A DNA stretch of 64,000 bases from Rhodobium gokarnense. GTDB lineage: Bacteria; Pseudomonadota; Alphaproteobacteria; Rhizobiales; Rhodobiaceae. Under the pieces are notes generated by a model. The model saw only the letters and a program-made list of their open reading frames with translations. It was not told the DNA's origin and did no database searches. Where the stretch lies: the NCBI RefSeq assembly GCF_025961475.1, contig NZ_JAOQNS010000002.1, positions 186,001 to 250,000 of the forward strand. Direction: 5' to 3'. The translations under genes were made by a program, and so were the position numbers. The first letter of the stretch is position 1. Each line of letters opens with the position of its first letter. Shown here one piece after another: positions 1 to 64,000 of this stretch.

Positions 1-590
1 TCGACCTGATCCCGGAGATCGCCGAGGACTTCGAGGCCCGCTTCGGGCGCAAGTCCGGCGGCCTGATCCATCCCTATCGCACCGAGGATGCGGAGACGAT
101 CGTCGTCGCCCTCGGCTCGGTCAACGGCACCATCAAGGACGTCATCGACGCCATGCGCGACGACGGCCACAAGATCGGCTGCGTCGCCGTCTGCTCGTTC
201 CGGCCGTTCCCGCTGGAGGCCCTGCGCGACGCGCTGCACGATGCGCTGCGCATCGTCTGCGTTGAAAAGAGCCTCGCCATCGGTATCGGTGGCGTCCTCG
301 CCTCGGCCGTGCGGATGTCGCTGCGCCGGCTCTACCGCGAGGTCTTCACCGTCGTCGCCGGTCTTGGCGGCCGGCCGATCACCCGCGCCTCCCTGCGCGA
401 CGTGTTCGAGCGCGCCGAGGCTGAAATGCTCGACGACGTCACCTTCCTCGACCTCAACTGGGAGGTCGTCAACGCCCATCTCGCCCGCGCCCGCGAGGTC
501 CGCAAGTCCGGTCCGATCGCGGAGAACATCCTGAAGGCCATGCACGCCGACGAAGGTGCGGACATCGAAGAAGCGGAGGCAGGCGAATGA
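1..590 (+). CDS. 2-oxoacid:ferredoxin oxidoreductase alpha subunit, C-terminal part
   Basis: Only the last ~196 residues are present; the open frame enters from the left edge of the window. They match the C-terminal domain of PorA-type alpha subunits of pyruvate/2-oxoacid:ferredoxin oxidoreductases, including the conserved stretch VALGSVNGTIKDVIDAM and the KSLAIGIGG segment. The enzyme would oxidatively decarboxylate a 2-oxoacid to an acyl-CoA and reduce ferredoxin. The stop codon overlaps the start of the beta subunit (ATGA), so the subunits are translationally coupled. The substrate (pyruvate or another 2-oxoacid) cannot be told from this fragment, and a gamma domain may lie upstream or be fused. 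Confidence 0.85.
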   Translation, partial: DLIPEIAEDFEARFGRKSGGLIHPYRTEDAETIVVALGSVNGTIKDVIDAMRDDGHKIGCVAVCSFRPFPLEALRDALHDALRIVCVEKSLAIGIGGVLASAVRMSLRRLYREVFTVVAGLGGRPITRASLRDVFERAEAEMLDDVTFLDLNWEVVNAHLARAREVRKSGPIAENILKAMHADEGADIEEAEAGE

Positions 591-1630
591 CCACCGACCC
601 CGTAAAGACCGAACCCGCTGTAGGCTCTGGCGCCCAGCAGAAGGTCAAGTTCTACCAGACCGGCACCCACACCGTCGGCAACCGGCTGCTCGACGAGGCC
701 CAGCGCACCGTCCAGGCCTCCATGGACCGCTCCAACGCCATCACCTCCGGCCACCGCGCCTGCCAGGGCTGCGGCGAGGCGCTCGGCGCCCGCTATGCGC
801 TGGACGCGGCGATGATGGCGACCGAAGGCCAGCTCATCGCGGTCAACGCCACCGGCTGCCTTGAGGTCTTCACCACGCCCTATCCGGAAACCTCCTGGCA
901 GATCCCGTGGCTGCATTCCCTGTTCGGCAATGCGCCCGCGGTCGCCACCGGCGTTGCCGCCGCGCTCCGGGTCAAGGGCCGCGACAATGTCCGCGTCGTT
1001 GCGCAGGGCGGCGACGGCGGCACGGTCGACATCGGCTTCGGGTGCCTGTCCGGCATGTTCGAGCGCAACGACGACGTGCTCTACATCTGCTACGACAACG
1101 AGGCCTACATGAACACCGGCGTGCAGCGCTCCTCGGCGACGCCGCCGGCCGCCCGCACCGCGACGACGCCCGCCGTCGGCGACGAGCCGGGCAACGTCTT
1201 CGGCACCGGCAAGAACCTGCCGCTGATCGCCATGGCCCACAACATCCCCTATGTCGCCACCGCCAGCGTCGCCGACCTGCACGACCTGGAGGAAAAGGTG
1301 ACCAAGGCGATGAGCATCCACGGCGCCCGCTACATCCACATCATGGTGCCCTGTCCGCTCGGCTGGGGCGCCGCCTCCCACGACACCATGAAGCTCGCCC
1401 GCCTTGCCGTCCAATCGGGCATCTTCCCGCTGTTCGAGGCCGAGCACGGCGAGGTCAAGACCGTCCAGAAGATCCGCCGCAAGGTGCCGGTGGAGGAATA
1501 TCTGAAACCGCAGAAGCGCTTTGCGCATCTGTTCAAGGGCGAAGGCGACGTCGACCGCATCGCCGCCATCCAGCGCATGGCCGATGCCAACATCAAGCGC
1601 TTTGGCCTTCTCGACGGAGAGGAACGGTAA
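587..1630 (+). CDS. porB: 2-oxoacid:ferredoxin oxidoreductase beta subunit (TPP-binding)
   Basis: The 347-residue beta subunit carries thiamine pyrophosphate and the proximal iron-sulfur cluster. The cluster ligands are visible: CxxC in ACQGCGE near residue 60, a third Cys in TGCLEVF near 87 and a fourth in VPCPLGW near 251. The TPP/Mg motif is GDGG near residue 141, followed by the Asn-containing CYDNEAYMNTG. The glutamine-serine-threonine segment VQRSSATP is typical of pyruvate-type enzymes. It overlaps the alpha subunit by 4 bp, and its stop overlaps the next start (TAATG), so the three genes form one tight operon. Family call is firm; pyruvate as substrate is likely but inferred. Confidence 0.9.
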   Translation: MTTDPVKTEPAVGSGAQQKVKFYQTGTHTVGNRLLDEAQRTVQASMDRSNAITSGHRACQGCGEALGARYALDAAMMATEGQLIAVNATGCLEVFTTPYPETSWQIPWLHSLFGNAPAVATGVAAALRVKGRDNVRVVAQGGDGGTVDIGFGCLSGMFERNDDVLYICYDNEAYMNTGVQRSSATPPAARTATTPAVGDEPGNVFGTGKNLPLIAMAHNIPYVATASVADLHDLEEKVTKAMSIHGARYIHIMVPCPLGWGAASHDTMKLARLAVQSGIFPLFEAEHGEVKTVQKIRRKVPVEEYLKPQKRFAHLFKGEGDVDRIAAIQRMADANIKRFGLLDGEER

Positions 1631-3267
1631 TGTCCGGCAAGCTGCCCTTTGCGATCACGCTCGACCCCGGCACCAGCCTTGCCAACCACACCGGCTCCTG
1701 GCGCACCGAACGGCCCGTCTATATCGACCGCCTGCCGCCCTGCAACAATGCCTGCCCGGCCGGCGAGGACATCCAGGGCTGGCTGTTCCACGCCGAAAGC
1801 GGCGACTATGCCGAGGCCTGGCAGAGCCTTGTCCGCAACAATCCGCTGCCGGCCGTCATGGGCCGCGTCTGCTACCACCCCTGCGAGGGCGTCTGCAATC
1901 GCGGCCACCTCGACGAGGCCGTCAGCATCCACGGCGTGGAGCGCTTCCTCGGCGACTATGCGATCAAGAACAAGCTGGTCCCGCGGATCGATGCCGAACC
2001 CACCGGCAAGAAGGTGCTGGTCGTCGGCGCCGGCCCGAGCGGGCTCTCCGCCGCCTACCACCTGACCCGGTCCGGCCACAAGGTGACGATCCGCGAGGCC
2101 GGCCCGATGGCCGGCGGCATGATGCGCTTCGGCATCCCGAAATACCGCCTGCCGCGCGAGGTCCTCGATGCGGAGATCGCACGTATCGTCGACCTCGGCG
2201 TCGCGCTTGAGCTGAACACCAAGGTAGAGGACATCGAGGGTGCCTTCACCGAGGAAGGCTTCGATGCGGTGTTCGTCGCCGTCGGCGCGCACCTTGCCAA
2301 GCGCATCGACATCCCGGCCCACAGCGCCGGCAAGATCCTCGATGCCGTCTCGGTGCTGCGCGACATGGAGGTCGGCGCCGAACCGCCGCAACTCGGCCGC
2401 CGCGTCATCGTCTATGGCGGCGGCAACACGGCGATGGACGTCGCCCGCACCGCCAAGCGCCTCGGCGCCAACGAGGCGATGATCGTCTACCGCCGCACCC
2501 GCGAGCAGATGCCGGCGCACGAGTTCGAGGCCCGCGAGGCCGAGGAGGAGGGCGTCCTCATCCACTGGCTGCGCACCATCAAGGAGATCGACGAGACCAC
2601 CTTCACGGTGGAGAAGATGACGATCGACGCGGACGGCCGGCCGGTCCCGACCGGCGAGTTCGAGACGCTGGAGGCCGACACCCTGGTGCTCGCCCTCGGC
2701 CAGGACGTCGACACCGGCTTCCTCACCAAGGTGCCGGGCGTCAACGTCGCCGGCGACGGCATCGTCGAGGTCGACGACCAGATGATGACCGGCCGCACCG
2801 GCCTCTTTGCCGGCGGCGACATGGTGCCGGCAGAGCGCACCGTCACGGTCGCCATCGGCCACGGCAAGCACGCCGCCCGCAACATCGATGCGTTCCTGCG
2901 CGGCGAGCGCTACGTCCACCCGGACGCCCACGAGCTGGCCGACTTTTCCAAGATCAACACCTGGTACTATGACGACGCGCCCCAGCGGGTGCAGGGCCAG
3001 CTCGACATCGTCCGCCGCCAGACCAGCTTCGACGAGGTCCTGAAGGGCTTCAACGAGGAAACGGCCCTGTTCGAGGCCCGGCGGTGCCTGTCCTGCGGCA
3101 ACTGCTTTGAATGCGATAACTGCTACGGCATCTGCCCGGACAACGCCGTCATAAAACTCGGCCCCGGCAACCGCTTCCGGTTCAACTATGACTACTGCAA
3201 GGGCTGCGGCATGTGCGCCGCCGAATGCCCCTGCGGCGCCATCAAGATGGTGCCGGAGGAGGTGTAG
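1630..3267 (+). CDS. GltD-like NAD(P)H/FAD oxidoreductase fused to a 2x[4Fe-4S] ferredoxin domain
   Basis: This 545-residue protein has three parts. An N-terminal glutamate-synthase-small-chain-type Fe-S helical domain has Cys residues in PPCNNACPAG (C38, C42) and CYHPCEGVC. An FAD/NAD(P) double Rossmann core has GAGPSGLSAAYHL near residue 131 and YGGGNTAMDVA near 261. The C-terminal ferredoxin domain (about 485-540) has two four-Cys motifs, CLSCGNCFECDNCYGICP and CKGCGMCAAECP. It lies one base over the beta-subunit stop. I infer that it moves electrons between the 2-oxoacid oxidoreductase and NAD(P)H, making the complex pyridine-nucleotide-linked. The long frame continues upstream of ATG 1630, but that part overlaps porB and is a shadow. 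Confidence 0.88.
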   Translation: MSGKLPFAITLDPGTSLANHTGSWRTERPVYIDRLPPCNNACPAGEDIQGWLFHAESGDYAEAWQSLVRNNPLPAVMGRVCYHPCEGVCNRGHLDEAVSIHGVERFLGDYAIKNKLVPRIDAEPTGKKVLVVGAGPSGLSAAYHLTRSGHKVTIREAGPMAGGMMRFGIPKYRLPREVLDAEIARIVDLGVALELNTKVEDIEGAFTEEGFDAVFVAVGAHLAKRIDIPAHSAGKILDAVSVLRDMEVGAEPPQLGRRVIVYGGGNTAMDVARTAKRLGANEAMIVYRRTREQMPAHEFEAREAEEEGVLIHWLRTIKEIDETTFTVEKMTIDADGRPVPTGEFETLEADTLVLALGQDVDTGFLTKVPGVNVAGDGIVEVDDQMMTGRTGLFAGGDMVPAERTVTVAIGHGKHAARNIDAFLRGERYVHPDAHELADFSKINTWYYDDAPQRVQGQLDIVRRQTSFDEVLKGFNEETALFEARRCLSCGNCFECDNCYGICPDNAVIKLGPGNRFRFNYDYCKGCGMCAAECPCGAIKMVPEEV

Positions 3268-3304
3268 CGCGGAGGTCTGACGGCGGGCGGCGCGTTCGTC
3301 GCCC

Positions 3305-3438
3305 GTCATTGCGAACGAGCGCAGCGAGTGCGGCAATCCAGGGCCAAACGCTCAGAGCAAGCTGCCCTGTATCGCCGCGTCGCCTTCCCGGGCTCGCGTC
3401 ACGCGCCGCGCCCCGTCCTTCGGACCCTCGCGATGACG
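3305..3438. repeat. Intergenic dyad repeat (family A), diverged copy
   Basis: The left arm begins GTCATTGCGAACGAGCGCAG and runs to GGCAATCCAGG. The right arm runs from CCTGTATCGCCGCG to CTCGCGATGAC. The arms are imperfect inverted copies, so the RNA could fold into a long hairpin. The same element recurs three times in the 22.7-23.6 kb array. It lies in the 418-bp gene-free stretch between the oxidoreductase operon and the convergent transglycosylase gene. Such elements are scattered between genes in many proteobacteria. Confidence 0.75.
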
Positions 3439-3479
3439 GGTGGTGGCGGTGCTTGTTTGCGCGCTCCTCATAACTCGGC

Positions 3480-3592
3480 GTCATTGCCGGGCTTGACCCG
3501 GTAATCCATGAGGCCTTTGAAATCAATCACTTATGGTGCGCCGTGTGTGGCGAGGCATCATGGACCACCGGGTCGAGCCCGGTGGTGACGCA
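3480..3592. repeat. Inverted repeat with GTCATTGCCGGGCTTGACCC-type arms
   Basis: A ~34-bp arm reading GTCATTGCCGGGCTTGACCC and ending in CCATGAGG is answered by a diverged inverted copy (CATGGACCACCGGGTCGAGC, ending GGTGGTGAC) about 45 bp later. Each arm also has its own internal CCGGG/CCCGG dyad. This type of element is common between alphaproteobacterial genes. With the preceding dyad repeat it fills the gap before the transglycosylase gene; no gene is seen here. Confidence 0.7.
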
Positions 3593-3685
3593 GAGTGTTG
3601 GGATGCCGCAGTGTGCAAGCTGCGAACGGGATAGCACTGAGGCTGTTCCGGCCGCCGTCACGGCGACGGTCGCTGCCCGCCCGGC

Positions 3686-4510
3686 CTACCCGTCGATCCG
3701 CGCTGCGATAATAGCAATCGCCTTCTGGTACACCCCGGCCGCGTTCCAGCCCTGGATGGCCGCAAAGTTCGGCTGGCCGGGCTGGTAGCCGGCGCCGGGG
3801 CGCCAGCCGTGGCCTTTCAGGAAATTGGCCGTGGAGGCGAGGGCGTCGGGGCGCGAGCGGATCAGGTCGGCGCGGCCGTTGCCGTCGAAGTCGACGGCGT
3901 ATTTCCAGTAGTTGGACGGCAGGAACTGGGTCTGGCCGAGTTCGCCGTGGCCGGCGCCGCGCATCTCGCCCCGGCTCAGGTGGCCCTTCTGGATGATCTT
4001 CAGGGCCGCATAGAGCTCGTTCTTGAAGAAGGCCGAGCGCCGGCAGTCATAGGCGAGCGTCGACAGCGCCGAGATGGCGTCCTGGTTGCCGAGATAGCCG
4101 CCGAAGCCGGTCTCCATGCCCCAGATCGCCAGCAGCACCCCCGGCGGCACGCCGTAGCGCCGCTCGATGCTGTCGAACAGCCGGCTCTGCTGGCGCTTGA
4201 TCCGCTTGCCCTTGGCGACGATGGCGTTGGCGCCGCGCTTCTGCATGAAGGTCTCGAGCGACATCTTGAAGGAGCGCTGGTTGCGGTCGAGGTGGATCGT
4301 CTTGGTCGCATAGGAGACGTTGTCGAGGGTGGCGCGGATCGTGCTCTGGCGGATGCCGTTGGCCGCCGCCTCGCGCTTGAAGTCATCGACCCAGCGCTGG
4401 AAACCGGCGGAGGTGTTGCCGCATTTGGCGGCAAGCGCCGGCGCGGCGGCCGCGGCGAGAAAGGCGAGGGCGGCGATGACGCCGGCGATGGGGCGAACCA
4501 TCAGATGCAT
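3686..4510 (-). CDS. Lytic murein transglycosylase (MltB/SLT family), exported
   Basis: The 274-residue precursor begins with a clear signal peptide (AGVIAALAFLAAAAAPALAA, cleavage near residue 27). It then shows the MltB-type lytic transglycosylase core: FDSIERRYGVPPGVLLAIWGMETGFGG contains the catalytic Glu in the WGMETGFG motif, followed by GHGELGQTQFLPSNY and the calcium-like DFDGNGRADL loop. It cleaves peptidoglycan glycan strands in the periplasm to 1,6-anhydromuropeptides. No C-terminal peptidoglycan-binding domain is present, and there is no lipobox, so it is probably soluble. GGAGGA stands 6 nt ahead of ATG 4510. It is a single gene, convergent with the oxidoreductase operon. Confidence 0.92.
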   Translation of the reverse strand: MHLMVRPIAGVIAALAFLAAAAAPALAAKCGNTSAGFQRWVDDFKREAAANGIRQSTIRATLDNVSYATKTIHLDRNQRSFKMSLETFMQKRGANAIVAKGKRIKRQQSRLFDSIERRYGVPPGVLLAIWGMETGFGGYLGNQDAISALSTLAYDCRRSAFFKNELYAALKIIQKGHLSRGEMRGAGHGELGQTQFLPSNYWKYAVDFDGNGRADLIRSRPDALASTANFLKGHGWRPGAGYQPGQPNFAAIQGWNAAGVYQKAIAIIAARIDG

Positions 4511-4658
4511 GGGAAATCCTCCGTCTCATGCTGGCCCGTCCGGAAAACCGGCGGTGCGGATCGGGATTTTGCCGAAACGTCGCGGCGCTGTCACGACAGA
4601 ACATCACCGGCGGTAAACATTGACGCAAATCCCCGGATTTCGGGGGTGAAATGCCGCT

Positions 4659-5558
4659 TTACTCCGAGCCGCGATGGAGGAAACCCGGGCCGCTGCCGAC
4701 GATCTCCTCGTCGATGGCGCCGATCGCATTGCGGTCCTTGCCCTCGTAGTCGAACAGCATCAGCATGTGCCGGATGGCGTTGATCCGCGCGCGCCGCTTG
4801 TCGTTGGCGCGGATGATGGTCCAGGGCGCGTGGTCGGAATGCGACATCTCGATCATCCGGTCGCGGGCCTCGGTGTATTCGTCCCACATGCCGAGCGACT
4901 TGCGGTCGACCGGCGACAGCTTCCAGATCTTGAGCGGGTCGTGGCGCCGCTCGTGGAAGCGCACGAGCTGCATCTCCCGGCCGATATTGAGCCAGTATTT
5001 GATGAACAGGATGCCGGCCTCCACCAGCATGTCCTCAAAGCGCGGCACCTCGCGCAGGAAGGATTCGCTCTCCGCCTCCGTGCAGAACCCCATCACCCGC
5101 TCCACGACAGCCCGGTTGTACCAGGACCGGTCGAACAGCACGAACTCGCCGCTCGTCGGCAAGTGGTTGGCGTAGCGCTGGAAATACCACTGGCCCAGCT
5201 CCTTTTCGGTGGGCTTGGGCAGCGCCACGACCCGCGCGGACCGCGGGTTCATGTTTTCCACGAAGCGCTTGATGGTGCCGCCCTTGCCGGCCGCATCGCG
5301 CCCTTCGAACAGCATCACCACCCGGGCGCCGGTCTCGCGGGCATGGGCCTGCGCCTTCACCAGCTCGATCTGCAGGGCCTCCAGCTCGTCATCATAGGTG
5401 TCGCTGTCGAGCTTCTTGTCGTGCGGATAGCCGCCGGACGAGAACGCCGCCTTCCTGATTTTTTTAGGCAGCTCAGGATCGTCGAGGTCGAAATCCGTAT
5501 ACAATGCCGTAGATTTTTGACTGTCGTTCTTCATGTTGTCGTCGTGCGCTGGCTTCAT
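4659..5558 (-). CDS. ppk2: Polyphosphate kinase 2
   Basis: The predicted 299-residue protein is a P-loop kinase of the PPK2 family. It has Walker [11 protein letters not shown] (residues 86-95), Walker B/catalytic [11 protein letters not shown] and the lid residues around [18 protein letters not shown]2 enzymes use inorganic polyphosphate to phosphorylate nucleoside mono- or diphosphates. A TTG at 5600 and ATGs at 5558 and 5534 are possible starts; none has a strong ribosome-binding site. I chose ATG 5558 because the family's basic/acidic N-terminus before DLDDPELP fits. It lies divergently beside phoR and the pst operon, which fits phosphate storage. Class (I, II, III) cannot be assigned by eye. 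Confidence 0.9.
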
Positions 5559-5713
5559 GGTGCGATCGCAAAGGCGCGGTGAGTCGGAAAAGTGTAGCAA
5601 CCCGGGGGCCCGCGCGAAACCGCAGCCGCGGATGGCTTGTCCCGGGGCGAAGCGGCGGCATCGGAGGAAACGGCAGTGCGCCGGAACGCAAAGAACGATA
5701 ACGGGAACGACGC

Positions 5714-7060
5714 ATGAGCGACCGCGACCGCATCGACGCGCCGGCGCCGGTCAGCGTGCCGGTGGCCCATGCCGCGCGCCAGCGCCTGGTCGAGGATCGC
5801 TGGGTGCTCGCCGTCGTCGCCGCCATCCTCGCCTGGCTCGTGTTCCTGCACGAGGTGCCGGTGGCCTATGCGCTCGGCGCCTTTGCCGCCGTCCTCTTCG
5901 CCGCCACCGTGATGCCGCGCCAGCGGGCGGTCAACCGGCTGGCGGCGCGCGGCGAGCGCGCCCGGGGCCTGTGGCCCGACACCGGCATGAAGGTGATCGT
6001 CGAGGCGCTGCCCCAGGCCGGCTTCCTGGTCGACCGCCGCGGCATCGTGCGCTACGTCAACGACGAGGCGCAGCAGATGTTCGGCCCGGTGCGGCCGGGC
6101 GACCCGCTGTCCTTCCGGCTGCGCATTCCCTCCGTCCTGGAGGCCATCGACCGGGTCTCGGCGGGCGAGCCGCCGGAGCGTATCCGCTGGTCGGAAAAGG
6201 TGCCGACCGAGCGCTGGCTGGAGGCCTTTGTGACGCGGGTCGGCCTCGCCCCGGCCGACACGGGCCGCGCCGCGCTGCGCGACGGCTTCATCCTCGTCGT
6301 CGTCAGCGACCTCACCGAACAGCGGCGGCTGGAGCGCATGCGCGCCGATTTCGTTGCCAATGCCAGCCACGAGCTGCGCACGCCGCTCGCCTCCCTCAGC
6401 GGCTTCATCGAGACCCTGCAGGGCGCGGCCCGCGACGATCCCGGCGCCCAGGAGCGCTTCCTGCAGATCATGAACGACCAGGCCGCGCGCATGTCGCGGC
6501 TGATCGACGACCTGTTGTCCCTGTCGCGGATCGAGATGCGCGCCCATGTCCGGCCCGACACCCTCATCGACCTCCACGATGTCGTCGACCACGTCGTCGA
6601 TGCGCTGACGCCGTCGGCGAACGAGTTCGGGGTCGCCATCGAGACCGACCTGCCGGACACCCCGCTGGTCGTGCGCGGCGACCATGACGAGCTGGTGCAG
6701 GTGTTCGAGAACCTGGTGGAGAACGCCATCAAATACGGCAGCGACGGCGAGCGGGTGCGCGTCTCGGCCGTCTCGGAGGACATCGCCGGCGGCGACGGCT
6801 TCGTCACCGTCTCGGTGCGCGACTGGGGCCCCGGCATCGCCCGCGAGCACCTGCCGCGGCTGACGGAGCGCTTCTATCGGATCGACGTCGCCTCGAGCCG
6901 GGAGAAGAAGGGGACGGGTCTCGGCCTTGCCATCGTCAAGCATATTCTCAACCGCCACAGGGCCCACATGACGGTCGACAACGCTCCGGGCAGGGGCGCC
7001 GTGTTCACAGTTCGCATGGCGCGGGCGAAAATTCCGGGCGCCGACTCCAAAGCCGAATAA
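5714..7060 (+). CDS. phoR: Phosphate-regulon sensor histidine kinase PhoR
   Basis: The 448-residue kinase has two closely spaced N-terminal membrane segments (about residues 30-66), a PAS-like domain (about 90-200), a HisKA phosphoacceptor with ASHELRTP (His219) and an HATPase domain with the N box [11 protein letters not shown] and G boxes DWGPGI and [11 protein letters not shown]. It phosphorylates PhoB under phosphate limitation and receives the repletion signal through PstSCAB-PhoU. Its own promoter must lie in the 155 bp shared with ppk2; the Pho box is downstream of it, so phoR is not obviously under that box. Residue pattern and neighbours make PhoR secure. Confidence 0.93.
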
Positions 7061-7086
7061 ATAGTTAGAATAATCAATTGACTAAA

Positions 7087-7115
7087 CTGTCATCAAACAG
7101 TCATTCAAGAGTCAT
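7087..7115 (+). promoter_or_regulatory. Pho box (PhoB binding site) upstream of pstS
   Basis: Three direct repeats lie exactly 11 bp apart: CTGTCAT at 7087-7093, ACAGTCAT at 7097-7104 and GAGTCAT at 7109-7115. This is the PhoB box arrangement (CTGTCAT followed by an AT-rich 4-bp spacer). It sits about 110 bp ahead of the pstS start, in the only AT-rich piece of this gap, and should make pstSCAB-phoU-phoB phosphate-starvation inducible. Confidence 0.9.
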
Positions 7116-7226
7116 AGAACGTTCGCGTGGCGCCATTAGCGTGCCGATCGGTGACGCGGCCCCCGGCCGCGGTCATTCATCACACAACCCCCTTCAGACG
7201 ACCTACACATCACAGGGAGAGGTCAC

Positions 7227-8267
7227 GTGAAATTCAACACTTATGCAAGTGTCGCCGCGTTCGCCATCGCTGGCGTGCTCGCCACCGGTGCCGCTGAGGC
7301 CCGCGATCAGATCCAGATCGCCGGCTCGTCCACCGTTCTGCCTTACGCCTCCATCGTTGCCGAGGCCTTCGGCGAGAACACCGATTTCCCGACCCCGGTT
7401 GTTGAGTCCGGCGGTTCGTCGGCCGGTCTGAAGAAGTTCTGCACCGGCGTCGGCGAGAACACCATCGACATCGCCAACGCCTCGCGCAAGATCAAGGACA
7501 AGGAAGTCAAGACCTGCGCCGAGAACGGCGTTGCCGACATCATCGAGGTCCGCATCGGCTATGACGGCATCGTCTTCGCCTCGGACATCAACGGCCCGTC
7601 CTTCTCCTTCACCCCCGCTGACTGGTACAAGGCCCTGTCCGCCAAGGTCGTCGTCGACGGCAAGATCGTCGACAACCCGTACAAGACCTGGAAGGACGTC
7701 AATCCGGACTTCCCGGCCCAGCCGATCATGGCCTTCGTTCCGGGCACCAAGCACGGCACCCGCGAAGTCTTCGAAGAGAAGGTGATCGTTGCCGGCTGCG
7801 AAGCCACCGGCGACATCGAGGCCTACAAGGAAGCCGCCGGCGGCGACGGCAAGGCTGCCGAGAAGGAATGCATGGCGCTGCGCACCGACGGCCTGTCGGT
7901 CGACATCGACGGCGACTACACCGAGACGCTGGCCCGCATCGACTCCAACAAGGACGGCATCGGCGTGTTCGGTCTGGCGTTCTACGAGAACAACACCGAC
8001 AAGCTGCAGGTTGCCACCATGTCCGGCGTGACCCCGTCCACCGAGACGATCGCCTCCGGCGAGTATCCGGTGTCCCGGCCGCTGTTCTTCTACATCAAGA
8101 AGGCGCATATCGGCGTCATTCCGGGCCTCAAGGAATATGCCGAGTTCTTCGTCTCCGACGAGATCGCCGGCCCGAGCGGCCCGCTTGCCCAGTACGGCCT
8201 GGTCGCCGATCCCGAGCTCGCCCAGACTCAGGAAGCCGTGACCGCCGAAACCACCATGGGCAACTAA
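7227..8267 (+). CDS. pstS: Phosphate ABC transporter periplasmic binding protein
   Basis: The 346-residue precursor has a signal peptide (to about ATGAAEA, residue 25) and then the phosphate-binding family hallmarks: IQIAGSSTVLPY with the phosphate-contacting GSST segment, and VESGGSSAGLKKFCTG. It captures phosphate in the periplasm for PstCAB. The start is GTG at 7227, behind a strong AGGGAGAGG. Codon use is more uniform than in its neighbours, as expected for a highly expressed gene. A perfect hairpin follows the stop and may raise pstS mRNA level over the downstream genes. Confidence 0.95.
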   Translation: MKFNTYASVAAFAIAGVLATGAAEARDQIQIAGSSTVLPYASIVAEAFGENTDFPTPVVESGGSSAGLKKFCTGVGENTIDIANASRKIKDKEVKTCAENGVADIIEVRIGYDGIVFASDINGPSFSFTPADWYKALSAKVVVDGKIVDNPYKTWKDVNPDFPAQPIMAFVPGTKHGTREVFEEKVIVAGCEATGDIEAYKEAAGGDGKAAEKECMALRTDGLSVDIDGDYTETLARIDSNKDGIGVFGLAFYENNTDKLQVATMSGVTPSTETIASGEYPVSRPLFFYIKKAHIGVIPGLKEYAEFFVSDEIAGPSGPLAQYGLVADPELAQTQEAVTAETTMGN

Positions 8268-8283
8268 TCCAGCCCACGGCTTG

Positions 8284-8308
8284 AAGGGCGGCGGCCTCCG
8301 CCGCCCTT
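8284..8308 (+). promoter_or_regulatory. Stem-loop between pstS and pstC
   Basis: A perfect 11-bp inverted repeat (AAGGGCGGCGG, loop CCT, CCGCCGCCCTT) lies 17 bp after the pstS stop. No strong U tract follows, so it is better read as an mRNA-stabilising or partial-termination element that favours pstS over pstCAB. Differential expression of binding-protein genes by such hairpins is known in ABC operons; its role here is inferred. Confidence 0.7.
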
Positions 8309-8345
8309 CCTCAAGTTCCTGTCCCCGCCGAGGGTGGTCCTCCCC

Positions 8346-9815
8346 ATGTCCCTTTCCGTCATTCTTTTGGTGCTTCTGGCACTGGCCGCGGTCGGCTATG
8401 TCCTTGGCCGCAGCCGGGCTCTCGGCTCAGCCGGCGGCGACATGCAGAAACTGCATTCCCTGCCGAGCTATTACGGATGGAACGCAGCGCTGATGGTGCT
8501 GATTCCGTCCCTTCTGGTCCTTGTCGCCTGGCTCATCGTCCAGCCGATCGTGATCCACAACCAGGTCGCCTCGATGATCTCCGAGGCCTCGATCGAGAAG
8601 AGCTCGCTCGACCTCGTCATGAGCGACGTCAAGCGCGTCGCCGACGGTCTCGATACGGCCGTCGAGGCCGGCGCCATGACCGCCGACCAGGCCGGCTCGA
8701 TCCGCACCGAATTCACCGACGTCCGCGACCGCCTCGGAGACGTCGGCGTCGCGCTCGGCTCCGACGTCAATTCCGAGACCCTGCGCGCCGCCCAGCGCTA
8801 CCGGGAGCTTGCCGGCACCGGCGCCCTGTTGCGGCTCATCGTCGTCGTCGGCTTCGGCATCGCCGGCCTCGCCTTCGCCTATCTGCGCAGCCACCGCGAC
8901 TTCCGCGCCCGCAACGTCGTGGAACGGGTCGTGCGCTGGATCCTGCTCTCGGCCGCCTCCATCGCCATCCTGACGACCCTCGGCATCGTCCTGTCGCTGA
9001 TCTTCAACACCATCGAGTTCTTCCGCGTCTATCCGGCCGCCGACTTCTTCTTCGGCCTGACCTGGAGCCCGAGCTTCGGCGGCGGATCGGAACTCGGCAT
9101 CGTGCCGCTGATCTGGGCGACCCTCTACATCTCCTTCATCGCGCTGGCCGTCGCCGTGCCGATCGGCCTGTTCGCCGCGATCTATCTGTCCGAATATGCC
9201 GGCCCGCACGTGCGCTCCTTCGCCAAGCCGCTGCTTGAGGTGCTTGCCGGCATCCCGACCATCGTCTACGGCCTGTTCGCTCTGCTGACCGTCGGCCCGC
9301 TGCTGGTCGATGCCTTCGGCCAGGGCGGCCTCTTCGGCGTCGACTGGATGCAGGGCGCGTCCTCGGTGCTGACCGCCGGCTTCGTCATGGGCATCATGCT
9401 GATCCCCTTCGTCTCCTCGCTCTCCGACGACATCATCAATGCGGTGCCCCAGGCGATGCGCGACGGCTCGCTCGGCCTCGGCGCCACCCATTCGGAGACC
9501 GTCAAGCAGGTCATCCTGCCGGCGGCGCTGCCCGGCATCGTCGGCGCCATCCTGCTCGCCGCCTCGCGGGCCATCGGCGAGACCATGATCGTGGTGCTCG
9601 GCGCCGGCGCCGCCGCCCGCCTCAGCCTCAATCCGCTGGAGGCGATGACCACCGTCACCGCCAAGATCGTCAGTCAGCTCACCGGTGATGCGGACTTCGC
9701 CTCGCCGGAGGCGCTCGTCGCCTTCGCCCTCGGCATGACGCTCTTCGTGGTCACCCTGTTGCTGAACATCGCCGCCCTCTACATCGTGCGCAAATACCGG
9801 GAGCAGTACGAATGA
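8346..9815 (+). CDS. pstC: Phosphate ABC transporter permease PstC (long alphaproteobacterial form)
   Basis: The product is about 489 residues, far longer than enterobacterial PstC (~320), because of an N-terminal extension with hydrophobic segments near residues 1-20, 50-72 and 155-178 and a soluble stretch between them. The MetI-like permease core follows (about 250-485), with the EAA loop around ADDAMRDGSLGLGATHSETV-type residues. With PstA it forms the phosphate channel. ATG 8346 was chosen; GTG 8334 (4 codons upstream) is an alternative. The stop overlaps pstA by 4 bp. Confidence 0.93.
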   Translation: MSLSVILLVLLALAAVGYVLGRSRALGSAGGDMQKLHSLPSYYGWNAALMVLIPSLLVLVAWLIVQPIVIHNQVASMISEASIEKSSLDLVMSDVKRVADGLDTAVEAGAMTADQAGSIRTEFTDVRDRLGDVGVALGSDVNSETLRAAQRYRELAGTGALLRLIVVVGFGIAGLAFAYLRSHRDFRARNVVERVVRWILLSAASIAILTTLGIVLSLIFNTIEFFRVYPAADFFFGLTWSPSFGGGSELGIVPLIWATLYISFIALAVAVPIGLFAAIYLSEYAGPHVRSFAKPLLEVLAGIPTIVYGLFALLTVGPLLVDAFGQGGLFGVDWMQGASSVLTAGFVMGIMLIPFVSSLSDDIINAVPQAMRDGSLGLGATHSETVKQVILPAALPGIVGAILLAASRAIGETMIVVLGAGAAARLSLNPLEAMTTVTAKIVSQLTGDADFASPEALVAFALGMTLFVVTLLLNIAALYIVRKYREQYE

Positions 9816-11152
9816 CCGACGCCACCCTCCGCTCCCCGATTTCGGAACCGGCAAGGAAGAAATCCTCGCTGCTCGCCGTCGATGCCCTGACCAAGAAGCG
9901 CAACCGCGCCGAGGCGCGCTTCAAGGCCTATGGCGTCTCGGCGGTCGTCATCGGCCTGCTGTTCCTCGTCGCGCTGCTCTGGGCGATCCTGTCCAACGGC
10001 CTCGGCGCCTTTTCCCAGACCTTCATCCAGGTTCCGGTGAGGCTCGACAGGACGGCGATCGAGGCGGCCGAGAAATCGGTCGTCAAGACCTCCAAATACC
10101 GCGCGATCATCAACACCGGTTTCCGCGCCGCCCTGTCCAAGGCCGGCATCGACACCGACATGGACGACCGCGGCCTGCAGAAGATGATGTCGTCCGGCGC
10201 CGCGGCGACCCTGCGCGAGTTCGTGCTTGCCAATCCCGACCAGATCGGCCGCACCGTCACCTTCGACTTCGTCGCCTCCTCGCGCGTCGACGGCTACCTG
10301 AAGGGCCGGGTCAAGCGCGAGGACCTCGTCCACGACAAGAATCTCGACGCCGCCCATCTCGACCTCGTCGACCAGATGCGCAAGGCCGACATCGTCACCA
10401 AGACCTTCAACTGGGAATTCGTCCTCGGCACCGACGCCTCGGACTCCCGGCCGGAACAGGCCGGCATGGGCGCCTCCATGGTCGGCTCCTTCTTCATGAT
10501 GCTGGTCGTGCTCCTGCTGTCGCTGCCGATCGGCGTCGCCGCCTCGATCTACCTTGAGGAATTCGCGCCGCAGAACTGGTTCACCGACCTCATCGAGGTG
10601 AACATCTCCAACCTCGCCGCCGTCCCCTCGATCGTCTTCGGCATTCTCGGCCTTGCCGTCTTCATCCAGTTCGCGCATCTGCCGCAGTCGGCGCCGCTTG
10701 TCGGCGGCCTGGTGCTGACGCTGATGACACTGCCGACGATCATCATTTCCACCCGTGCCTCGCTGAAGGCGGTGCCGCCGTCGATCCGCGACGCCGCGCT
10801 CGGCGTCGGCGCCTCCAAGATGCAGTCGATCTTCCACCATGTGCTGCCGCTGGCCATGCCCGGCATCCTGACCGGCACCATCATCGGCCTTGCCCAGGCG
10901 CTCGGCGAAACCGCGCCGCTCTTGCTCATCGGCATGGTCGGCTTCATCGCCTCCAACTTCCCCGAAGGCCTCGGCGACGGCTTCCTGGCGCCGAACTCGG
11001 CGATGCCGGCGCAGATCTACGAATGGGCCAAGCGCGCCGATCCGGCCTTCTACGAACGGGCCTGGGGCGGCATCATCATCCTGTTGGTGTTCCTCATGGC
11101 CATGAACATCCTCGCCATTGTGTTGCGTCGCCGGTTCGAGCGTCGCTGGTAG
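9812..11152 (+). CDS. pstA: Phosphate ABC transporter permease PstA (with N-terminal extension)
   Basis: The 446-residue permease has an N-terminal extension (about residues 1-200) of the kind annotated as DUF3333 in alphaproteobacteria, with one membrane segment near residue 45 and a soluble region. The MetI-like permease domain follows, including the EAA-loop residues AALGVGASKMQSIFHHVLPLAMPGI. It pairs with PstC in the inner membrane. The ATGA overlap with pstC indicates coupled translation. The long extensions in both permeases could form a periplasmic docking surface; that is inference. Confidence 0.93.
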   Translation: MTDATLRSPISEPARKKSSLLAVDALTKKRNRAEARFKAYGVSAVVIGLLFLVALLWAILSNGLGAFSQTFIQVPVRLDRTAIEAAEKSVVKTSKYRAIINTGFRAALSKAGIDTDMDDRGLQKMMSSGAAATLREFVLANPDQIGRTVTFDFVASSRVDGYLKGRVKREDLVHDKNLDAAHLDLVDQMRKADIVTKTFNWEFVLGTDASDSRPEQAGMGASMVGSFFMMLVVLLLSLPIGVAASIYLEEFAPQNWFTDLIEVNISNLAAVPSIVFGILGLAVFIQFAHLPQSAPLVGGLVLTLMTLPTIIISTRASLKAVPPSIRDAALGVGASKMQSIFHHVLPLAMPGILTGTIIGLAQALGETAPLLLIGMVGFIASNFPEGLGDGFLAPNSAMPAQIYEWAKRADPAFYERAWGGIIILLVFLMAMNILAIVLRRRFERRW

Positions 11153-11170
11153 TAACGAAAGGGCAGACCG

Positions 11171-11992
11171 ATGAACGAACTGACACATGTCGACGAGGCT
11201 GCCATCTCGGGCCAGCCGAAGATGTCGCCCGCCGTCGAGCCGAAGATCGTCGCCCGCAAGGTGCAGGTGTTCTACGGCGAGAACCACGCGATCAAGGATG
11301 TCGACGTCGACATCCCGGCCAATTCGGTGATGTCCTTCATCGGCCCGTCCGGCTGCGGCAAGTCCACCTTCCTCAGGTGCCTCAACCGCATGAACGACAC
11401 CATCGACGTGTGCCGGGTCGAGGGCAAGATCGAGATCGACCACGAGGACATCTACGATGCCAAGGTCGATCCGGTGCAGCTCCGCGCCAAGGTCGGCATG
11501 GTGTTCCAGAAGCCGAACCCGTTCCCGAAGTCGATCTTCGAGAACGTCGCCTACGGCCCTCGCATCCACGGCCTCGCCCGCACCAAGACCGACATGGAAG
11601 AGATCGTCGTCACCGCGCTGCAGAAGGCGGGCCTCTTTGCCGAGGTCAAGGACCGGCTCGATGCGCCCGGCACCGGCCTTTCCGGCGGCCAGCAGCAGCG
11701 CCTGTGCATCGCCCGCGCCATCGCCGTCAGCCCGGAAGTGATCCTGATGGACGAGCCGTGTTCCGCGCTCGACCCGATCGCCACCGCCAAGGTCGAGGAG
11801 CTGATCGACGAATTGCGCGAGAACTACACCATCGTCATCGTCACCCACTCCATGCAGCAGGCCGCCCGGGTCTCCCAGCGCACCGCGTTCTTCCATCTCG
11901 GACTGCTTGTCGAGGAAGGGCCGACGGACAATATCTTCACCAATCCGCACGACAAGCGGACCCAGGATTACATCACCGGCCGGTTCGGCTAG
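11171..11992 (+). CDS. pstB: Phosphate ABC transporter ATPase PstB
   Basis: The 273-residue ATPase has Walker [10 protein letters not shown] (residues 58-66), the Q-loop in [11 protein letters not shown] (phosphate-type), signature LSGGQQQR near 171, Walker [13 protein letters not shown] near 192 and the switch His in [14 protein letters not shown]. It powers phosphate import and is part of the PhoR repression complex. It lies 18 bp after pstA in the same operon. A ~20-residue N-terminal extension precedes the usual family start. Confidence 0.96.
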
Positions 11993-12017
11993 GCAACGCC
12001 CAAGGGGAAGCACTCTC

Positions 12018-12743
12018 ATGTCCGAACACATCGTCAAATCGTTCGACGAGGAACTCCAGGAGCTTGCCGCCGGCATCGCCGAGATGGGCGGCCTCGCCGA
12101 GCGCCTGGTCGACGACGCCGTGACCGCGCTGGCACGCAACAACGCCGAGCTCGCCCAGGAAGTCATCCGCACCGACATCCGGCTCGACCAGATGCAGCGG
12201 GACCTGGAGGAAAAGGCGATCATCATGCTCGCACGGCGCCAGCCGATGGCGCTGGACCTGCGCCAGGCGGTTGCCGTGCTGCGCATCTCCGGCGACCTGG
12301 AGCGCGTCGGCGACCTCGCCAAGAACATCGCCAAGCGGGCGCTGGCCATCGACGGCCAGTTCAATTCCAAGTCGCTGACCCACGGCGTGGAGCACATCGC
12401 CGAGCTCGCCATGACCCAGCTCAAGGCCGTGCTCGACGCCTATGCCGCCCGCGACATCGCCGCCTCGGCCCAGATCCGCGACCGCGACCAGGAGGTCGAC
12501 GCGCTTTACACCTCGCTGTTCCGCGAACTCCTCACCTACATGATGGAGGACCCGCGCAACATCTCCCAGTGCACCCACCTCCTGTTCTGCGCCAAGAACA
12601 TCGAGCGCATCGGCGACCACGCCACCAACATCGCCGAGACGATCCACTACCTCGTCACCGGCCAGCAGCTTTCCGACGAGCGGGTCAAGGACGACCTGAC
12701 CAGCACGACCTCGCTGGACTTCGATCCGGCCGCCAACGATTGA
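12018..12743 (+). CDS. phoU: Phosphate-transport regulatory protein PhoU
   Basis: The 241-residue helical protein has two tandem PhoU repeats, each with the metal-binding E/DxxxD pattern (DIRLDQMQRDLEEKAI and DRDQEVDALYTSLF). The second repeat includes the conserved CAKNIERIGDHATNIAE. PhoU links PstB to PhoR and switches off the Pho response when phosphate is plentiful. The in-frame sequence extends further upstream into pstB, but ATG 12018 behind AAGGGGAAG matches family starts (MSEHIVKSFDEEL). Confidence 0.95.
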   Translation: MSEHIVKSFDEELQELAAGIAEMGGLAERLVDDAVTALARNNAELAQEVIRTDIRLDQMQRDLEEKAIIMLARRQPMALDLRQAVAVLRISGDLERVGDLAKNIAKRALAIDGQFNSKSLTHGVEHIAELAMTQLKAVLDAYAARDIAASAQIRDRDQEVDALYTSLFRELLTYMMEDPRNISQCTHLLFCAKNIERIGDHATNIAETIHYLVTGQQLSDERVKDDLTSTTSLDFDPAAND

Positions 12744-12768
12744 GCGAATGCAACGCGTCTGACATGCC

Positions 12769-13467
12769 ATGCCCAAGGTTCTGATCGTCGAAGACGAGGA
12801 AGCGCTCAACCTTCTGCTGCGGTACAATCTGGAATCGGAAGGCTATGCGGTCGAGACCTGCGCCCGCGGCGACGAGGCGGAAATCCGCCTGCGCGAGGCC
12901 CAGCCCGACCTGCTGCTGCTCGACTGGATGCTGCCCGGCATTTCCGGCATCGAACTGTGCCGCCGCCTGCGCAACCGGGACAACACGCGGCAACTGCCGA
13001 TCATCATGCTGACGGCGCGCGGCGAGGAGGCCGAGCGCATCCGCGGGCTTGCCACCGGTGCCGACGACTACGTCGTCAAGCCGTTCTCCATCCCGGAGCT
13101 GATGGCCCGGGTGCGGGCGATCCTGCGCCGCACGAAGCCGGAGATCATGTCGACGGTGCTCCAGGCCGGCGATTTGGAGCTCGACCGGGAAACCCACCGG
13201 GTGCGCCGCTCCGGCCGCGAGATCCATCTCGGGCCGACCGAGTTCCGCCTCTTGGAATTCCTCATGCAGTCGCCGGGGCGCGTGTTCAGCCGCGAGCAGC
13301 TCCTCGACGGCGTCTGGGGCCACGACGTCTATGTCGACGAGCGCACCGTCGACGTCCATGTCGGGCGCCTGCGCAAGGCGATCAATCGCGGCAAGGTGCG
13401 CGATCCGATCCGCACCGTGCGCGGCGCCGGCTACGCCTTCAACGACCAGTTCGCGCCCGCCCGCTGA
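12769..13467 (+). CDS. phoB: Phosphate-regulon response regulator PhoB
   Basis: The 232-residue OmpR-class regulator has a receiver with acidic pair VEDEE, phosphoacceptor Asp52 in LLLLDWMLPG and Lys in DYVVKPF. Its winged-helix output domain contains GPTEFRLLEFLMQSPGRVFSREQLLDGVWG and ends with TVRGAGYAF. Phosphorylated by PhoR, it binds the Pho box ahead of pstS. It is the last gene of the operon, 25 bp after phoU, and is followed by a strong terminator. Confidence 0.95.
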   Translation: MPKVLIVEDEEALNLLLRYNLESEGYAVETCARGDEAEIRLREAQPDLLLLDWMLPGISGIELCRRLRNRDNTRQLPIIMLTARGEEAERIRGLATGADDYVVKPFSIPELMARVRAILRRTKPEIMSTVLQAGDLELDRETHRVRRSGREIHLGPTEFRLLEFLMQSPGRVFSREQLLDGVWGHDVYVDERTVDVHVGRLRKAINRGKVRDPIRTVRGAGYAFNDQFAPAR

Positions 13468-13501
13468 AAAACCAAAAGCGCCGGCAAAAGCCCGACCACA
13501 A

Positions 13502-13532
13502 AAAACGCCGCCGAAATCTCCGGCGGCGTTTT
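13502..13532. terminator. Bidirectional intrinsic terminator between phoB and gcrA
   Basis: AAAACGCCGCCG pairs with CGGCGGCGTTTT across a 7-nt loop. A-rich and T-rich tracts on either side give a U run on both strands (TTTTTTT continues to 13535). It serves the convergent genes phoB (+) and gcrA (-). Confidence 0.92.
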
Positions 13533-13566
13533 TTTGCGGCTTTCAAGCCGGCAAGACGGAGAGCGC

Positions 13567-14082
13567 CTAGTCCTTGTTGGAGCGCCTGTCGCGGCGACGG
13601 TCGCCGACCGGCTGGTAGGCGATGTCGGCGTGATGGTCGCAATAGGGCTTTCCGGCTTCCTTGTGCCGGCCGCAGAAATAGAAATCCTCGCGGGTCGGAT
13701 CGCCGATCGGCCACTTGCAGCGGTGCTCGTTGAGGCTGAGGATCGTCGCACGCTCCTCCGGCGGGATCTCAAGCTCGTGCACGGGCGCGGGCCGGGCGAC
13801 CACCACCGGGCTCGGCGCCGGCTCGTAGTCGGCCTTCAGCGCCGTGTTGCCGACGCTGCGCGTCGGGCGCGGCCGGGCCGGTGCCGTGTTGGTGGCGCGG
13901 GGCTTGCGCGCCTTCGGCTGCTGCGCGGTGGTCTTGCCGCGGCCGGACAGCCCCAGCCGGTGCACCTTGCCGATCACCGCATTGCGGGTGATGCCGCCGA
14001 GTTCGGACGCGATCTGGCTGGCGCTCAGCCCCTCGGCCCACAATTTCTTCAGCAGTTCTACCCGTTCGTCAGTCCAGGACAT
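13567..14082 (-). CDS. gcrA: GcrA cell-cycle regulator
   Basis: The 171-residue protein starts MSWTDERVELLKKLWAEGLS, the signature of GcrA, with a helix-turn-helix in SASQIASELGGITRNAVIGKVHRLGL, a Pro/Ala-rich linker and the conserved C-terminal HRCKWPIGDP...FCGRHKEAGKPYCDHH segment. GcrA is a sigma-70 cofactor that activates promoters carrying CcrM-methylated GANTC sites in alphaproteobacteria. The frame runs 20 codons further upstream, but ATG 14082 has AGGAGAAGG in front and fits the family. It is divergent from argD, and two GANTC sites lie in the intergenic region. Confidence 0.95.
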   Translation of the reverse strand: MSWTDERVELLKKLWAEGLSASQIASELGGITRNAVIGKVHRLGLSGRGKTTAQQPKARKPRATNTAPARPRPTRSVGNTALKADYEPAPSPVVVARPAPVHELEIPPEERATILSLNEHRCKWPIGDPTREDFYFCGRHKEAGKPYCDHHADIAYQPVGDRRRDRRSNKD

Positions 14083-14353
14083 CCGCCTTCTCCTGTTCTC
14101 ATTTTCGGCGGCGGATCGGTTGGACTCCTTCCCCGGCCTCACGCTGGCCCAAGGCCTGCGAAAGGGAAACGCCCTACAACCAAAGACTTAAGTCCGCCGC
14201 ACGAGATATCGTATCGATTTCACCGAAAGCTACTATATCGCGTGTATTTCTGGCAAGTCTGCGGCCGCCATGGCCGTCGACCTTCGAGGAGTTTTCCCCA
14301 TCATTCGAACCCGGCTCAGCAACTCCGGCTGATTGCGTATACACGCCGGACAA

Positions 14354-14394
14354 TTGACAAAACACCGGAATTCGGCTCTAAGAGACTCTGAATC
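14354..14394 (+). promoter_or_regulatory. Predicted sigma-70 promoter with paired GANTC sites, toward argD
   Basis: TTGACA at 14354-14359, a 17-bp spacer and TCTAAG at 14377-14382 form a good sigma-70 promoter for the argD strand. Directly behind the -10 stand GACTC (14384-14388) and GAATC (14390-14394), two CcrM methylation sites around the predicted start point near 14389. GcrA-controlled promoters are known to carry GANTC beside the -10, so methylation/GcrA control is plausible. Confidence 0.55.
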
Positions 14395-14395
14395 C

Positions 14396-14427
14396 GTGCC
14401 GCCGATTTGGGCGGCACTGTTTGTTTT
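14396..14427 (+). terminator. Terminator-like hairpin just after the predicted argD promoter
   Basis: GTGCCGCC and GGCGGCAC form a perfect 8-bp stem (loop GATTTG), followed by TGTTTGTTTT. It begins within about 10 nt of the predicted transcription start, so it would act as an attenuator or yield only a tiny RNA. Two more perfect hairpins follow in the leader: 14474-14482 with 14501-14509, and 14518-14524 with 14532-14538, the last ending 14 bp before the argD start. The rest of 14083-14353 shows no gene. Confidence 0.55.
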
Positions 14428-14552
14428 AGGAGCCGGTCGGCCCGCGACAATACGCGCGCCTACCGAAACGCGAAGGGCGCCGACCGGACAACCGGAAACG
14501 CGGCGCCCTAAAACGTTGGTGCCGGGGTTTTCGGCACCCGGGGACGGTACCC

Positions 14553-15761
14553 ATGTCGAATACGTCGCTTTATCCCACCTATGCGCGGGCCGATCTCACA
14601 TTCGAGAGAGGCGAGGGCGTCTGGCTGGAGGCCTCCGACGGCACCCGCTATCTGGATTTTGCCGCCGGCATCGCCGTCAACGGCCTCGGCCACGCCCATC
14701 CGCATCTGGTGGCGACCCTGACCGGCCAGGCCGAAAAGCTCTGGCACGTCTCCAACGTCTTCCGCATCCCGGACCAGGAGCGCCTGGCCGAGCGCCTGTG
14801 CGCGGCCAGCTTCGCCGACCGCGTCTTCTTCACCAATTCCGGCAGCGAGGCGATCGAGGGCGCGATCAAGACCGCGCGCCGCTACCACTTCGTCACCGGC
14901 AATCCGGAGCGCTACCGGCTGATCACCTTCGAGGGCGCCTTCCACGGCCGCACCCTCGGCGCCATCGCCGCCGGCGGCCAGGCCAAATATCTGGAAGGCT
15001 TCGGCCCGCGCGTGGAAGGCTTCGACCAGGTGCCGTTCGGCGACATCGAGGCGTTGAAGGCCGCGATCGGCCCGGAAACCGCCGGCGTCCTCATCGAGCC
15101 GATCCAGGGCGAGGGCGGCATTCGCCCGCTGCCCCACGGCGACCTGAAGCGCATCCGCGAGATCTGCGACGAGGCCGGCATCCTCTTGCTGCTCGACGAG
15201 GTCCAGTGCGGCATCGGCCGTACCGGCCGCCTGTTCGCCCATGAATGGGCCGGCATTACCCCGGACATCCTCGCCGCGGCCAAGGGCATCGGCGGCGGCT
15301 TTCCGGTCGGCGCCTGCATGGCGACGGAAGAGGCCGCCAAGGGCATGACCCTCGGCACCCACGGCTCGACCTATGGCGGCAACCCGCTCGCCATGGCCGT
15401 CGCCAACGCCGTCCTCGACGTTGTCCTGGAACCGGGCTTCTTCGAGCGCGTCAGCCGCCTCGGCCTGACCCTGAAACAGAAACTGGCCGGTCTCGTCGAC
15501 AGCCATCCGGAGGTCTTTGAGACCATCCGCGGCGAGGGCCTGATGCTCGGCATCAAGTGCCGCGTCGCCCCGGCCGATGTCGTTGCCGCCGCGCGCGACC
15601 AGAAGCTTCTGACCGTCGGCGCCGGCGACAACGTGCTGCGCCTGCTGCCGCCGATGATCGTCACCGAGGAAGAGATTGACGCGGCCGTCGCCCGGCTCGA
15701 TGCCGCGGCCAATGACATCGAGACCCGGATCGCTGAGAACCGCAGGGGGGCCGCGGAATGA
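14553..15761 (+). CDS. argD: Acetylornithine/succinyl-diaminopimelate aminotransferase
   Basis: This 402-residue class III aminotransferase carries its PLP lysine in [10 protein letters not shown] (Lys244), [13 protein letters not shown] with the PLP-ring Asp, and EPIQGEGGI. It converts N-acetylglutamate semialdehyde to N-acetylornithine in arginine synthesis, and such enzymes can also serve lysine synthesis. It is the first gene of the argD-argF-hslO operon; its stop overlaps the argF start (ATGA). The leader holds several hairpins described separately. Confidence 0.93.
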
Positions 15762-16684
15762 GCATGAACGGAGACGCCCGGCATTTTCTCGACCTCGACG
15801 CCGTTCCGGCGAGCGAGCTGCGCCGCATCCTGGACGACTGCCGGTCGATGAAGGACCGCCTGAAGGCCGGCGACGTCGGCGATCGCCCGCTGGCCGGAAA
15901 ATTCCTCGCCATGGTGTTCGAACGGGAGTCCACCCGCACAAGGGTGTCCTTCGACGTCGCCATGCGCCAGCTCGGCGGCGAGACCATCATGCTGACCGGC
16001 AAGGAGATGCAGCTCGGCCGCGGCGAGACCATCGCCGACACCGCCCGCGTGCTGTCGCGCTATGTCGACGCCATCATGATCCGCGTGCTGGAGACCGAGG
16101 CGCTGACCGAGCTTGCCCAATACGCCACGGTGCCGGTCATCAACGGCCTCACCCGCAATTCCCATCCGTGCCAGATCATGGCCGACATCATGACCTTCGA
16201 GGAGCACCTGGGGCCGATCACCGGCAAGAAGGTGCTGTGGTCGGGCGATGCCAACAACGTGCTGAATTCCTGGATCCACGCGGCCGAGCGCTTCGCCTTC
16301 GAGCTGCGCATCGCGGTGCCGGAAGAGCTGGCGCCCGACCAGGCGCTGGTGGAAAAGACCCGCGCCGCCGGCGCCTCCATCGACGTCCTCAGCGATCCCT
16401 TCACGGCCGCCGACGGCGTCGACTGCGTCGTCACCGACACCTGGGTGTCGATGGGCGACGAGGAGGGCGAACGCCGCCACAATCTGCTGAAACCCTACCA
16501 GGTCAACCAGCGCCTGATGGATGCGGCCAACCCGAACGCCATCTTCATGCACTGCCTGCCGGCCCACCGCGGCGAGGAGGTCACCGACGACGTCATCGAC
16601 GGCCCCCAGTCGGTGGTGTTCGACGAGGCGGAGAACCGGCTGCACGCCCAGAAGGGCGTCCTTGCCTGGTGCTTCGGAAAATGA
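15758..16684 (+). CDS. argF: Ornithine carbamoyltransferase
   Basis: The 308-residue protein has the carbamoyl-phosphate motif [10 protein letters not shown] (near residue 56), the ornithine-side segments LTRNSHPCQ and DTWVSMG, and the late [11 protein letters not shown] loop. It makes citrulline from ornithine and carbamoyl phosphate in the arginine pathway. It overlaps argD upstream and hslO downstream by 4 bp each, so the three are almost certainly one transcript with coupled translation. Length and motifs match the catalytic family. Confidence 0.95.
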
Positions 16685-17676
16685 TCGACGCCGCTCCCGG
16701 CCAGGGCTTTGAGCTTGCCGGAGACGACACCGTCCTTCCCTACGCCGTCGAGCCGCTCGATGCGCGGGGCCGGGTGGTGCGGCTCGGCCCGCTGCTCGAT
16801 GCCGTCCTCGGCCGCCATGACTATCCGCCATCGGTGTCGCGCCTCCTCGGCGAGGCGATCGCGCTGACGGCGTTGCTCGGCAGTGCCCTGAAGTTCCGCG
16901 GCCGCTTCATCCTGCAGACGTCGAGCGACGGCCCGGTCAGCCTGATGGTCGTCGATTTCACCACCCCGTCCGACATGCGCGCCTATGCCCGCTTCGATGC
17001 CGACGCCGTGGCGGCTGCCGAGGCGGACGGCCACGCGGCGCCCCCGGATCTCCTCGGCACCGGGCACCTGGCGCTGACCATCGACCCCGGCGCCGGCCAG
17101 AACCGCTACCAGGGCATCGTCGCGCTCGCCGGCAATTCGCTGGAAGACGCCGCCCACGACTATTTCGCCCAGTCCGAACAGATCCCGACCCGCATCCGCC
17201 TCGCCGTTGCCGAAATCGTCGACCGCGATCCGGACGGCGGCCGCCGCCACCGCTGGCGCGCCGGCGGGGTGATGGTCCAGTTCCTGCCGGAATCGGAAGA
17301 CCGCATCCGCGCCCGCGATCTCGATCCGGGCGATGCCCCGGAGGGCGCCGCGTCCCATGGCGAGCCGGACGACGACGCCTGGGTCGAGGCCCATTCGCTG
17401 GTCGACACGGTCGAGGACCATGAGCTGACCGATCCCGACATCGGCGCCGAAAAGCTCCTGTTCCGCCTGTTCCACGAGCGCGGCGTCAGGGTCTTCGAGC
17501 CGCTCTCCCTCAACGACCGCTGCGGCTGCTCGCGCGAAAAGGTCGCGGCCGTGCTCAGCGGCTTTTCAAAGGACGAGCGCGAGGAGATGACGGTCGACGG
17601 CGAGATCGTCGTGACCTGCGAGTTCTGCTCGACCCGCTACCATTTCGACCCCGAAGGGGCCGGCGGCGACGCGTGA
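16681..17676 (+). CDS. hslO: Redox-regulated chaperone Hsp33
   Basis: The 331-residue protein has the Hsp33 fold region and the redox switch CGCS (Cys281, Cys283) and CEFC (Cys313, Cys316), which bind zinc when reduced and form disulfides on oxidative stress to expose the chaperone surface. The in-frame region upstream of ATG 16681 overlaps argF and is not coding in this frame. An acidic insert ([15 protein letters not shown]) sits before the linker. Co-transcription with arginine genes is seen in related alphaproteobacteria. Confidence 0.93.
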
Positions 17677-17741
17677 TTTCTGCCGCCCTGCGGCCATATG
17701 CGTAAATTAATATTACGTGAATTTAACTTGTCGCTGTGCTG

Positions 17742-17792
17742 ATGCACTATATGACGGGAACCATGTTTGATCGGGCGAGGACCGAACGTTGA
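17742..17792 (+). other. Possible leader mini-ORF overlapping the efflux adaptor start
   Basis: A frame with three successive in-frame ATGs (17742, 17751, 17763) ends at TGA 17790-17792, which overlaps the TTG start of the downstream gene as TTGA. The peptide would be 9-16 residues. GGGAA precedes the third ATG. It may couple translation to the weak TTG start; coding is unproven. Confidence 0.3.
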
Positions 17793-19138
17793 AGCCGATA
17801 GACCTCAACGTCCACCAGACGGCTGAGCTGAAAAAGCGCAGCCGCTTCTGGCTGATCCCGCAGATCCTCCTGCCGGTTCTGGTCGTCGCCGTCTCCATCT
17901 TTCTCTCAAATACGCTCGTCGCCACCAAGCCGGACGTGCCCCAGCGCCCGCCGCGCGAGCAGGTCTATATCGTCGACACCGAGCCGGTGGCGCTTGCCGC
18001 CAACCGGCCGATGCTGCAGGTGTTCGGCACGCTGGCTGCCGCCCGCAACGTCGAATTGCGCGCCCTCGTAGCCGGCGAAGTGGTCTCCGTGATGCCGGAT
18101 CTGGTCGTCGGCGCGACGGTCAGGAAGGGCGACGTCCTCGTCCAGATCGACCGCTTCGACTATGAAGGCGCCGTCACGGAAGCGGAAATCAACCTTGCCG
18201 AGGCCGAGGCCCGGCTCGCGGAGAACCGGGCTCGGCTGGTGCTGGAGGAGCGAAGCATCGCCCGCTACGCCGAGCAGCTCGACTTCGCCGAGAAGGACCT
18301 TGAGCGCGCCCGCAACCTGTTGAAGTCCGGCAACATCACCCAGCGCGGCCTCGACGAGCGCGAACTGGTCGTCTCCCAGCGCCGCCAGGCCCTCGACCAG
18401 CGCCGCAACACCATCGACATCGAAAAGGCCAAGGTCGAGCAGCAGGCGGTCAGCCTGAAGCGGCTGGAATGGAAGCTCTCCCAGGCCCGGCGCAACCTCG
18501 CCAACACGAAACTCGTGGCTCCCTTCGACGGCATCGTGACGTCGGAAAACGTCGAGGCCGGCCGGCTCCTCAACGTCAACGACCTCGCCGTCGCCATGTA
18601 TGAGGACGACCGGCTCGAGGCCCGCTTCGTGCTCTCCGACCGGCAATATGGCGAACTCGCCCTCGACGACGCGCCCGTGATCGGCCGCGACATCGAGGTC
18701 GTCTGGCATGTCGGCGGCGAGCCGGTGCGCTTTGCCGCGGTGATCGACCGGGTTGGCGCGGAGATCGCGCCGGAGCGCGGCGGCGTCGAGGTCTATGCCC
18801 GCATCCCGCAGCAGCAGACCCGGGTGGGCCTCAGGCCCGGCGCCTTCGTCGAGGTCACCGTCCCCGGCCGCGCCTTCCCGGCATCGGCACGCCTGCCGGA
18901 GACCGCCGTCTACAACAACGACCACGTCTTTGCCGTCGTCGACGGGCGCCTCGCCAAACGCCCCGTGACGGTCGAGGCCTGGGACAACGGCACCGTCATC
19001 GTCTCCGGCGAGCTGAAGGACGGCGAAGAGGTGCTGACGACGCGCATCGCCGAGGTCGGCGAGGGGCTGCGCGTGCGCGAGCCGGGCACCGGCAAGGCGC
19101 GGGCGAAGCCGGCTGATGACGACGTTGCGGCGCGATGA
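17789..19138 (+). CDS. RND efflux periplasmic adaptor (membrane fusion protein)
   Basis: The 449-residue protein has an N-terminal membrane anchor (residues 28-46, ILLPVLVVAVSIFLSNTL), then a split lipoyl domain, a long coiled-coil hairpin (about 130-235, rich in AEAEARLAENRARL-type heptads), and beta-barrel and membrane-proximal domains. It links an inner-membrane RND pump to an outer-membrane channel. TTG 17789 is the only possible start near the N-terminus because a stop lies in frame seven codons upstream; GCGAGG precedes it. The pump gene follows with a 4-bp overlap. No outer-membrane channel gene or adjacent regulator is seen. Confidence 0.9.
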   Translation: MKPIDLNVHQTAELKKRSRFWLIPQILLPVLVVAVSIFLSNTLVATKPDVPQRPPREQVYIVDTEPVALAANRPMLQVFGTLAAARNVELRALVAGEVVSVMPDLVVGATVRKGDVLVQIDRFDYEGAVTEAEINLAEAEARLAENRARLVLEERSIARYAEQLDFAEKDLERARNLLKSGNITQRGLDERELVVSQRRQALDQRRNTIDIEKAKVEQQAVSLKRLEWKLSQARRNLANTKLVAPFDGIVTSENVEAGRLLNVNDLAVAMYEDDRLEARFVLSDRQYGELALDDAPVIGRDIEVVWHVGGEPVRFAAVIDRVGAEIAPERGGVEVYARIPQQQTRVGLRPGAFVEVTVPGRAFPASARLPETAVYNNDHVFAVVDGRLAKRPVTVEAWDNGTVIVSGELKDGEEVLTTRIAEVGEGLRVREPGTGKARAKPADDDVAAR

Positions 19139-22100
19139 ACTGGCCGCGCGATGACCGCTCCGGCGTGGTGTCGCTGTTCGCGCGCCACCCCAACGCCGCC
19201 AATCTCCTGATGGTCCTGATGCTGATGGCCGGCGTCTTTGCGCTCGGCCGCATCCCGATCCAGTTCTTCCCGACCCTTGAGGTCAAGACCATCACCATCA
19301 CCGTCTCCTGGCCGGGCGCCAGCGCGGAGGACGTGGAGGGCAATATCCTCGGCGCCATCGAGCCGGAGGTCCGCTTCCTCGATGGCGTCACCGACGTGGA
19401 GTCCTCGGCCCGCGAGGGCTCCGGCTCGATCATCCTGGAATTCGACCAGCACACCGACATGCAAAAGGCCCTGTCGGACGTGGAATCGGCGATCGCCCAG
19501 GTGACGACGCTGCCGGAGGATTCGGAGACCCCGAAGGTCAGCTTCCGGCGATGGATGGACCGCGTCGCGCGGGTGTCGATCTCCGGGCCGTTCTCCGAGG
19601 CGGCGATGAAGGCGTTCGCCAAGCGCATGCGCGACGACCTCATCGAGCGCGGCATCGACCAGGTCACCTTCAACGGAATGCGCGACGAGGAATTCCGCAT
19701 CGAGGTGCCGGAGCGCGAACTGCGCCGCCTCGGCCTCACCGTCTCCGACGTCGCGGGCAAGCTCTCCGGCAACACCCGCGACCAGCCCTCCGGCCAGCTC
19801 GAGGGCGCGGTCGAAAAGCAGCTTCGCGCCGAGACCGGCGGCGAGACCGTGGAGGGCCTCGGCGGCATTAACGTCAAGACCTTCCCGACCGGCGAACGGG
19901 TCCTGCTGCGCGACATCGCCAGGGTGGAAAAGAGCTTCGACAAGGATGCGCTGCGCGGCTTTGCCTTCGGCGAGCCGGCCATCGAGATGACCGTGTCGCG
20001 CTCCATCGCCACCGACACGCTGACCGCCGCCCGCATCCTCAACGACTACCTGGAGGAAGTGCGGCCGACGCTGCCGAACACCCTGAAGGTCGCCGTCTAT
20101 GACGACCGTTCGACCAGCCTGAAGGGCCGCATCGACCTCCTCTTCCGCAACGGCGTCCAGGGCCTCTTCGTCGTCGTCGCGATCCTCTTTCTCTTCCTCA
20201 ATGCGCGCATCGCCTTCTGGGTCGCCGCCGGCATTCCCGTCGCCATGATGGCGACCATCGGCTTCATGTATGTCACCGGCCAGACCATCAACATGATCTC
20301 GCTGTTCGCGCTGATCATGACCCTCGGCATCATCGTCGACGACGCCATCGTCGTCGGCGAGCACACCGCGACGCGCTCCAGCCTCGGCGATGACCCGTTG
20401 ACCGCGGCCGAACTCGGCGCCGGCCACATGATCACGCCGGTCATGGGCGCCAGCCTCACGACGATCGCCGCCTTCGCGCCGATCCTGCTCGTCCGCGACA
20501 CCATCGGCCAGATCATGGGCGCCCTGCCGCTGGTCGTCATCGCCGTCGTCATCGCGTCGATCATCGAGTGCTTCTTCGTCCTGCCGGGGCATCTTGCCCA
20601 TTCCCTCGGCCGGCGCGGATCGAACCGCTGGTCGTTCTGGCGCCAGTTCCTGATCGCGCTCGTCATCGCCGTCGTGATCACCGTGCTGCCCGCCGACCTC
20701 GCCGCGCCGGGCGGCCCCGGCACCGAGGACTTCTCCGAGGCCGTCGCCGCCCTCACCGACGGGGCCGGCGGCATCGCGACGGTGGCGGGCGAACTGGTGC
20801 GGCTGTTCTTTTCCGCCGTCAGCCTCGCCCTCCTGTGGATCGCCTATGGCGCCGTGACGCTCGGCGTCGCGATCGCCCATGGCATGGCGGCCTTGCGCGC
20901 GTCCGTGCCGATCTGGGCCGTGACCTTGCTCGTCGCCGTCGGCGCCTTCGGCATCGCCGGGCTCCTGGAAGCCTTCTTCCTGGCCATGGGCCGGCGCCAG
21001 CGCCGCCGCGAAGGCCAGGGCAGCCGGGGCTTCCGCCGCGCCTTCGATGCCGGGTTCGCCCGCTTCCGCGACGGCCCGTTCAACGCCATGGTCACCGCCG
21101 CCTATCACTGGCGCTACATGACCATCGCCGTTGCCGCCTCGCTCCTGATCATCTTCGGCTACGGCTTCGTCTTCGGCGGCCGGGTCGGCTTCGTCTTCTT
21201 CCCCTCGCCGGAAGCGGAGGTGATCCGCGGCACGATCGAGTTCAACGCCGGCATCTCCGAGGACCGGGCCGTGGCCGGCATCCGCGACCTGGAAGCGGCC
21301 CTGCTGAAGACCGAAAAGCAGCTCACCGGCGGCAAGGAGGAGTTGATCGTCGCCTCCTTCGTCAGCCTCGGCAAGGCCGGGCGCGCGCGCGGCGACAACG
21401 TCGCCGAGGTCGATGTCCAGCTCACCCCGTCCGAGGACCGCTCGATCCGCACGCCGGACATCATCAAGGCCTGGCGCCGGCAGGTGCCGGACATCGTCGG
21501 CGTCAAGCGGCTGGCGATCTTTGAACGCAGGGGCGGACCGCCCGGCCGCGACATCGACATCCAGCTCACGGACGGGCCGCCCGAGACCCTGAAGGCCGCG
21601 GCCCACGAGGCGATCACGCTCCTGTCCGGCTTCCCCGGCGTCTCCGGCGTTGCCGACGACCTGCCCTACGGCAAGCCGGAACTGGTGATGACGCTGACCC
21701 CGCGCGGCGCGGCGCTCGGCTTCACCATCGAGGATATCGGCCGCCAGATCCGCAATTCCTTCGAGGGCGCGATCGCAAGGCGCATCGGCATCGGCGACGA
21801 GGAGGTCATCATCCGCGTCGTCAAGAAGATGCGCGAGGCGGGCGACGCCCAATTGCGCTCGCTGGAGCTGAGGACGCCGGCCGGCGACTTCGTGCCCCTG
21901 ATGGAGGCCGTGAACCTCACCGAGCGCCAGGGCTTCTCCGTCATCCAGCGCGAGGACGGCCGCTCCAGCGTCTCGGTCACCGCCGACGTCGATGCCGACG
22001 TTACCTCCAACCAGGAGATCATCGACAAGCTGAACGCCGGCCCGCTGCCGGACCTTGCTGCCCGCTACGGCATCAACTACCGCTTCTCCGGCCGCGCCGA

Positions 22101-22665
22101 GGAGCGCATGAAGGCCTTCGAGGACCTGAAGATCGGCATCCTCCTCGCCCTCGGCGTCATCTACATCATCCTTGCCTGGATCTTCGCCAGCTACTGGCGG
22201 CCGCTGGCGGTCATGCTGATCATCCCCTTCGGCCTCGTCGGCGCCGTCGTCGGCCACTACCTGATGGGCTTCAAGCTGACGGTGATGAGCCTGATCAGCC
22301 TGCTCGGCCTTGCCGGCATCCTCGTCAACGATTCCATCATCCTGGTCAGCCGCATCGACGAGCGCGCCCGCGACGGCGACGATCTGGAACACGCCGCCAT
22401 CGGCGCCAGCCGCGACCGCCTGCGCGCCGTGCTTTTGACCTCGCTGACCACCATCGGCGGCCTTGCCCCGCTGATGACGGAGCAGAACATCCAGGCCCAG
22501 TTCCTCCTGCCGATGGCCATCACCATCGTCTTCGGCCTCGCCGTTGCGACGCTGCTGGTGCTGTTCCTGGTGCCGGCGCTGATCGGCATCGGCGGCGACG
22601 TGCGCACGGGCCTGCGGGGCCTCTACGGCCGCCGCGACGGCCGCGGCTTCCTGCCGGCGGAATAG
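19135..22665 (+). CDS. RND efflux transporter with internal membrane insertion
   Basis: The 1176-residue pump of the AcrB/HAE1 superfamily has TM1 near residues 12-32, a proton-relay pair in TLGIIVDDAIVVGE (TM4) and large periplasmic loops in each half. Typical pumps have ~1030-1050 residues. The excess lies between TM6 and TM7 (about residues 495-640), where three extra hydrophobic segments and a basic stretch (MGRRQRRREG) replace the usual ~40-residue linker. It should export hydrophobic compounds with the adaptor encoded upstream. Substrate cannot be predicted. The long opposite-strand open frame over this gene is a GC-driven shadow. Confidence 0.92.
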   Translation: MNWPRDDRSGVVSLFARHPNAANLLMVLMLMAGVFALGRIPIQFFPTLEVKTITITVSWPGASAEDVEGNILGAIEPEVRFLDGVTDVESSAREGSGSIILEFDQHTDMQKALSDVESAIAQVTTLPEDSETPKVSFRRWMDRVARVSISGPFSEAAMKAFAKRMRDDLIERGIDQVTFNGMRDEEFRIEVPERELRRLGLTVSDVAGKLSGNTRDQPSGQLEGAVEKQLRAETGGETVEGLGGINVKTFPTGERVLLRDIARVEKSFDKDALRGFAFGEPAIEMTVSRSIATDTLTAARILNDYLEEVRPTLPNTLKVAVYDDRSTSLKGRIDLLFRNGVQGLFVVVAILFLFLNARIAFWVAAGIPVAMMATIGFMYVTGQTINMISLFALIMTLGIIVDDAIVVGEHTATRSSLGDDPLTAAELGAGHMITPVMGASLTTIAAFAPILLVRDTIGQIMGALPLVVIAVVIASIIECFFVLPGHLAHSLGRRGSNRWSFWRQFLIALVIAVVITVLPADLAAPGGPGTEDFSEAVAALTDGAGGIATVAGELVRLFFSAVSLALLWIAYGAVTLGVAIAHGMAALRASVPIWAVTLLVAVGAFGIAGLLEAFFLAMGRRQRRREGQGSRGFRRAFDAGFARFRDGPFNAMVTAAYHWRYMTIAVAASLLIIFGYGFVFGGRVGFVFFPSPEAEVIRGTIEFNAGISEDRAVAGIRDLEAALLKTEKQLTGGKEELIVASFVSLGKAGRARGDNVAEVDVQLTPSEDRSIRTPDIIKAWRRQVPDIVGVKRLAIFERRGGPPGRDIDIQLTDGPPETLKAAAHEAITLLSGFPGVSGVADDLPYGKPELVMTLTPRGAALGFTIEDIGRQIRNSFEGAIARRIGIGDEEVIIRVVKKMREAGDAQLRSLELRTPAGDFVPLMEAVNLTERQGFSVIQREDGRSSVSVTADVDADVTSNQEIIDKLNAGPLPDLAARYGINYRFSGRAEERMKAFEDLKIGILLALGVIYIILAWIFASYWRPLAVMLIIPFGLVGAVVGHYLMGFKLTVMSLISLLGLAGILVNDSIILVSRIDERARDGDDLEHAAIGASRDRLRAVLLTSLTTIGGLAPLMTEQNIQAQFLLPMAITIVFGLAVATLLVLFLVPALIGIGGDVRTGLRGLYGRRDGRGFLPAE

Positions 22666-22704
22666 GCGGTCGGGCGCGCGGATCGAGCGGCCATCTTCAC
22701 TGTT

Positions 22705-23639
22705 GTCATTGCGAGCGAGCGAAGCGAGCGCGGCAATCCAGGGGCCGCACGCTCCGAGCAAGCGGCTCTGGATCGCCGCGTCGGCCTTTCGGCCTCCTCG
22801 CGATGACGACTTTATGTGACGCGATCGCTCCGAAACGACCGCCGCTCGATCCTCTCCCGTCACCCCGGGCGGAGCGAAGCGGAGACCCGGGGCCTATTGC
22901 CCCTTTCCGCGCGGTATGCCGCTTCAAGGTCCGCTGCGGCTTCCCGCCTGGGCCGATCCCCGTTTCCACCATTCGACGGCGTACCGCATGGAGATGGGCA
23001 ATAGGCCCCGGCTCGGGGGCCGGGGTGACGGCAGTTGTTTTGGCGGGCGGGAGCGGTCGCTTTTTGGCGACGGCGGAGTAGGCGGGAGCAGGCAGGCCGC
23101 GTTCATCGCCGATGGATCCTTGTCATTGCGAGCGAGCGAAGCGAGCGCGGCAATCCAGGGGCCTCACGCTCCGAGCAAGTTGCTCTGGATCGCCGCGTCG
23201 GCCTACGGCCTCCTCGCGATGACGACCATTTGTGACGCGACCGCACCAAAACGACCGCCGCTTCATCCTCTCCCGTCACCCCGGGCGGAGCAAAGCGGAG
23301 ACCCGGGGCCTATTGCCCCTTTCCGCGCGGTATGCCGCTTCAAGGTCCGCTGCGGCTTCTCGCCTGGGCCGATGCCCGTTTCCACCATTCGACGGCGTAC
23401 CGCATGGAGATGGGCAATAGGCCCCGGCTCGGGGGCCGGGGTGACGGCAGTTGTTTTGGCGGGCGGGAGCGGTCCGTTTTCGGCGACGGCGGAGTAGGCG
23501 GGAGCGGGCAGGCCGCGTTCATCGCCGATGGATCCTTGTCTTTGCGAGCGAGCGAAGCGAGCGCGGCAATCCAGAGCGGCGCGCTCGGAGCCCGCAGCCC
23601 CTGGATCGCCGCGTCGGCCTATGGCCTCCTCGCGATGAC
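22705..23639. repeat. Tandem array of a 416-bp intergenic unit (2.25 copies)
   Basis: Each unit holds dyad A (22705-22807, 23122-23223, 23538-23639), dyad B (22859-23029 and 23275-23445, both 171 bp) and a shared spacer ending GATGGATCCTT. A begins GTCATTGCGAGCGAGCGAAG and ends CTCGCGATGAC. B begins GTCACCCCGGGCGGAGC and ends GGCCGGGGTGAC, with internal arms GGCCTATTGCCC and GGGCAATAGGCC. The third unit stops after A. Units are nearly identical, so the duplication is recent. The frames crossing it are repeat-coded and not credible genes. This fills the ~1-kb gap between the RND pump and the hydrolase. Confidence 0.92.
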
Positions 23640-23710
23640 GACCTTGTGTAACGCAACGGCATGTGCACATGCGCTGCAAAGCCTGCGTCCCGCTTGAACG
23701 GCGGCGGCCC

Positions 23711-24358
23711 TCAGCCCTGGCCGAGCCCCTCCACAAACCCCGAAATCGCCTCTGCCGTCTTCTCCAGATTGCCTGACCACGTCGCCTCCGCCTTGCCGCG
23801 CGGGGCGAGGTCGTGGTTGCCGTCGGACAGCCAGACGATCCGGCAATGGGCGGGGAGGGCGAGGGCCTCGATCTCGGCCCTGGTGCCGAAGGTGTCGCGC
23901 TCGCCCTGGGCGATCAGCACCGGCAGGCGGGCCTCTTCAAGCGGCGCCAACCGCCACGCGTCCGGCTTGCCGGGCGGATGGAACGGATAGCCGAGGCAGG
24001 CAACGCCTTTTACCCGTGACGACAGGTCGTCCGTGCCTGAAAGCATCGCAGCGACGCGCCCGCCCATCGACTTGCCGCCGATGAGGACGGGGCCGTCGGG
24101 AAGGTCGGACCGCGCCAGCGCCTCGTTGAGAGCCTCTGAAAACTCCACGATCAGCTTGTCGGCCCGCGGCGGCGGGCGCTTTTTGCCGCCGTCGCGCCGG
24201 CCTGCCATGTAGGCGAACTCGAACCGGGCAACGGCAATGCCGCGCGCGACGCAGCCGGCGGCCACGCGCGCCATGAACGGCGTTTCCATGTTGGCGCCGG
24301 CGCCATGGGCGAAAACGAGCGTCCCCTTTGCGGGGCCCTCGGGCGCTTCAAAGAGCAT
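23711..24358 (-). CDS. Alpha/beta hydrolase of the TEX30/KANL3-like family
   Basis: The 215-residue protein has a complete alpha/beta-hydrolase triad: nucleophile Ser97 in GGKSMGG, Asp155 in GERDTFG and His182 in DGNHDL, with oxyanion residues in FAHGAGANM. It resembles the small TEX30/KANL3-type hydrolases of bacteria, whose substrate is not known. It has no signal peptide and so should be cytoplasmic. It stands alone, divergent from the sterol desaturase-like gene, with the repeat array behind it. Confidence 0.85.
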   Translation of the reverse strand: MLFEAPEGPAKGTLVFAHGAGANMETPFMARVAAGCVARGIAVARFEFAYMAGRRDGGKKRPPPRADKLIVEFSEALNEALARSDLPDGPVLIGGKSMGGRVAAMLSGTDDLSSRVKGVACLGYPFHPPGKPDAWRLAPLEEARLPVLIAQGERDTFGTRAEIEALALPAHCRIVWLSDGNHDLAPRGKAEATWSGNLEKTAEAISGFVEGLGQG

Positions 24359-24474
24359 GGCTTGCAGCCTTCCTGTTCACGTGGATTTCAAAGCTCTTGA
24401 ATGTCGCTTCTAGGGGAGAAGAGGGTATATCATCAAATTCGAAAATACGTGCGACAGACCAAGGGAGATCATCG

Positions 24475-25317
24475 GTGCTGGAACAGATCCCGGGCGGCGA
24501 GGCGACGGTACGGATCGGCGCCTTCGTCTCGGTTTTTGCCGCAATGGCGTTGTGGGAGATCGCCGCCCCGCGCCGGCCGCGCCGCGACACGCGTCAGAGC
24601 CGCTGGGTCACCAATCTCGCCGTCGTCGTTATCGACAGCCTCGTCCTGCGCCTGCTGGTGCCGCTGCTCGCCGTCGGCACCGCGGCCTATGCGGCGGAAA
24701 ACGGCTACGGCCTCCTCAACCGGATCGCCCTGCCGGCCGTCCTCGAATTCCTCATTGCCTTCGTCGTCCTCGACTTTGCCATCTGGCTGCAGCACGTCGC
24801 CTCCCACAAGATCCCGATCCTCTGGCGCCTGCACCGCATGCACCACGCGGACATCGATATCGACGTCTCCACGGCCCTGCGCTTCCACCCGGTGGAGATC
24901 CTGCTCTCCATGCTCTGGAAGATGGCCGTGGTGCTGGCGATCGGCGCGCCGGTCGGCGCCGTCATCCTGTTCGAGGTGGTGCTCAACGCCATGGCGATGT
25001 TCAACCACGGCAATGTGCGGCTGCCGGCGCCCATTGATGCCGTCCTCAGGCGCATCGTCGTCACGCCCGATTTCCACCGCGTCCACCATTCGGTGGTCCG
25101 GCGCGAGACGGATTCCAACTACGGCTTCAATCTCTCGATCTGGGACCGCCTGTTCCGCACCTACCGGGCCCAGCCGGAGGCCGGCCATCTCGGCATGACC
25201 ATCGGCCTTGCCGAGTACCAGTCGAAGGCCGCCAGCGGCCTCTGGTGGTGCCTGATGCTGCCCTTCGACAACGGCCGCGGGGGCGGCCAGAAGCCCTCGG
25301 ATATCAATAAAAGCTGA
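24475..25317 (+). CDS. Sterol desaturase/fatty acid hydroxylase family membrane protein
   Basis: The 280-residue protein has several membrane segments (about residues 15-30, 50-75, 85-110 and 140-165) and the di-iron histidine clusters of the family: HVASHK, HRMHH and, late, NHGN and HRVHHS. Such enzymes hydroxylate or desaturate lipids in the membrane. The start is GTG 24475 behind AAGGGAGA; in-frame sequence upstream is not supported. Its end overlaps the convergent binding-protein gene by 14 bp. Substrate unknown. Confidence 0.88.
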   Translation: MLEQIPGGEATVRIGAFVSVFAAMALWEIAAPRRPRRDTRQSRWVTNLAVVVIDSLVLRLLVPLLAVGTAAYAAENGYGLLNRIALPAVLEFLIAFVVLDFAIWLQHVASHKIPILWRLHRMHHADIDIDVSTALRFHPVEILLSMLWKMAVVLAIGAPVGAVILFEVVLNAMAMFNHGNVRLPAPIDAVLRRIVVTPDFHRVHHSVVRRETDSNYGFNLSIWDRLFRTYRAQPEAGHLGMTIGLAEYQSKAASGLWWCLMLPFDNGRGGGQKPSDINKS

Positions 25318-26269
25318 CGGGGAAATAGCGCAGGTAGAGCTCGCCGTAGCGGCCTTCCTCATGCACCCGGTGGAGGGCGTAGTCGAGCGCGGCCTTCAGG
25401 GCCGTGTTGTCGCGGGCGACGGCGATGGAAAGCCCGCTGCCGAAATAGGTCGGGTCGAGATAGGCCCCGCCGAGGAAGTCGCAGCAGCCGTCGGCGGCAT
25501 CGCCGGCGAGCCAGAAGGAGAGCGACAGGGCGCTGCCGAAGAAGGCGTCGACCTCGCCGGCCTTCAGCGCCTCGCGCGCCACCTGAGGCTCCGGATAGGT
25601 GATGATCCGCGAATTGCGGAAGAAGGCGTGCAGGAACGCCTCGTGCGCAGTGTTGGCGACGGTCGCCACCCACTTGTCGGCAAGGCCTTCCGGCGTTGCC
25701 TCAAGGCCGCTGTCGCGGCGCGCGACGAACCGCGCCGGCAGCCGCAGATAGACGTCGGAAAAGCCGAGCGCCTTGCGGTTTTCCGCGCTCATCGCCAGCC
25801 CGGCGATGATCGCATCGCCCCGGTCCTCTTCAAGCGCCGTCTCCAGCTCCGCAAAGGGCCGCATCTGGATCGTGCATTCGGCCTCCAGCACCTCGCAGAT
25901 GGCGCGGGCGAGCTCGACGTTGAAGCCGGAGAGCCGGCCGTCGGAAGAGACGAAATTGAACGGCGGAAAGCCGTCGCTGGTCAGGAACCGGATGGTGCGG
26001 ACGGCAACGTCGGGCTTTTCCGGCCGGCTGTGCGGGTCCCAGTAATTGGGGATGGTGACCGGGCCGGAGGCCTCGAAGGGCGGGCGCGGCTCCAGCGGCT
26101 TCGGCTCCTCGGCCTTTTCCGCCTCCGGCGTCGTCGCGCCTGCTGCCGTATCCGGGGCGTCGCCTGCGGCCGGCGTCTCCGCCGCCGGGGCCTGCGCGCG
26201 CGCCGGGGCGTCCGGCAAGGCGGTAACGAGCGCAAGAAACGCGGCGGCAAACAGGATCAAAGGTCGCAT
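25304..26269 (-). CDS. Periplasmic amino-acid-type solute-binding protein (orphan)
   Basis: The 321-residue precursor has a signal peptide (LILFAAAFLALVTALPDAPARAQ), then a ~50-residue Ala/Pro/Glu linker and a bacterial extracellular solute-binding domain of the amino-acid family (FLTSDGFPPFNF, LSGFNVELARAICE, and DAIIAGLAMSAENRK). No ABC permease or ATPase is nearby. It may serve a distant transporter or act as a ligand sensor. ATG 26269 is preferred over TTG 26281. Its 3' end overlaps the desaturase-like gene. Confidence 0.85.
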   Translation of the reverse strand: MRPLILFAAAFLALVTALPDAPARAQAPAAETPAAGDAPDTAAGATTPEAEKAEEPKPLEPRPPFEASGPVTIPNYWDPHSRPEKPDVAVRTIRFLTSDGFPPFNFVSSDGRLSGFNVELARAICEVLEAECTIQMRPFAELETALEEDRGDAIIAGLAMSAENRKALGFSDVYLRLPARFVARRDSGLEATPEGLADKWVATVANTAHEAFLHAFFRNSRIITYPEPQVAREALKAGEVDAFFGSALSLSFWLAGDAADGCCDFLGGAYLDPTYFGSGLSIAVARDNTALKAALDYALHRVHEEGRYGELYLRYFPVSFY

Positions 26270-26391
26270 TTCTACACGCAAGACACGAAATCCGGTCGCA
26301 AGGGTTGTGGTGCTTTGGTACCGTTACTTCGTATCAGTACCGGTGTTCCTTGCCGCGACTTTACGGGAGCGCCGTGTCGGGGGGAAGGGGC

Positions 26392-28941
26392 ATGGCGATC
26401 GAAGACGTCGAGGAGGCGCGTGCCGGCGCGGCGCCATCGTCCGGCCGGCAACCGGCATTCCCCCGACCAATGATCGGCCGCCCATCGTTCTCCGTCGCAC
26501 CGTCTGCCAAACCTGCCGCGGCTGCCGGCCGACCGTTGCACCCCGCGCAGGCCTTTCTCGACCGCCTTCCTGGAAGGCCGCCGCGAAACCTTCTGAAGAC
26601 CATCGGCGCCGATCGCCCCCGCGCCTTCGACGACGCCATTCCGCCCGGCACCGGCTTCCTCGTCCATGTCGGCCTTGGCGGCGCGGAGATCCGCGCGCTG
26701 GCGCAGAGGGCACGGGCCTTCGGCCTTAGCGTCGCCGAGCAGGCGCTCGCCGACGGCCGGCTCGGCGAGGCAGCGCTGACCCGCGCCCTTTCCGTCCATC
26801 TCAGCCTGCCGATGCTGTCCGGCGCGTCCCTGCCGGTTCCGGCCGCAACGAAGGTCTTCCTGGCAAGGGCGGGCGCGAAGGGCCTGCGCCACCTGATGAT
26901 CGACGGCGGGCCGCTCGGCCCGCGCCTGGCCGTGGCGCCGCCGCCGGCCCGGATCGAGCGTTTCATTGCCCTCATCCGGCGCCATCCGGAGCTCGGCCAT
27001 CGCATCGTCCTCGTCGAGACGACGCTGATCGCCCGCACCGCCGCCGCCTGCCGGGCGGAGATCGTGGCGGAGGTCGCCGAAACGCCCGAACTGCTGCTCA
27101 CCTGGGCGGGCCTGTCGCGCCCGGACGCCCTTGCCCTCGGCGCCGAAGGGCGGGAGGTTGGCATCGATCCGTTTGTCCTCGCGGTTCGCCGCGGCCGGGT
27201 GACGGCGGACAGGCTGGCCGACGCATTGGCCGATCTGGCCGGCTGCCCGCGGCTTGACCGGTTCATGCTGACGGATGCGTGCGACGGCCTGCGACCCGGC
27301 GACTATCGCGGCCAGACGATTGCGCGCACGACGACGCGGGACGGTCCGCGCATCGCCGTTGTCCCGCGCACCGAGACGGTGCCGCGCCTGCTGCAGATGC
27401 TCACGCGCGACCCCGGCCTTGTCGAAAAAACGGCTGTGGTCGCCGAGGGCACGGTCGAGGCGCGCCTGCGCACCCGCCACGCCAGGCGCGATTGCGCCGA
27501 GGCCGTTGTCCTGCTCGCGCGCGGCATGCCCGAGCTGTCGGCGGCCCGGCGCATGACGACGGTCGAGGGCGGAACCTTTCTCGCGCTCGCCGCCGTCACC
27601 AGCCTGGTCGGGGCGGCCATCGCGCCCGTCGCGGTCGTCCTCGCCGAGATCCTGTCGGCCGGCGTCATCGCCGCCGTCACCCTGCCGCGGCTGCTGGCGG
27701 CCGTCGAGCGGCGCGGGAAACCGCCAACCTCAGCGCCGCTCGCCGATACCGACCTGCCGGACTACACCGTGCTGGTGCCGCTCTACCGCGAAAAACGCAC
27801 CCTGCCGGGTCTTGTCGCAGCGCTCCAGGCCCTCGACTACCCGGCGGAAAAACTCGACATCAAGCTCATCGTCGAGGTCGACGACGCAACGACCCGCGGG
27901 CGCCTCACGGACCTTGCCTTGAGCCCGGCGATGGACGTCGTCGCCGTGCCGCAGCTCGGGCCCCGCACCAAGCCGAAGGCGCTCGCCCACGCGCTCGCCT
28001 TCGCCGCCGGCGACCTCGTGACGATCTTCGACGCCGAGGATCGGCCCGAGCCGGACCAGCTTCGCCGCGTCGCGGAAAGGTTCGCCGATGGCCCGGCCGG
28101 CCTCGGCTGCATCCAGGCAAGCCTTGCCATCGACCACGCCGGCGACAACTGGCTGACCCGCCATTTCGCGCTGGAATATGCCGCCCTCTTCGACGGCCTG
28201 ATGCCCTGGCTCGCCCGCCGCGGGTTTGCCTTCCCGCTCGGCGGCACGTCGAACCACATCCGCCGCGAGGCGCTCGATGCGGTGCGTGGCTGGGACCCTT
28301 TCAACGTCACGGAGGACGCCGACCTCGGCTACCGGCTCGCCCGCCAAGGCTGGACGATGGCGACGATCGCCTCCACCACCTGGGAGGAGGCGCCGCTCAC
28401 CCTGCCGGTCTGGTTCCGCCAGCGGACGCGCTGGTACAAGGGCTGGCTGCAGACCTGGCTGGTCCATATGCGCCGCCCGGTGCGGCTCTATCGCGAACTC
28501 GGGCTTGCCGATTTCGCCATGTTCCAGCTTCTGATCGGCGGCGGTCTTGCCGTGCTTGCCCTGCACCTGGTGCTGGCGGCAACGCTGGGCGGCGTGGCCC
28601 TCGGCGTGGTGCCGCCGCCGGACGCCTTTGCCGGCGGCAGGGCGACGCCGCTGGTGCTGCACGGGACCATCGGCCTGTTCGGCTGGCTCGCGCCCTCGCT
28701 CCTGATTTGGCGCGCGGCAAGGCGGCGGCGCCTGAAAACTCCGGCGCGTTTCTTCCTGACGCTACCCGTCTACTGGCTGCTGATGGCGGCAGCGCTCGTT
28801 GCCGCCATTGGCGACCTCATTCTCCGGCCGCTTCACTGGGCAAAGACGGAGCACGGACTGGCCCATCGTCCGCCGCCGCCGCAGTCGTCGGAAGCGGAAC
28901 CCGGCAGAAGCCCTTCGGCGGCACGCCAAGGGCGGTGTTGA
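26392..28941 (+). CDS. Membrane glycosyltransferase family 2 with T2SSE-N-like N-terminal region
   Basis: The 849-residue protein has three parts. Residues 1-380 contain two stretches like the N-terminal domain of type II secretion ATPases/MshEN (AEQALADGRLGEAALTRALS...LSLPMLS). A membrane pair lies near 395-440. The GT2 catalytic domain (about 455-690) has VPLYREKRTLP, a DxD-like DAEDRPEPDQ near 548, EDADLGYRL near 642 and QRTRWYKGW near 677. Three C-terminal membrane segments follow. It probably polymerises or exports a surface polysaccharide; the product is unknown. ATG 26392 lies behind GGGGGAAGGGG. The 3' end overlaps the convergent CMD gene by 125 bp. Confidence 0.88.
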   Translation: MAIEDVEEARAGAAPSSGRQPAFPRPMIGRPSFSVAPSAKPAAAAGRPLHPAQAFLDRLPGRPPRNLLKTIGADRPRAFDDAIPPGTGFLVHVGLGGAEIRALAQRARAFGLSVAEQALADGRLGEAALTRALSVHLSLPMLSGASLPVPAATKVFLARAGAKGLRHLMIDGGPLGPRLAVAPPPARIERFIALIRRHPELGHRIVLVETTLIARTAAACRAEIVAEVAETPELLLTWAGLSRPDALALGAEGREVGIDPFVLAVRRGRVTADRLADALADLAGCPRLDRFMLTDACDGLRPGDYRGQTIARTTTRDGPRIAVVPRTETVPRLLQMLTRDPGLVEKTAVVAEGTVEARLRTRHARRDCAEAVVLLARGMPELSAARRMTTVEGGTFLALAAVTSLVGAAIAPVAVVLAEILSAGVIAAVTLPRLLAAVERRGKPPTSAPLADTDLPDYTVLVPLYREKRTLPGLVAALQALDYPAEKLDIKLIVEVDDATTRGRLTDLALSPAMDVVAVPQLGPRTKPKALAHALAFAAGDLVTIFDAEDRPEPDQLRRVAERFADGPAGLGCIQASLAIDHAGDNWLTRHFALEYAALFDGLMPWLARRGFAFPLGGTSNHIRREALDAVRGWDPFNVTEDADLGYRLARQGWTMATIASTTWEEAPLTLPVWFRQRTRWYKGWLQTWLVHMRRPVRLYRELGLADFAMFQLLIGGGLAVLALHLVLAATLGGVALGVVPPPDAFAGGRATPLVLHGTIGLFGWLAPSLLIWRAARRRRLKTPARFFLTLPVYWLLMAAALVAAIGDLILRPLHWAKTEHGLAHRPPPPQSSEAEPGRSPSAARQGRC

Positions 28942-29473
28942 ACTTCGCCGACATGTTCTGGAAAGCGATGAGGCCGGCGAGTTCGACGATGCCGTCATGG
29001 TCGTAGTGCTGGCCGAGGTCGGCGATGAGGTCGTCGTCGACCGTCTGCGGATCCCGCGTCATCCGCTCGGCAAGCTCCAGCACCAGGCGTTCCCTGGCAT
29101 CGAACATCGGCGAGGTCCGCCAGTCGGCGAGCTCGAAGGCCTTTTCCTCCGACACGCCGCGCTTCAACAGCGTTGCCGTGTTGAGGTCGATGCAGAAGGC
29201 GCAGCCATTGAGCTGGGAGACCCGGACGGTGAGCAGCGAGCGCATCGCCGGATCGACGGGCGAGCGGCGGCGGTCGAAGGCCCCGTAGAGCAGCGCCAGC
29301 ATGCGGAACACCCAAGGCGAGCGGCCCCAAAGGAGCGCGCCGTCGAGGACCGCACCATATTTGCGCTTCTGGTTCCAGAAGAACGGCCGAAGCGTCAGCG
29401 GATAATCCTTCAACGCCTTCGGCGGCACGCGCAAATGCGCCCGCGCCGCGTCAAGCGGCTCCCGATCTGCCAT
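28817..29473 (-). CDS. Carboxymuconolactone decarboxylase/AhpD-like protein
   Basis: The 218-residue all-helical protein matches the CMD family, with RSLLTVRVSQLNGCAFCIDLN holding Cys91-x-x-Cys94. In AhpD-type peroxidases the second Cys is followed at +4 by His; here that position is Asn98, so peroxidase activity is uncertain. GGGGGAAG precedes ATG 29473. The last ~40 residues (rich in Ala/Pro) lie antisense to the end of the glycosyltransferase gene and exceed the family's usual length. Confidence 0.85.
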   Translation of the reverse strand: MADREPLDAARAHLRVPPKALKDYPLTLRPFFWNQKRKYGAVLDGALLWGRSPWVFRMLALLYGAFDRRRSPVDPAMRSLLTVRVSQLNGCAFCIDLNTATLLKRGVSEEKAFELADWRTSPMFDARERLVLELAERMTRDPQTVDDDLIADLGQHYDHDGIVELAGLIAFQNMSAKFNTALGVPPKGFCRVPLPTTAAAADDGPVRAPSLPSEAAGE

Positions 29474-29789
29474 CAACTTCCCCCGATGTGTTCGTCGCCG
29501 CGCCTGGCTCGCGAAGGCCGGCGCGGTCGGTCGTTGGATGCTCCGTGGACTGTAACCCCTTGATCGGGCGAATGCATCCGCCGGCCACGCACATTTTTGT
29601 GCGCGCGGCATTTGCGCCGGCGACGAGGCCAAAGTGTCGGGCACGGGAAGGGGGCGGGAATCAGGCGATTGGGACGCCTGGGTGGCGACCGTTCGAACGC
29701 AAAGCGTTCTCAAGCCCGAACGGGCGCCGGCCGGTCAGGCCGCCTCATCGGAGCGGTGCGCGAAGCGCACTCGCGTGAGATACGTCAAA
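29474..29789. other. 316-bp gap, no gene recognised
   Basis: Between the CMD-like gene and tRNA-Gly I see no credible reading frame, strong hairpin or repeat family found elsewhere in the window. It should hold the CMD gene promoter. Confidence 0.5.
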
Positions 29790-29863
29790 TGGAGCGGGTG
29801 AAGGGAATCGAACCCTCGTCGTAAGCTTGGGAAGCTTCTGCTCTACCATTGAGCTACACCCGC
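29790..29863 (-). tRNA. tRNA-Gly (anticodon CCC), CCA encoded
   Basis: Read on the minus strand it starts GCGGGTGTAGCTCAATGGTA, has anticodon arm GAAGC-TTCCCAA-GCTTA (the last pair is weak) with CCC at positions 34-36, a GGTTCGATTCC T arm, acceptor CACCCGC pairing with GCGGGTG, and an encoded CCA end. Length 74 nt including CCA. The palindrome at 29866 begins just upstream of its 5' end. Confidence 0.95.
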
Positions 29864-29865
29864 CA

Positions 29866-29914
29866 AAGCGTGTTCCCGAAAAGTGCAAAGCGGTTTTCGG
29901 ACAAGAACACGCTT
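29866..29914. repeat. Rhizobiales-type palindromic repeat beside tRNA-Gly
   Basis: Perfect 10-bp outer arms AAGCGTGTTC and GAACACGCTT enclose CCGAAAAGTG...CGGTTTTCGG, itself a dyad. The GAAAAGTG..CGGTTTTCGG core is a common intergenic palindrome in Rhizobiales genomes. It abuts the 5' end of the tRNA gene. Confidence 0.8.
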
Positions 29915-30102
29915 GGGAAACCAAAACGCGACCGGCGGCGGTCCGTCGCTGTTCCGGTGCTTATTCAAGGGCAAGTGGCCCCCGTGTCAAGGCCTGGCGT
30001 CACTGCCACTTATTTCGCCTTGACGGATCGCCCCGGAAAACCGACTTGAAGGGCTGCCGCGAACCGGGCGGCCGGACGGGATTTTCAGACAGCGGGTCGG
30101 GA

Positions 30103-30915
30103 ATGGACAAGCTTCGCTCGATTGTGACGTCGCCGCGTTTCGAAGGCGCCATCATCGTTCTCATCGTCATCAACGCCATCACCCTCGGCCTTGAGACCAG
30201 CCAGACCGTCTATGGCGAGATCGGTCCGTTCCTGAGGGTGCTCGACCGGATTATCCTCGCCATCTTCGTCATCGAGCTGGTCCTGCGGGTCATCGTCCAT
30301 GGGCGCCGCTTCTTCGTCGATCCCTGGAGCCTCTTCGATACCTTCGTCGTCGCCATCGCGCTCGTGCCGGCGACCGGCAGCCTGTCGGTGCTGCGGGCGC
30401 TTCGTATCCTGCGTGTGCTGCGGCTGATTTCCGTGGTGCCGTCGCTGCGGCGCGTCGTCGGCGGCCTCGTCGCGGCACTCCCCGGCATGGGCTCCATCGT
30501 GCTCCTGATGGTGCTGATCTTCTACGTCTTCTCGGTGATGGCGACGAAACTCTACGGCGCCGAATTCCCCGAGTGGTTCGGCACCATCGGGGCGTCCGCC
30601 TATTCCCTGTTCCAGATCATGACGCTGGAAAGCTGGTCGATGGGGATCGTCCGACCGGTGATGGAGACCAACCCCTATGCCTGGGTCTTCTTCGTGCCCT
30701 TCATCCTGTCGACGGCCTTCACGGTGCTTAACCTCTTCATCGGTATCATCGTCTCGGCGATGCAGGAGGAGCACGAGGCCGAAGCCGCCGCCGACCGCGT
30801 GGCGATCCACGAGGAGACCGGCAACGTCGTCATCGAGCTCCGGGCCCTGCGCAAGGAAGTGGCTGAACTCCGCGACGTCATCGACAACCGCCGCCAGACG
30901 GAGGAGCGGGGGTAG
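30103..30915 (+). CDS. Bacterial voltage-gated sodium channel-type ion transporter
   Basis: The 270-residue, six-helix channel has a voltage sensor S4 with regularly spaced Arg (LRALRILRVLRL, Arg98/101/104/107), a pore loop with TLESWS (residues 174-179) as in NaChBac-type sodium channels, S6 ending IGIIVSAMQEEHE, and a C-terminal coiled coil (VVIELRALRKEVAELRDVI). It should form homotetramers in the inner membrane. ATG 30103 starts directly at the S1 region; upstream in-frame sequence runs through the tRNA and is rejected. No motility or chemotaxis operon adjoins it. Confidence 0.92.
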   Translation: MDKLRSIVTSPRFEGAIIVLIVINAITLGLETSQTVYGEIGPFLRVLDRIILAIFVIELVLRVIVHGRRFFVDPWSLFDTFVVAIALVPATGSLSVLRALRILRVLRLISVVPSLRRVVGGLVAALPGMGSIVLLMVLIFYVFSVMATKLYGAEFPEWFGTIGASAYSLFQIMTLESWSMGIVRPVMETNPYAWVFFVPFILSTAFTVLNLFIGIIVSAMQEEHEAEAAADRVAIHEETGNVVIELRALRKEVAELRDVIDNRRQTEERG

Positions 30916-31098
30916 GAGAATGAACCGCGCTCGGTCTGTTCGCAGTGCTGGTGAACACCGCGGGGCGGCGGGTTTTTTGTGTCTCACGGCTGAGCGCTCG
31001 CTAGCCTCCGACGGGGCGGCGCATCAGCGCCGGCGCGCGGTCGCGCTTGCAAGCCCGTTGAGCTCGATGGCGCACATGCGCCTGTGCACCTCTCCTCC

Positions 31099-31268
31099 GT
31101 CATCCCGGCCGGAGCGAAGCGGAGAGCCGGGACCCATTGCCCGTCTCGACACGGTATGCCGGGTGTTTTTTGGTGTGGCGCTGGCGGGACCTGATTCCGT
31201 GCCAAGAGCCGCCAGGGGCTACACTGCCGATGGGGGCATTGGATCCCGGACTAAATCCGGGATGACGG
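31099..31268. repeat. Diverged intergenic dyad of family B type
   Basis: The left part begins GTCATCCCGGCCGGAGCGAAG and contains GACCCATTGCCC and ACACGGTATGCCG, matching dyad B of the 22.7-23.6 kb array. The right end is GGATCCCGGACTAAATCC then GGGATGAC. It fills the middle of the 483-bp gap (30916-31398) between the channel gene and dcd, where no gene is seen. Confidence 0.7.
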
Positions 31269-31398
31269 CCGAGTGTGGGGTGGCCGCCATCGATCCCAAC
31301 GGGATCGCAAGGCCGAACGGCCGCCGGCGCTCATGCGCCGCCCCCGCGGAGCCGCGCGCGAAGCGCGCTGGCGTGAGCGAAAACAAACGGCGAAAACC

Positions 31399-32511
31399 CT
31401 AATCCAACGCCCGAAAGTGCTTCGAGAGCTTCAGCGCCTGGCCCTGGTAGCTCGACGTGCCGCCCTCGCCGTAGAGCGCTTCGGGTTTTTCGGCGAGGTG
31501 CTCGTAGACGAGGCGGCCGACGGTCTGGCCGTGGTCGACGATGAAGGGCACCTCGTGGCTGCGCACTTCCAGGACCGCCCGCGCGCCGGCGCCGCCGGCC
31601 CCGTCATAGCCGAAGCCGGGGTCGAAGAAGCCGGCATAGTGGACCCGGAACTCGCCGACCAGCGGATCGAACGGCACCATCTCCGCCGCCGTCTCCGGCG
31701 GCACGCAGACCGCTTCCCGCGAGACGAGGATGTAGAATTCGTTCGGGTCGAGGACGAGGGAGCGGCTGCCGCGGGTCGTCATCGGTTCCCAGAAATCGAG
31801 GACGTCGCAGGCGTTCTTGGCATCGACGTCGATGACTGCCGTGTGCCGCTTGGCCCGGAAGCCGACGAGGCCGTCATGGGGCCGGCCCTCAAGGTCGATG
31901 GAGACCGGAACGCCGCCGGAAAAGTCGTGGCCGGCCCCGTCGATCAGCGGCATTGCCCGGTGGAGGGCGGCGAGGTCGCCTTCGGTGATCCGGGCTGAGC
32001 CGCGCCGGAACCGGATCTGGGAGAGCCGCGAGCCGGCCCGCACCAGCACCGGGAAGGTGCGCGGGCTGATCTCCGCATAGAGCGGGCCGGAATAGCCCGC
32101 CGGCACCGTGTCGAAGGCGCGGCCGCGGTCGGCGATCACCCGGGTGAAGACGTCGAGCCGGCCGGTGGAGGATTTCGGGTTCGCCGCCGCCGCGATGTCG
32201 CCGGGCAAGGCCAGCCGCTCCATCAGCGGCACGATATAGACACAGCCGGTCTCCAGCACCGCGCCCCCGGTGAGGGGGATGGTGTGAAGCCTCAGGTCCT
32301 GGAGCTTTTCCTCGACGGTCAGCTCCGGGCCGGTCAAAAAACTCGCCCGCACCCGGTAGGCGACGTCGCCGAGCCGGAGGTCGAGGCTTGCCGGCTGGAT
32401 CTGGTCGGCATCGAGCGGCCGGGCGCTTTCCGCCGCGCCCGATGCAAAAAGCTCGCGGATCATATGGGCGGGAAAGATGCCCGTCGGCCGCGTCCCGTCT
32501 GTTGCCGTCAT
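31399..32511 (-). CDS. dcd: 2'-Deoxycytidine 5'-triphosphate deaminase (long form)
   Basis: The ~370-residue protein belongs to the alphaproteobacterial long dCTP deaminase family, about twice the length of the E. coli enzyme. It contains IQPASLDLRLGDVAYRVRA near the start, the NPKSSTGRLDVFTRVI catalytic-region motif, and a second dUTPase-like half with AGFFDPGFGYDG and VLEVRSHEVPFIVDHGQ. It deaminates dCTP to dUTP to supply dTTP synthesis. GTG 32529 is an alternative start; ATG 32511 matches the family better. Single gene. Confidence 0.9.
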   Translation of the reverse strand: MTATDGTRPTGIFPAHMIRELFASGAAESARPLDADQIQPASLDLRLGDVAYRVRASFLTGPELTVEEKLQDLRLHTIPLTGGAVLETGCVYIVPLMERLALPGDIAAAANPKSSTGRLDVFTRVIADRGRAFDTVPAGYSGPLYAEISPRTFPVLVRAGSRLSQIRFRRGSARITEGDLAALHRAMPLIDGAGHDFSGGVPVSIDLEGRPHDGLVGFRAKRHTAVIDVDAKNACDVLDFWEPMTTRGSRSLVLDPNEFYILVSREAVCVPPETAAEMVPFDPLVGEFRVHYAGFFDPGFGYDGAGGAGARAVLEVRSHEVPFIVDHGQTVGRLVYEHLAEKPEALYGEGGTSSYQGQALKLSKHFRALD

Positions 32512-32595
32512 TGGATGGCCCCGTCGCACTGTTTGGCATGCTCTACCCGATCACGTCGCCGGCGCCAAGGCGAGAGGGGGCACAAGCCACCGGAT

Positions 32596-33999
32596 TCAGC
32601 GGCTCTCCCCGGCAAGCGGCAAGATGATGCGCACGCAAAGCCCCGGTGCGTTGTCGAGCGCGGCGACGGTGCCGGCATGCAACTCGGCGATGGCGGCAAC
32701 GAGCGACAGGCCGAGCCCGCTTCCCGGCGTCGTCCGGCTCCGGTCCAGCCGGTAGAGGCGGCGGAAGATCTTCTCCCGCTCGCCCTCCGGGACGCCGGGG
32801 CCGTTGTCGGCGACGGCAAGCACGGCGTCGTCGCCCTCCCGGTGCAGGGAAACCGCGATCCGCCCCGGCGCCGGAACGTGGTTGATGGCATTCTCGATGA
32901 GGTTCGCCAAGAGTTGCGTTAGCAGTTCCTCGTCGCCGTCGACCGTTGCCCCTTCGACGCTGTCCCAGGCCATCGTGTGGCCGGTGTCGGTGGCCACCTC
33001 GGCATAGATGTCGCAGACCTTTTCCACGACCTGGGCGAGATCGAGCGGGCGGAAGCGCGATCGCCGCGTGCCCGCTTCGATCTGCGCGACCCGGAGGAGC
33101 GCGTTGAAGGTCTCGATCGCCGCGTCGCTCTCGGCGATCGCCGCATCGATCGCGGCCTCGTATTCCGCAAGGCTGCGCTGCTTGCGGCGCACGCTGTCGA
33201 GGCGCTGCCGGAGGCGGGCGAGCGGCGTGCGCAGATCGTGGGCGATATCCGTGGAGACCTGGCGGAGGCTGGCCAGCAGCGTCTCGATGCGCGCCAGCAT
33301 CATGTTGATGTCGCCGGAGAGGCGGTCCAGTTCGTCGCGCCGGCCGGTGACCGGCAGGCGCTGGTCGAGATGGCCCTCGACGATCCGGCGCATCGTCGCC
33401 GCGATCCGGTCGACCCGGCGGGTCGGGCCGACGGAGATCAGGAAGCCGCCGGCAAGCGCCAGCAGCGTCGTCACCAGCCCGCCCCAGAGCATCGCCGACA
33501 GGATGGTCTCCTGGGTCTCGTGCAGGTCGTGCAGATTGCGCCCGATCATGATCTCGAACGGTCCGATGCGCTCGCCGAGGCTGAGGAGCAGGATCTCGTG
33601 GCTGGGGTCCTGCGCCGCCGCTTCCTGCATGTCCGCCGACTGCCCGAGGCGATCGGCGGAGATCTCGCGCTTAGCCCAGCCGTCGCGCCAGAGATCGGCC
33701 GGGATATTGCCGCCGGTGAGGGGCCCGTTCGGCTCGCGGTACAGCAGGAAGCGGTTCGGGGAGGCGCGTTCGCCGAGTTCGCCGATCTCGTGCCGCAGCT
33801 CGGCCTCGCCGCCGGTCCGGAACGCCTGTCGCAGCTCCCGCATGTCGTCGCCGACGGCCGAGCGCAGGATGCCGGCCATTTCCGAGGAGGCGACGAAATA
33901 GGTCGTGCCGAGGATGGCGAGCACGGAGCCGAGGAAAAACACCGTGTAGATCAGCGCCACACGGAACGAGATCGAGCGGAGTTCCCTAGGAAGGAACAT
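32596..33999 (-). CDS. Sensor histidine kinase, OmpR-partner type
   Basis: The 467-residue kinase has TM1 (about 12-34), a ~130-residue periplasmic domain, TM2 (about 165-188), HAMP, a HisKA motif DIAHDLRTPLARLR and an HATPase domain with NLIENAINHVP, DNGPGVP and GSGLGLSLVAAIAEL. It overlaps its regulator gene by 14 bp and should phosphorylate it. No signal is predictable from the periplasmic domain. Similar regulator/kinase pairs in Proteobacteria often govern envelope or metal stress; that is only a family-level remark. Confidence 0.9.
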   Translation of the reverse strand: MFLPRELRSISFRVALIYTVFFLGSVLAILGTTYFVASSEMAGILRSAVGDDMRELRQAFRTGGEAELRHEIGELGERASPNRFLLYREPNGPLTGGNIPADLWRDGWAKREISADRLGQSADMQEAAAQDPSHEILLLSLGERIGPFEIMIGRNLHDLHETQETILSAMLWGGLVTTLLALAGGFLISVGPTRRVDRIAATMRRIVEGHLDQRLPVTGRRDELDRLSGDINMMLARIETLLASLRQVSTDIAHDLRTPLARLRQRLDSVRRKQRSLAEYEAAIDAAIAESDAAIETFNALLRVAQIEAGTRRSRFRPLDLAQVVEKVCDIYAEVATDTGHTMAWDSVEGATVDGDEELLTQLLANLIENAINHVPAPGRIAVSLHREGDDAVLAVADNGPGVPEGEREKIFRRLYRLDRSRTTPGSGLGLSLVAAIAELHAGTVAALDNAPGLCVRIILPLAGESR

Positions 34000-34663
34000 T
34001 GAGGATGTATCCCGAGCCGCGGATCGTCTTGATCATCTCGGTCCCGAAGGGCTTGTCCACCTTGGAGCGCAGCCGGCTGACATGGGTCTCCACGACGTTG
34101 GTCTTCGGATCGAAATGGAAATCCCAGACCCGTTCCAGCAGCATGGTCCGGGTCAGCACCCGGCCGCGATTGCGCATCATGTATTCCAGCAGTCGGAATT
34201 CGCGGGGCTGGAGATCGATGGCCTGGCCCTGGCGCTTCACCCACCGTGAGATGACGTTCATCTCCAGGTCGCCGACCTTCAGGACGGTCTCTTCCTGGCG
34301 CAGCGGCGAGCGGCGGGCAAGGGCGTTCAGCCGGGCCATCAGTTCGGAAAACGCGAACGGCTTGGCGAGGTAGTCGTCAGCGCCGGCCTCCAGCCCCTCG
34401 ACCCGGTCGTCGAGGCCGGAGACCGAGGTCAGGAAGATGATCGGCGTATCGCGCCCGGCCGAGCGCAGGGCGCGCACGATCGACAGGCCATCGAGCCCCG
34501 GCAGCATGCGGTCGACCACCACGGCATCGTAGTCGCGCGTGCAGGCGAGCTCGAGCCCCATCGGCCCGGACGCCGCCAGATCGGAATCGTGGCCTTCTTC
34601 CTGCAACCCGCCGGCGACATAGTCGGCGGTCGAGCGATCATCTTCGATGATCAGAACCTTCAT
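33986..34663 (-). CDS. OmpR-family response regulator
   Basis: The 225-residue regulator has receiver residues IEDDR, phosphoacceptor Asp51 in VVVDRMLPG and Lys in DYLAKPF, then a winged-helix DNA-binding domain (LQPREFRLLEYMMRNRGRVLTRTMLLERVW; TIRGSGYIL). ATG 34663 follows AGGGAAGGGCAG. It overlaps both the phosphatase gene upstream (26 bp) and the kinase downstream (14 bp), so all three are one operon. Confidence 0.93.
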   Translation of the reverse strand: MKVLIIEDDRSTADYVAGGLQEEGHDSDLAASGPMGLELACTRDYDAVVVDRMLPGLDGLSIVRALRSAGRDTPIIFLTSVSGLDDRVEGLEAGADDYLAKPFAFSELMARLNALARRSPLRQEETVLKVGDLEMNVISRWVKRQGQAIDLQPREFRLLEYMMRNRGRVLTRTMLLERVWDFHFDPKTNVVETHVSRLRSKVDKPFGTEMIKTIRGSGYILNVPS

Positions 34664-35303
34664 CTGCCCTTCCCTGGACGTCGATCGGTCCCGCGGATGC
34701 CACCTGGTTCGATGCGACGAACCGCTGGAACGCGCGGTCCATGGCACCGGTGCGGCTCCAGAGCCACGGGAAATGACCATAGGCGAAGGATAGCTGATCG
34801 TCGGCCAGAGCGGCAGCTTTTCCTGCCACGGCATATTCGTAGATCGCCGCGGCAAGGCCGGTCCGGTCCGCGCCGCCCATGCAGTGGATGAGGAGGGGCT
34901 TGGGCGCGCTTTCCAGCGCCTGCTCGATGGCCGCGAGGGTCTCCAGGCGCGGCTCCTTATCGGCGGAAATATGGATCGACAGATGGGAAACCCCGTTCCG
35001 GCGCGCGACATCGGCCTCCGCTTCGTACCAGGGCGCATCCGGATAGGCGCCGCGCAGATTGAGGATCGAGCGGATGCCCTTGGCATCGAGAAGGCGCTTC
35101 AGTTGCCCGGCGTCGAGCTGGCCGGACCGGTAGACGACGCCCGGCTCCACGGCATGGATGTTTCCCGAGACGCGCAGATAGCCGGCATAGCCCGCCGCCG
35201 GCCCGACGATGACGACCAGCGCCACCAGGGCATGTTTCAGGAGTTTCGACGGGAAGGGCATGATCCGGGCTCCGGTCTGGAAGGGACCGGATTTGCGTAT
35301 CAT
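34638..35303 (-). CDS. Membrane-anchored dual-specificity/tyrosine-type phosphatase
   Basis: The 221-residue protein has one N-terminal membrane segment (residues 21-42) and a cysteine-phosphatase P-loop HCMGGADRTG (Cys141, Arg147) of the HCx5R type, with Asp in SADKEP a likely general acid. It probably faces the periplasm. It leads the phosphatase-regulator-kinase operon and overlaps the regulator by 26 bp. A 22-bp palindrome lies 26 bp ahead of its start. ATG 35303 (AGGAG close by) is used; ATG 35261 is an alternative. Confidence 0.85.
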   Translation of the reverse strand: MIRKSGPFQTGARIMPFPSKLLKHALVALVVIVGPAAGYAGYLRVSGNIHAVEPGVVYRSGQLDAGQLKRLLDAKGIRSILNLRGAYPDAPWYEAEADVARRNGVSHLSIHISADKEPRLETLAAIEQALESAPKPLLIHCMGGADRTGLAAAIYEYAVAGKAAALADDQLSFAYGHFPWLWSRTGAMDRAFQRFVASNQVASAGPIDVQGRADEGSDHRR

Positions 35304-35328
35304 CGCTCCTATGTGGCCAGATTTCCCG

Positions 35329-35350
35329 AACTATACGGTTTCGTATAGTT
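35329..35350. promoter_or_regulatory. 22-bp perfect palindrome (operator-like)
   Basis: AACTATACG-GTTT-CGTATAGTT is a perfect 9-bp inverted repeat with 4-bp spacer, 26 bp ahead of the phosphatase start and ~190 bp ahead of metZ. Its shape suits a dimeric TetR-type repressor. The arms include TATAGT, a near-consensus -10, on each strand. No TetR gene adjoins it. Confidence 0.65.
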
Positions 35351-35371
35351 GGCGCGTTTCCGCGGCCGGCG

Positions 35372-35400
35372 TTGACGCCGGCGCCAAGAGGGAGTAGAGG
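35372..35400 (+). promoter_or_regulatory. Predicted promoter of the metZ riboswitch transcript
   Basis: TTGACG (35372-35377), 17-bp spacer, TAGAGG (35395-35400). The expected start point, about 35406, falls just ahead of the first base of the SAM-II aptamer, which supports the call despite the weak -10. Confidence 0.5.
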
Positions 35401-35408
35401 CTCATAGA

Positions 35409-35468
35409 TCGTGGTCATTTGGGCCGGCCGGCTTGCCGCCACGTAAAACAAGGCGCTAAAAGGTCGGG
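35409..35468 (+). promoter_or_regulatory. SAM-II riboswitch aptamer upstream of metZ
   Basis: P1 is CGTGG (35410-35414) with CCACG (35439-35443). Inside are the TCATTTGGG loop and CGGCTTGCCGCC, and 3' of P1 come the A-rich segment TAAAACAAGG and the conserved GCTAAA (35455-35460) that completes the pseudoknot. This matches SAM-II (metA-type) aptamers of alphaproteobacteria, which lie ahead of methionine genes and bind S-adenosylmethionine. The following metZ gene fits exactly. Confidence 0.9.
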
Positions 35469-35478
35469 AGTGCATGCC

Positions 35479-35510
35479 CCCGGTCAGACAAGCGTCGGCC
35501 GGGTTTTTTT
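35479..35510 (+). terminator. Intrinsic terminator of the SAM-II expression platform
   Basis: CCCGGTC (35479-35485) pairs with GGCCGGG (35497-35503) through one G-U pair and is followed by TTTTTTT. The left arm can instead pair with GGTCGGG (35462-35468) at the 3' end of the aptamer, giving an antiterminator. This suggests SAM-controlled termination ahead of metZ. Confidence 0.75.
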
Positions 35511-35539
35511 GTGCGTGAACTTCAAAGAAGGCGAGAAAG

Positions 35540-36718
35540 ATGGCAAAAGGCGAAAACTGGAAACCGGCAACGAAGCTGGTGCATGGCGGAACGATGCGCT
35601 CGCAGTTCGGCGAGATGTCCGAAGCGCTGTTCCTGACCCAGGGCTTTGCCTACGACACGGCCGAGGCCGCCGAGGCCCGCTTCAACGGCGAGGATCCCGG
35701 CTTCATCTATTCGCGCTTTTCCAATCCGACGACGGCGATGTTCGAGGACCGCATGGCGCTCCTGGAAGGCGCCGGGGCCGCGCGGGCGACCGCGAGCGGC
35801 ATGGCCGCCGTCACCGCGGCCTTCCTCTGCCAGGTCTCGGCCGGCGACCATGTGGTGGCGGCAAAGGCGCTGTTCAGCTCCTGCCGCTACATCGTGGAGG
35901 ACCTGTTGCCGCGCTTCGGCGTCACCTCGACGCTGGTCGACGGCACCGGCCTCGACCAGTGGCGCGCCGCGATCAAGCCTGAGACCAAGGCCCTGTTCCT
36001 GGAAAGCCCGACCAACCCGACCCTCGATGTCCTCGACATTGCGGCCGTCGCGGACATTGCCCACGAGGCCGGCGCGGTGCTCATCGTCGACAACGTCTTT
36101 GCCACCGCGATCTGGCAGTCGCCGCTTTCCCTCGGCGCCGACGTCGTCGTCTATTCCGCTACCAAGCACATCGACGGCCAGGGCCGCTGCCTTGGCGGCG
36201 TGGTGCTGTCGAGCGAGGGGTGGGTGGACGAATACCTGCACAATTTCCTGCGTCAGACCGGGCCGTCCATGAGCCCGTTCAACGCCTGGGTGCTCCTTAA
36301 GGGCCTTGAGACCCTCGACGTCCGCGTCGCCCGCCAGACCGAGAACGCCGCAAAGATCGCCGATTTCCTCGCCGACCACCCGGCCGTCGCGCGCCTCGTC
36401 TATCCCGGCCGGGCCGACCATCCCCAGGCCGACATCGTCGCCCGCCAGATGCGCGCCGGCTCCAACCTCATCTGCCTGGAGCTGAAGGGCGGCAAGGAAG
36501 CGGCCTATCGCCTGTGCAACGACCTGGAGATCGTCAAAATCTCCAACAATCTCGGCGACGCCAAGAGCCTCATCTGCCACCCGGCGACCACCACCCACCA
36601 GCGCATGGACGAGGACCAGCAGCTCGAACTCGGCATCACTCAAGGCACGCTGCGGCTCTCCGTCGGCCTGGAAGACGCGGACGACCTCATCGAGGACATC
36701 GAGCGCGGGCTGGGGTAG
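35540..36718 (+). CDS. metZ: O-succinylhomoserine sulfhydrylase
   Basis: The 392-residue PLP enzyme of the Cys/Met metabolism family has its PLP lysine in YSATKHIDGQGR (Lys209) and family motifs RFSNPTT and ESPTNPTLDV. The FLRQTGPSMSPFNAW segment and the upstream SAM-II element favour MetZ, which makes homocysteine directly from O-succinylhomoserine and sulfide. A related O-acetylhomoserine enzyme is less likely. It stands alone behind the riboswitch and terminator. Confidence 0.92.
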   Translation: MAKGENWKPATKLVHGGTMRSQFGEMSEALFLTQGFAYDTAEAAEARFNGEDPGFIYSRFSNPTTAMFEDRMALLEGAGAARATASGMAAVTAAFLCQVSAGDHVVAAKALFSSCRYIVEDLLPRFGVTSTLVDGTGLDQWRAAIKPETKALFLESPTNPTLDVLDIAAVADIAHEAGAVLIVDNVFATAIWQSPLSLGADVVVYSATKHIDGQGRCLGGVVLSSEGWVDEYLHNFLRQTGPSMSPFNAWVLLKGLETLDVRVARQTENAAKIADFLADHPAVARLVYPGRADHPQADIVARQMRAGSNLICLELKGGKEAAYRLCNDLEIVKISNNLGDAKSLICHPATTTHQRMDEDQQLELGITQGTLRLSVGLEDADDLIEDIERGLG

Positions 36719-36849
36719 GGCGCAGAGCGACAGGGCGCCCGGCAATCGCGTCATGCGCGCTGTCGGAAACTTCACACTTTTAACGGTTTATTTCTACGAA
36801 GCGTCTAAGATTCCTCGATTGTCCGACGATAGCGAGGAAGGTGACGCCC

Positions 36850-37752
36850 ATGTGTTGCCAGAAGCCTTGGCGGACCGGCTCGGCGCTCTCGCGCTTTTCG
36901 AGGTCGCAATCCGGCTCCATAGCCGTCATTTTTGCACTTGTCCTGGTGCCGATCCTGGCCCTGATCGGTCTTGCGGTCGAATACACGCTCGCCTGGAAGA
37001 TGAAGTCGGACATGCAGATCGCCGCGGATTCCGCGGCCCTTGCCGCGACCGTTGCCGATGTCGGGCTCGACGAGGCCGCAGCGTCCAGGATCTTTCAGCA
37101 GAACACCGGGGAAGGCTCGCTCGTCTCCTACTCAAGGACCGAGAGCGGCGACGGGGTCACCGTTACCGTGACCGCCAGCGGCGCCTCGCCCGTCTTCTTC
37201 ACCAGGGTGATTGGCGCCGATGCCTTCGATGTCGGCGTCACGTCCACGGCGTTCGCGCCCAAAAAGCTGTCGTCGGCGCGGTTTTTCCCGATCTCGGCGA
37301 ATGGCTGGTACAACAAGGTCGTCAAGCTGATGGTCCGGCGCAAGGGCGAGACGGAGGACGAGGAACTCGCCGAGATCCGCTACAACTACCAGCCCGCCGT
37401 CTTCGAGGTCAGCAACACCGGATGGATCGACCTCGGCGACTATGAATCGGCCTATCTGCAGATGGACGTCGATCCCTACAGCAAGGGGCTGGAAAGCTGC
37501 CGCAGCGGCGGCTGCGACCTCACCTACCGGACCGACGATCCCGAATGGTCGAACCGGCTGATCATCGACCATGTCCAGGTCCCGGCGAACACCAAGATCG
37601 ACATCTTCGACCTCGTGCCCTGCGGCACGACCTCCGAACACGCCTGGGAGGACGGCGGCAGCACGGTGAGCTACGCCAATGCCGATTTCTTCTACAAGGT
37701 CACCGGCCAGTGCAATCAGGTGTCGACGGAAAACGTCCGCCTTGTCAACTGA
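36850..37752 (+). CDS. TadE/TadG-like pilus-assembly membrane protein (orphan)
   Basis: The ~300-residue protein has the TadG/TadE N-terminus: a short basic region, SGSIAVIFALVLVPILALIGLAVEYT as a membrane segment with the conserved Gly-x-Glu-like start, then MKSDMQIAADSAALAA. The rest is periplasmic and unlike known domains, with four Cys (ESCRSGGCDLT, PCGTT, GQCNQ). ATG 36850 lies 10 nt after GAGGAAG; GTG 36841 overlaps that site and is less likely. No other tad/flp gene is near. Role unknown. Confidence 0.75.
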   Translation: MCCQKPWRTGSALSRFSRSQSGSIAVIFALVLVPILALIGLAVEYTLAWKMKSDMQIAADSAALAATVADVGLDEAAASRIFQQNTGEGSLVSYSRTESGDGVTVTVTASGASPVFFTRVIGADAFDVGVTSTAFAPKKLSSARFFPISANGWYNKVVKLMVRRKGETEDEELAEIRYNYQPAVFEVSNTGWIDLGDYESAYLQMDVDPYSKGLESCRSGGCDLTYRTDDPEWSNRLIIDHVQVPANTKIDIFDLVPCGTTSEHAWEDGGSTVSYANADFFYKVTGQCNQVSTENVRLVN

Positions 37753-37770
37753 GCGACCGGGTTGGGCGGT

Positions 37771-38382
37771 CTACCGCGCCGCCAGCACCCGCATCGAAAA
37801 GACGATCCGGGCTGCGGCCGAGACGAAGCAGAGCGCTGCAAAGGCAAGCGCAATCACCGGAAACCAGGCCGGCAGCAGGCAGAAGAGGACGAAGACGAGG
37901 ATCGTCTCCGCGCCCTCGGCGAGGCCGCCCAGATAGTAGAGCGATTTGAGGCCCTGGGCCGAGGTCTCAATCCCCTTCTTTTCCGCCATGATCGCAAAGG
38001 CAAGGAACGCCGCGCCATTGGCATAGAAGCTGGCGAGGAGGACGGCACCGGCGAGCCCATTGGCCTGCGGATCGGCGACGACGAAGCCGAGCGGGACGGC
38101 GCCGTAGAACAGGAAATCGAAGACGATGTCGAGATAGCCGCCGAGATCGGTGCGGTGTGTTGCCCGCGCCACCGCGCCGTCGAGCCCGTCGGCGAGCCGG
38201 TTGAGGAGGATGAGGCAGAGCGCCGCTCCCGTGGCGCCAAGGGCGATGGCGCCGGCAGCCCCGAACCCCAGCGCCAGCCCGACGACGGTGACCGCATTGG
38301 CGGTGACGCCAACATCGGCAAGCGCCCGCCCGGCGCGGTCCAGCGGCGCATCGATGAGTTTCCTGAGGGCGGCGTCGAACAT
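37771..38382 (-). CDS. CDP-alcohol phosphatidyltransferase family protein
   Basis: The 203-residue membrane enzyme has about six hydrophobic segments and the full CDP-alcohol motif DGLDGAVARATHRTDLGGYL followed by D-x3-D (DIVFDF). It transfers a phosphatidyl or similar group from a CDP-alcohol to an acceptor alcohol; the acceptor cannot be told from sequence. TTG 38397 lies 5 codons upstream; ATG 38382 is used. It is convergent with the TadG-like gene and divergent from apaG. Confidence 0.88.
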   Translation of the reverse strand: MFDAALRKLIDAPLDRAGRALADVGVTANAVTVVGLALGFGAAGAIALGATGAALCLILLNRLADGLDGAVARATHRTDLGGYLDIVFDFLFYGAVPLGFVVADPQANGLAGAVLLASFYANGAAFLAFAIMAEKKGIETSAQGLKSLYYLGGLAEGAETILVFVLFCLLPAWFPVIALAFAALCFVSAAARIVFSMRVLAAR

Positions 38383-38623
38383 GGCAAAATTCGGCAAGGA
38401 CGGTCTGGCCGGGTCATAACCGACCCGGGCGCCGCCGTCACGTCATCACGTCGCCTGGCCGCGCCCCGGCGCTTCAGCCATATTGCAAAAACGCCGCCGG
38501 GACGGCACAAACGGCGATGGTCGGTTTGCCGCGCAACCTCCGGGAACGGAAAACCGGCCGGGTTTTGCCGGCCGCGGCCGCACCGCCGCCTATGCAGCAG
38601 GGATTCGTCACAGGGATTTGTCC

Positions 38624-39016
38624 ATGTATCGCGCCGTCACCCGCAACATCCAGATTACCGTGGAGCCGGTCTATCTGGACGAGGAGTCCGCGCCGGACCA
38701 GAATCGCTATTTCTGGGCCTACACCGTGGAGATCGTCAATCTCGGCGGCGAACCGGTGCAGTTGCGCACGCGCCACTGGAAGATCACCGATGCGACGGGC
38801 CGGGTGCAGGAGGTGCACGGCGCCGGCGTCGTCGGCGAGGAGCCGGTGATCGAGCCGGACGAGGCCTACGAATATACCAGCGGCTGCCCGCTTTCGACGC
38901 CGGGCGGCATCATGGCCGGCCACTACCAGATGGAGCGCGACGACGGCGAGCGCTTCGACGTCGAGATCCCGGCCTTTTCGTTGGACGTGCCCGACATGCC
39001 GCGCGTCATCAACTAG
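38624..39016 (+). CDS. apaG: ApaG-domain protein
   Basis: The 130-residue protein matches ApaG (fibronectin-III-like fold) along its length: RNIQITVEPVYL, YFWAYTVEIVN, RHWKITDATG and GVVGEEPVI...YTSGCPLSTPGG-MAGHYQM. ApaG is linked to Co2+ resistance and Mg2+ efflux in enteric bacteria, but its molecular role is not settled. ATG 38624 follows CAGGGAT; in-frame sequence upstream is not conserved. Precedes trkH by 69 bp, possibly co-transcribed. Confidence 0.93.
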   Translation: MYRAVTRNIQITVEPVYLDEESAPDQNRYFWAYTVEIVNLGGEPVQLRTRHWKITDATGRVQEVHGAGVVGEEPVIEPDEAYEYTSGCPLSTPGGIMAGHYQMERDDGERFDVEIPAFSLDVPDMPRVIN

Positions 39017-39085
39017 GCCTTCGCGCATGGTCCCGAGGTCCCCTCGACAGCTCTCCGCCCGCATACGCCAAGCGGGGGCGGCGCC

Positions 39086-40537
39086 GTGATCGATCTCAGG
39101 CCCATCATGCTGATCGTCGGAGCGCTCCTGGCAACGCTCGGCAGCGCCATGATGGTGCCGGCGCTGATCGACCTTGCCGAGGGCAATCCGGACTGGCAGA
39201 TCTTCACCGCCTCCGCACTCCTGACGATGATGGTCGGGTTTTCGTCCTGGGCCGTCGCCCGCGGCGCGCCGGCGGGCCTGTCCGTGCGCGAGGCCTTCAT
39301 CATGACGGTCTTTGCCTGGGTGGTGCTGGCCGCCTTCGGGGCGCTGCCGATCTACTGGTCGGGGGTGGTGCCGTCCTATACCGACGCCTTTTTCGAATCC
39401 ATGTCGGGCATCACCACGACCGGCGCGACGGTGATCACCGGGCTCGACACGGCGCCGCCCGGCATCCTGTTCTGGCGCGGCCTGCTGCAATGGCTCGGCG
39501 GCCTCGGCATCATCTTCATGGCGATCGCCGTCATGCCGATGCTGCAGGTCGGCGGCATGCAGCTCTTCAAGGCCGAGGCGTTCCACGCCGCGGACAAGAT
39601 CCTGCCGCGCGCGACCCAGATCTCCGGCATCATGACGATCATCTTCCTGTCGATGACGGCGGCCTGCGCCTTTGCCTATGCGGCGGCCGGCATGACCCTC
39701 ATCGACGCGGCGATCCACGCCATGACGACGGTCGCCACCGGCGGCTTTTCCTCAAAGGATGCCTCGATCGGCCACTACGACAGCGCCGCCATCGACTGGA
39801 TCGCCATCGTCTTCATGTGCCTCGGCAGCCTGCCGTTCCTGATCTACATCCGCATCCTGCAGACCCGCTCGCTGACGTTCCTCAAGGACGACACCCAGGT
39901 CCACACCTTCTTTGCCTTCCTGATCATCTTCTCGCTGACGATCTGGCTCTACGAGCGCTACCTGCACATCCATCCGGGGCCGGATTCCCTGCGCTATGCG
40001 GTCTTCAACATCGTCTCGGTGATGACCGGCACCGGCTACGCCAACGACGACTACAACGCCTGGGGAACGTTCTCGGCGGCGCTGTTCTTCATGGTCATGT
40101 TCATCGGCGGCTGCTCGTCCTCGACCTCGTGCGGGGTCAAGATCTTCCGCTTCCAGATCATGTTCCAGGACATCCGCCAGCACCTCAACCGGATGCTCTA
40201 TCCGAACGGCGTCTTCGTGAAGACCTATATGGGCCGGCCGCTGGAGGATTCCGTCTCCGCCGCCGTCATGACCTTCTTCTTCCTGTACCTGGTCTGCGTC
40301 GTCGGCCTGACGATCCTTTTGAGCCTCACCGGCCTTGACGACATGACGGCGCTCTCCGGCGCCGCGACCGCGATCTCAAATGTCGGCCCGGGCCTTGGCG
40401 AGATCATCGGCCCGGCCGGCAACTTCAAGGAACTCAACGACACGGCGAAATGGCTGCTCGCCTTCGGCATGCTGCTCGGAAGGCTGGAGCTCTTCACCGT
40501 GCTGCTGCTGTTCCTGCCGAAGTTCTGGCGGGATTGA
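39086..40537 (+). CDS. trkH: TrkH-type potassium uptake protein
   Basis: The 483-residue membrane protein has four P-loop repeats of the Trk/Ktr family, visible as ESMSGITTTGATVI, TTVATGGFSSKD, VSVMTGTGYANDD and SNVGPGLGEIIG, each holding the selectivity-filter Gly. With TrkA, not encoded here, it imports K+. GTG 39086 is preceded by GCGGGGGCGG. Convergent with the TerB-like gene across 10 bp. Confidence 0.94.
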   Translation: MIDLRPIMLIVGALLATLGSAMMVPALIDLAEGNPDWQIFTASALLTMMVGFSSWAVARGAPAGLSVREAFIMTVFAWVVLAAFGALPIYWSGVVPSYTDAFFESMSGITTTGATVITGLDTAPPGILFWRGLLQWLGGLGIIFMAIAVMPMLQVGGMQLFKAEAFHAADKILPRATQISGIMTIIFLSMTAACAFAYAAAGMTLIDAAIHAMTTVATGGFSSKDASIGHYDSAAIDWIAIVFMCLGSLPFLIYIRILQTRSLTFLKDDTQVHTFFAFLIIFSLTIWLYERYLHIHPGPDSLRYAVFNIVSVMTGTGYANDDYNAWGTFSAALFFMVMFIGGCSSSTSCGVKIFRFQIMFQDIRQHLNRMLYPNGVFVKTYMGRPLEDSVSAAVMTFFFLYLVCVVGLTILLSLTGLDDMTALSGAATAISNVGPGLGEIIGPAGNFKELNDTAKWLLAFGMLLGRLELFTVLLLFLPKFWRD

Positions 40538-40547
40538 GAGGCCGCCC

Positions 40548-40958
40548 TCAGAGCGTGCGGTGGCGGGCCCTGGCGCCGGCTTCGATGGCGGCGACCGTCA
40601 GCTTGTCGAGGTCGAGCCGGTCGCGCAGCATCTGCAGGAAGCGGAGCTCTTCCTGTTCCACGTGAAGATCGGCGGCGGCGACTTCCACGGCCAGCGCATA
40701 GGCGGTGTCGTAGAGCTTTTTCGGCAGCGCCTCGGCGATCTCGTCGAGCACCCGTTGCAGCCCGTCGTCGCCCTGCAGGATGTCGCCGCAGTCCTCGGCG
40801 GCGTTGATCAGCCGTTCGCGGTTGTAGGAGCGGAAGATCGGCAGCGTCTGGACGATCTCGCCGATCCGCATCAGTTCCGGATCGGTCATGGAGCGGTCCG
40901 CCGCGGAAATCGTCACCATGGCGTAGATCAGGGCGTCGTGGTGGGTGATGGTGCTCAT
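40548..40958 (-). CDS. TerB-like (tellurite-resistance family) protein
   Basis: The 136-residue helical protein has the TerB-type acidic metal-site pattern (ISAADRSMTDPELMRI and VEVAAADLHVEQEELRFL, giving two D-x-x-x/E clusters) near each half. TerB-fold proteins are small cytoplasmic proteins, often stress-linked; stand-alone members like this one have no defined function and should not be read as tellurite resistance. It is divergent from lysK. Confidence 0.8.
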   Translation of the reverse strand: MSTITHHDALIYAMVTISAADRSMTDPELMRIGEIVQTLPIFRSYNRERLINAAEDCGDILQGDDGLQRVLDEIAEALPKKLYDTAYALAVEVAAADLHVEQEELRFLQMLRDRLDLDKLTVAAIEAGARARHRTL

Positions 40959-41177
40959 GAATTGAGGTCCTTCGCGTACGGATCGTCGAATCGGGGAAAG
41001 ACCCTAGATGAATTCGCCGTGCGGGGAAATTGTGGCCGCCAAAGAAAGGGCCGCAAGGGGCGAAGGACCGCACCTGCCGACACGGCGGCGGGGGGTCGCC
41101 GGAATTCGCCCGCGGGCCGGCCGGCCCCGTCGCGGAATTGCTTCACAAGACCGGCAATCCGCACTAGGTTCCGCCCG

Positions 41178-41195
41178 CGCCCGCCTCAGCGGGCG
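41178..41195 (+). promoter_or_regulatory. Stem-loop in the lysK leader
   Basis: CGCCCGC-CTCA-GCGGGCG is a perfect 7-bp stem with tetraloop, followed by TTT, ending 25 bp ahead of the lysK ATG. It may shape leader RNA folding; no known riboswitch was recognised. Confidence 0.4.
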
Positions 41196-41220
41196 TTTAA
41201 CCCCTTATCGGATAGCAGAA

Positions 41221-42846
41221 ATGACGGACACCCCTGCCGCTTCCCTCGATCTTTCGCCGGCCGTTGTCGCGGCCGCCCACACCTCCCGGGCCTGGCCCTT
41301 CGAGGAGGCGCGGAAAATCGTCAAGCGGCTGGAGAAAAAGCCGGCGGGGCCGGAAGGCGTCCTCTTTGAGACCGGCTACGGCCCCTCCGGCCTGCCGCAT
41401 ATCGGCACCTTCGGCGAGGTCGCCCGCACCACCATGGTCCGCCACGCCTTCCGCATCCTCACCGAGGACGCGATCCCGACGCGGCTCCTGTGCTTTTCCG
41501 ACGATCTCGACGGCATGCGCAAGGTGCCGGACAACGTGCCGGACCCGGAGGCGCTGAAGCCCCATCTGCAAAAGCCCCTGACCGTCGTCCCGAACCCGTT
41601 CGGCGGCGATTTTGAGAGCTTCGGCGCCCACAACAACGCCATGCTGCGCCGCTTCCTCGACACCTTCGGCTTCGACTACGAATTCGCCAGCGCCACGGAC
41701 TACTACACCTCCGGCCGCTTCGACGAGGTGCTGCTTCGGGCCGTTGCCGAATACGACGCCATCATGAAAGTGATGCTGCCGACGCTGGGGGCCGAGCGCC
41801 AGGCGACCTACAGCCCGTTCCTGCCGATCTCGCCGAAGACCGGCCGCGTCCTCTACGTGCCGATGAAGGCGGTCGATGCCAGGGCCGGCACCATCGTCTT
41901 CGACGACGAGGACGGCACCGAGACCGAGTTGCCGGTCACCGGCGGGCAGGTCAAGATGCAGTGGAAGCCGGATTTCGGCATGCGCTGGGCGGCCCTCGGC
42001 GTCGATTTCGAGATGTTCGGCAAGGACCACCAGACCAATGCGGCGATCTACGACCGCATCTGCAACATCCTCGGCGGCCGCGCGCCGGAACATTTCGTCT
42101 ACGAGCTGTTCCTCGACGACAAGGGCGAGAAGATCTCCAAGTCCAAGGGCAACGGCATCACCATCGACGAATGGCTGAAATACGCCTCGCCGGAAAGCCT
42201 GTCGCTGTTCATGTTCCAAAAGCCACGCACGGCCAAGCGGCTCTATTTCGACGTCATCCCGCGCCAGGTCGACGACTACTACGCCTTCCTGGAGAAATAC
42301 GGCGACGAGGATGCGGACAAGCAGCTCGCCAATCCGGTCTGGCACATCCACAACGGCACGCCGCCGACGGTCGACCTGCCGGTCGGCTTCTCAATGCTTC
42401 TCAACCTCGTCAGCGCGTCGAACTCCGAGGATGCCGGTGTTCTGTGGGGCTTTATCTCGCGCTATGCGCCGGGGGCAACGGCCGAGACCCATCCCGAGCT
42501 CGACCGCCTGGTCGGCTACGCCATCGACTATTTCCACGACTTCGTTGCCCCGATGAAGACGTTCCGGGCGCCGAGCGACGTGGAGCGCGCGGCGCTGGCC
42601 GACCTCGATGCCCGGCTGGCGGCGCTGCCGGCCGATGCCGACGGCGAGACCATCCAGAACGAGGTCTATGCGGTCGGCAAGGAGCACCCGTTCGAGAATC
42701 TGCGTGACTGGTTCAAGGCGCTCTACCAGGTGCTGCTCGGCCAGGACCAGGGCCCGCGCTTCGGCAACTTCGTCGCCCTCTACGGGGTCAATGAGACGCG
42801 GGCGCTGATCGAAAAGGCGCTCGCCGGCGATCTCGTCACCGCCTGA
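41221..42846 (+). CDS. lysK: Class I lysyl-tRNA synthetase
   Basis: The 541-residue enzyme is the archaeal/alphaproteobacterial class I LysRS, not the usual class II enzyme. It has the class I HIGH-type motif as HIGT (His60) after [10 protein letters not shown], the lysine-site [13 protein letters not shown], and KISKSKG (near residue 305) for KMSKS. It charges tRNA-Lys. In-frame sequence before ATG 41221 overlaps the divergent promoter region and is not coding. Confidence 0.96.
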
Positions 42847-42865
42847 GCCCCTTCGCTTCCCGGAC

Positions 42866-42902
42866 AAAAAAAAGGGCGCCGGAGAGAAACGCTCCGGCGC
42901 CC
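42866..42902 (-). terminator. Intrinsic terminator for the receiver gene
   Basis: On the minus strand GGGCGCCGGAG pairs with CTCCGGCGCCC (11 bp, 7-nt loop) and is followed by eight T. The + strand side lacks a U tract, so it mainly ends the gene at 42934-43419; the hairpin may also protect the lysK mRNA end. Confidence 0.9.
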
Positions 42903-42933
42903 GGTCAGTCCTGGGAGGAAGGACTTCGAAAGT

Positions 42934-43419
42934 TCAAACGTAGTAGCGCTTCGCCGTTTTGAACCAGAACTCGACAATGGCGTTGAGAATCTGGCCCATG
43001 GCCTCAAGAGTGCCGACCTTGCTGACGACGGCGTTGGCCCCGGCCGCATAGGCCTCTCGACCGAGGTCGTCGTCGCCATTGGTCAGCGCACAGACCGGAA
43101 TCGCCCGCAACTGCGAGGCGTCCTTCACCTGCTTCAAAAACTCGAATGCTCCCGCATCCGCGCTCTGAAGATCGAGCAGGATCAGGTCCGGCAGGGTGTG
43201 TGCCTCATCGTCGAGACACCGCCTCAGAACGTCGTGCGCGCCGGGTCCGTTGGCGCATACCTTGACGCAAAGCCTGAGGGGAGCCTCCGACAGTGCCTTC
43301 CTGACGATCGCGATGTCTTCCGGATCGTCGCAAACCAGAAGCACCGTCGCATCCGCTCCGTGCTGCCACTCGCACGGTAGCTGACGATCGAGGGACGAAC
43401 CCTCGAAGCGCTTGTCCAT
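42934..43419 (-). CDS. Stand-alone receiver-domain response regulator
   Basis: The 161-residue protein is a single receiver of the Rcp1-like type with ~25 extra N-terminal residues. Active-site residues are intact: acidic pair CDDPED (Asp31/32), phosphoacceptor Asp83 in LILLDLQS, Thr113 and Lys134 in VVSKVGT. No output domain, so it acts by protein contact. ATG 43419 is preceded by GGAGATG. No kinase adjoins it; the nearest hybrid or PAS kinases are >10 kb away. Confidence 0.85.
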   Translation of the reverse strand: MDKRFEGSSLDRQLPCEWQHGADATVLLVCDDPEDIAIVRKALSEAPLRLCVKVCANGPGAHDVLRRCLDDEAHTLPDLILLDLQSADAGAFEFLKQVKDASQLRAIPVCALTNGDDDLGREAYAAGANAVVSKVGTLEAMGQILNAIVEFWFKTAKRYYV

Positions 43420-43602
43420 ACCGCATCTCCAAAACCAAGGAACTGTGGCGTCCATCCGCAACCCGGACGCCGAATCGACGACTTGCGCGGTGCAATGCAA
43501 CAAACCGCGGTGCCGTCTGATTGCGCCGTATATGGATAATCCAGTGTGGGTTTATAAGTATGTTACCGTAACGAACGGCGTTACGCTTCCCGCCCGAGGC
43601 GC

Positions 43603-45390
43603 TCAGCCATGCACGGTGACGCCAAGGACTTCCTTGTATTCTTTGAGGATTTCCGGGCTGTCGAAGATCCTCTCGATTTCGCGCATCGCCGCTTCGGGAT
43701 CGCCGTCGCCGTCCCGGCCGATGGCGTCGCGATAGTGCGCGATCTTCTCCGTATCGCCGAGCGCGATGGCCGCTGCCAGCGCCAGCACGAGCCCGCGCTG
43801 GTCGCCTGACTGGACGATGGTCTCCGCCTCGGCAAGGGCGGTGCGGTAGTCGCTCATGCGGAAGGCGGCGATCGACAGCGGAATGCGCATCCAGCCGGGC
43901 GGCGCCGGGCTCATGTAGACGCCCCGCCGGATCAACGCCACGCCCTCCTCCCAGTTGCCCTTCAGGACCTCGGCCCAGCCGAGATGCACATAGAGATCGG
44001 GCTTTGAGGGATTGCGCGCCATCGCCTGACGGTAGGCGTCCATCGCCGCGTCCCGGTCGCCCTTGGCGGCAAGGATGGCGCCGAGATATTCATGGCCGAG
44101 CGCGTTGGTGGGATCGAGCCGGATCGCCCGGCGGGCCGCGGCAAGCGCCTCCGACATCAACGGCTCGCGGTCGCCGGCCTCCGCATTCGTCCAGTCGAGG
44201 AAGCGCAGGAACGCCCAGGCCGCCCAGATCGAGCTGTTGCGGCTGTCGGCTGCGACCTGCTCGGTGAGACAGGCGCGCGCCGCCGCCTCGTCGTCGGGCC
44301 GCTTGCTGAGGTCGAACTGGTGGAACCGGAGCACGCAGGCATAGCTCGTCGTGCTCTCGTCGCCGAGGCGGGCCCGCCGCTCGACCAGGCGCTCCATCGC
44401 CTCGCGCGGCAGGAGGCCGCCGGGGCTCGCCAGTTCCGAGACCAGCTCGCGCACGGTCCGCGTCAGGTAGTTCTGGAACTGCGCGTCGTTGGCGGGAAAG
44501 ACGGAGGTGTTCGTCCACACAACCGTGTTGGTGTGCAGATCGGTCAGTTGCAGGTTGAGATGGAGGCTCTCGTCGGTGGAAAAGAACAGCCCGTCCATGG
44601 CGTAGTCCGGCGGCGGTTCGTACCCGTCGCTCTCGCCGGTGCCGCGGCCGGAGCGCACCCGGATGGAGCGGAACTGGGCAAGGTCGGCGATCAGTTGCTG
44701 GCGGATGCCGGCCGGATATTTCAGTTGCCGTGCCTCCAGCCGCTCGTCGAACGGATGGACGACGACGATCGGCGGCTCGTCGATATGCCGGTCGGGGCCG
44801 ACCAGCCGCGAGAACGGCCACGACCCGTGCAGGGAGAGGCCGGCAATGCCGATGATGACGGCAATGAGGATCGCTGCGACGGTCGCCGTCAGCACCGGAT
44901 CGCTGTGCTTCAGCGGCAAGGGACGGAACCGATGACCGGTCTCGGAGGGTCGCGCCGCCCGGTGCGCTTGCGCATGCCGCGGGGCGGTGTCGCTGTCCGC
45001 CCCGTCAACGGCGTTGCCGGGCCCCGCCGCTGCGTCCGCCGTGACGTCGGCGCCGTTGCCCTTGCTGATCAGGATCGGTCGGTAGCCGCCCTTCGGAATG
45101 CTGATGCGCACGGCAAGCGAGCACCCTTCGCCGCGGTAGAACTCGTCGAGCTGGGCCCGCACCCGGCCGGCCTGGACGCGCACGGAGGGGTCTGTCTGGG
45201 GGTCGAACGCCGCCGACTTGTCGAGCGCGTCGATGCCGATGGCATAGGCCGAGATCGCATCGCCCCGCCCGGCCGCCTCCTCGCAGACCACATAGCGCAG
45301 AAACGCCGAGGCTCGCGGCGAGGCGCGGAACGCGGCCGAGCCGAGAACCGCCTCAAGCGCTGATGCGAAGGCGTCCTCCCTCGACGGCAT
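43603..45390 (-). CDS. Winged-helix-like/TolB-like/TPR membrane protein
   Basis: The 595-residue protein has an N-terminal domain (about 1-110) of a type common in Rhizobiales proteins often annotated adenylate cyclase or TPR protein: ASAFLRYVVCEEAAGRGDAI, DPSVRVQAGRVRAQLDEFY and ISIPKGGYRPIL. One membrane segment follows (about 165-185), then a TolB-like region (PPIVVVHPFDE...IRVRSGRG) and C-terminal TPRs (LGHEYLGAILAAKGDRDAAM, LYVHLGWAEVLKGNWEEGV). No cyclase catalytic domain is present. It may be a CadC-like membrane regulator; target unknown. A 6-bp dyad GTAACG..CGTTAC lies just after its stop. Confidence 0.75.
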   Translation of the reverse strand: MPSREDAFASALEAVLGSAAFRASPRASAFLRYVVCEEAAGRGDAISAYAIGIDALDKSAAFDPQTDPSVRVQAGRVRAQLDEFYRGEGCSLAVRISIPKGGYRPILISKGNGADVTADAAAGPGNAVDGADSDTAPRHAQAHRAARPSETGHRFRPLPLKHSDPVLTATVAAILIAVIIGIAGLSLHGSWPFSRLVGPDRHIDEPPIVVVHPFDERLEARQLKYPAGIRQQLIADLAQFRSIRVRSGRGTGESDGYEPPPDYAMDGLFFSTDESLHLNLQLTDLHTNTVVWTNTSVFPANDAQFQNYLTRTVRELVSELASPGGLLPREAMERLVERRARLGDESTTSYACVLRFHQFDLSKRPDDEAAARACLTEQVAADSRNSSIWAAWAFLRFLDWTNAEAGDREPLMSEALAAARRAIRLDPTNALGHEYLGAILAAKGDRDAAMDAYRQAMARNPSKPDLYVHLGWAEVLKGNWEEGVALIRRGVYMSPAPPGWMRIPLSIAAFRMSDYRTALAEAETIVQSGDQRGLVLALAAAIALGDTEKIAHYRDAIGRDGDGDPEAAMREIERIFDSPEILKEYKEVLGVTVHG

Positions 45391-45787
45391 GAGCCGTATC
45401 CCTCCCGCGGTGCCCGTTCTTTACCCGCCTAGCATACCCGAGAACGGTGCGCATGCGGCGCAAACAATTCGTCGTAAGGTGAACCGCAGATGTCGTCGGC
45501 CGAAATGCGCTCGGGAAAGCATGTTTACCGTCAGATATTTCGACCGATGCCCGTATCGAATGCATACGCTCAAAAAAAATGCAAATGAGAGGAACTTTTT
45601 CTGCATCGGAAATTCTATGCAAAACCAAGGAGAAACCATCGATTGCGCAACTGAAAGATGTGTATACATGGTTTTAAATCAAATGCTTATTCCTATGTTA
45701 ATCGTCCTTTAAGGGCGACCTGCTTAGTAATTATTCCTAATGGAAAGCATTGGGTGGCCGGACGGCCCGCAATTGGAGTTGTGGCAC
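45391..45787. other. AT-rich divergent regulatory gap
   Basis: This ~400-bp stretch is clearly more AT-rich than its surroundings and separates the TPR protein gene (-) from the chemoreceptor gene (+). It has poly-A (GCTCAAAAAAAATGC) and many TA steps suitable for promoters, but I could not fix a -35/-10 pair. No credible gene. Confidence 0.5.
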
Positions 45788-47269
45788 ATGGTAATGGGGT
45801 TCTCTACCTGCCGGGAGCGGGCGCAGTTGGCTGCGCTTCATCGCTCGCAAGCGATGATCGAGTTCCTCCCGGACGGCACGATCGTCTCGGCCAACGAGAA
45901 CTTTCTGTCCGCGATGGGCTACGAAGCCTCCGAGGTCGTCGGCAAGCATCACTCCATGTTCATCGACCCGGCCCAGCGCAACAGTGCCGAGTACAAGGAA
46001 TTCTGGAAAGCGCTGGCCAGCGGCGAATTCCGGTCCGATGAGTTCAAGCGCTTCGGCAAGGGTGGCAAGGAGGTCTGGATCCAGGCGTCCTACAACCCCG
46101 TCCTGGACCGTTCCGGCAAGACCGAGCGGGTGCTTAAGATCGCCACCGACATCACCGAGGAAAAGCTCCGCAATCTCGATTTTGAAGGCCAGATCGACGC
46201 CATCAACAAGTCCCAGGCGGTGATCCACTTCGAACTCGACGGCACGATCATCTCCGCCAACGAGAATTTCCTGAAGACGCTCGGCTACAAGATCGACGAA
46301 ATCCGCGGCAAGAACCATTCCTTGTTCGTCGACGCGGATTACCGGGCGAGCCCCGAATACCGTGCCTTCTGGGACGGGTTGCGGGCCGGCCAATTCCAGC
46401 AGGGCGAGTTCCGGCGTGTCGGCAAGGGCAATGCCGAGGTCTGGATCCAGGCGACCTACAACCCGATCTTCGACGCCGACGGCAAGCCGTTCAAGGTCGT
46501 CAAGTTCGCCACCGACCGCACCGCCGCCGTCAAGAAGCGCATGCACCGCGAAGGCGTGACGCGCACCATCGACAAAGACCTCGACGAGGTCGTGAGTTCC
46601 GTTTCCGAAGCGGCGGGTCGCGCCGGTTCTGCCGCCGACGTCGCCCTTGAGGCCTCGTCGAACGTGCAGACGGTGGCCGCCGCGGCCGAGGAACTGGTCG
46701 CCTCGATCGAGGAGATCAGCCGCCAGGTCGCCCACGCCACCGAGATCTCCGGCCGCGCCGTTGACGGCGCCACCAATTCCGGCACGATCATGAGCGGGCT
46801 GTCGGAAGACGCCCAGAGCATCGGCGCCGTCATCGAGCTGATCGAGAACATCGCCAACCAGACCAATCTCTTGGCGCTGAACGCCACCATCGAGGCGGCG
46901 CGGGCCGGCGAGGCGGGCAAGGGCTTTGCCGTCGTCGCCTCCGAGGTCAAGAGCCTTGCCTCGCAGACCACCAAGGCGACCGAGGACATCAGCGCCCGCA
47001 TCACGTCGGTTCAGAACTCCACCTCCAGCGCGGTGGTGGCGATCGACGACATCAAGGACGTGATCAGCCAGATCAGCGACATCTCCTCCTCCATCGCCGC
47101 CGCGATCGAGGAGCAGTCCGCGGTCACCAGGGACATCTCCGCCAACATGCAGACGGCGTCCGACGGCGTCAGCAGGATCACCGAGAACATGCAGGCGATC
47201 TCCTCGTCGACGACCCAGATCGATGCCGCCGCCCGCAAGGTCAAGGAGGCCTCCCGCTCCATCGCCTGA
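45788..47269 (+). CDS. Soluble methyl-accepting chemotaxis protein with two PAS domains
   Basis: The ~493-residue protein has no membrane segment. Two tandem PAS domains (about residues 20-125 and 140-250) each contain DGTI(V/I)SANENFL, and a receptor signalling domain has the hairpin tip [35 protein letters not shown]. The soluble build suggests an intracellular redox, oxygen or metabolite signal. ATG 45788 has GGAG 9 nt upstream; ATG 45740 has no site. No other che genes are in the window. Confidence 0.9.
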
Positions 47270-47574
47270 CACCCGGCCGGGACAAACCGGCACCAGAGGG
47301 CACTCCTCCAACATGCAAAAACGGCCGCTCTCCGGGTTTCCGGGGCGCGGCCGAAATCGTTTTTAGGCCGCCCCTTTGAGCACGGCGCATTGCCGGTGCG
47401 GCCCTCTAAAGAGCATCGGCGATCCACGTCCCGGGCCGCGCGGCGGCTCGCAAGAAAGGGCTTTTTCGGCGGTCGGCAGGGAGAGGGCGCGTCGGGACCG
47501 GGCGATCCGGCCCCGGCGGGCGGCCTTGGCTGCCCGCGGCAATGTCGGGTGAAAGGTCGGCCCGAAGGCGTCCG
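47270..47574. other. Convergent gap with a terminator-like hairpin
   Basis: CGGCCGC (47322-47328) pairs with GCGGCCG (47347-47353), followed by AAATCGTTTTTA, a possible terminator for the chemoreceptor gene, though the U run starts 7 bases from the stem. Nothing else is recognised between the chemoreceptor and the GGDEF-EAL gene. Confidence 0.5.
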
Positions 47575-49485
47575 TCAGGAGCGATGGCCGAAAGCTGCGG
47601 GCACCTCGGGCGCCACATGCACCAGCTTCGGCCGCTTGCGGTCGGCGTTGGAGATCGGGAAGTCGGTGTCGATCAGCGCCGGGATGTCTTCTGCCGGCAC
47701 CGCCCGGCTGTAGAAAAAGCCCTGCACCTCGTTGCAGCCCATCGCCGAGAGCTGAACCATCTGGTCTTCGGTTTCAACGCCCTCGGCGTTGATCCTGAGG
47801 CCCATGGTCCGGCCCATGCTGATGGCGGCGCGGATGATCGCGGCATCCTTCAGGTCGCTGTTGATGTCGCGCACGAAGCTGCGGTCGATCTTCAGCTTGT
47901 CGAACGGGAATTTCTGCAGGTAGCGCAGCGACGAATAGCCGGTGCCGAAATCGTCCAGCGACAGGCCGATGCCGAGCTTCTTCAGCAGCAGCACGATGTC
48001 GAGCACCTTTTCGGTGTCGGAAATCAGCACGCCTTCGGTGACTTCCAGGTCGAGGAGCCAGGGGAACAGCTCCGTCTCCGACAGGATCCGCGAGACCTTG
48101 GCGGCAAAGGCCGGCTCGCGGAACTGCACCGGCGAGATGTTCACCGAGACCTTGATGCCGCCCCATTGCGCGGCGTCCTGGCACGAGCGCGTTAGGATCC
48201 ATTCGCCGAGCGGGCCGATCTGGCCGGTCTCCTCGGCAACCGAGATGAAGTCCATCGGGCTGATGAAGCCGCGCTCCGGATGACGCCAGCGCACCAGCGC
48301 CTCGACGCCGACGAGCTTGCCGCTCGCCAGGTCGATCTGCGGCTGGTAGTGCATGACGAACTGGCCCTCTTCCAGCGCGACGTGCATGTCGCGCTCGATC
48401 AGCCGGCGCATCGCCTGGTGCTCGCGCATCGCCTGGTCGAACAGGCGATAGGCGCCGCGGCCGCCGCTCTTGACCTGGCAAAGGGCGGCATCGGCATTGA
48501 CCATCAACTCATCGCCGGTCACCCCGTCCTGGGGGAAGACGGCGATGCCGACGCTGGTGTTAATGTGGAGCTTGTGGCCCTCCACGAGGATCGGCCTGGC
48601 GACGGATTCCAGGAGCGCCTCGGCAACGCCGATTGCGTAGTTGCGGCTGGCAATGGCGGGCAGAACGAGGCAGAACTCGTCGCCGCTGATCCGCGCCAGG
48701 ATGCCCTTGCGGCCGCGGCCGACCGACATCCGCTCCGCCACGGCGCACAGGGCGGCATCGCCGACATGGTGGCCGTAGCCGTCATTGATGTCCTTGAACT
48801 TGTCGAGGTCGATCATCATCACGGCAACGAGGCCGTCGGTCTGGCGGGCGGTGGCGATGGCCTCGGCGAGGCTGCTCGCCAGCATGCGCCGCTTCGGCAG
48901 CCCGGTCAGTTCGTCATGGGTGGCCAGGAACGTGACCTGTCTGGCGGTGTCCGTCAGCGCCCGGATCGGCACGACCCTCAGGAAATAGAACAGCGCCAGG
49001 CCGCAGCCGAGGCAGACCAGGAACACCAGGGCCGTGTTGTTGACGAGTGCGGCGATGGAGCGCCTGAGAATGAGGGTGCCCACGTCGCGGCCGGAATCGA
49101 AGATGCTCTGGTGGGCGACGATCGTATTGAAGCCGAGTTCCCTGTCGTTGGCGCCATGAACGGCGACCGTCTTGCCGTCGGCATCCAACACCCGGGCAAC
49201 GGCCATCCGGTGCCCGTCATGGGCGCCGTGCTTGTGGTCCCAGACCCGCAGCATGTCCTCGATGCGCGACGTCTCGAACTGCCACAATTTCGGATTCTGG
49301 CTGACGATGGTGGACAGGTTCTGCGACAGGAAGTGGGATTCGGCCCGCAACTCGCTGGCAAGGTTCGTATAGCCGAAGAAGAAAAAGATCGCCGGCACGG
49401 CGAGCGTGACCAGCAACGCGGCGATCACGGCGACGGTGGTCGTCCCGCGGGCAATGCGTTGGTGGAAATGGGTGATGGCGGGCAT
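47575..49485 (-). CDS. Membrane GGDEF-EAL protein (c-di-GMP turnover)
   Basis: The 636-residue protein has TM1 (about 16-40), a ~105-residue periplasmic domain, TM2 (about 150-170), a GGDEF domain (about 185-350) and an EAL domain (about 360-610). The GGDEF signature is SGDEF (267-271), a tolerated variant; no RxxD inhibitory site is seen. The EAL domain keeps EALVRW (395), NISPVQF, DDFGTGYSS and AEGVET, so phosphodiesterase activity is likely. It follows a periplasmic binding-protein gene by 24 bp, suggesting that ligand-loaded binding protein contacts its periplasmic domain. Confidence 0.92.
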   Translation of the reverse strand: MPAITHFHQRIARGTTTVAVIAALLVTLAVPAIFFFFGYTNLASELRAESHFLSQNLSTIVSQNPKLWQFETSRIEDMLRVWDHKHGAHDGHRMAVARVLDADGKTVAVHGANDRELGFNTIVAHQSIFDSGRDVGTLILRRSIAALVNNTALVFLVCLGCGLALFYFLRVVPIRALTDTARQVTFLATHDELTGLPKRRMLASSLAEAIATARQTDGLVAVMMIDLDKFKDINDGYGHHVGDAALCAVAERMSVGRGRKGILARISGDEFCLVLPAIASRNYAIGVAEALLESVARPILVEGHKLHINTSVGIAVFPQDGVTGDELMVNADAALCQVKSGGRGAYRLFDQAMREHQAMRRLIERDMHVALEEGQFVMHYQPQIDLASGKLVGVEALVRWRHPERGFISPMDFISVAEETGQIGPLGEWILTRSCQDAAQWGGIKVSVNISPVQFREPAFAAKVSRILSETELFPWLLDLEVTEGVLISDTEKVLDIVLLLKKLGIGLSLDDFGTGYSSLRYLQKFPFDKLKIDRSFVRDINSDLKDAAIIRAAISMGRTMGLRINAEGVETEDQMVQLSAMGCNEVQGFFYSRAVPAEDIPALIDTDFPISNADRKRPKLVHVAPEVPAAFGHRS

Positions 49486-49509
49486 GGGAATGCGCCTTGT
49501 TCGGGTGCC

Positions 49510-50346
49510 TTAGTCGACGGGCTGATGTCCGGAGTTGCGGAGGATTTCCTGGCCTTCGGGTGAGCGCACGAAGGCGATGAAGGCGGTGGTCTTTTCCGGC
49601 GCGCCGAGCTTGGTCACGAACCGGAAGGTCTTGACGTGCGGATAGGCGCCGCGCTCTACGTCGGCAACGTTCGGTGCCGGCTTGTCGACGCCGACGATGC
49701 GCAGCCGGCGGCCTTCCGACAGGATCTGGGCCTCGGTCGAGACACCGACCGAGCCCGGCAGCTTCTCCAGGTAATCGGCGTTCTGCTGATCGTTGGTGGC
49801 AATCAGGAGGCCGTCGCGCTCGTAGGCGGCGTCGACGGCGCCGTCCATGCCCTTGGCGAACTTGCGCAGGAAGCCGATGTCGCTCTCGCTCTTCTGGCGC
49901 AGTACCAGGCGCACCGGCGTGCCGTTCGGCCAGGTTCCGGTCGCACCGACGAAGACGTCGGCAAGCGCGCCGCCGGAGATCTGCTCCAGGCCGGCGCTCT
50001 CGCCAGTGACCAGGATCACCGCGGTCCGCGCGTAGGGCCGGTCGATGGCACCGGCGGCGCGTTCCTTGTCCTTCAGGCCGCGCGCGGACACCGACAGGTC
50101 GATCGCCCCGGCCAGCACCGCCTTGATGCCGCCGCCGCTGCCAAGGCTCGGCAGGACCTCGACCTTCACGTCGGGATGGGTCGCCTCAAAGGCCTCGGCG
50201 AGGAGCTGCATGCCGCCGAGCGCGCCGCCGGTGCCGCCGATGGTGAGCTTTGCCTCGGCGGCGACGACGGCGGACGTCGTTACCACACCGGCAAGCGCCG
50301 CAGCGGCGACGGCAGTCAGAACGCGAGACAGGCATCGTTTCGGCAT
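49510..50346 (-). CDS. PstS-like periplasmic binding protein paired with GGDEF-EAL
   Basis: The 278-residue precursor has a signal peptide (to about VVAAEA, residue 31) and a phosphate-type binding fold with LTIGGTGGALGGMQLLAEAFE, SLGSGGGIKAVLAGAIDLSVSARGL and the terminal FRFVTKLGAPEKTTAFIAFVRSPEG. The GTGG start replaces the GSST of PstS, so the ligand may differ from phosphate (for example another oxyanion). No permease or ATPase adjoins it. The 297 bp upstream is AT-rich and contains no other gene. I infer a sensory, not transport, role. Confidence 0.87.
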   Translation of the reverse strand: MPKRCLSRVLTAVAAAALAGVVTTSAVVAAEAKLTIGGTGGALGGMQLLAEAFEATHPDVKVEVLPSLGSGGGIKAVLAGAIDLSVSARGLKDKERAAGAIDRPYARTAVILVTGESAGLEQISGGALADVFVGATGTWPNGTPVRLVLRQKSESDIGFLRKFAKGMDGAVDAAYERDGLLIATNDQQNADYLEKLPGSVGVSTEAQILSEGRRLRIVGVDKPAPNVADVERGAYPHVKTFRFVTKLGAPEKTTAFIAFVRSPEGQEILRNSGHQPVD

Positions 50347-50643
50347 GTGGCCCCCAACGCAAGGACTCCGAAGTCCTTGAAAAATTGCGCAAACTTGATG
50401 CTTCTGTGTAACCGCAAACGCTTAATCTCCGGTTACGGCAACCGTGCAAGTGTAATAGAGTTAAGAATTGTATTCAGTGTTGCTGTAGCAAAACCAGGAA
50501 TGCAGAAAAATCATCGGCTTGGCAGTCGGGAGGCTATCTTGCGTGTTTTGAAGAAAATACTTTGTAGTTTATTTTCGAATTAGTTGGTTCAAGTTTCACG
50601 TAAAACGCGAGCATTTGATCGCCGCCAGCGGGCGTGGTGCGGC

Positions 50644-50964
50644 TTATCGCGCAATCGCGATCACCGTCTGGATCGCCGGCAGGCTGAGAAGGGCAACGCC
50701 GGCAAGCCACAGCCAGAGCGAGACGGCGTCGGACTCGGCCCGTCCCGTCACCCGTTCGAAGACGGCGGCCGGCACGCCGCCGAGCATGATCGTCACCGTC
50801 GCCGTCAGGAGGGACGAGACGAGGAGGACGATGGCCGGCGAGGCGACGAAGAAGCCCGGCGCCATCGCCAGCACGATGACGTGGGCGACCAGCCGGAACG
50901 GCGAGAAGATGCCGTTGAGAATCGCAAAGGCGAGGATGGCAATGAGGAAGCTCTGGCGGCTCAC
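50644..50964 (-). CDS. Small membrane protein of unknown function
   Basis: The 106-residue protein has three hydrophobic segments (about 5-20, 25-60 as one long or two helices, and 83-103) and ends AIQTVIAIAR. I do not recognise the family. It follows the YggT-like gene on the same strand by 10 bp, so the two are probably co-transcribed. Confidence 0.6.
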   Translation of the reverse strand: MSRQSFLIAILAFAILNGIFSPFRLVAHVIVLAMAPGFFVASPAIVLLVSSLLTATVTIMLGGVPAAVFERVTGRAESDAVSLWLWLAGVALLSLPAIQTVIAIAR

Positions 50965-50974
50965 GGGCAGACCC

Positions 50975-51280
50975 TCACGCGAGCGTCGGCCGGTAGCCGG
51001 CCTGTAGCAGGAGGGTGAGATAGGCGAACCGCATCAGTAAGAGCCAGATCGCGGTGAAGACGAGGATGACGGGAAGCGGCGCCGCGCGCGGCGTGACGGC
51101 GGCAAAGATCCGCACCGCTGGCTCGGTGACGGTGACGAAGGAGCGCCAGAGGACGTTGGTCGCGTCGGCGGCAAAGAAGAACGACAGCACCAGCCGGCCG
51201 AGCGTCATGTACATGAGGATCGCCAGCAGATAGTTGGGGACGTGGTAGTACCATTCGGCGGCGATCGGATCGGCGGGCAT
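50975..51280 (-). CDS. Small YggT-like membrane protein
   Basis: The 101-residue protein has two membrane regions (about 15-37 and 65-92) and a loop with WRSFVTVTEPAVRIFAAVTPRAAP, resembling the YGGT family repeat (a TEP..R...P pattern). YggT proteins are inner-membrane proteins of unclear function. ATG 51280 fits; sequence upstream is not conserved. Forms a pair with the next small membrane protein. Confidence 0.6.
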   Translation of the reverse strand: MPADPIAAEWYYHVPNYLLAILMYMTLGRLVLSFFFAADATNVLWRSFVTVTEPAVRIFAAVTPRAAPLPVILVFTAIWLLLMRFAYLTLLLQAGYRPTLA

Positions 51281-51431
51281 GGGCTGGGCTCTCGGTCGTC
51301 TTTCGGGCGGTGACGCCCCTTCAATCACAACACCGGCGCCCCGCAAAGCCCGAAGCCCGTTTCGGCCGGCGGCGGATGAAGAAACGGGGCCGCAATGGCC
51401 CCGTTCCGGTGTGGATTGCCCGACGGCCGGG

Positions 51432-53279
51432 TCAGGCGCTTGCGGCCCGGCCCCTGTCGGCGACGACGGTGCCGCTCGGCCGGCGCACCTCGTCGACGAG
51501 CTGCTGCATTTCCTCCGACGGCTCCGGCGTCAGATAGGACACCGCGATCATGACGATGAAGCCGATCGGGATGCCGAAGATGCCGGCGGAGATGTTCTGG
51601 ATGCCGAAGATCAGCCCCTCGCCGAAGCCGAGCGGCGGCGGCGCGGTATAGACGAGGTAGGCGAGCGTGGTGCCGAAGCCGGCGATCATGCCGGAAATGG
51701 CGCCTGCCGTGGTGCAGCGTTTCCACCAGATGCCGAGACATAGCGCCGGGAAGTTGCCGGCCGCGGCCAGCGAGAACGCCCAAGCGACCAGCGCCAGGAT
51801 GTCCGGCGGCGCCGCGGTCGCCGTGTAGGCGCCGAGGATGGCGACGCCGAGGAGGATGATCCGGGCCGCCACCAGCCGCCGCGCGGTCGGCGCGTTGCGG
51901 TCGATCATCCGGTAGTAGATGTCGTGGCTGAGGGCGTTGGCCATGGCAAGGAGCAGGCCGTCGGCGGTGGACAGCGCCGCGGCAAGGCCGCCGGCACCGA
52001 CGAGGCCGGTGATGACGAAGGGAAGCCCGGCGATCTCCGGCGTCGCCATGACGATGACGTCCTTGGCGATGGAGAAGTCGGCAAGCCCGACCACGTCCTT
52101 GCCGGCGCAGGCCTGCTGCACCGCTTCCAGCGACGCGGCGGCCGCGCCGCACAGCGTCACCTTGCCGGATGCGCCCCAGATATAGACCCAGTTCGGCAGG
52201 TCCGCGAAGCTGGCCCCGATGACGTTCTCATAGACCTCCCACTTGGCAAAGGCCGCATAGGCCGGCGCGGTGAAGTAGAGGACGAAGATGAACAGCAGCG
52301 ACCAGCCGACGGACTTGCGCGCTTCGCGCACGCTCGGCGTCGTGAAGTAGCGCATCAGCACATGCGGCAGCGAGGCCGTGCCGATCATCAGGCAGAAGAC
52401 CAGGGCGAAGAAATTGAGCGGGTCGGTCGAGCTGAACGGTTGCAGATGCCGCTGGATGGTGTCGGCCGCGGCAAGCCCGCTGTCGACCATGCCCTGTTCC
52501 AGCGCGGCGATGTTCTGCAGCGCCTCGCCATACATGAGCTGCGGGATGGGGATGCCGGTGCGCTGCGCCGACATGATCACGACCGGCAGCAGATAGGCGA
52601 TGATGAGGACGATGTACTGGGCGACCTGGGTCCAGGTCACCGCCCGCATGCCGCCGAGCATCGAGCACAAGAGAATGCCGAGGATGCCGACGAAGACGCC
52701 GACGTCGTAGGGAATGCCGAGGAACCGCTCGGCGATCAGGCCGGTGCCGCGGATCTGCGCCACCACATAGGTGAAGGAGGCGGCGAGCAGCACGACGATG
52801 CCGAGGAAGCGCGCGAGATTGCCGCCGAACCGGGCGGCCAGGAAGTCGGGCACCGTATAGGCGCCGAACTTGCGCAAATACGGCGCGATCAGCACCGCCA
52901 CCAGCACATAGCCGCCGGTCCAGCCGAGGACGAAGGCGAGCCCGTCATAGCCGAGCACATAGAGCGTGCCGGCCATCGCCAGGAACGAGGCGCCGGACAT
53001 CCAGTCGGCGGCCGTCGCCATGCCGTTGTAGACGGCGGGCACCTGGCGTCCGGCGACGTAGTACTCCGAGACCTGCATGGTCCGCGACAGGATGCCGATC
53101 ATCGCATAGACGACGATGGTGAAGCCGACGAACAAGAAGCCGAGGATCTTGTTGGGAACGCCGACCTGTTCGAGGATGGCAAGCAGGATCACGAAGGCGG
53201 CGAAGCCGCCCGTGTACATACCGTAGATCTTGCCGAGATTGTTGATGAAATCCGAGGTGCCGCTCTGTTGTGTCGCCAT
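51432..53279 (-). CDS. Sodium:solute symporter, acetate-permease-like (VC_2705 type)
   Basis: The 615-residue protein of the SSS family has ~13 hydrophobic segments and family motifs SEYYVAGRQVPAVYNGMATAADWMSGASFL, LARFGG-type turns, and GLAAALSTADGLLLAMANALSHD. Such large symporters, paired with a DUF4212 small subunit, import acetate or other short carboxylates with Na+. The DUF4212 gene precedes it by 12 bp. It is divergent from the CrbR-like regulator, the kinase of which has its own symporter domain. GGAGGGG precedes the start. Substrate assignment is inference. Confidence 0.9.
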   Translation of the reverse strand: MATQQSGTSDFINNLGKIYGMYTGGFAAFVILLAILEQVGVPNKILGFLFVGFTIVVYAMIGILSRTMQVSEYYVAGRQVPAVYNGMATAADWMSGASFLAMAGTLYVLGYDGLAFVLGWTGGYVLVAVLIAPYLRKFGAYTVPDFLAARFGGNLARFLGIVVLLAASFTYVVAQIRGTGLIAERFLGIPYDVGVFVGILGILLCSMLGGMRAVTWTQVAQYIVLIIAYLLPVVIMSAQRTGIPIPQLMYGEALQNIAALEQGMVDSGLAAADTIQRHLQPFSSTDPLNFFALVFCLMIGTASLPHVLMRYFTTPSVREARKSVGWSLLFIFVLYFTAPAYAAFAKWEVYENVIGASFADLPNWVYIWGASGKVTLCGAAAASLEAVQQACAGKDVVGLADFSIAKDVIVMATPEIAGLPFVITGLVGAGGLAAALSTADGLLLAMANALSHDIYYRMIDRNAPTARRLVAARIILLGVAILGAYTATAAPPDILALVAWAFSLAAAGNFPALCLGIWWKRCTTAGAISGMIAGFGTTLAYLVYTAPPPLGFGEGLIFGIQNISAGIFGIPIGFIVMIAVSYLTPEPSEEMQQLVDEVRRPSGTVVADRGRAASA

Positions 53280-53291
53280 CTGTCGCCCCTC

Positions 53292-53549
53292 CTAGTCGTC
53301 TTCGGCGACGCCGAACCGACGGTCGATGGCGTCCTGGCGATATGCGTAGAAGAAGGTCAGCGCCACGAAGACGATGAGCGATCCCTGGGCGGCCATGTAG
53401 AAGCCGAGCGGGAAACCGAGAATGACGATGTCGTTGAGCGCGTCGACGAAAAAGTGGACGACGAAGCCGAAGATCGCCCAGACGACGAGGCAGCCGATCA
53501 TCAGCCCCTTCGTCCTCGACCACCAGCCCTCCTGATTCGAGGTTGCCAT
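53292..53549 (-). CDS. DUF4212 symporter small subunit
   Basis: The 85-residue protein has two membrane helices (about 14-34 and 42-66) with WAIFGFVVHFFVDALN and FPLGFYMAAQGSLIVFVALTFFYAYR, characteristic of DUF4212 proteins that sit ahead of the large sodium:solute symporter. It starts at ATG 53549 behind GGGAGGAA and runs straight into the symporter gene. Confidence 0.92.
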   Translation of the reverse strand: MATSNQEGWWSRTKGLMIGCLVVWAIFGFVVHFFVDALNDIVILGFPLGFYMAAQGSLIVFVALTFFYAYRQDAIDRRFGVAEDD

Positions 53550-54115
53550 GGATGAGTTCCTCCCCCGTTTAGCCGGCTGAGGACTCAGCCGGGCCGTTTC
53601 GCCGTTTGTCCGGCGGTATTAAGGCCGTGCCTTTCAAAAGGAACGACCGGTTTGGGGGCGTAAATCGCCCCGATTAGGTCGAGTCTATACCCCCGGCACA
53701 GCGCCACCGTATACGACTTTTGTCTAAGATGCCCTGTGTCTTCAAGGGATTGCATGCGTTTTTATTTGCCGTAATCCAGAAGAACGTATCGCAAAATAGA
53801 AACATGGTTTGAGTAAAACTTCGGAGGGGAGATCGGCGGGCCTTAAAGAATTCAAGATGGGCGCCGCCCGTCTTTTGCGCACGACTATGTGCGACGCGTT
53901 ATCCGGCACTGCGGCTTTTCCTTGCAATAACCTTTCCCAAGGACGTAAGTTTAATGAACAACAATCCGCCATTGGGTCAAACGGGTGGAGTGACGGGTAA
54001 TACAAAAGGGCGTTGACGGCCTTCGTTTAAACGTGTGCGAAGGCAGGGAGGACATGGCTTTTGCAGGCACTGCAGGGGTCGCGGTCGATGCCCTTCCGTA
54101 TGATGGGAGAGTAGC
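53550..54115. promoter_or_regulatory. Divergent control region between symporter and CrbR-like gene
   Basis: This 566-bp region must hold promoters for both directions. An interrupted palindrome GGGGCG-TAAAT-CGCCCC (53655-53671) lies ~105 bp ahead of the DUF4212 start and is a candidate regulator site. The part from 53740 to 54000 is AT-rich. No credible gene. Confidence 0.5.
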
Positions 54116-54793
54116 GTGACATCCGAAGAGGGCACCCAGTACAGGTTCATCATCGCCGACGATCATCCGCTGTTTCGCGGTGCGTTGCGCAAGACCATCG
54201 AAGAGATGTTCGACAGCGTGACCATCGTCGAAGCCGGCAGCCTCGATGAGGTCTCCGGCGAGCTGGAGTCCAACTGCGATATCGATCTGGTGCTGCTGGA
54301 TCTGTCGATGCCCGGCATGCGTGGCTTTTCCGGCCTCATCTACCTGCGCGCCCAGCATCCCGGCACGCCGGTGTGCATCGTCTCCGGCACCGAGGAGGCG
54401 ACCACCATCCGCCGCTGCATGAATTTCGGCGCCGCCGGCTACATCCCGAAATCGCAAGGGATCGAGAAGATCCGCGATGCCCTCGGCGCGATCCTGAACG
54501 GCGACACCTGGACGCCGAGCGAGATCGACCTCGATGCCGGCGACGACGACGAGATCCAGGCGCTGGTCGGGCGCCTGTCCACCCTGACGCCGCAGCAGGT
54601 CCGCGTGCTGATGATGCTGAGCGAGGGCCTGCTCAACAAGCAGATCGCCTATGAGCTCGGCGTCTCGGAAGCGACGGTGAAGGCGCACGTCTCGGCGATC
54701 CTGCAGAAGCTCAACGTTGAAAGCCGCACCCAGGCGGTGATCGCGGCCAACCGCATCGAGGCCGGCCAGTGGCAGACGGCGGTTGCGAGCTGA
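54116..54793 (+). CDS. crbR: LuxR-type response regulator, CrbR/ErdR-like
   Basis: The 225-residue regulator has receiver residues ADDHP, phosphoacceptor in LVLLDLSMPG and Lys in GYIPKSQG, then a LuxR-type HTH (LTPQQVRVLMMLSEGLLNKQIAYELGVSEATVKAHVSAIL). It is the likely partner of the SSS-type hybrid kinase encoded convergently (stops 75 bp apart); this pair matches CrbR/CrbS (ErdR/MxtR), known to switch on acetyl-CoA synthetase and acetate use. GTG 54116 follows TGGGAGAG. acs itself is not in the window. Confidence 0.85.
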   Translation: MTSEEGTQYRFIIADDHPLFRGALRKTIEEMFDSVTIVEAGSLDEVSGELESNCDIDLVLLDLSMPGMRGFSGLIYLRAQHPGTPVCIVSGTEEATTIRRCMNFGAAGYIPKSQGIEKIRDALGAILNGDTWTPSEIDLDAGDDDEIQALVGRLSTLTPQQVRVLMMLSEGLLNKQIAYELGVSEATVKAHVSAILQKLNVESRTQAVIAANRIEAGQWQTAVAS

Positions 54794-54867
54794 CCCGTTC
54801 CGCGCCGCACCTTTCCATCATTTTTCGTTGCAAAGGTCCCTGCGTTGCGCCGGCGTAACGCGTAACG

Positions 54868-57800
54868 TTACTCCGCGGCCGAGCGGCGCGGGTTCACCTG
54901 GGTGAGGAATGCCCGGAGCGCGGCCGGCTTCACCGGCTTTTGCAGCACCACCAGGCCCTTTTCCTCCGCCTCCTGGCGCACCGCCGGCGAGCGGTCGGCG
55001 GTGATCAGCGCGCCCGGCGTGCGGGTTCCGAAATGCCAGCGCAGTTGCCGGGCGGCCTCGATGCCGGTGCCGGTATCGAGGTGATAGTCGAGGAGCAGGA
55101 TATCCGGCACCACGCCGTTGTCGGCGAGCGCGGTCTCGGCCTCGGCGACGGAGCGCGCCGTCACCACCTGGCAGCCCCAGCCGGACAGCAGCGTTTCCAT
55201 GCCGGAGAGGATCTTCGGCTCGTTGTCGATGCAAAGGACCGAGAGCCCGGTGAGCGGCTTGGCCGCCGCCGCGGGCCGGGCTTCGGCCTTCGGGGTCAGC
55301 GGCACCGCCGAGGTCACCGGCAACAGCACGGAAAAGTGCGAGCCGCGATTGTCCTCGGACTCCACAGTGACCGGATGGCCGAGCACCCGCGCGATGCGCT
55401 CCACGATGGACAGCCCGAGCCCGAGGCCGGGCGCCACCTTGACGCCGCGCTCCAGCCGGCTGAATTCGGCGAAGATCTCGCGGCGTTTTTCCGGCGGCAC
55501 GCCGATGCCGGTGTCCAGCACTTCAACGCTCATCTGCCTGCCGCGGCGCCGGCAGCCGATCAGCACCTTGCCGCGCTCGGTGTATTTGATGGCGTTGGAG
55601 GCAAGGTTCTGCAACAGTCGGCGCAGCAGGCGCCGGTCGGAGCGCACGCTGAGGCTGCACGGCACGATGCGGAAGTCGAGCCCCTTGTCCCGTGCCATCG
55701 GCTCGAAGTCGACCTTGAGCTGGGAGAGGATGTCGTCGATCGGAAAGACGCCGATCTCCGGCTTCATGGCGCCGGTGTCGAGCCGCGACATATCGAGGAC
55801 GGCGCCGATGATCTCCTCCACCGAATCGAGCGAGGCCTCGACGTTCTCGACCAACTCGCGGTCCTTGGTCTCGGAGAACCGCTCCACCAAGCTCTGGGCG
55901 TAGAGCCGGGCGGCGTTGAGCGGCTGCAGGATGTCGTGGCCGGCGCCGGCCAGGAACCGCGTCTTGCCGAGATTGGCTTCGTCGGCGAGGCGCTTGGCGA
56001 CCGTCAGCTCCTGGTTCAGCCGGGTCAGCTCCATGGTGCGCTCGCGCACGCGTTTTTCGAGTGTCTCGTTGGCGCGGGCCAGCGCCTCCTCGGCGAGCAC
56101 CCGTTCGGTGATGTCGGAAAAGGTGATGACGATGCCGCCGGTCGGCATCGGGCTGGTGTGGATCTCCAGGATGCCGCCGCTCGCCAGTTGCTCCTGGAAA
56201 TCCTCCATCCGCCGGGCAACGCGCTCAAGCCGCTGACCGACCAGCGTATCGACCGCGCCCGGCCCGAACTCGCCCGCCTCGGCCACATGGGTGAAGATGT
56301 CGTGGAGCGGTGTTCCCACATGGCCGTATTCGCCCGGCAGGCCGAGGAGCTCGCGGAACCGCCGGTTCCAGCAGGTCAGCCGGAGTTCGGCATCGAACAC
56401 GGCGATGCCCTGCTCGACCTGATCGAGGGCGGTCTGCAGCAGGTCGCGATTGTACTGGATCGCCGTCGTCGCATCGTCGAGGAGCTTCATGGCGCCTTTC
56501 GAAGCCGGATCGCGACGCTCCACCAGGAGCGACAGCACCAGCCGCGAGGAGGCAGCCCCGATCGCGCTGGCGAGAAGCTGTTCGGCAAAGCGCATGGTCC
56601 GGGCATCGGCCGGCTCGTGCGCCGGCGCGGCGATCCGTTCCGCCTCCAGATGGGCGACGAAGGCCCGCTCGGTGCGCTCCTCGCCGAGATAGCGGGCGAC
56701 GGTCTTTTTCAGATCGTCCAGCGTCACCGCCGTGCGCCAGAGCCGGAACGCCGGCGTCGGCGCCAGGTCGCTCGGCACGAAGACGGCCGCCTGCAGCCGT
56801 TCCAGCGGCGTCGGCATGCGCGTCAGCGAGACGAACACGTAGCAGCCCACATTGATCGACAGGCTCCAGAAGACGCCGTGGATGTACGGATCGAACGACA
56901 GAGAAAAGAGGGCCTGGGGCCTCAGGAGCCAGATGCCGAAGGGGCCGGCGGTGAGCAGGGTTTCGTCGAAAAGTCCGGCATCGACGAAGGAGGGTAGCAA
57001 CAGCGTATAGGCCCACACCCCGAAGCCCGACAGCATGCCGGCAATGGCGCCACGCGCCGTGCCGCCGCGCCAGATCAGCCCGCCGAAGAAGGCCGGGGCG
57101 AACTGGGCGATCGCGGCAAAGGAGAGGAGCCCGATCGAGGCCAGCGCCGAGGAATCGCCGATCATCCGATAATAGGCGAAGGCGAGGAACAGGGTGCCGA
57201 GGATCGCGCCGCGCCGGATGCCGATCAGGAGCTGGCCCATGTCGCGGGCGCCGGCGGCGTCGTCTTCGCGCCGCCTCAGGATCAGCGGCATGACGAGGTC
57301 GTTGGAGATCATGATGGCGAGCGCGACGGAGGCGACGATGACCATGGCCGTCGCCGCCGACAGCCCGCCGATGAAGGCGATCAGCGAGATCAGGCTGGCG
57401 TCGTTGTTCATCGGCAGCGCCAGCACGAAGCCGTCGGCGTGGACGGAATCCCCGAAGGTGATGAGGCCGGCGATGGCGATCGGCACGACGAAGAGGTTGA
57501 TGAGGATCAGATAGATCGGGAACAGCCAGGTCGCGCGGCGCAGCTCGGCCGGGCTATTGTTCTCCGTCACCGTGACGTGGAACTGCCGCGGCAGCATGAG
57601 TGCCGCAAAGAACGACATCAGCGTCAGCCCGATCCAGCTCCCGCCGTGCAGCTCGCCCTGGAAGCGCGAGGCGATCGCCGGCCGGGACTGCATCAGCTCC
57701 ATCAGGTGCCCCGGACCGTCGAAGAGGACATAGGTGACGTAAAGCCCGACGATCAGGAAGGCGATCAGCTTGACGACGGATTCGGCGGCCACCGCCAGCA

Positions 57801-58383
57801 TCAGGCCTTCCTGGTGCTCGGTTGCGTCGATGTGCCTTGTGCCGAAGAGGATGGCAAAGAGCGCCATCGCCCCGGTCACCAGGAGCGCCACGTCGTTGAA
57901 CCAGGGCGACAGCGACGCCCCGCCGATGAACCACGGCTCGCTGAGGACGGCCGTGACGGAGGTCGCGACGGCCTTCAGTTGCAGGGCGATATAGGGGATG
58001 GTGCCGATCAGCGCGATGATGGCAACGACCGCGGCGACCGGCTGGCTCTTGCCGTAGCGCGCCGCCATGAAGTCGGCGATCGAGGTGATGCGCTCGGCCT
58101 TGGCCAGGTTGATGAGGCGCAGCAGCAGCGGATAGCCGAGGGCAAACAGCAGGATCGGACCGATATAGATTGTCAGGAAATCGAGCCCGCGCGAGGCGGC
58201 GAGCCCGACGGACCCGAAGAACGTCCAGGACGTGCAGTAAACGCCGAGCGACAGGGCATAGATCAGCGGCCGCCCGCGCCCGGGCGCCCGGCCGCGGCTC
58301 GCCCGGTCGCCATAGCTGGCGATGGCAAAGAGGAGGCCGATATAGAGGAAGGCGACGCCGACCACGAACCAGCCTTGCAGCAT
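54868..58383 (-). CDS. crbS: Hybrid sensor kinase with sodium:solute symporter domain, CrbS/MxtR-like
   Basis: The 1171-residue protein begins with a 12-13-helix sodium:solute symporter domain (about 1-525; SVGLAASRGLDFLTIYIGP, ADFMAARYGKSQPVAA), then a connector, a PAS domain (about 655-775, TAIQYNRDLLQTALDQVEQGI), coiled coil, HisKA with AGAGHDILQPLNA (His816), HATPase (NLASNAIKYT, GLGLSIVERIA) and a C-terminal receiver (CIDNEP, Asp1099 in LLLDYHLD). It senses substrate or flux through the symporter part and signals to the CrbR-like regulator. GGAAGAGG precedes ATG 58383. Confidence 0.92.
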   Translation of the reverse strand: MLQGWFVVGVAFLYIGLLFAIASYGDRASRGRAPGRGRPLIYALSLGVYCTSWTFFGSVGLAASRGLDFLTIYIGPILLFALGYPLLLRLINLAKAERITSIADFMAARYGKSQPVAAVVAIIALIGTIPYIALQLKAVATSVTAVLSEPWFIGGASLSPWFNDVALLVTGAMALFAILFGTRHIDATEHQEGLMLAVAAESVVKLIAFLIVGLYVTYVLFDGPGHLMELMQSRPAIASRFQGELHGGSWIGLTLMSFFAALMLPRQFHVTVTENNSPAELRRATWLFPIYLILINLFVVPIAIAGLITFGDSVHADGFVLALPMNNDASLISLIAFIGGLSAATAMVIVASVALAIMISNDLVMPLILRRREDDAAGARDMGQLLIGIRRGAILGTLFLAFAYYRMIGDSSALASIGLLSFAAIAQFAPAFFGGLIWRGGTARGAIAGMLSGFGVWAYTLLLPSFVDAGLFDETLLTAGPFGIWLLRPQALFSLSFDPYIHGVFWSLSINVGCYVFVSLTRMPTPLERLQAAVFVPSDLAPTPAFRLWRTAVTLDDLKKTVARYLGEERTERAFVAHLEAERIAAPAHEPADARTMRFAEQLLASAIGAASSRLVLSLLVERRDPASKGAMKLLDDATTAIQYNRDLLQTALDQVEQGIAVFDAELRLTCWNRRFRELLGLPGEYGHVGTPLHDIFTHVAEAGEFGPGAVDTLVGQRLERVARRMEDFQEQLASGGILEIHTSPMPTGGIVITFSDITERVLAEEALARANETLEKRVRERTMELTRLNQELTVAKRLADEANLGKTRFLAGAGHDILQPLNAARLYAQSLVERFSETKDRELVENVEASLDSVEEIIGAVLDMSRLDTGAMKPEIGVFPIDDILSQLKVDFEPMARDKGLDFRIVPCSLSVRSDRRLLRRLLQNLASNAIKYTERGKVLIGCRRRGRQMSVEVLDTGIGVPPEKRREIFAEFSRLERGVKVAPGLGLGLSIVERIARVLGHPVTVESEDNRGSHFSVLLPVTSAVPLTPKAEARPAAAAKPLTGLSVLCIDNEPKILSGMETLLSGWGCQVVTARSVAEAETALADNGVVPDILLLDYHLDTGTGIEAARQLRWHFGTRTPGALITADRSPAVRQEAEEKGLVVLQKPVKPAALRAFLTQVNPRRSAAE

Positions 58384-58578
58384 TTCGCCTCTTCCGTCAC
58401 GTTACGGGCTTGGTCGCCGCGGATGCGTTTCGGGAACGCTTTCACAGGCGGTCGACGGGAAACAGGGCCGGAGGCCCGAAGGCCCCGGAAGCATTGGCAG
58501 ATCGGATCATATGCCGGCCGGCTTGTCCACACCCCGGGGGCATCGCCGCGGCACCGGACGGTCGGGAGGATTGCCTTG

Positions 58579-59235
58579 GTGTTTGCCGCGGTGCGCCACT
58601 GGCTGGGCGACATGTTTCGCAAGGACGCACCCGTCGTCAGTGCGGCGACGCTGGCCGACTTCCTCGACGCCCACGCCGCCTTCATCGTCCAGAAATGCAT
58701 CTATGAATATGCCCGCGCCCGCGCCGGCACGATGTCGCTGGCCCTCTTCAAGGAGGAGGGCTTCAAGGCGGCGGTGGAGACCTCGCGCTGGCAGAACTAT
58801 CCCCTCGGCCTTCGCTATGTCGGCGAAATGGCGATGAACGTTCTGCGCCCCGACTGGCCGGGCAGTACCGCCGACCTTTCGGAGCGGCTAGCCGGCATCT
58901 TCGCCCAGATCACGAACCGTTATCCCGTCCCGGACGGATTTCCGGAGGATTTCTGGCAAAACGCCCGGCAGGACATCTCCCGCCACCTGGCCCGGGCCGC
59001 CCTTGCTCCGGCCAAACCGGTGAAGGACATTCCGCTCGCCACCGTGGAGCAGTTCTTTGCCCGCCTGCCGATCCACGAGCGGCTTCGTGGCTACGACTAC
59101 CAGCTCATCCAGAACAATTTGCGCATCAATCTCTGCCGCAGCTATGAGACCTTGCGGGCGCGGCTCGACCGGGAGGCGCTTTGCGCCGATCTCGCCGCCG
59201 ACAGCGGCGCGATCGCGCTGCGGGCCGGCGCATGA
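58579..59235 (+). CDS. Conserved-looking protein of unknown function
   Basis: The ~218-residue protein, mostly helical, lacks signal peptide or membrane segments. It shows FLDAHAAFIVQKCIYEYARARAG, LGLRYVGEMAMNVLRP and LPIHERLRGYDYQLIQNNLRINLCRSYE. I do not recognise a domain. The best site is GGGAGGA ahead of TTG 58576/GTG 58579; the frame upstream overlaps the kinase gene antisense. It lies between the CrbS-like kinase (divergent) and the exonuclease-CBS-nucleotidyltransferase gene, 113 bp before it on the same strand, so a role in that system is plausible. Confidence 0.75.
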   Translation: MFAAVRHWLGDMFRKDAPVVSAATLADFLDAHAAFIVQKCIYEYARARAGTMSLALFKEEGFKAAVETSRWQNYPLGLRYVGEMAMNVLRPDWPGSTADLSERLAGIFAQITNRYPVPDGFPEDFWQNARQDISRHLARAALAPAKPVKDIPLATVEQFFARLPIHERLRGYDYQLIQNNLRINLCRSYETLRARLDREALCADLAADSGAIALRAGA

Positions 59236-59348
59236 AGCGCGTCACGACGGGGGAGGCGGCAGGACCGTATGTCAGCACGATAAGGTCGAGCGTGTCGCGT
59301 AGATTTCGCTGGAGGCGACAGGCTATAACAAACAAAAAAGGACCAGTC

Positions 59349-61502
59349 ATGCCGAGGAAATCGAGTGCCACGCCGCTGGTCGCCGTCGACGCGGTGGCCC
59401 TTGATACCGAGACCACGGGGCTTGATCCGGCGAAGGCCCGGATCGTCCAGATCGGCGCGGTCCGCATCCGCGACGGCAAGCTGGTCGACGACGCCACCTT
59501 CGACGTCATGGTCGATCCGGGAACGCCGATCCCGGCCGCGACCTCCGCCGTCCACCACATCGACGACACCATGGTCGCCGGCAAGCCGCCCTTTGCCGAG
59601 GTGCGCGCCGCGCTCGAGGAATTCATCGGCGGGGCCATCGTCATCGGCCATTCCATCGGCTTCGACCTCGCCATCCTGCGCCGCGAATATCTGCGCATCG
59701 ACGAGGCCTGGCGCCAGCCGCGCAGCCTCGACACGCGGCTGCTCGCCCAGGTCGCCAACAGGACCCTGCCGGATTTCTCCCTCGACATGCTCGCCTCCTG
59801 GCTCGGCGTCGACATCTCCGACCGCCACACCGCCGTCGGCGATGCGCGCGCCACGGCCCGCATCTTCCTGGAGCTGGTGCCGAAGCTCCGCGCCGACGGC
59901 GTGCGCACCGTCGCGGAAGCCGAGAACGCCTGCCGCAAGCTCACCCGGGTGCTCGACGAGCACATGCGGGCCGGCTGGGTCGAGCCGGTGGCCTCGCCGA
60001 GCCAGCGCGACGCGGAGCGGACGCTCGCGCGCATCGACAGCTATCCCTATCGCCACCGCGTCCGCGACGTCATGACCAGTCCGCCGCTCGTCGCCAGCGA
60101 GGCGATGTCGCTGCAGGACGCCGTCGGCCTGATGATGCAGAAGAAGGTGTCCTCCCTGTTCCTGGCGCCGCCGGATCGCATTGCAGGCACAGCGAAGCCC
60201 GATGCGGATGGCCCCGACGTCGGCGAGATCGGCATCGTCACGGAACGCGACGTGCTGCGGACCGTTGCCGAGGGCGGCCCCAAGGCGCTTGCCGAGACCG
60301 TTTCGGCCATCATGTCGATGCCCGTCGCCCATGTGCCGGCCGATGCCTTCATCTACCGCGCGGTCGGGCGCATGAACCGCATGGGCGTGCGCCATCTCGC
60401 CGTTGCCGACGACGAGGGCCGGCTGGTCGGCGCCCTGTCCGCCCGCGATCTGTTGCGCCTGCGTGCCAGCGAGGCGATCTCGCTGGGCGACGAGATCGAT
60501 GCCGCCGGCGACGTGCCGGCCCTTGCCAAGGCTTGGGCGCGGCTGCCCATGGTCTCCGCCAGCCTGGTTGCCGAGGACATCTCCAGCCACGACATCGCCG
60601 GCGTCATCAGCCGCGAGCTCGGCGCGCTCACCCGCCGCGCCGCCGTCCTTGCCGAACAGAATATGGTCCGCGCCGGCAAGGGCGATGCCCCCTGTTCCTT
60701 CGCCGTTCTCGTGCTCGGCTCGGCCGGGCGCGGCGAAAGCCTCCTCGGCGCCGACCAGGACAACGCCATCGTCTTCGCCGAGGGAGACCCGGACGGCCCG
60801 GAGGATCGCTGGTTCGCCGAATTCGGCAAGCAGCTCTCGGCCATCCTGCACGATGTCGGCGTTGCCGACTGCCCCGGCGGAGTCATGGCCCGCAACGCCG
60901 CCTGGCGCGGCAGCCTCGACACCTGGCGCGGCCGCATCGGCGACTGGGTGCGCCGCTCCCGGCCGCAGGACCTCCTCAACGTCGACATCTTCTTCGACAT
61001 GCGCGCCGCCCATGGCGATGCCGCGCTCGCCCGCACCTTGATGGAGGAGGCCTATGAGCTCGGCCACGCCGCCCCGAGCTTTGCCAAGCTGCTGGCCGAG
61101 GCGGTCACCGACTTCAAGCCGCCGCTGACCTTCCTCGGCGGTATCAGGACCGAGGCCGGCCGGGTCGATTTAAAGCTCGGCGGCCTGATGCCGATCGTCG
61201 CCAGCGCCCGGGTTCTCGCCATCCGCCACAAGATCCTGCACCGCGCCACCCAGCATCGGCTGGAGTCGGCGATCGCCATGCGCATCGGCGGCGAGCCCGA
61301 CCTGCAGCAGATGATGCGCACCCACGGCCTCATCCTCGGCCATGTCCTGCGCCAGCAGCTCGCCGACATCGACGAGGGCAAGCCGCTCTCCAATGCGGTT
61401 TCCCTGAAGCGCCTGCCGCGCCACGACGCCGATGCCCTCAGGGACGCGCTTTCCCGGCTCACCCATATCGACGATCTGCTGCGCGACCTGTTGTTCGCCT
61501 GA
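59349..61502 (+). CDS. Fusion of DnaQ-like exonuclease, CBS pair and DUF294 nucleotidyltransferase
   Basis: The 717-residue protein has three units. Residues 12-180 form a DEDDh exonuclease with DTETTGL (Asp19, Glu21), GHSIGFDLAIL and HTAVGDARATA. Residues 235-375 hold two CBS motifs (RDVMTSPPLVASE; IMSMPVAHVPADA...GVRHLAVAD), which in this family bind adenine nucleotides. Residues 445-580 hold a DUF294 nucleotidyltransferase with GSAGRGE (457-463) and D-x-D (Asp469, Asp471), followed by its C-terminal helical domain (to ~715). All catalytic residues appear intact. Target is unknown. AAAGGA precedes ATG 59349; in-frame sequence upstream overlaps the previous gene. In other bacteria related exonuclease and DUF294 genes occur near DUF4212/acetate-permease genes. 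Confidence 0.92.
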   Translation: MPRKSSATPLVAVDAVALDTETTGLDPAKARIVQIGAVRIRDGKLVDDATFDVMVDPGTPIPAATSAVHHIDDTMVAGKPPFAEVRAALEEFIGGAIVIGHSIGFDLAILRREYLRIDEAWRQPRSLDTRLLAQVANRTLPDFSLDMLASWLGVDISDRHTAVGDARATARIFLELVPKLRADGVRTVAEAENACRKLTRVLDEHMRAGWVEPVASPSQRDAERTLARIDSYPYRHRVRDVMTSPPLVASEAMSLQDAVGLMMQKKVSSLFLAPPDRIAGTAKPDADGPDVGEIGIVTERDVLRTVAEGGPKALAETVSAIMSMPVAHVPADAFIYRAVGRMNRMGVRHLAVADDEGRLVGALSARDLLRLRASEAISLGDEIDAAGDVPALAKAWARLPMVSASLVAEDISSHDIAGVISRELGALTRRAAVLAEQNMVRAGKGDAPCSFAVLVLGSAGRGESLLGADQDNAIVFAEGDPDGPEDRWFAEFGKQLSAILHDVGVADCPGGVMARNAAWRGSLDTWRGRIGDWVRRSRPQDLLNVDIFFDMRAAHGDAALARTLMEEAYELGHAAPSFAKLLAEAVTDFKPPLTFLGGIRTEAGRVDLKLGGLMPIVASARVLAIRHKILHRATQHRLESAIAMRIGGEPDLQQMMRTHGLILGHVLRQQLADIDEGKPLSNAVSLKRLPRHDADALRDALSRLTHIDDLLRDLLFA

Positions 61503-61656
61503 CCGGTCGGCCAGCGCGCGTGGCGCCCTTACATTGCGTCTTTGAGTTGTGAAATAAGTATTTTGCCGAATGGATTCCCATCTTCGCGCGCGATGCTCTA
61601 ACCTCCGGCCGCAAGGGGAGTCGCGGCCTCGGGCCGCCAATGCGGGAGCACAGGGG

Positions 61657-62082
61657 ATGTTGAAGGAATTCAAGGAGTTTGCCGTCAAAGGCAACATGGT
61701 CGACATGGCTGTCGGCATCGTCATCGGCGCCGCCTTCGGGGCCATCGTCTCGTCGCTGGTCGACGACATCATCATGCCGCCCATCGGCGTCATCGTCGGT
61801 GGCATCGACTTTTCCCAGATCTTCCTGGTGCTGAAGGAGGGGACGCCCCCCGCGCCCTATGACACGGTCGCTGCGGCCAAGGCGGCCGGCGCGACGACCT
61901 GGAATGTCGGGCTGTTCATCAACGCCATCGTCAAGTTCCTCATCGTCGCCTTTGCCCTCTTCATCGTCGTCAAGGGCATCAACCGGCTGCGCCGCAAGGA
62001 GGAAGAGGCTCCGGCCGCCCCGCCCGAGCCGCCGCGCAGCGAAGTCCTGCTTGAAGAAATCCGCGATCTGCTGAAAAAGTAG
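61657..62082 (+). CDS. mscL: Large-conductance mechanosensitive channel
   Basis: The 141-residue channel has the MscL N-terminus [29 protein letters not shown]1 with the constriction glycines, [17 protein letters not shown]2 near residues 80-103 and the cytoplasmic LLEEIRDLL helix. It opens under osmotic downshock. ATG 61657 follows CAGGGG. An acidic/Pro linker ([13 protein letters not shown]) joins TM2 to the terminal helix. Confidence 0.96.
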
Positions 62083-62194
62083 CTCTGGAGCCGGCGTGCC
62101 CTTGCTGCGGCGCGCCGGGCACCGGAATTGCCGAACAACCGGCCCGGCTTTCGGCCGGAATTGCAGGGTATTGTTTGCCGAAAGGGCCAAAAAG

Positions 62195-63367
62195 ATGCTG
62201 ATGGAATCGCTGCGCGCCGAGGCCCGTGAGGCCCCGGAAAGCGGTATCGTCGAAGTCATGACATACGGCTGGGAGCGCCCCGGCCTGATCCCGCTGTGGG
62301 CCGGCGAGGGCGACCTGCCGACGCCGGAGTTCATCCGCGATGCCGCCAGCCGCTCGCTCGCCGACGGCGAGACCTTCTACACCAGCCAGCGCGGCATTCC
62401 CGAACTGCGTCAGGCGCTTGCCGACTATCACACCCGGCTCTACGGCCGCCCGTTCCAGCCGGAACGCTTCTTCGTCACCGGCTCGGGCATGCAGGCGATC
62501 CAGATCGCCGTCGATGCGGTCGCCGGCGCCGGCGACGAGGTTCTGGTGCCGTCCCCGGCCTGGCCGAACATCGTCGCCGCCCTTGGCGTCTCCGGCGCAC
62601 GGCCGGTGGAGCTGCCGATGTTCCTCGGTAATGACGGCTGGGTGCTCGACCTGGAACGGCTGAAGGCCGCGATCACGCCGAAGACCCGCGCCATCTTCCT
62701 CAACTCGCCGTCGAACCCGACCGGCTGGGTCGCCGGCCGCGAGGTGCTCGCCGAGATCCTGGACCTCGCCCGCAAGGAGGGGCTCTGGATCATTTCCGAC
62801 GAGGTCTATTCCCGCTTCTATTTCGGCGATGCCCCGCGCGCGCCCTCCTTCTACGACGTTGCCGAGGACGACGACCGCATCCTCTACGTCAACACCTTTT
62901 CCAAGAACTGGGCGATGACCGGCTGGCGCGTCGGCTGGATTTCCGCCGCCCCGGAACTCGGCCAGGTGATCGAGAACCTGATCCAGTATTCCACCTCGGG
63001 CGTCGCCGTCTTCATGCAGCGCGCCGCCGTCGCCGCCCTCAATGACGGCGAGGCGTTCGTCGCCGAACAGGTGGCGCGCGCCCGCTCCGGCCGCGACCTC
63101 ATCTGCTCGGCGCTGGAGCGCACCGGGCGCACCCGCTTTGCCTGGCCGGCCGGCGCCTTCTACCTGTTCTTTGCCGTCGACGGCGAACCCGATACCTCGA
63201 AACTCGGCCTGCGCCTCGTCGACGAGGCCAATATCGGCCTTGCCCCCGGGACCGCCTTCGGCGCCGGCGGCGAGGGCTATATGCGGCTCTGTTTCGCCCG
63301 CGGAGCCGACGGGCTGCAGACGGCGACGGATCGACTGGTGACCTGGCTGCAAACTTCCTGTGCCTGA
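62195..63367 (+). CDS. Class I/II pyridoxal-phosphate aminotransferase
   Basis: The 390-residue fold-type I aminotransferase has GSGMQAIQIAVDAVAG, the aspartate-family SNPTGW, DEVYSRFYFG and the PLP lysine in FSKNWAMTGWRVG (Lys237), with the terminal carboxylate-binding Arg in MRLCFA. The overall form suggests an aspartate/aromatic or related 2-oxoacid-dependent enzyme; substrate not determinable. ATG 62195 is used (AAAGGG upstream); ATG 62201 is an alternative. Stands alone after mscL. Confidence 0.9.
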   Translation: MLMESLRAEAREAPESGIVEVMTYGWERPGLIPLWAGEGDLPTPEFIRDAASRSLADGETFYTSQRGIPELRQALADYHTRLYGRPFQPERFFVTGSGMQAIQIAVDAVAGAGDEVLVPSPAWPNIVAALGVSGARPVELPMFLGNDGWVLDLERLKAAITPKTRAIFLNSPSNPTGWVAGREVLAEILDLARKEGLWIISDEVYSRFYFGDAPRAPSFYDVAEDDDRILYVNTFSKNWAMTGWRVGWISAAPELGQVIENLIQYSTSGVAVFMQRAAVAALNDGEAFVAEQVARARSGRDLICSALERTGRTRFAWPAGAFYLFFAVDGEPDTSKLGLRLVDEANIGLAPGTAFGAGGEGYMRLCFARGADGLQTATDRLVTWLQTSCA

Positions 63368-63444
63368 TTGCCAGCAAGGCCTTGTGAGTATTCGGTAGAT
63401 TCCCTTATGCTCAGGCCGTGGGGAATTATGCCGGAAGAGAGGCG

Positions 63445-64000
63445 ATGCGGCAGGACAACAGGAGCACGATATCGGAGACCGGAACCGTTTCCGAAGCGCG
63501 CATGGCAAGCATGCTGGACACGGCCGTCGATGGCATCATTGTCATGGACGACGCGATGCGCATCCTGGTGTTCAACAAGGCCTGCGAGAAGCTTTTCGGG
63601 TATAGCGCGGTGGAGGTCGTCGGCTCGAACGTGGCCGTGATCATGCCGCCGGAATACGCCAACCACCACAACGGCTATGTGACGCGCTACCTGGAAACCG
63701 GCCAGGAGCGGATCATCGGCATCGGCCGCGAGGTGCTTGGCATGCACCGGGACGGCACTATCTTCCCGGTCGAGCTTTCGGTGGGCGAGGCAAAAACGCC
63801 GGAAGGACGCCAGTTCATCGGCATCATGCGCGACGTCCGGTCCCGCAAGGAGGTCGAGAAGCGCCTGAAGGACCTGCAGTCGCAACTCGTCCACATGGCG
63901 CGCATCAGCGCCATGGACGAGATGGGTGCGGCCATCGCCCACGAACTGAACCAGCCGCTGACCGCGGTGATGCTCTATCTGCAGGCGGTGCTGAGGCGCC
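63445..64000 (+). CDS. FixL-like haem-PAS sensor histidine kinase, N-terminal part
   Basis: The first 185 residues are present; the gene runs off the right edge. A PAS domain (about 20-135) follows the FixL haem pocket: His75 in HHNGYVTRY aligns with the haem-ligand His200 of Bradyrhizobium FixL, Arg81 with Arg206 and Arg95 in IIGIGR with Arg220; the position of His214 is Arg89. The kinase motif is IAHELNQPL (His166). No N-terminal membrane segment, so it is a soluble oxygen sensor candidate. GAAGAGAGG precedes ATG 63445; GTG 63418 is an alternative. A FixJ partner would lie beyond the window. Confidence 0.85.
   Translation, partial: MRQDNRSTISETGTVSEARMASMLDTAVDGIIVMDDAMRILVFNKACEKLFGYSAVEVVGSNVAVIMPPEYANHHNGYVTRYLETGQERIIGIGREVLGMHRDGTIFPVELSVGEAKTPEGRQFIGIMRDVRSRKEVEKRLKDLQSQLVHMARISAMDEMGAAIAHELNQPLTAVMLYLQAVLRR

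Follow-up and report, generated by a model that had tools for sequence, protein, structure and literature searches.

The question raised by positions 51432–61502 of the window (the 64,000-nt stretch of Rhodobium gokarnense DNA that was analysed) is what a protein which fuses an exonuclease to a CBS pair and a DUF294 nucleotidyltransferase does beside a symporter and a CrbS/CrbR-like regulatory pair. Profile searches found every gene named in the initial annotation at the coordinates it gave (Table 1), confirming the observation itself; the interpretation placed upon it was borne out in part. Proteins of the DUF294-CBS type are widespread and, in the published passages available, functionally uncharacterised; those passages yielded no measured activity for any of them. 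One example is PP_0354 of Pseudomonas putida, which we take to be a DUF294 protein. It is described as functionally uncharacterised in the accessible part of PMC8402216.

Table 1. Features of the locus, in window coordinates
Feature	Position	Strand	Evidence
VC_2705-family sodium:solute symporter (SSS), large subunit	51432..53279	-	TIGR03648 695 bits, cut-off 321; PF00474
DUF4212 symporter small subunit, 85 aa	53292..53549	-	PF13937 E 5e-27; TIGR03647 88 bits, over cut-off; start and stop taken from sequence
ACTU-type (CrbR) site TTAGACAAAAGTCGTAT	53711..53727	-	161 bp upstream of DUF4212 gene
CrbR/ErdR-like LuxR-type response regulator	54116..54793	+	PF00072 and PF00196; best named model ErdR
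CrbS-like hybrid histidine kinase, symporter-like N-terminal region	54868..58383	-	PAS_7, HisKA, HATPase_c, REC; NahK/ErcS family model over cut-off
U217, uncharacterised all-helical protein, 217 aa	58582..59235	+	no match among Pfam or NCBIfam models
Fused DEDDh exonuclease-CBS-CBS-DUF294-DUF294_C protein, 717 aa	59349..61502	+	Pfam; AF2 pLDDT 90.9; Foldseek
DEDDh (RNase_T/DnaQ) exonuclease domain, residues 16-173	59394..59867	+	PF00929 E 1e-29; D19, E21, D106, H160, D165
CBS pair, ends approximate	60060..60464	+	PF00571, two stretches; T298-x-x-D301 and S364-x-x-D367 motifs
DUF294 nucleotidyltransferase domain, residues 398-539	60540..60965	+	PF03445 E 8e-36, 123 bits; GSxGRxE, D469, D471
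DUF294_C helical substrate-binding domain, residues 577-706	61077..61466	+	PF10335 E 4.5e-27, 95 bits; invariant K609

The fused protein and the kinship of its transferase

In the fused protein PF03445 is followed by PF10335, both over the gathering score, and the acids singled out by the initial annotation (D19/E21 and D469/D471) lie where it placed them, in two intact sites with the CBS pair between. D106, H160 and D165 complete the exonuclease site, giving the DEDDh set (D-x-E, D, H-x4-D) in an RNase_T fold that matches DnaQ, TREX2 and RNase T, and D550, just outside the Pfam DUF294 match, completes that of the transferase. Of 80 named relatives, 79 are open through both halves of the fused protein, with the exonuclease residues retained at D19 (80/80), E21 (79/80), D106 (80/80), H160 (79/80) and D165 (79/80). 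Transferase residues G457, S458, R461 and K609 occur in 140/140 relatives (80 fused and 60 separate) and D469, D471 and D550 in 139/140 of the same set, while T298/D301 of the CBS pair are kept in 80/80 fused proteins and in 58/60 and 56/60, respectively, of the separate ones.

A GlnD-type transferase had been proposed. A GlnE/GlnD-type enzyme is supported, the likeness to GlnE being clearer than that to GlnD. GlnE was the sole nucleotidyltransferase among the best 50 of 963 structural matches (Foldseek; 1v4a, E 9e-8; 3k7d, E 5e-7), and its profile aligns over 227 columns at E 8.8e-6 with a moderate probability of 83%. The corresponding E values were 0.043 for GlnD, 0.055 for MNT, 0.18 for CCA/poly(A) enzymes (36 columns, against 16 alphaproteobacterial PolyA_pol/CCA sequences) and 0.46 for CD-NTases (three sequences only). 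Membership of the CCA-adding/poly(A) polymerases and of the MNT/HEPN toxin-antitoxin systems, whose HEPN RNases carry R-x4-6-H, was rejected on these values and on the absence of PF01743 and MNT matches in Pfam. The genome's own GlnE is encoded elsewhere.

Trimming of tRNA 3' ends is a known activity of DEDDh enzymes, RNase T among them, and a DHH-CBS-CBS-tRNA nucleotidyltransferase architecture exists, which the nuclease-CBS-CBS-transferase order resembles. Both points suit a pair in which the transferase would add and the exonuclease trim nucleotides on tRNA or another RNA under CBS control. We consider this improbable, however, in view of the CCA/poly(A) profile result, the separate PF01743 gene in the genome, and GlnE as the structural neighbour among the matches listed. 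Pol-beta-fold enzymes can also make messengers, so that a switch might be envisaged whose signal is a small (oligo)nucleotide, made by the transferase and destroyed by an Orn-like DEDDh domain. Known substrates of DEDD oligoribonucleases do include very short oligonucleotides and mimics of dinucleotides (PMC6390093, accessible part). A second messenger is nonetheless quite improbable, as profile similarity to SMODS CD-NTases was lacking in a comparison with three sequences and the DUF294_C helical domain, with its invariant K609, aligns with GlnE.

Conservation of the pair and its neighbours

The survey covered 87 further Pseudomonadota genomes, in the region surrounding the CBS-DUF294 gene, and 19 control regions. 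An exonuclease gene lay within 8 kb of the CBS-DUF294 gene in 81/87 loci, covering 29/32 families, versus 0/19 controls, and in those 81 the nearest one was always on the same strand and downstream. The association is thus conserved, but the fusion seen here is only one arrangement, the nuclease being separate in the 81 other loci. One Bacillota record and one Bacteroidota record also hold the pair. The exonuclease domain is close to those of DNA polymerase III epsilon and PolC, as might be expected of a housekeeping DNA-repair nuclease fused or adjacent by accident; but that reading is hard to sustain, and highly improbable, against an association which persists despite changed gene order and fusion and against the published CrbR/ErdR control and carbon-source phenotype. 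Neither an absence of conserved association nor a non-binding transferase with a purely DNA-repair exonuclease, both named beforehand as damaging outcomes, was encountered.

Neighbours were counted (E <1e-10) in the 80 named relatives, 54 of which had 8 kb or more of sequence in each direction. A symporter with DUF4212 was nearby in 37 of these 54, U217 in 35 and CrbS in 27, counts that indicate co-location beyond chance; in 13/54 all five of the neighbours looked for were lacking. In 35/87 Pseudomonadota loci the fetched region contains the pair but no symporter, and none was visible in the Bacillota and Bacteroidota records. The transporter therefore cannot be the universal target.

The unknown protein of the initial annotation, U217, is indeed uncharacterised, its predicted structure (AF2 pLDDT 93.4) finding no PDB fold match. 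It is no orphan, its place near the symporter being conserved among relatives; it was found beside the pair in several Alphaproteobacteria and was absent from all 87 other Pseudomonadota loci (0/87). Its length rests on the chosen GTG start, an ATG at 58612 being possible.

Carbon control and the Pseudomonas mutants

The CrbS-like kinase had been credited with its own symporter domain. Pfam is silent over the N-terminal region, but profile alignment of its 600 columns matched the symporter family at E 2.5e-7 over 216 columns, the control against the GlnE profile giving E 0.35. The regulator scores 238 bits with the ErdR model NF041830 (cut-off 390), and is accordingly CrbR-like rather than a certified ErdR. 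At 19.6 bits the ACTU site is the top-scoring one in the window (next non-overlapping, 14.6), a value as high arising in 1/200 simulated windows, and GACNAAAGTCNNAT has its single exact match in the 5.1 Mb genome at this site. Promoters upstream of DUF4212 carry an ACTU site of at least 12 bits in 33/52 cases (window included) versus 4.1% of shuffles; upstream of the fused gene the site was absent here and, at that threshold, in relatives (0/78). Both symporter subunits score over the cut-offs of their models. We infer from the regulator and the literature that the substrate of this VC_2705-type symporter is acetate or pyruvate.

The proposed link to CrbS/CrbR carbon control thus held, through gene neighbourhood, the ACTU site at the symporter operon, and the published finding that CrbR/ErdR controls the split genes in Pseudomonas. 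It is partly known already, since P. putida PP_0354/PP_0353, a CBS-domain protein and an RNase_T-type exonuclease encoded together, is a published CrbR/ErdR target; the two split genes have likewise been associated in print. In a P. aeruginosa record the split pair stands beside a DUF485-ActP acetate symporter, in a cluster which presumably corresponds to PA3232–PA3235. The latter has been reported as co-induced.

Deletion of the P. putida nuclease and of actP-I both impaired growth on pyruvate and left it normal on acetate, while deletion of the transferase gave normal growth on pyruvate and acetate and no phenotype on succinate (PMC9927547). Loss of the nuclease, and not of the transferase, mimics loss of the transporter on pyruvate, as would be expected of an inhibitory mark on the transporter that the nuclease removes; the argument comes from a single strain, whose deletions had been constructed with a different aim. 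Deletions of mxtR and erdR were likewise impaired on pyruvate, so other targets are possible.

The exonuclease might instead be the effector, adjusting carbon metabolism by degrading particular mRNAs or RNA ends, with the DUF294 half switching it by modification, in cis here and in trans where the genes are split. Its DnaQ/RNase T/TREX-like fold with the DEDDh set intact would suit such a role, fusion and strict co-location suit modification in cis, mRNA decay was speculated upon by the authors of PMC9927547, and MntA adenylylating the HepT RNase is a precedent (PMC7641770, accessible part). DUF294_C and HEPN are moreover members of a single Pfam clan, and DUF294_C is tabulated without the conserved motif (PMC3710099). 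We hold this explanation to be unlikely: profile similarity of DUF294 to MNT is negligible but to GlnE clear, and loss of an inactivating transferase should leave the nuclease on, while the normal growth of the transferase deletion on acetate, succinate and pyruvate is compatible with this model without demanding it.

A possible writer and eraser, compared with known systems

Our preferred explanation, tentative and somewhat short of even likelihood, is that a CBS-gated GlnE-like writer and a DEDDh eraser act together on the uptake of monocarboxylates; we infer their activities, gating, target and reversal. The fused gene would be one form of a widespread module, CBS-DUF294 plus DEDDh exonuclease, lodged here in a CrbS/CrbR monocarboxylate (acetate/pyruvate) locus. 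Its DUF294 half would nucleotidylylate a protein under the control of adenine nucleotides on the CBS pair, and its DEDDh half would remove the nucleotide by hydrolysing the phosphodiester between the protein hydroxyl and the 5'-phosphate of the terminal NMP, a bond of the type that DEDDh enzymes cut at a nucleic acid 3' end. The likeliest target would be the symporter/small-subunit complex or, in Alphaproteobacteria having it, U217, and the mark would reduce uptake or use according to energy charge.

E. coli RNase T is a related DEDD exonuclease. It failed to remove AMP from SodA-AMP in vitro and from SucA-AMP in cells, and its deletion left AMPylation unchanged, RNase Z being the enzyme that did deAMPylate (PMC12663964). 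In favour of the preferred explanation, pNP-TMP, an aryl nucleotide ester, is a substrate that one oligoribonuclease of the DEDD superfamily hydrolyses (PMC6390093, accessible part). Among separate exonucleases Glu replaces the third Asp in 25/55, which counts against that explanation. The RNase T result, the symporter-less loci, the want of an ACTU site at the fused gene and the moderate GlnE probability also weigh on that side.

It is doubtful, though conceivable, that the pair represents an unrecognised class of reversible protein nucleotidylation, with a GlnE-like writer sensing adenine nucleotides through CBS and a dedicated DnaQ-fold eraser, which would be the first nuclease of the DEDDh type given over to de-nucleotidylation of proteins. 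Such a class would be present in Pseudomonadota and in no fewer than one genome each of Bacillota and Bacteroidota; where it lies in an acetate/pyruvate locus, it would set how active the symporter is, via U217 in Alphaproteobacteria having it. For DUF294-CBS proteins, the near-constant DEDDh partner in Pseudomonadota, the GlnE-like transferase and published single mutants that behave like an eraser/writer pair reduce the question of function to one cheap genetic test. If the reading is true, bacterial carbon control gains a writer-eraser system and a nuclease fold a further function; should it be wrong, that test would point to RNA decay.

Like CrbS/CrbR (MxtR/ErdR) systems, the locus has a kinase with a symporter-like N-terminus, a LuxR-type regulator and an ACTU-type site at the symporter operon, but the fused gene lacks a preceding site and the ErdR model stays below cut-off. 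PP_0354/PP_0353 and the P. aeruginosa counterpart are separate genes, transferase first, without U217, whereas here the domains are fused and U217 adjoins; the P. aeruginosa transferase bears an N-terminal cNMP-binding domain where the fused protein has its exonuclease. MntA/HepT likewise encodes transferase and RNase together, but of another transferase subfamily and another nuclease fold. GlnD offers a parallel layout of transferase, phosphodiesterase and tandem small-molecule domains, with HD and ACT (neither found here at E 0.01 in Pfam) in place of DEDDh and CBS, and with weak profile similarity. GlnE is matched in fold and profile by the transferase plus helical domain. It differs in having two transferase domains, the second as eraser, where we propose a DEDDh nuclease, and a regulatory domain which CBS replaces; Pfam found one DUF294 domain, no tandem PF03710 domains and no GlnE family match. 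Judged by its sequence, the fused protein is thus no member of the GlnE family, but one that may work like GlnE.

Gene content of the locus

Open reading frames and profile searches recovered every gene named by the initial annotation, and these are listed with their surroundings in the table (the assembly containing the window is of 5.1 Mb).

Features of the CrbS/R-like locus and its surroundings
Feature	Position	Strand	Remarks
GGDEF-EAL protein; PBP-like solute-binding protein	within 47575-51346	-
Family-less 106-aa protein; YGGT-like protein	within 47575-51346	-	YGGT-like match sub-threshold
Symporter	51432-53279	-	TIGR03648, VC_2705 family
DUF4212 protein	53292-53549	-	small subunit
Best ACTU site	53711-53727		CrbR-type inverted repeat
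LuxR-type CrbR-like regulator	54116-54793	+	ORF and profile
CrbS-like hybrid kinase	54868-58383	-	ORF and profile
U217	58582-59235	+	217 aa; without Pfam or NCBIfam match
Fused protein	59349-61502	+	717 aa; ORF and profile
MscL mechanosensitive channel	61570-62082		directly downstream of the fused gene
Class I/II aminotransferase	62204-63367		after the MscL gene
PAS histidine kinase	63418		start only; after the aminotransferase gene

The long + strand open frames 51924-53555 and 54940-56997, lying opposite the symporter gene and the kinase gene, are to be expected at high G+C and were not counted as genes. A Pfam scan of the N-terminal region of the kinase gave no match. Its family profile does align to the symporter family [216 columns, E 2.5e-7; control against GlnE, 0.35], in agreement with the symporter domain originally assigned to it. 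Since the regulator scores 238 bits against the ErdR model (ErdR and MxtR being other names for CrbR and CrbS), below the cut-off of 390 bits, we call it CrbR-like rather than certified. There is little doubt that this is a CrbS/R-type monocarboxylate locus.

The fused protein is composed of an RNase_T exonuclease (residues 16-173), a CBS pair, DUF294 (398-539) and DUF294_C (577-706). Its closest named relative among the matches listed is from Rhodobium orientis DSM 11290 [96% identity, best segment], which makes a Rhodobium-like member of the Hyphomicrobiales the probable source. A contig labelled as an Acidobacteria MAG (locus L041) encodes a fused protein with 56% identity to that of the window, and is possibly mis-binned.

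Association of the exonuclease with the transferase

A search of 249 Pseudomonadota genomes found a CBS-DUF294 place in at least 96. Nine of these, the window's genome and the closest scorers, were taken with 1.5 kb flanks, and eight have an exonuclease profile match, several of them fused. The remaining 87 loci were examined separately, using the best listed place in each with 8 kb on either side (shorter at contig ends). Here the exonuclease lies beside CBS-DUF294 in 81/87; in these 81 the nearest copy is always downstream on the same strand, and the distance from domain to domain is at most 600 bp in 58 of the 87 loci and at most 2.5 kb in 79. By label the loci span 32 families, 29 of which have the exonuclease, and of the six loci without one, three (L187, L189 and L347) end downstream at a contig edge. 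Other neighbours include an SSS symporter (52 of the 87), DUF4212 (30), a CrbS-like kinase (20) and a CrbR-like regulator (4); the U217 profile matched in none. As controls, 19 regions of the same contigs, at a distance of 500 kb, were scanned: none contained an exonuclease, a symporter, DUF4212 or a transferase, one gave a CrbS-like match and one gave two CrbR-like matches. The neighbourhood statistics thus bear out the proposed association, and the pairing is more conserved than could be seen from the window's sequence alone.

Evidence from other phyla consists of two plasmid records, from Cytobacillus (Bacillota) and Hymenobacter (Bacteroidota), on which the two genes adjoin; no symporter was seen among the features shown. 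Two non-fused transferases that were scanned carry an N-terminal cNMP-binding domain in the place of the exonuclease. In five loci (L020, L024, L026, L029 and L156) the separate exonucleases, of approximately 450-470 aa, carry 250 additional residues at the N terminus, for which Pfam gave no clear match, one weak PAS match apart.

Among named relatives, the best 80, mostly Hyphomicrobiales by title, match both halves of the fused protein, and in 79 the frame is open throughout, the sole stop codon being found in L108. For 54 of these loci the sequence extends 8 kb or more to either side. At E <1e-10, a threshold at which some kinase and regulator matches may be paralogues, these 54 contain the symporter (37), DUF4212 (37), U217 (35), CrbR (28) and CrbS (27); all five occur in 23/54 and none in 13/54, counts that are not independent as the genomes are related. 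In three alphaproteobacterial loci (L011, L014 and L016) exonuclease and transferase are separate ORFs in the same frame with 9-12 nt between them, likely the state next to fusion. Since the two have kept company through changes of gene order and through fusion, we regard them with high confidence as a functional unit. A general role of the nuclease in DNA repair was considered and set aside.

U217 matches occur in 28 of 192 alphaproteobacterial genomes, including that of the window. In 19 of the 28 no more than about 5 kb separates the gene from the exonuclease or the transferase (coordinates compared by hand); four drafts have it on another contig, and in five genomes it is far off or unpaired. 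Among the best 80 named loci it is divergent from DUF4212 in all 47 that have both, and relative to the exonuclease (53 loci) it is just upstream in 38, convergent downstream in eight and elsewhere in seven. The family is conserved and is predicted to be all-helical [model pLDDT 93.4]. A Pfam search gave six families, each touching 1/40 members; PDB sequences offered nothing convincing [best E 0.09], Foldseek against the PDB no match below E 0.37, and the plasmid search no match.

CrbR-type sites

The matrix for the ACTU site was built, unsymmetrised and scanned on two strands, from nine sites in the available text of PMC5715377 (Table 4), not all of them experimentally proven. The best site in the window lies 161 bp upstream of DUF4212 and scores 19.6 bits, a value reached by 1/200 simulated windows; it had been spotted by eye before the matrix was switched, and the choice of matrix has to be weighed accordingly. 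A palindrome-symmetrised matrix was rejected: it was in the wrong register, and its top window site was reached by 117 and 60 of 200 simulations. Upstream of DUF4212 (51 relatives and the window), 33 of 52 regions score at least 12 bits (4.1% of shuffles) and 20 at least 13 bits (3.0% of shuffles), many of the sites being 160-205 bp off. A genome-wide pattern derived from the found site itself gave, with at most one mismatch, 13 matches, slightly above the nine of the reversed-pattern control.

Upstream of U217, 25/51 relatives reach 12 bits, largely via a site that also serves as the one upstream of DUF4212. The two genes stand apart in the window, and there is no such site upstream of U217 there [best 6.5 bits]. 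The corresponding counts are 5/38 for CrbR, 1/39 for CrbS and 0/78 for the exonuclease [window best 5.2 bits]. These scores support CrbR-type control of the symporter operon, and of U217 in relatives only; for the fused gene, no site of its own supports such control. The initial interpretation is supported in part, as to the conserved association and the CrbS/R link at the symporter operon.

Active sites and a putative writer and eraser

Both catalytic sites, originally described as intact, are kept in nearly all of the best 80 relatives. In the best 80 relatives the nuclease residues D19 and D106 are found in 80/80, and E21, H160 and D165 in 79/80; among 140 transferases (these 80 and 60 from other Pseudomonadota) G457, S458, R461 and K609 are invariant, and D469, D471 and D550 are each kept in 139. 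All of the best 80 retain the third catalytic Asp; in 25/55 separate exonucleases (L171-L230) this motif II residue is Glu, with the pattern H-x-x-x-I/L-E. The T/S-x-x-D pattern of CBS domains binds adenosyl ribose, and T298 and D301 are each present in 80/80 relatives and in 58/60 and 56/60, respectively, of the other Pseudomonadota.

AlphaFold models the fused protein with confidence [mean pLDDT 90.9, pTM 0.77]. Among the 50 of 963 Foldseek matches to the PDB that were listed, the nuclease half resembles DnaQ, PolC, TREX2 and RNase T, the middle part CBS proteins, one solved with AMP, and the transferase half both halves of Escherichia coli GlnE [1v4a, E 9.2e-8; 3k7d, E 5.5e-7; TM-score on target 0.44-0.52]. 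When PDB sequences were searched with the CBS-DUF294 half, most of the proteins listed had CBS domains and none was named as a nucleotidyltransferase, so the evidence for a link to GlnE comes from Foldseek and the profile comparisons. DUF294 plus DUF294_C (54 sequences) aligned with GlnE (22 sequences, from 23/24 loci less one) over 227 columns [E 8.8e-6, probability 83%], and the GlnE motifs pair with GSxGRxE...DxD and the helical-domain K...GG motif. The GlnD resemblance first proposed is weak [E 0.043; 16 of 24 loci, one dropped], and that to GlnE far stronger. Membership was set aside for tRNA nucleotidyltransferases [PolyA_pol/CCA, E 0.18; 19/20 loci, three dropped], MNT [E 0.055; 12/20, one dropped] and CD-NTases [SMODS, E 0.46; 4/4, one dropped], the last a weak comparison with three sequences only; those dropped were fragments or cut loci. 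GlnE has two transferase domains, so the DUF294 half is not a GlnE. On the profile and motif match it would work like, and probably is, a protein nucleotidylyltransferase.

The transferase may then be the writer of a nucleotide mark and the DEDDh nuclease its eraser; the latter role we put forward tentatively. Such chemistry is possible: pNP-TMP, whose nucleotide 5'-phosphate is esterified to an aryl group, is hydrolysed by a DEDD oligoribonuclease (PMC6390093, available text) and is chemically akin to nucleotidyl-tyrosine. RNase Z is a precedent for a nuclease as deAMPylase, but RNase T, in the available portion of the same study, does not deAMPylate (PMC12663964).

Among the papers listed by the literature searches, from which subscription titles were largely absent, none dealt with the fused exonuclease-CBS-DUF294 architecture or with how widely the two are paired; both appear undescribed, and the neighbourhood is partly known. 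According to the available portions of the papers concerned, the promoter of Pseudomonas putida PP_0354, taken here as the split transferase, is bound by ErdR, with expression raised by acetate (PMC8402216); the P. fluorescens counterpart Pflu5625 is a CrbS/R regulon member with nucleotidylation predicted as its action (PMC5715377); and PA3232-PA3235 are up during growth on propionate, PA3233-PA3235 being down after propionate addition (PMC9765439). PP_0354 forms an operon with the exonuclease gene PP_0353. Neither deletion affects growth on acetate, and growth on pyruvate is impaired by deletion of PP_0353, not of PP_0354, and likewise by that of mxtR or erdR; an actP-I mutant is worse on pyruvate and normal on 20 mM acetate (PMC9927547, available text). 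The authors of that study suggest mRNA decay. Were the mark of our putative writer to inhibit the transporter, loss of the eraser would mimic loss of the transporter and loss of the writer would be without effect; in our own reading, the published P. putida mutants fit such a writer and eraser.
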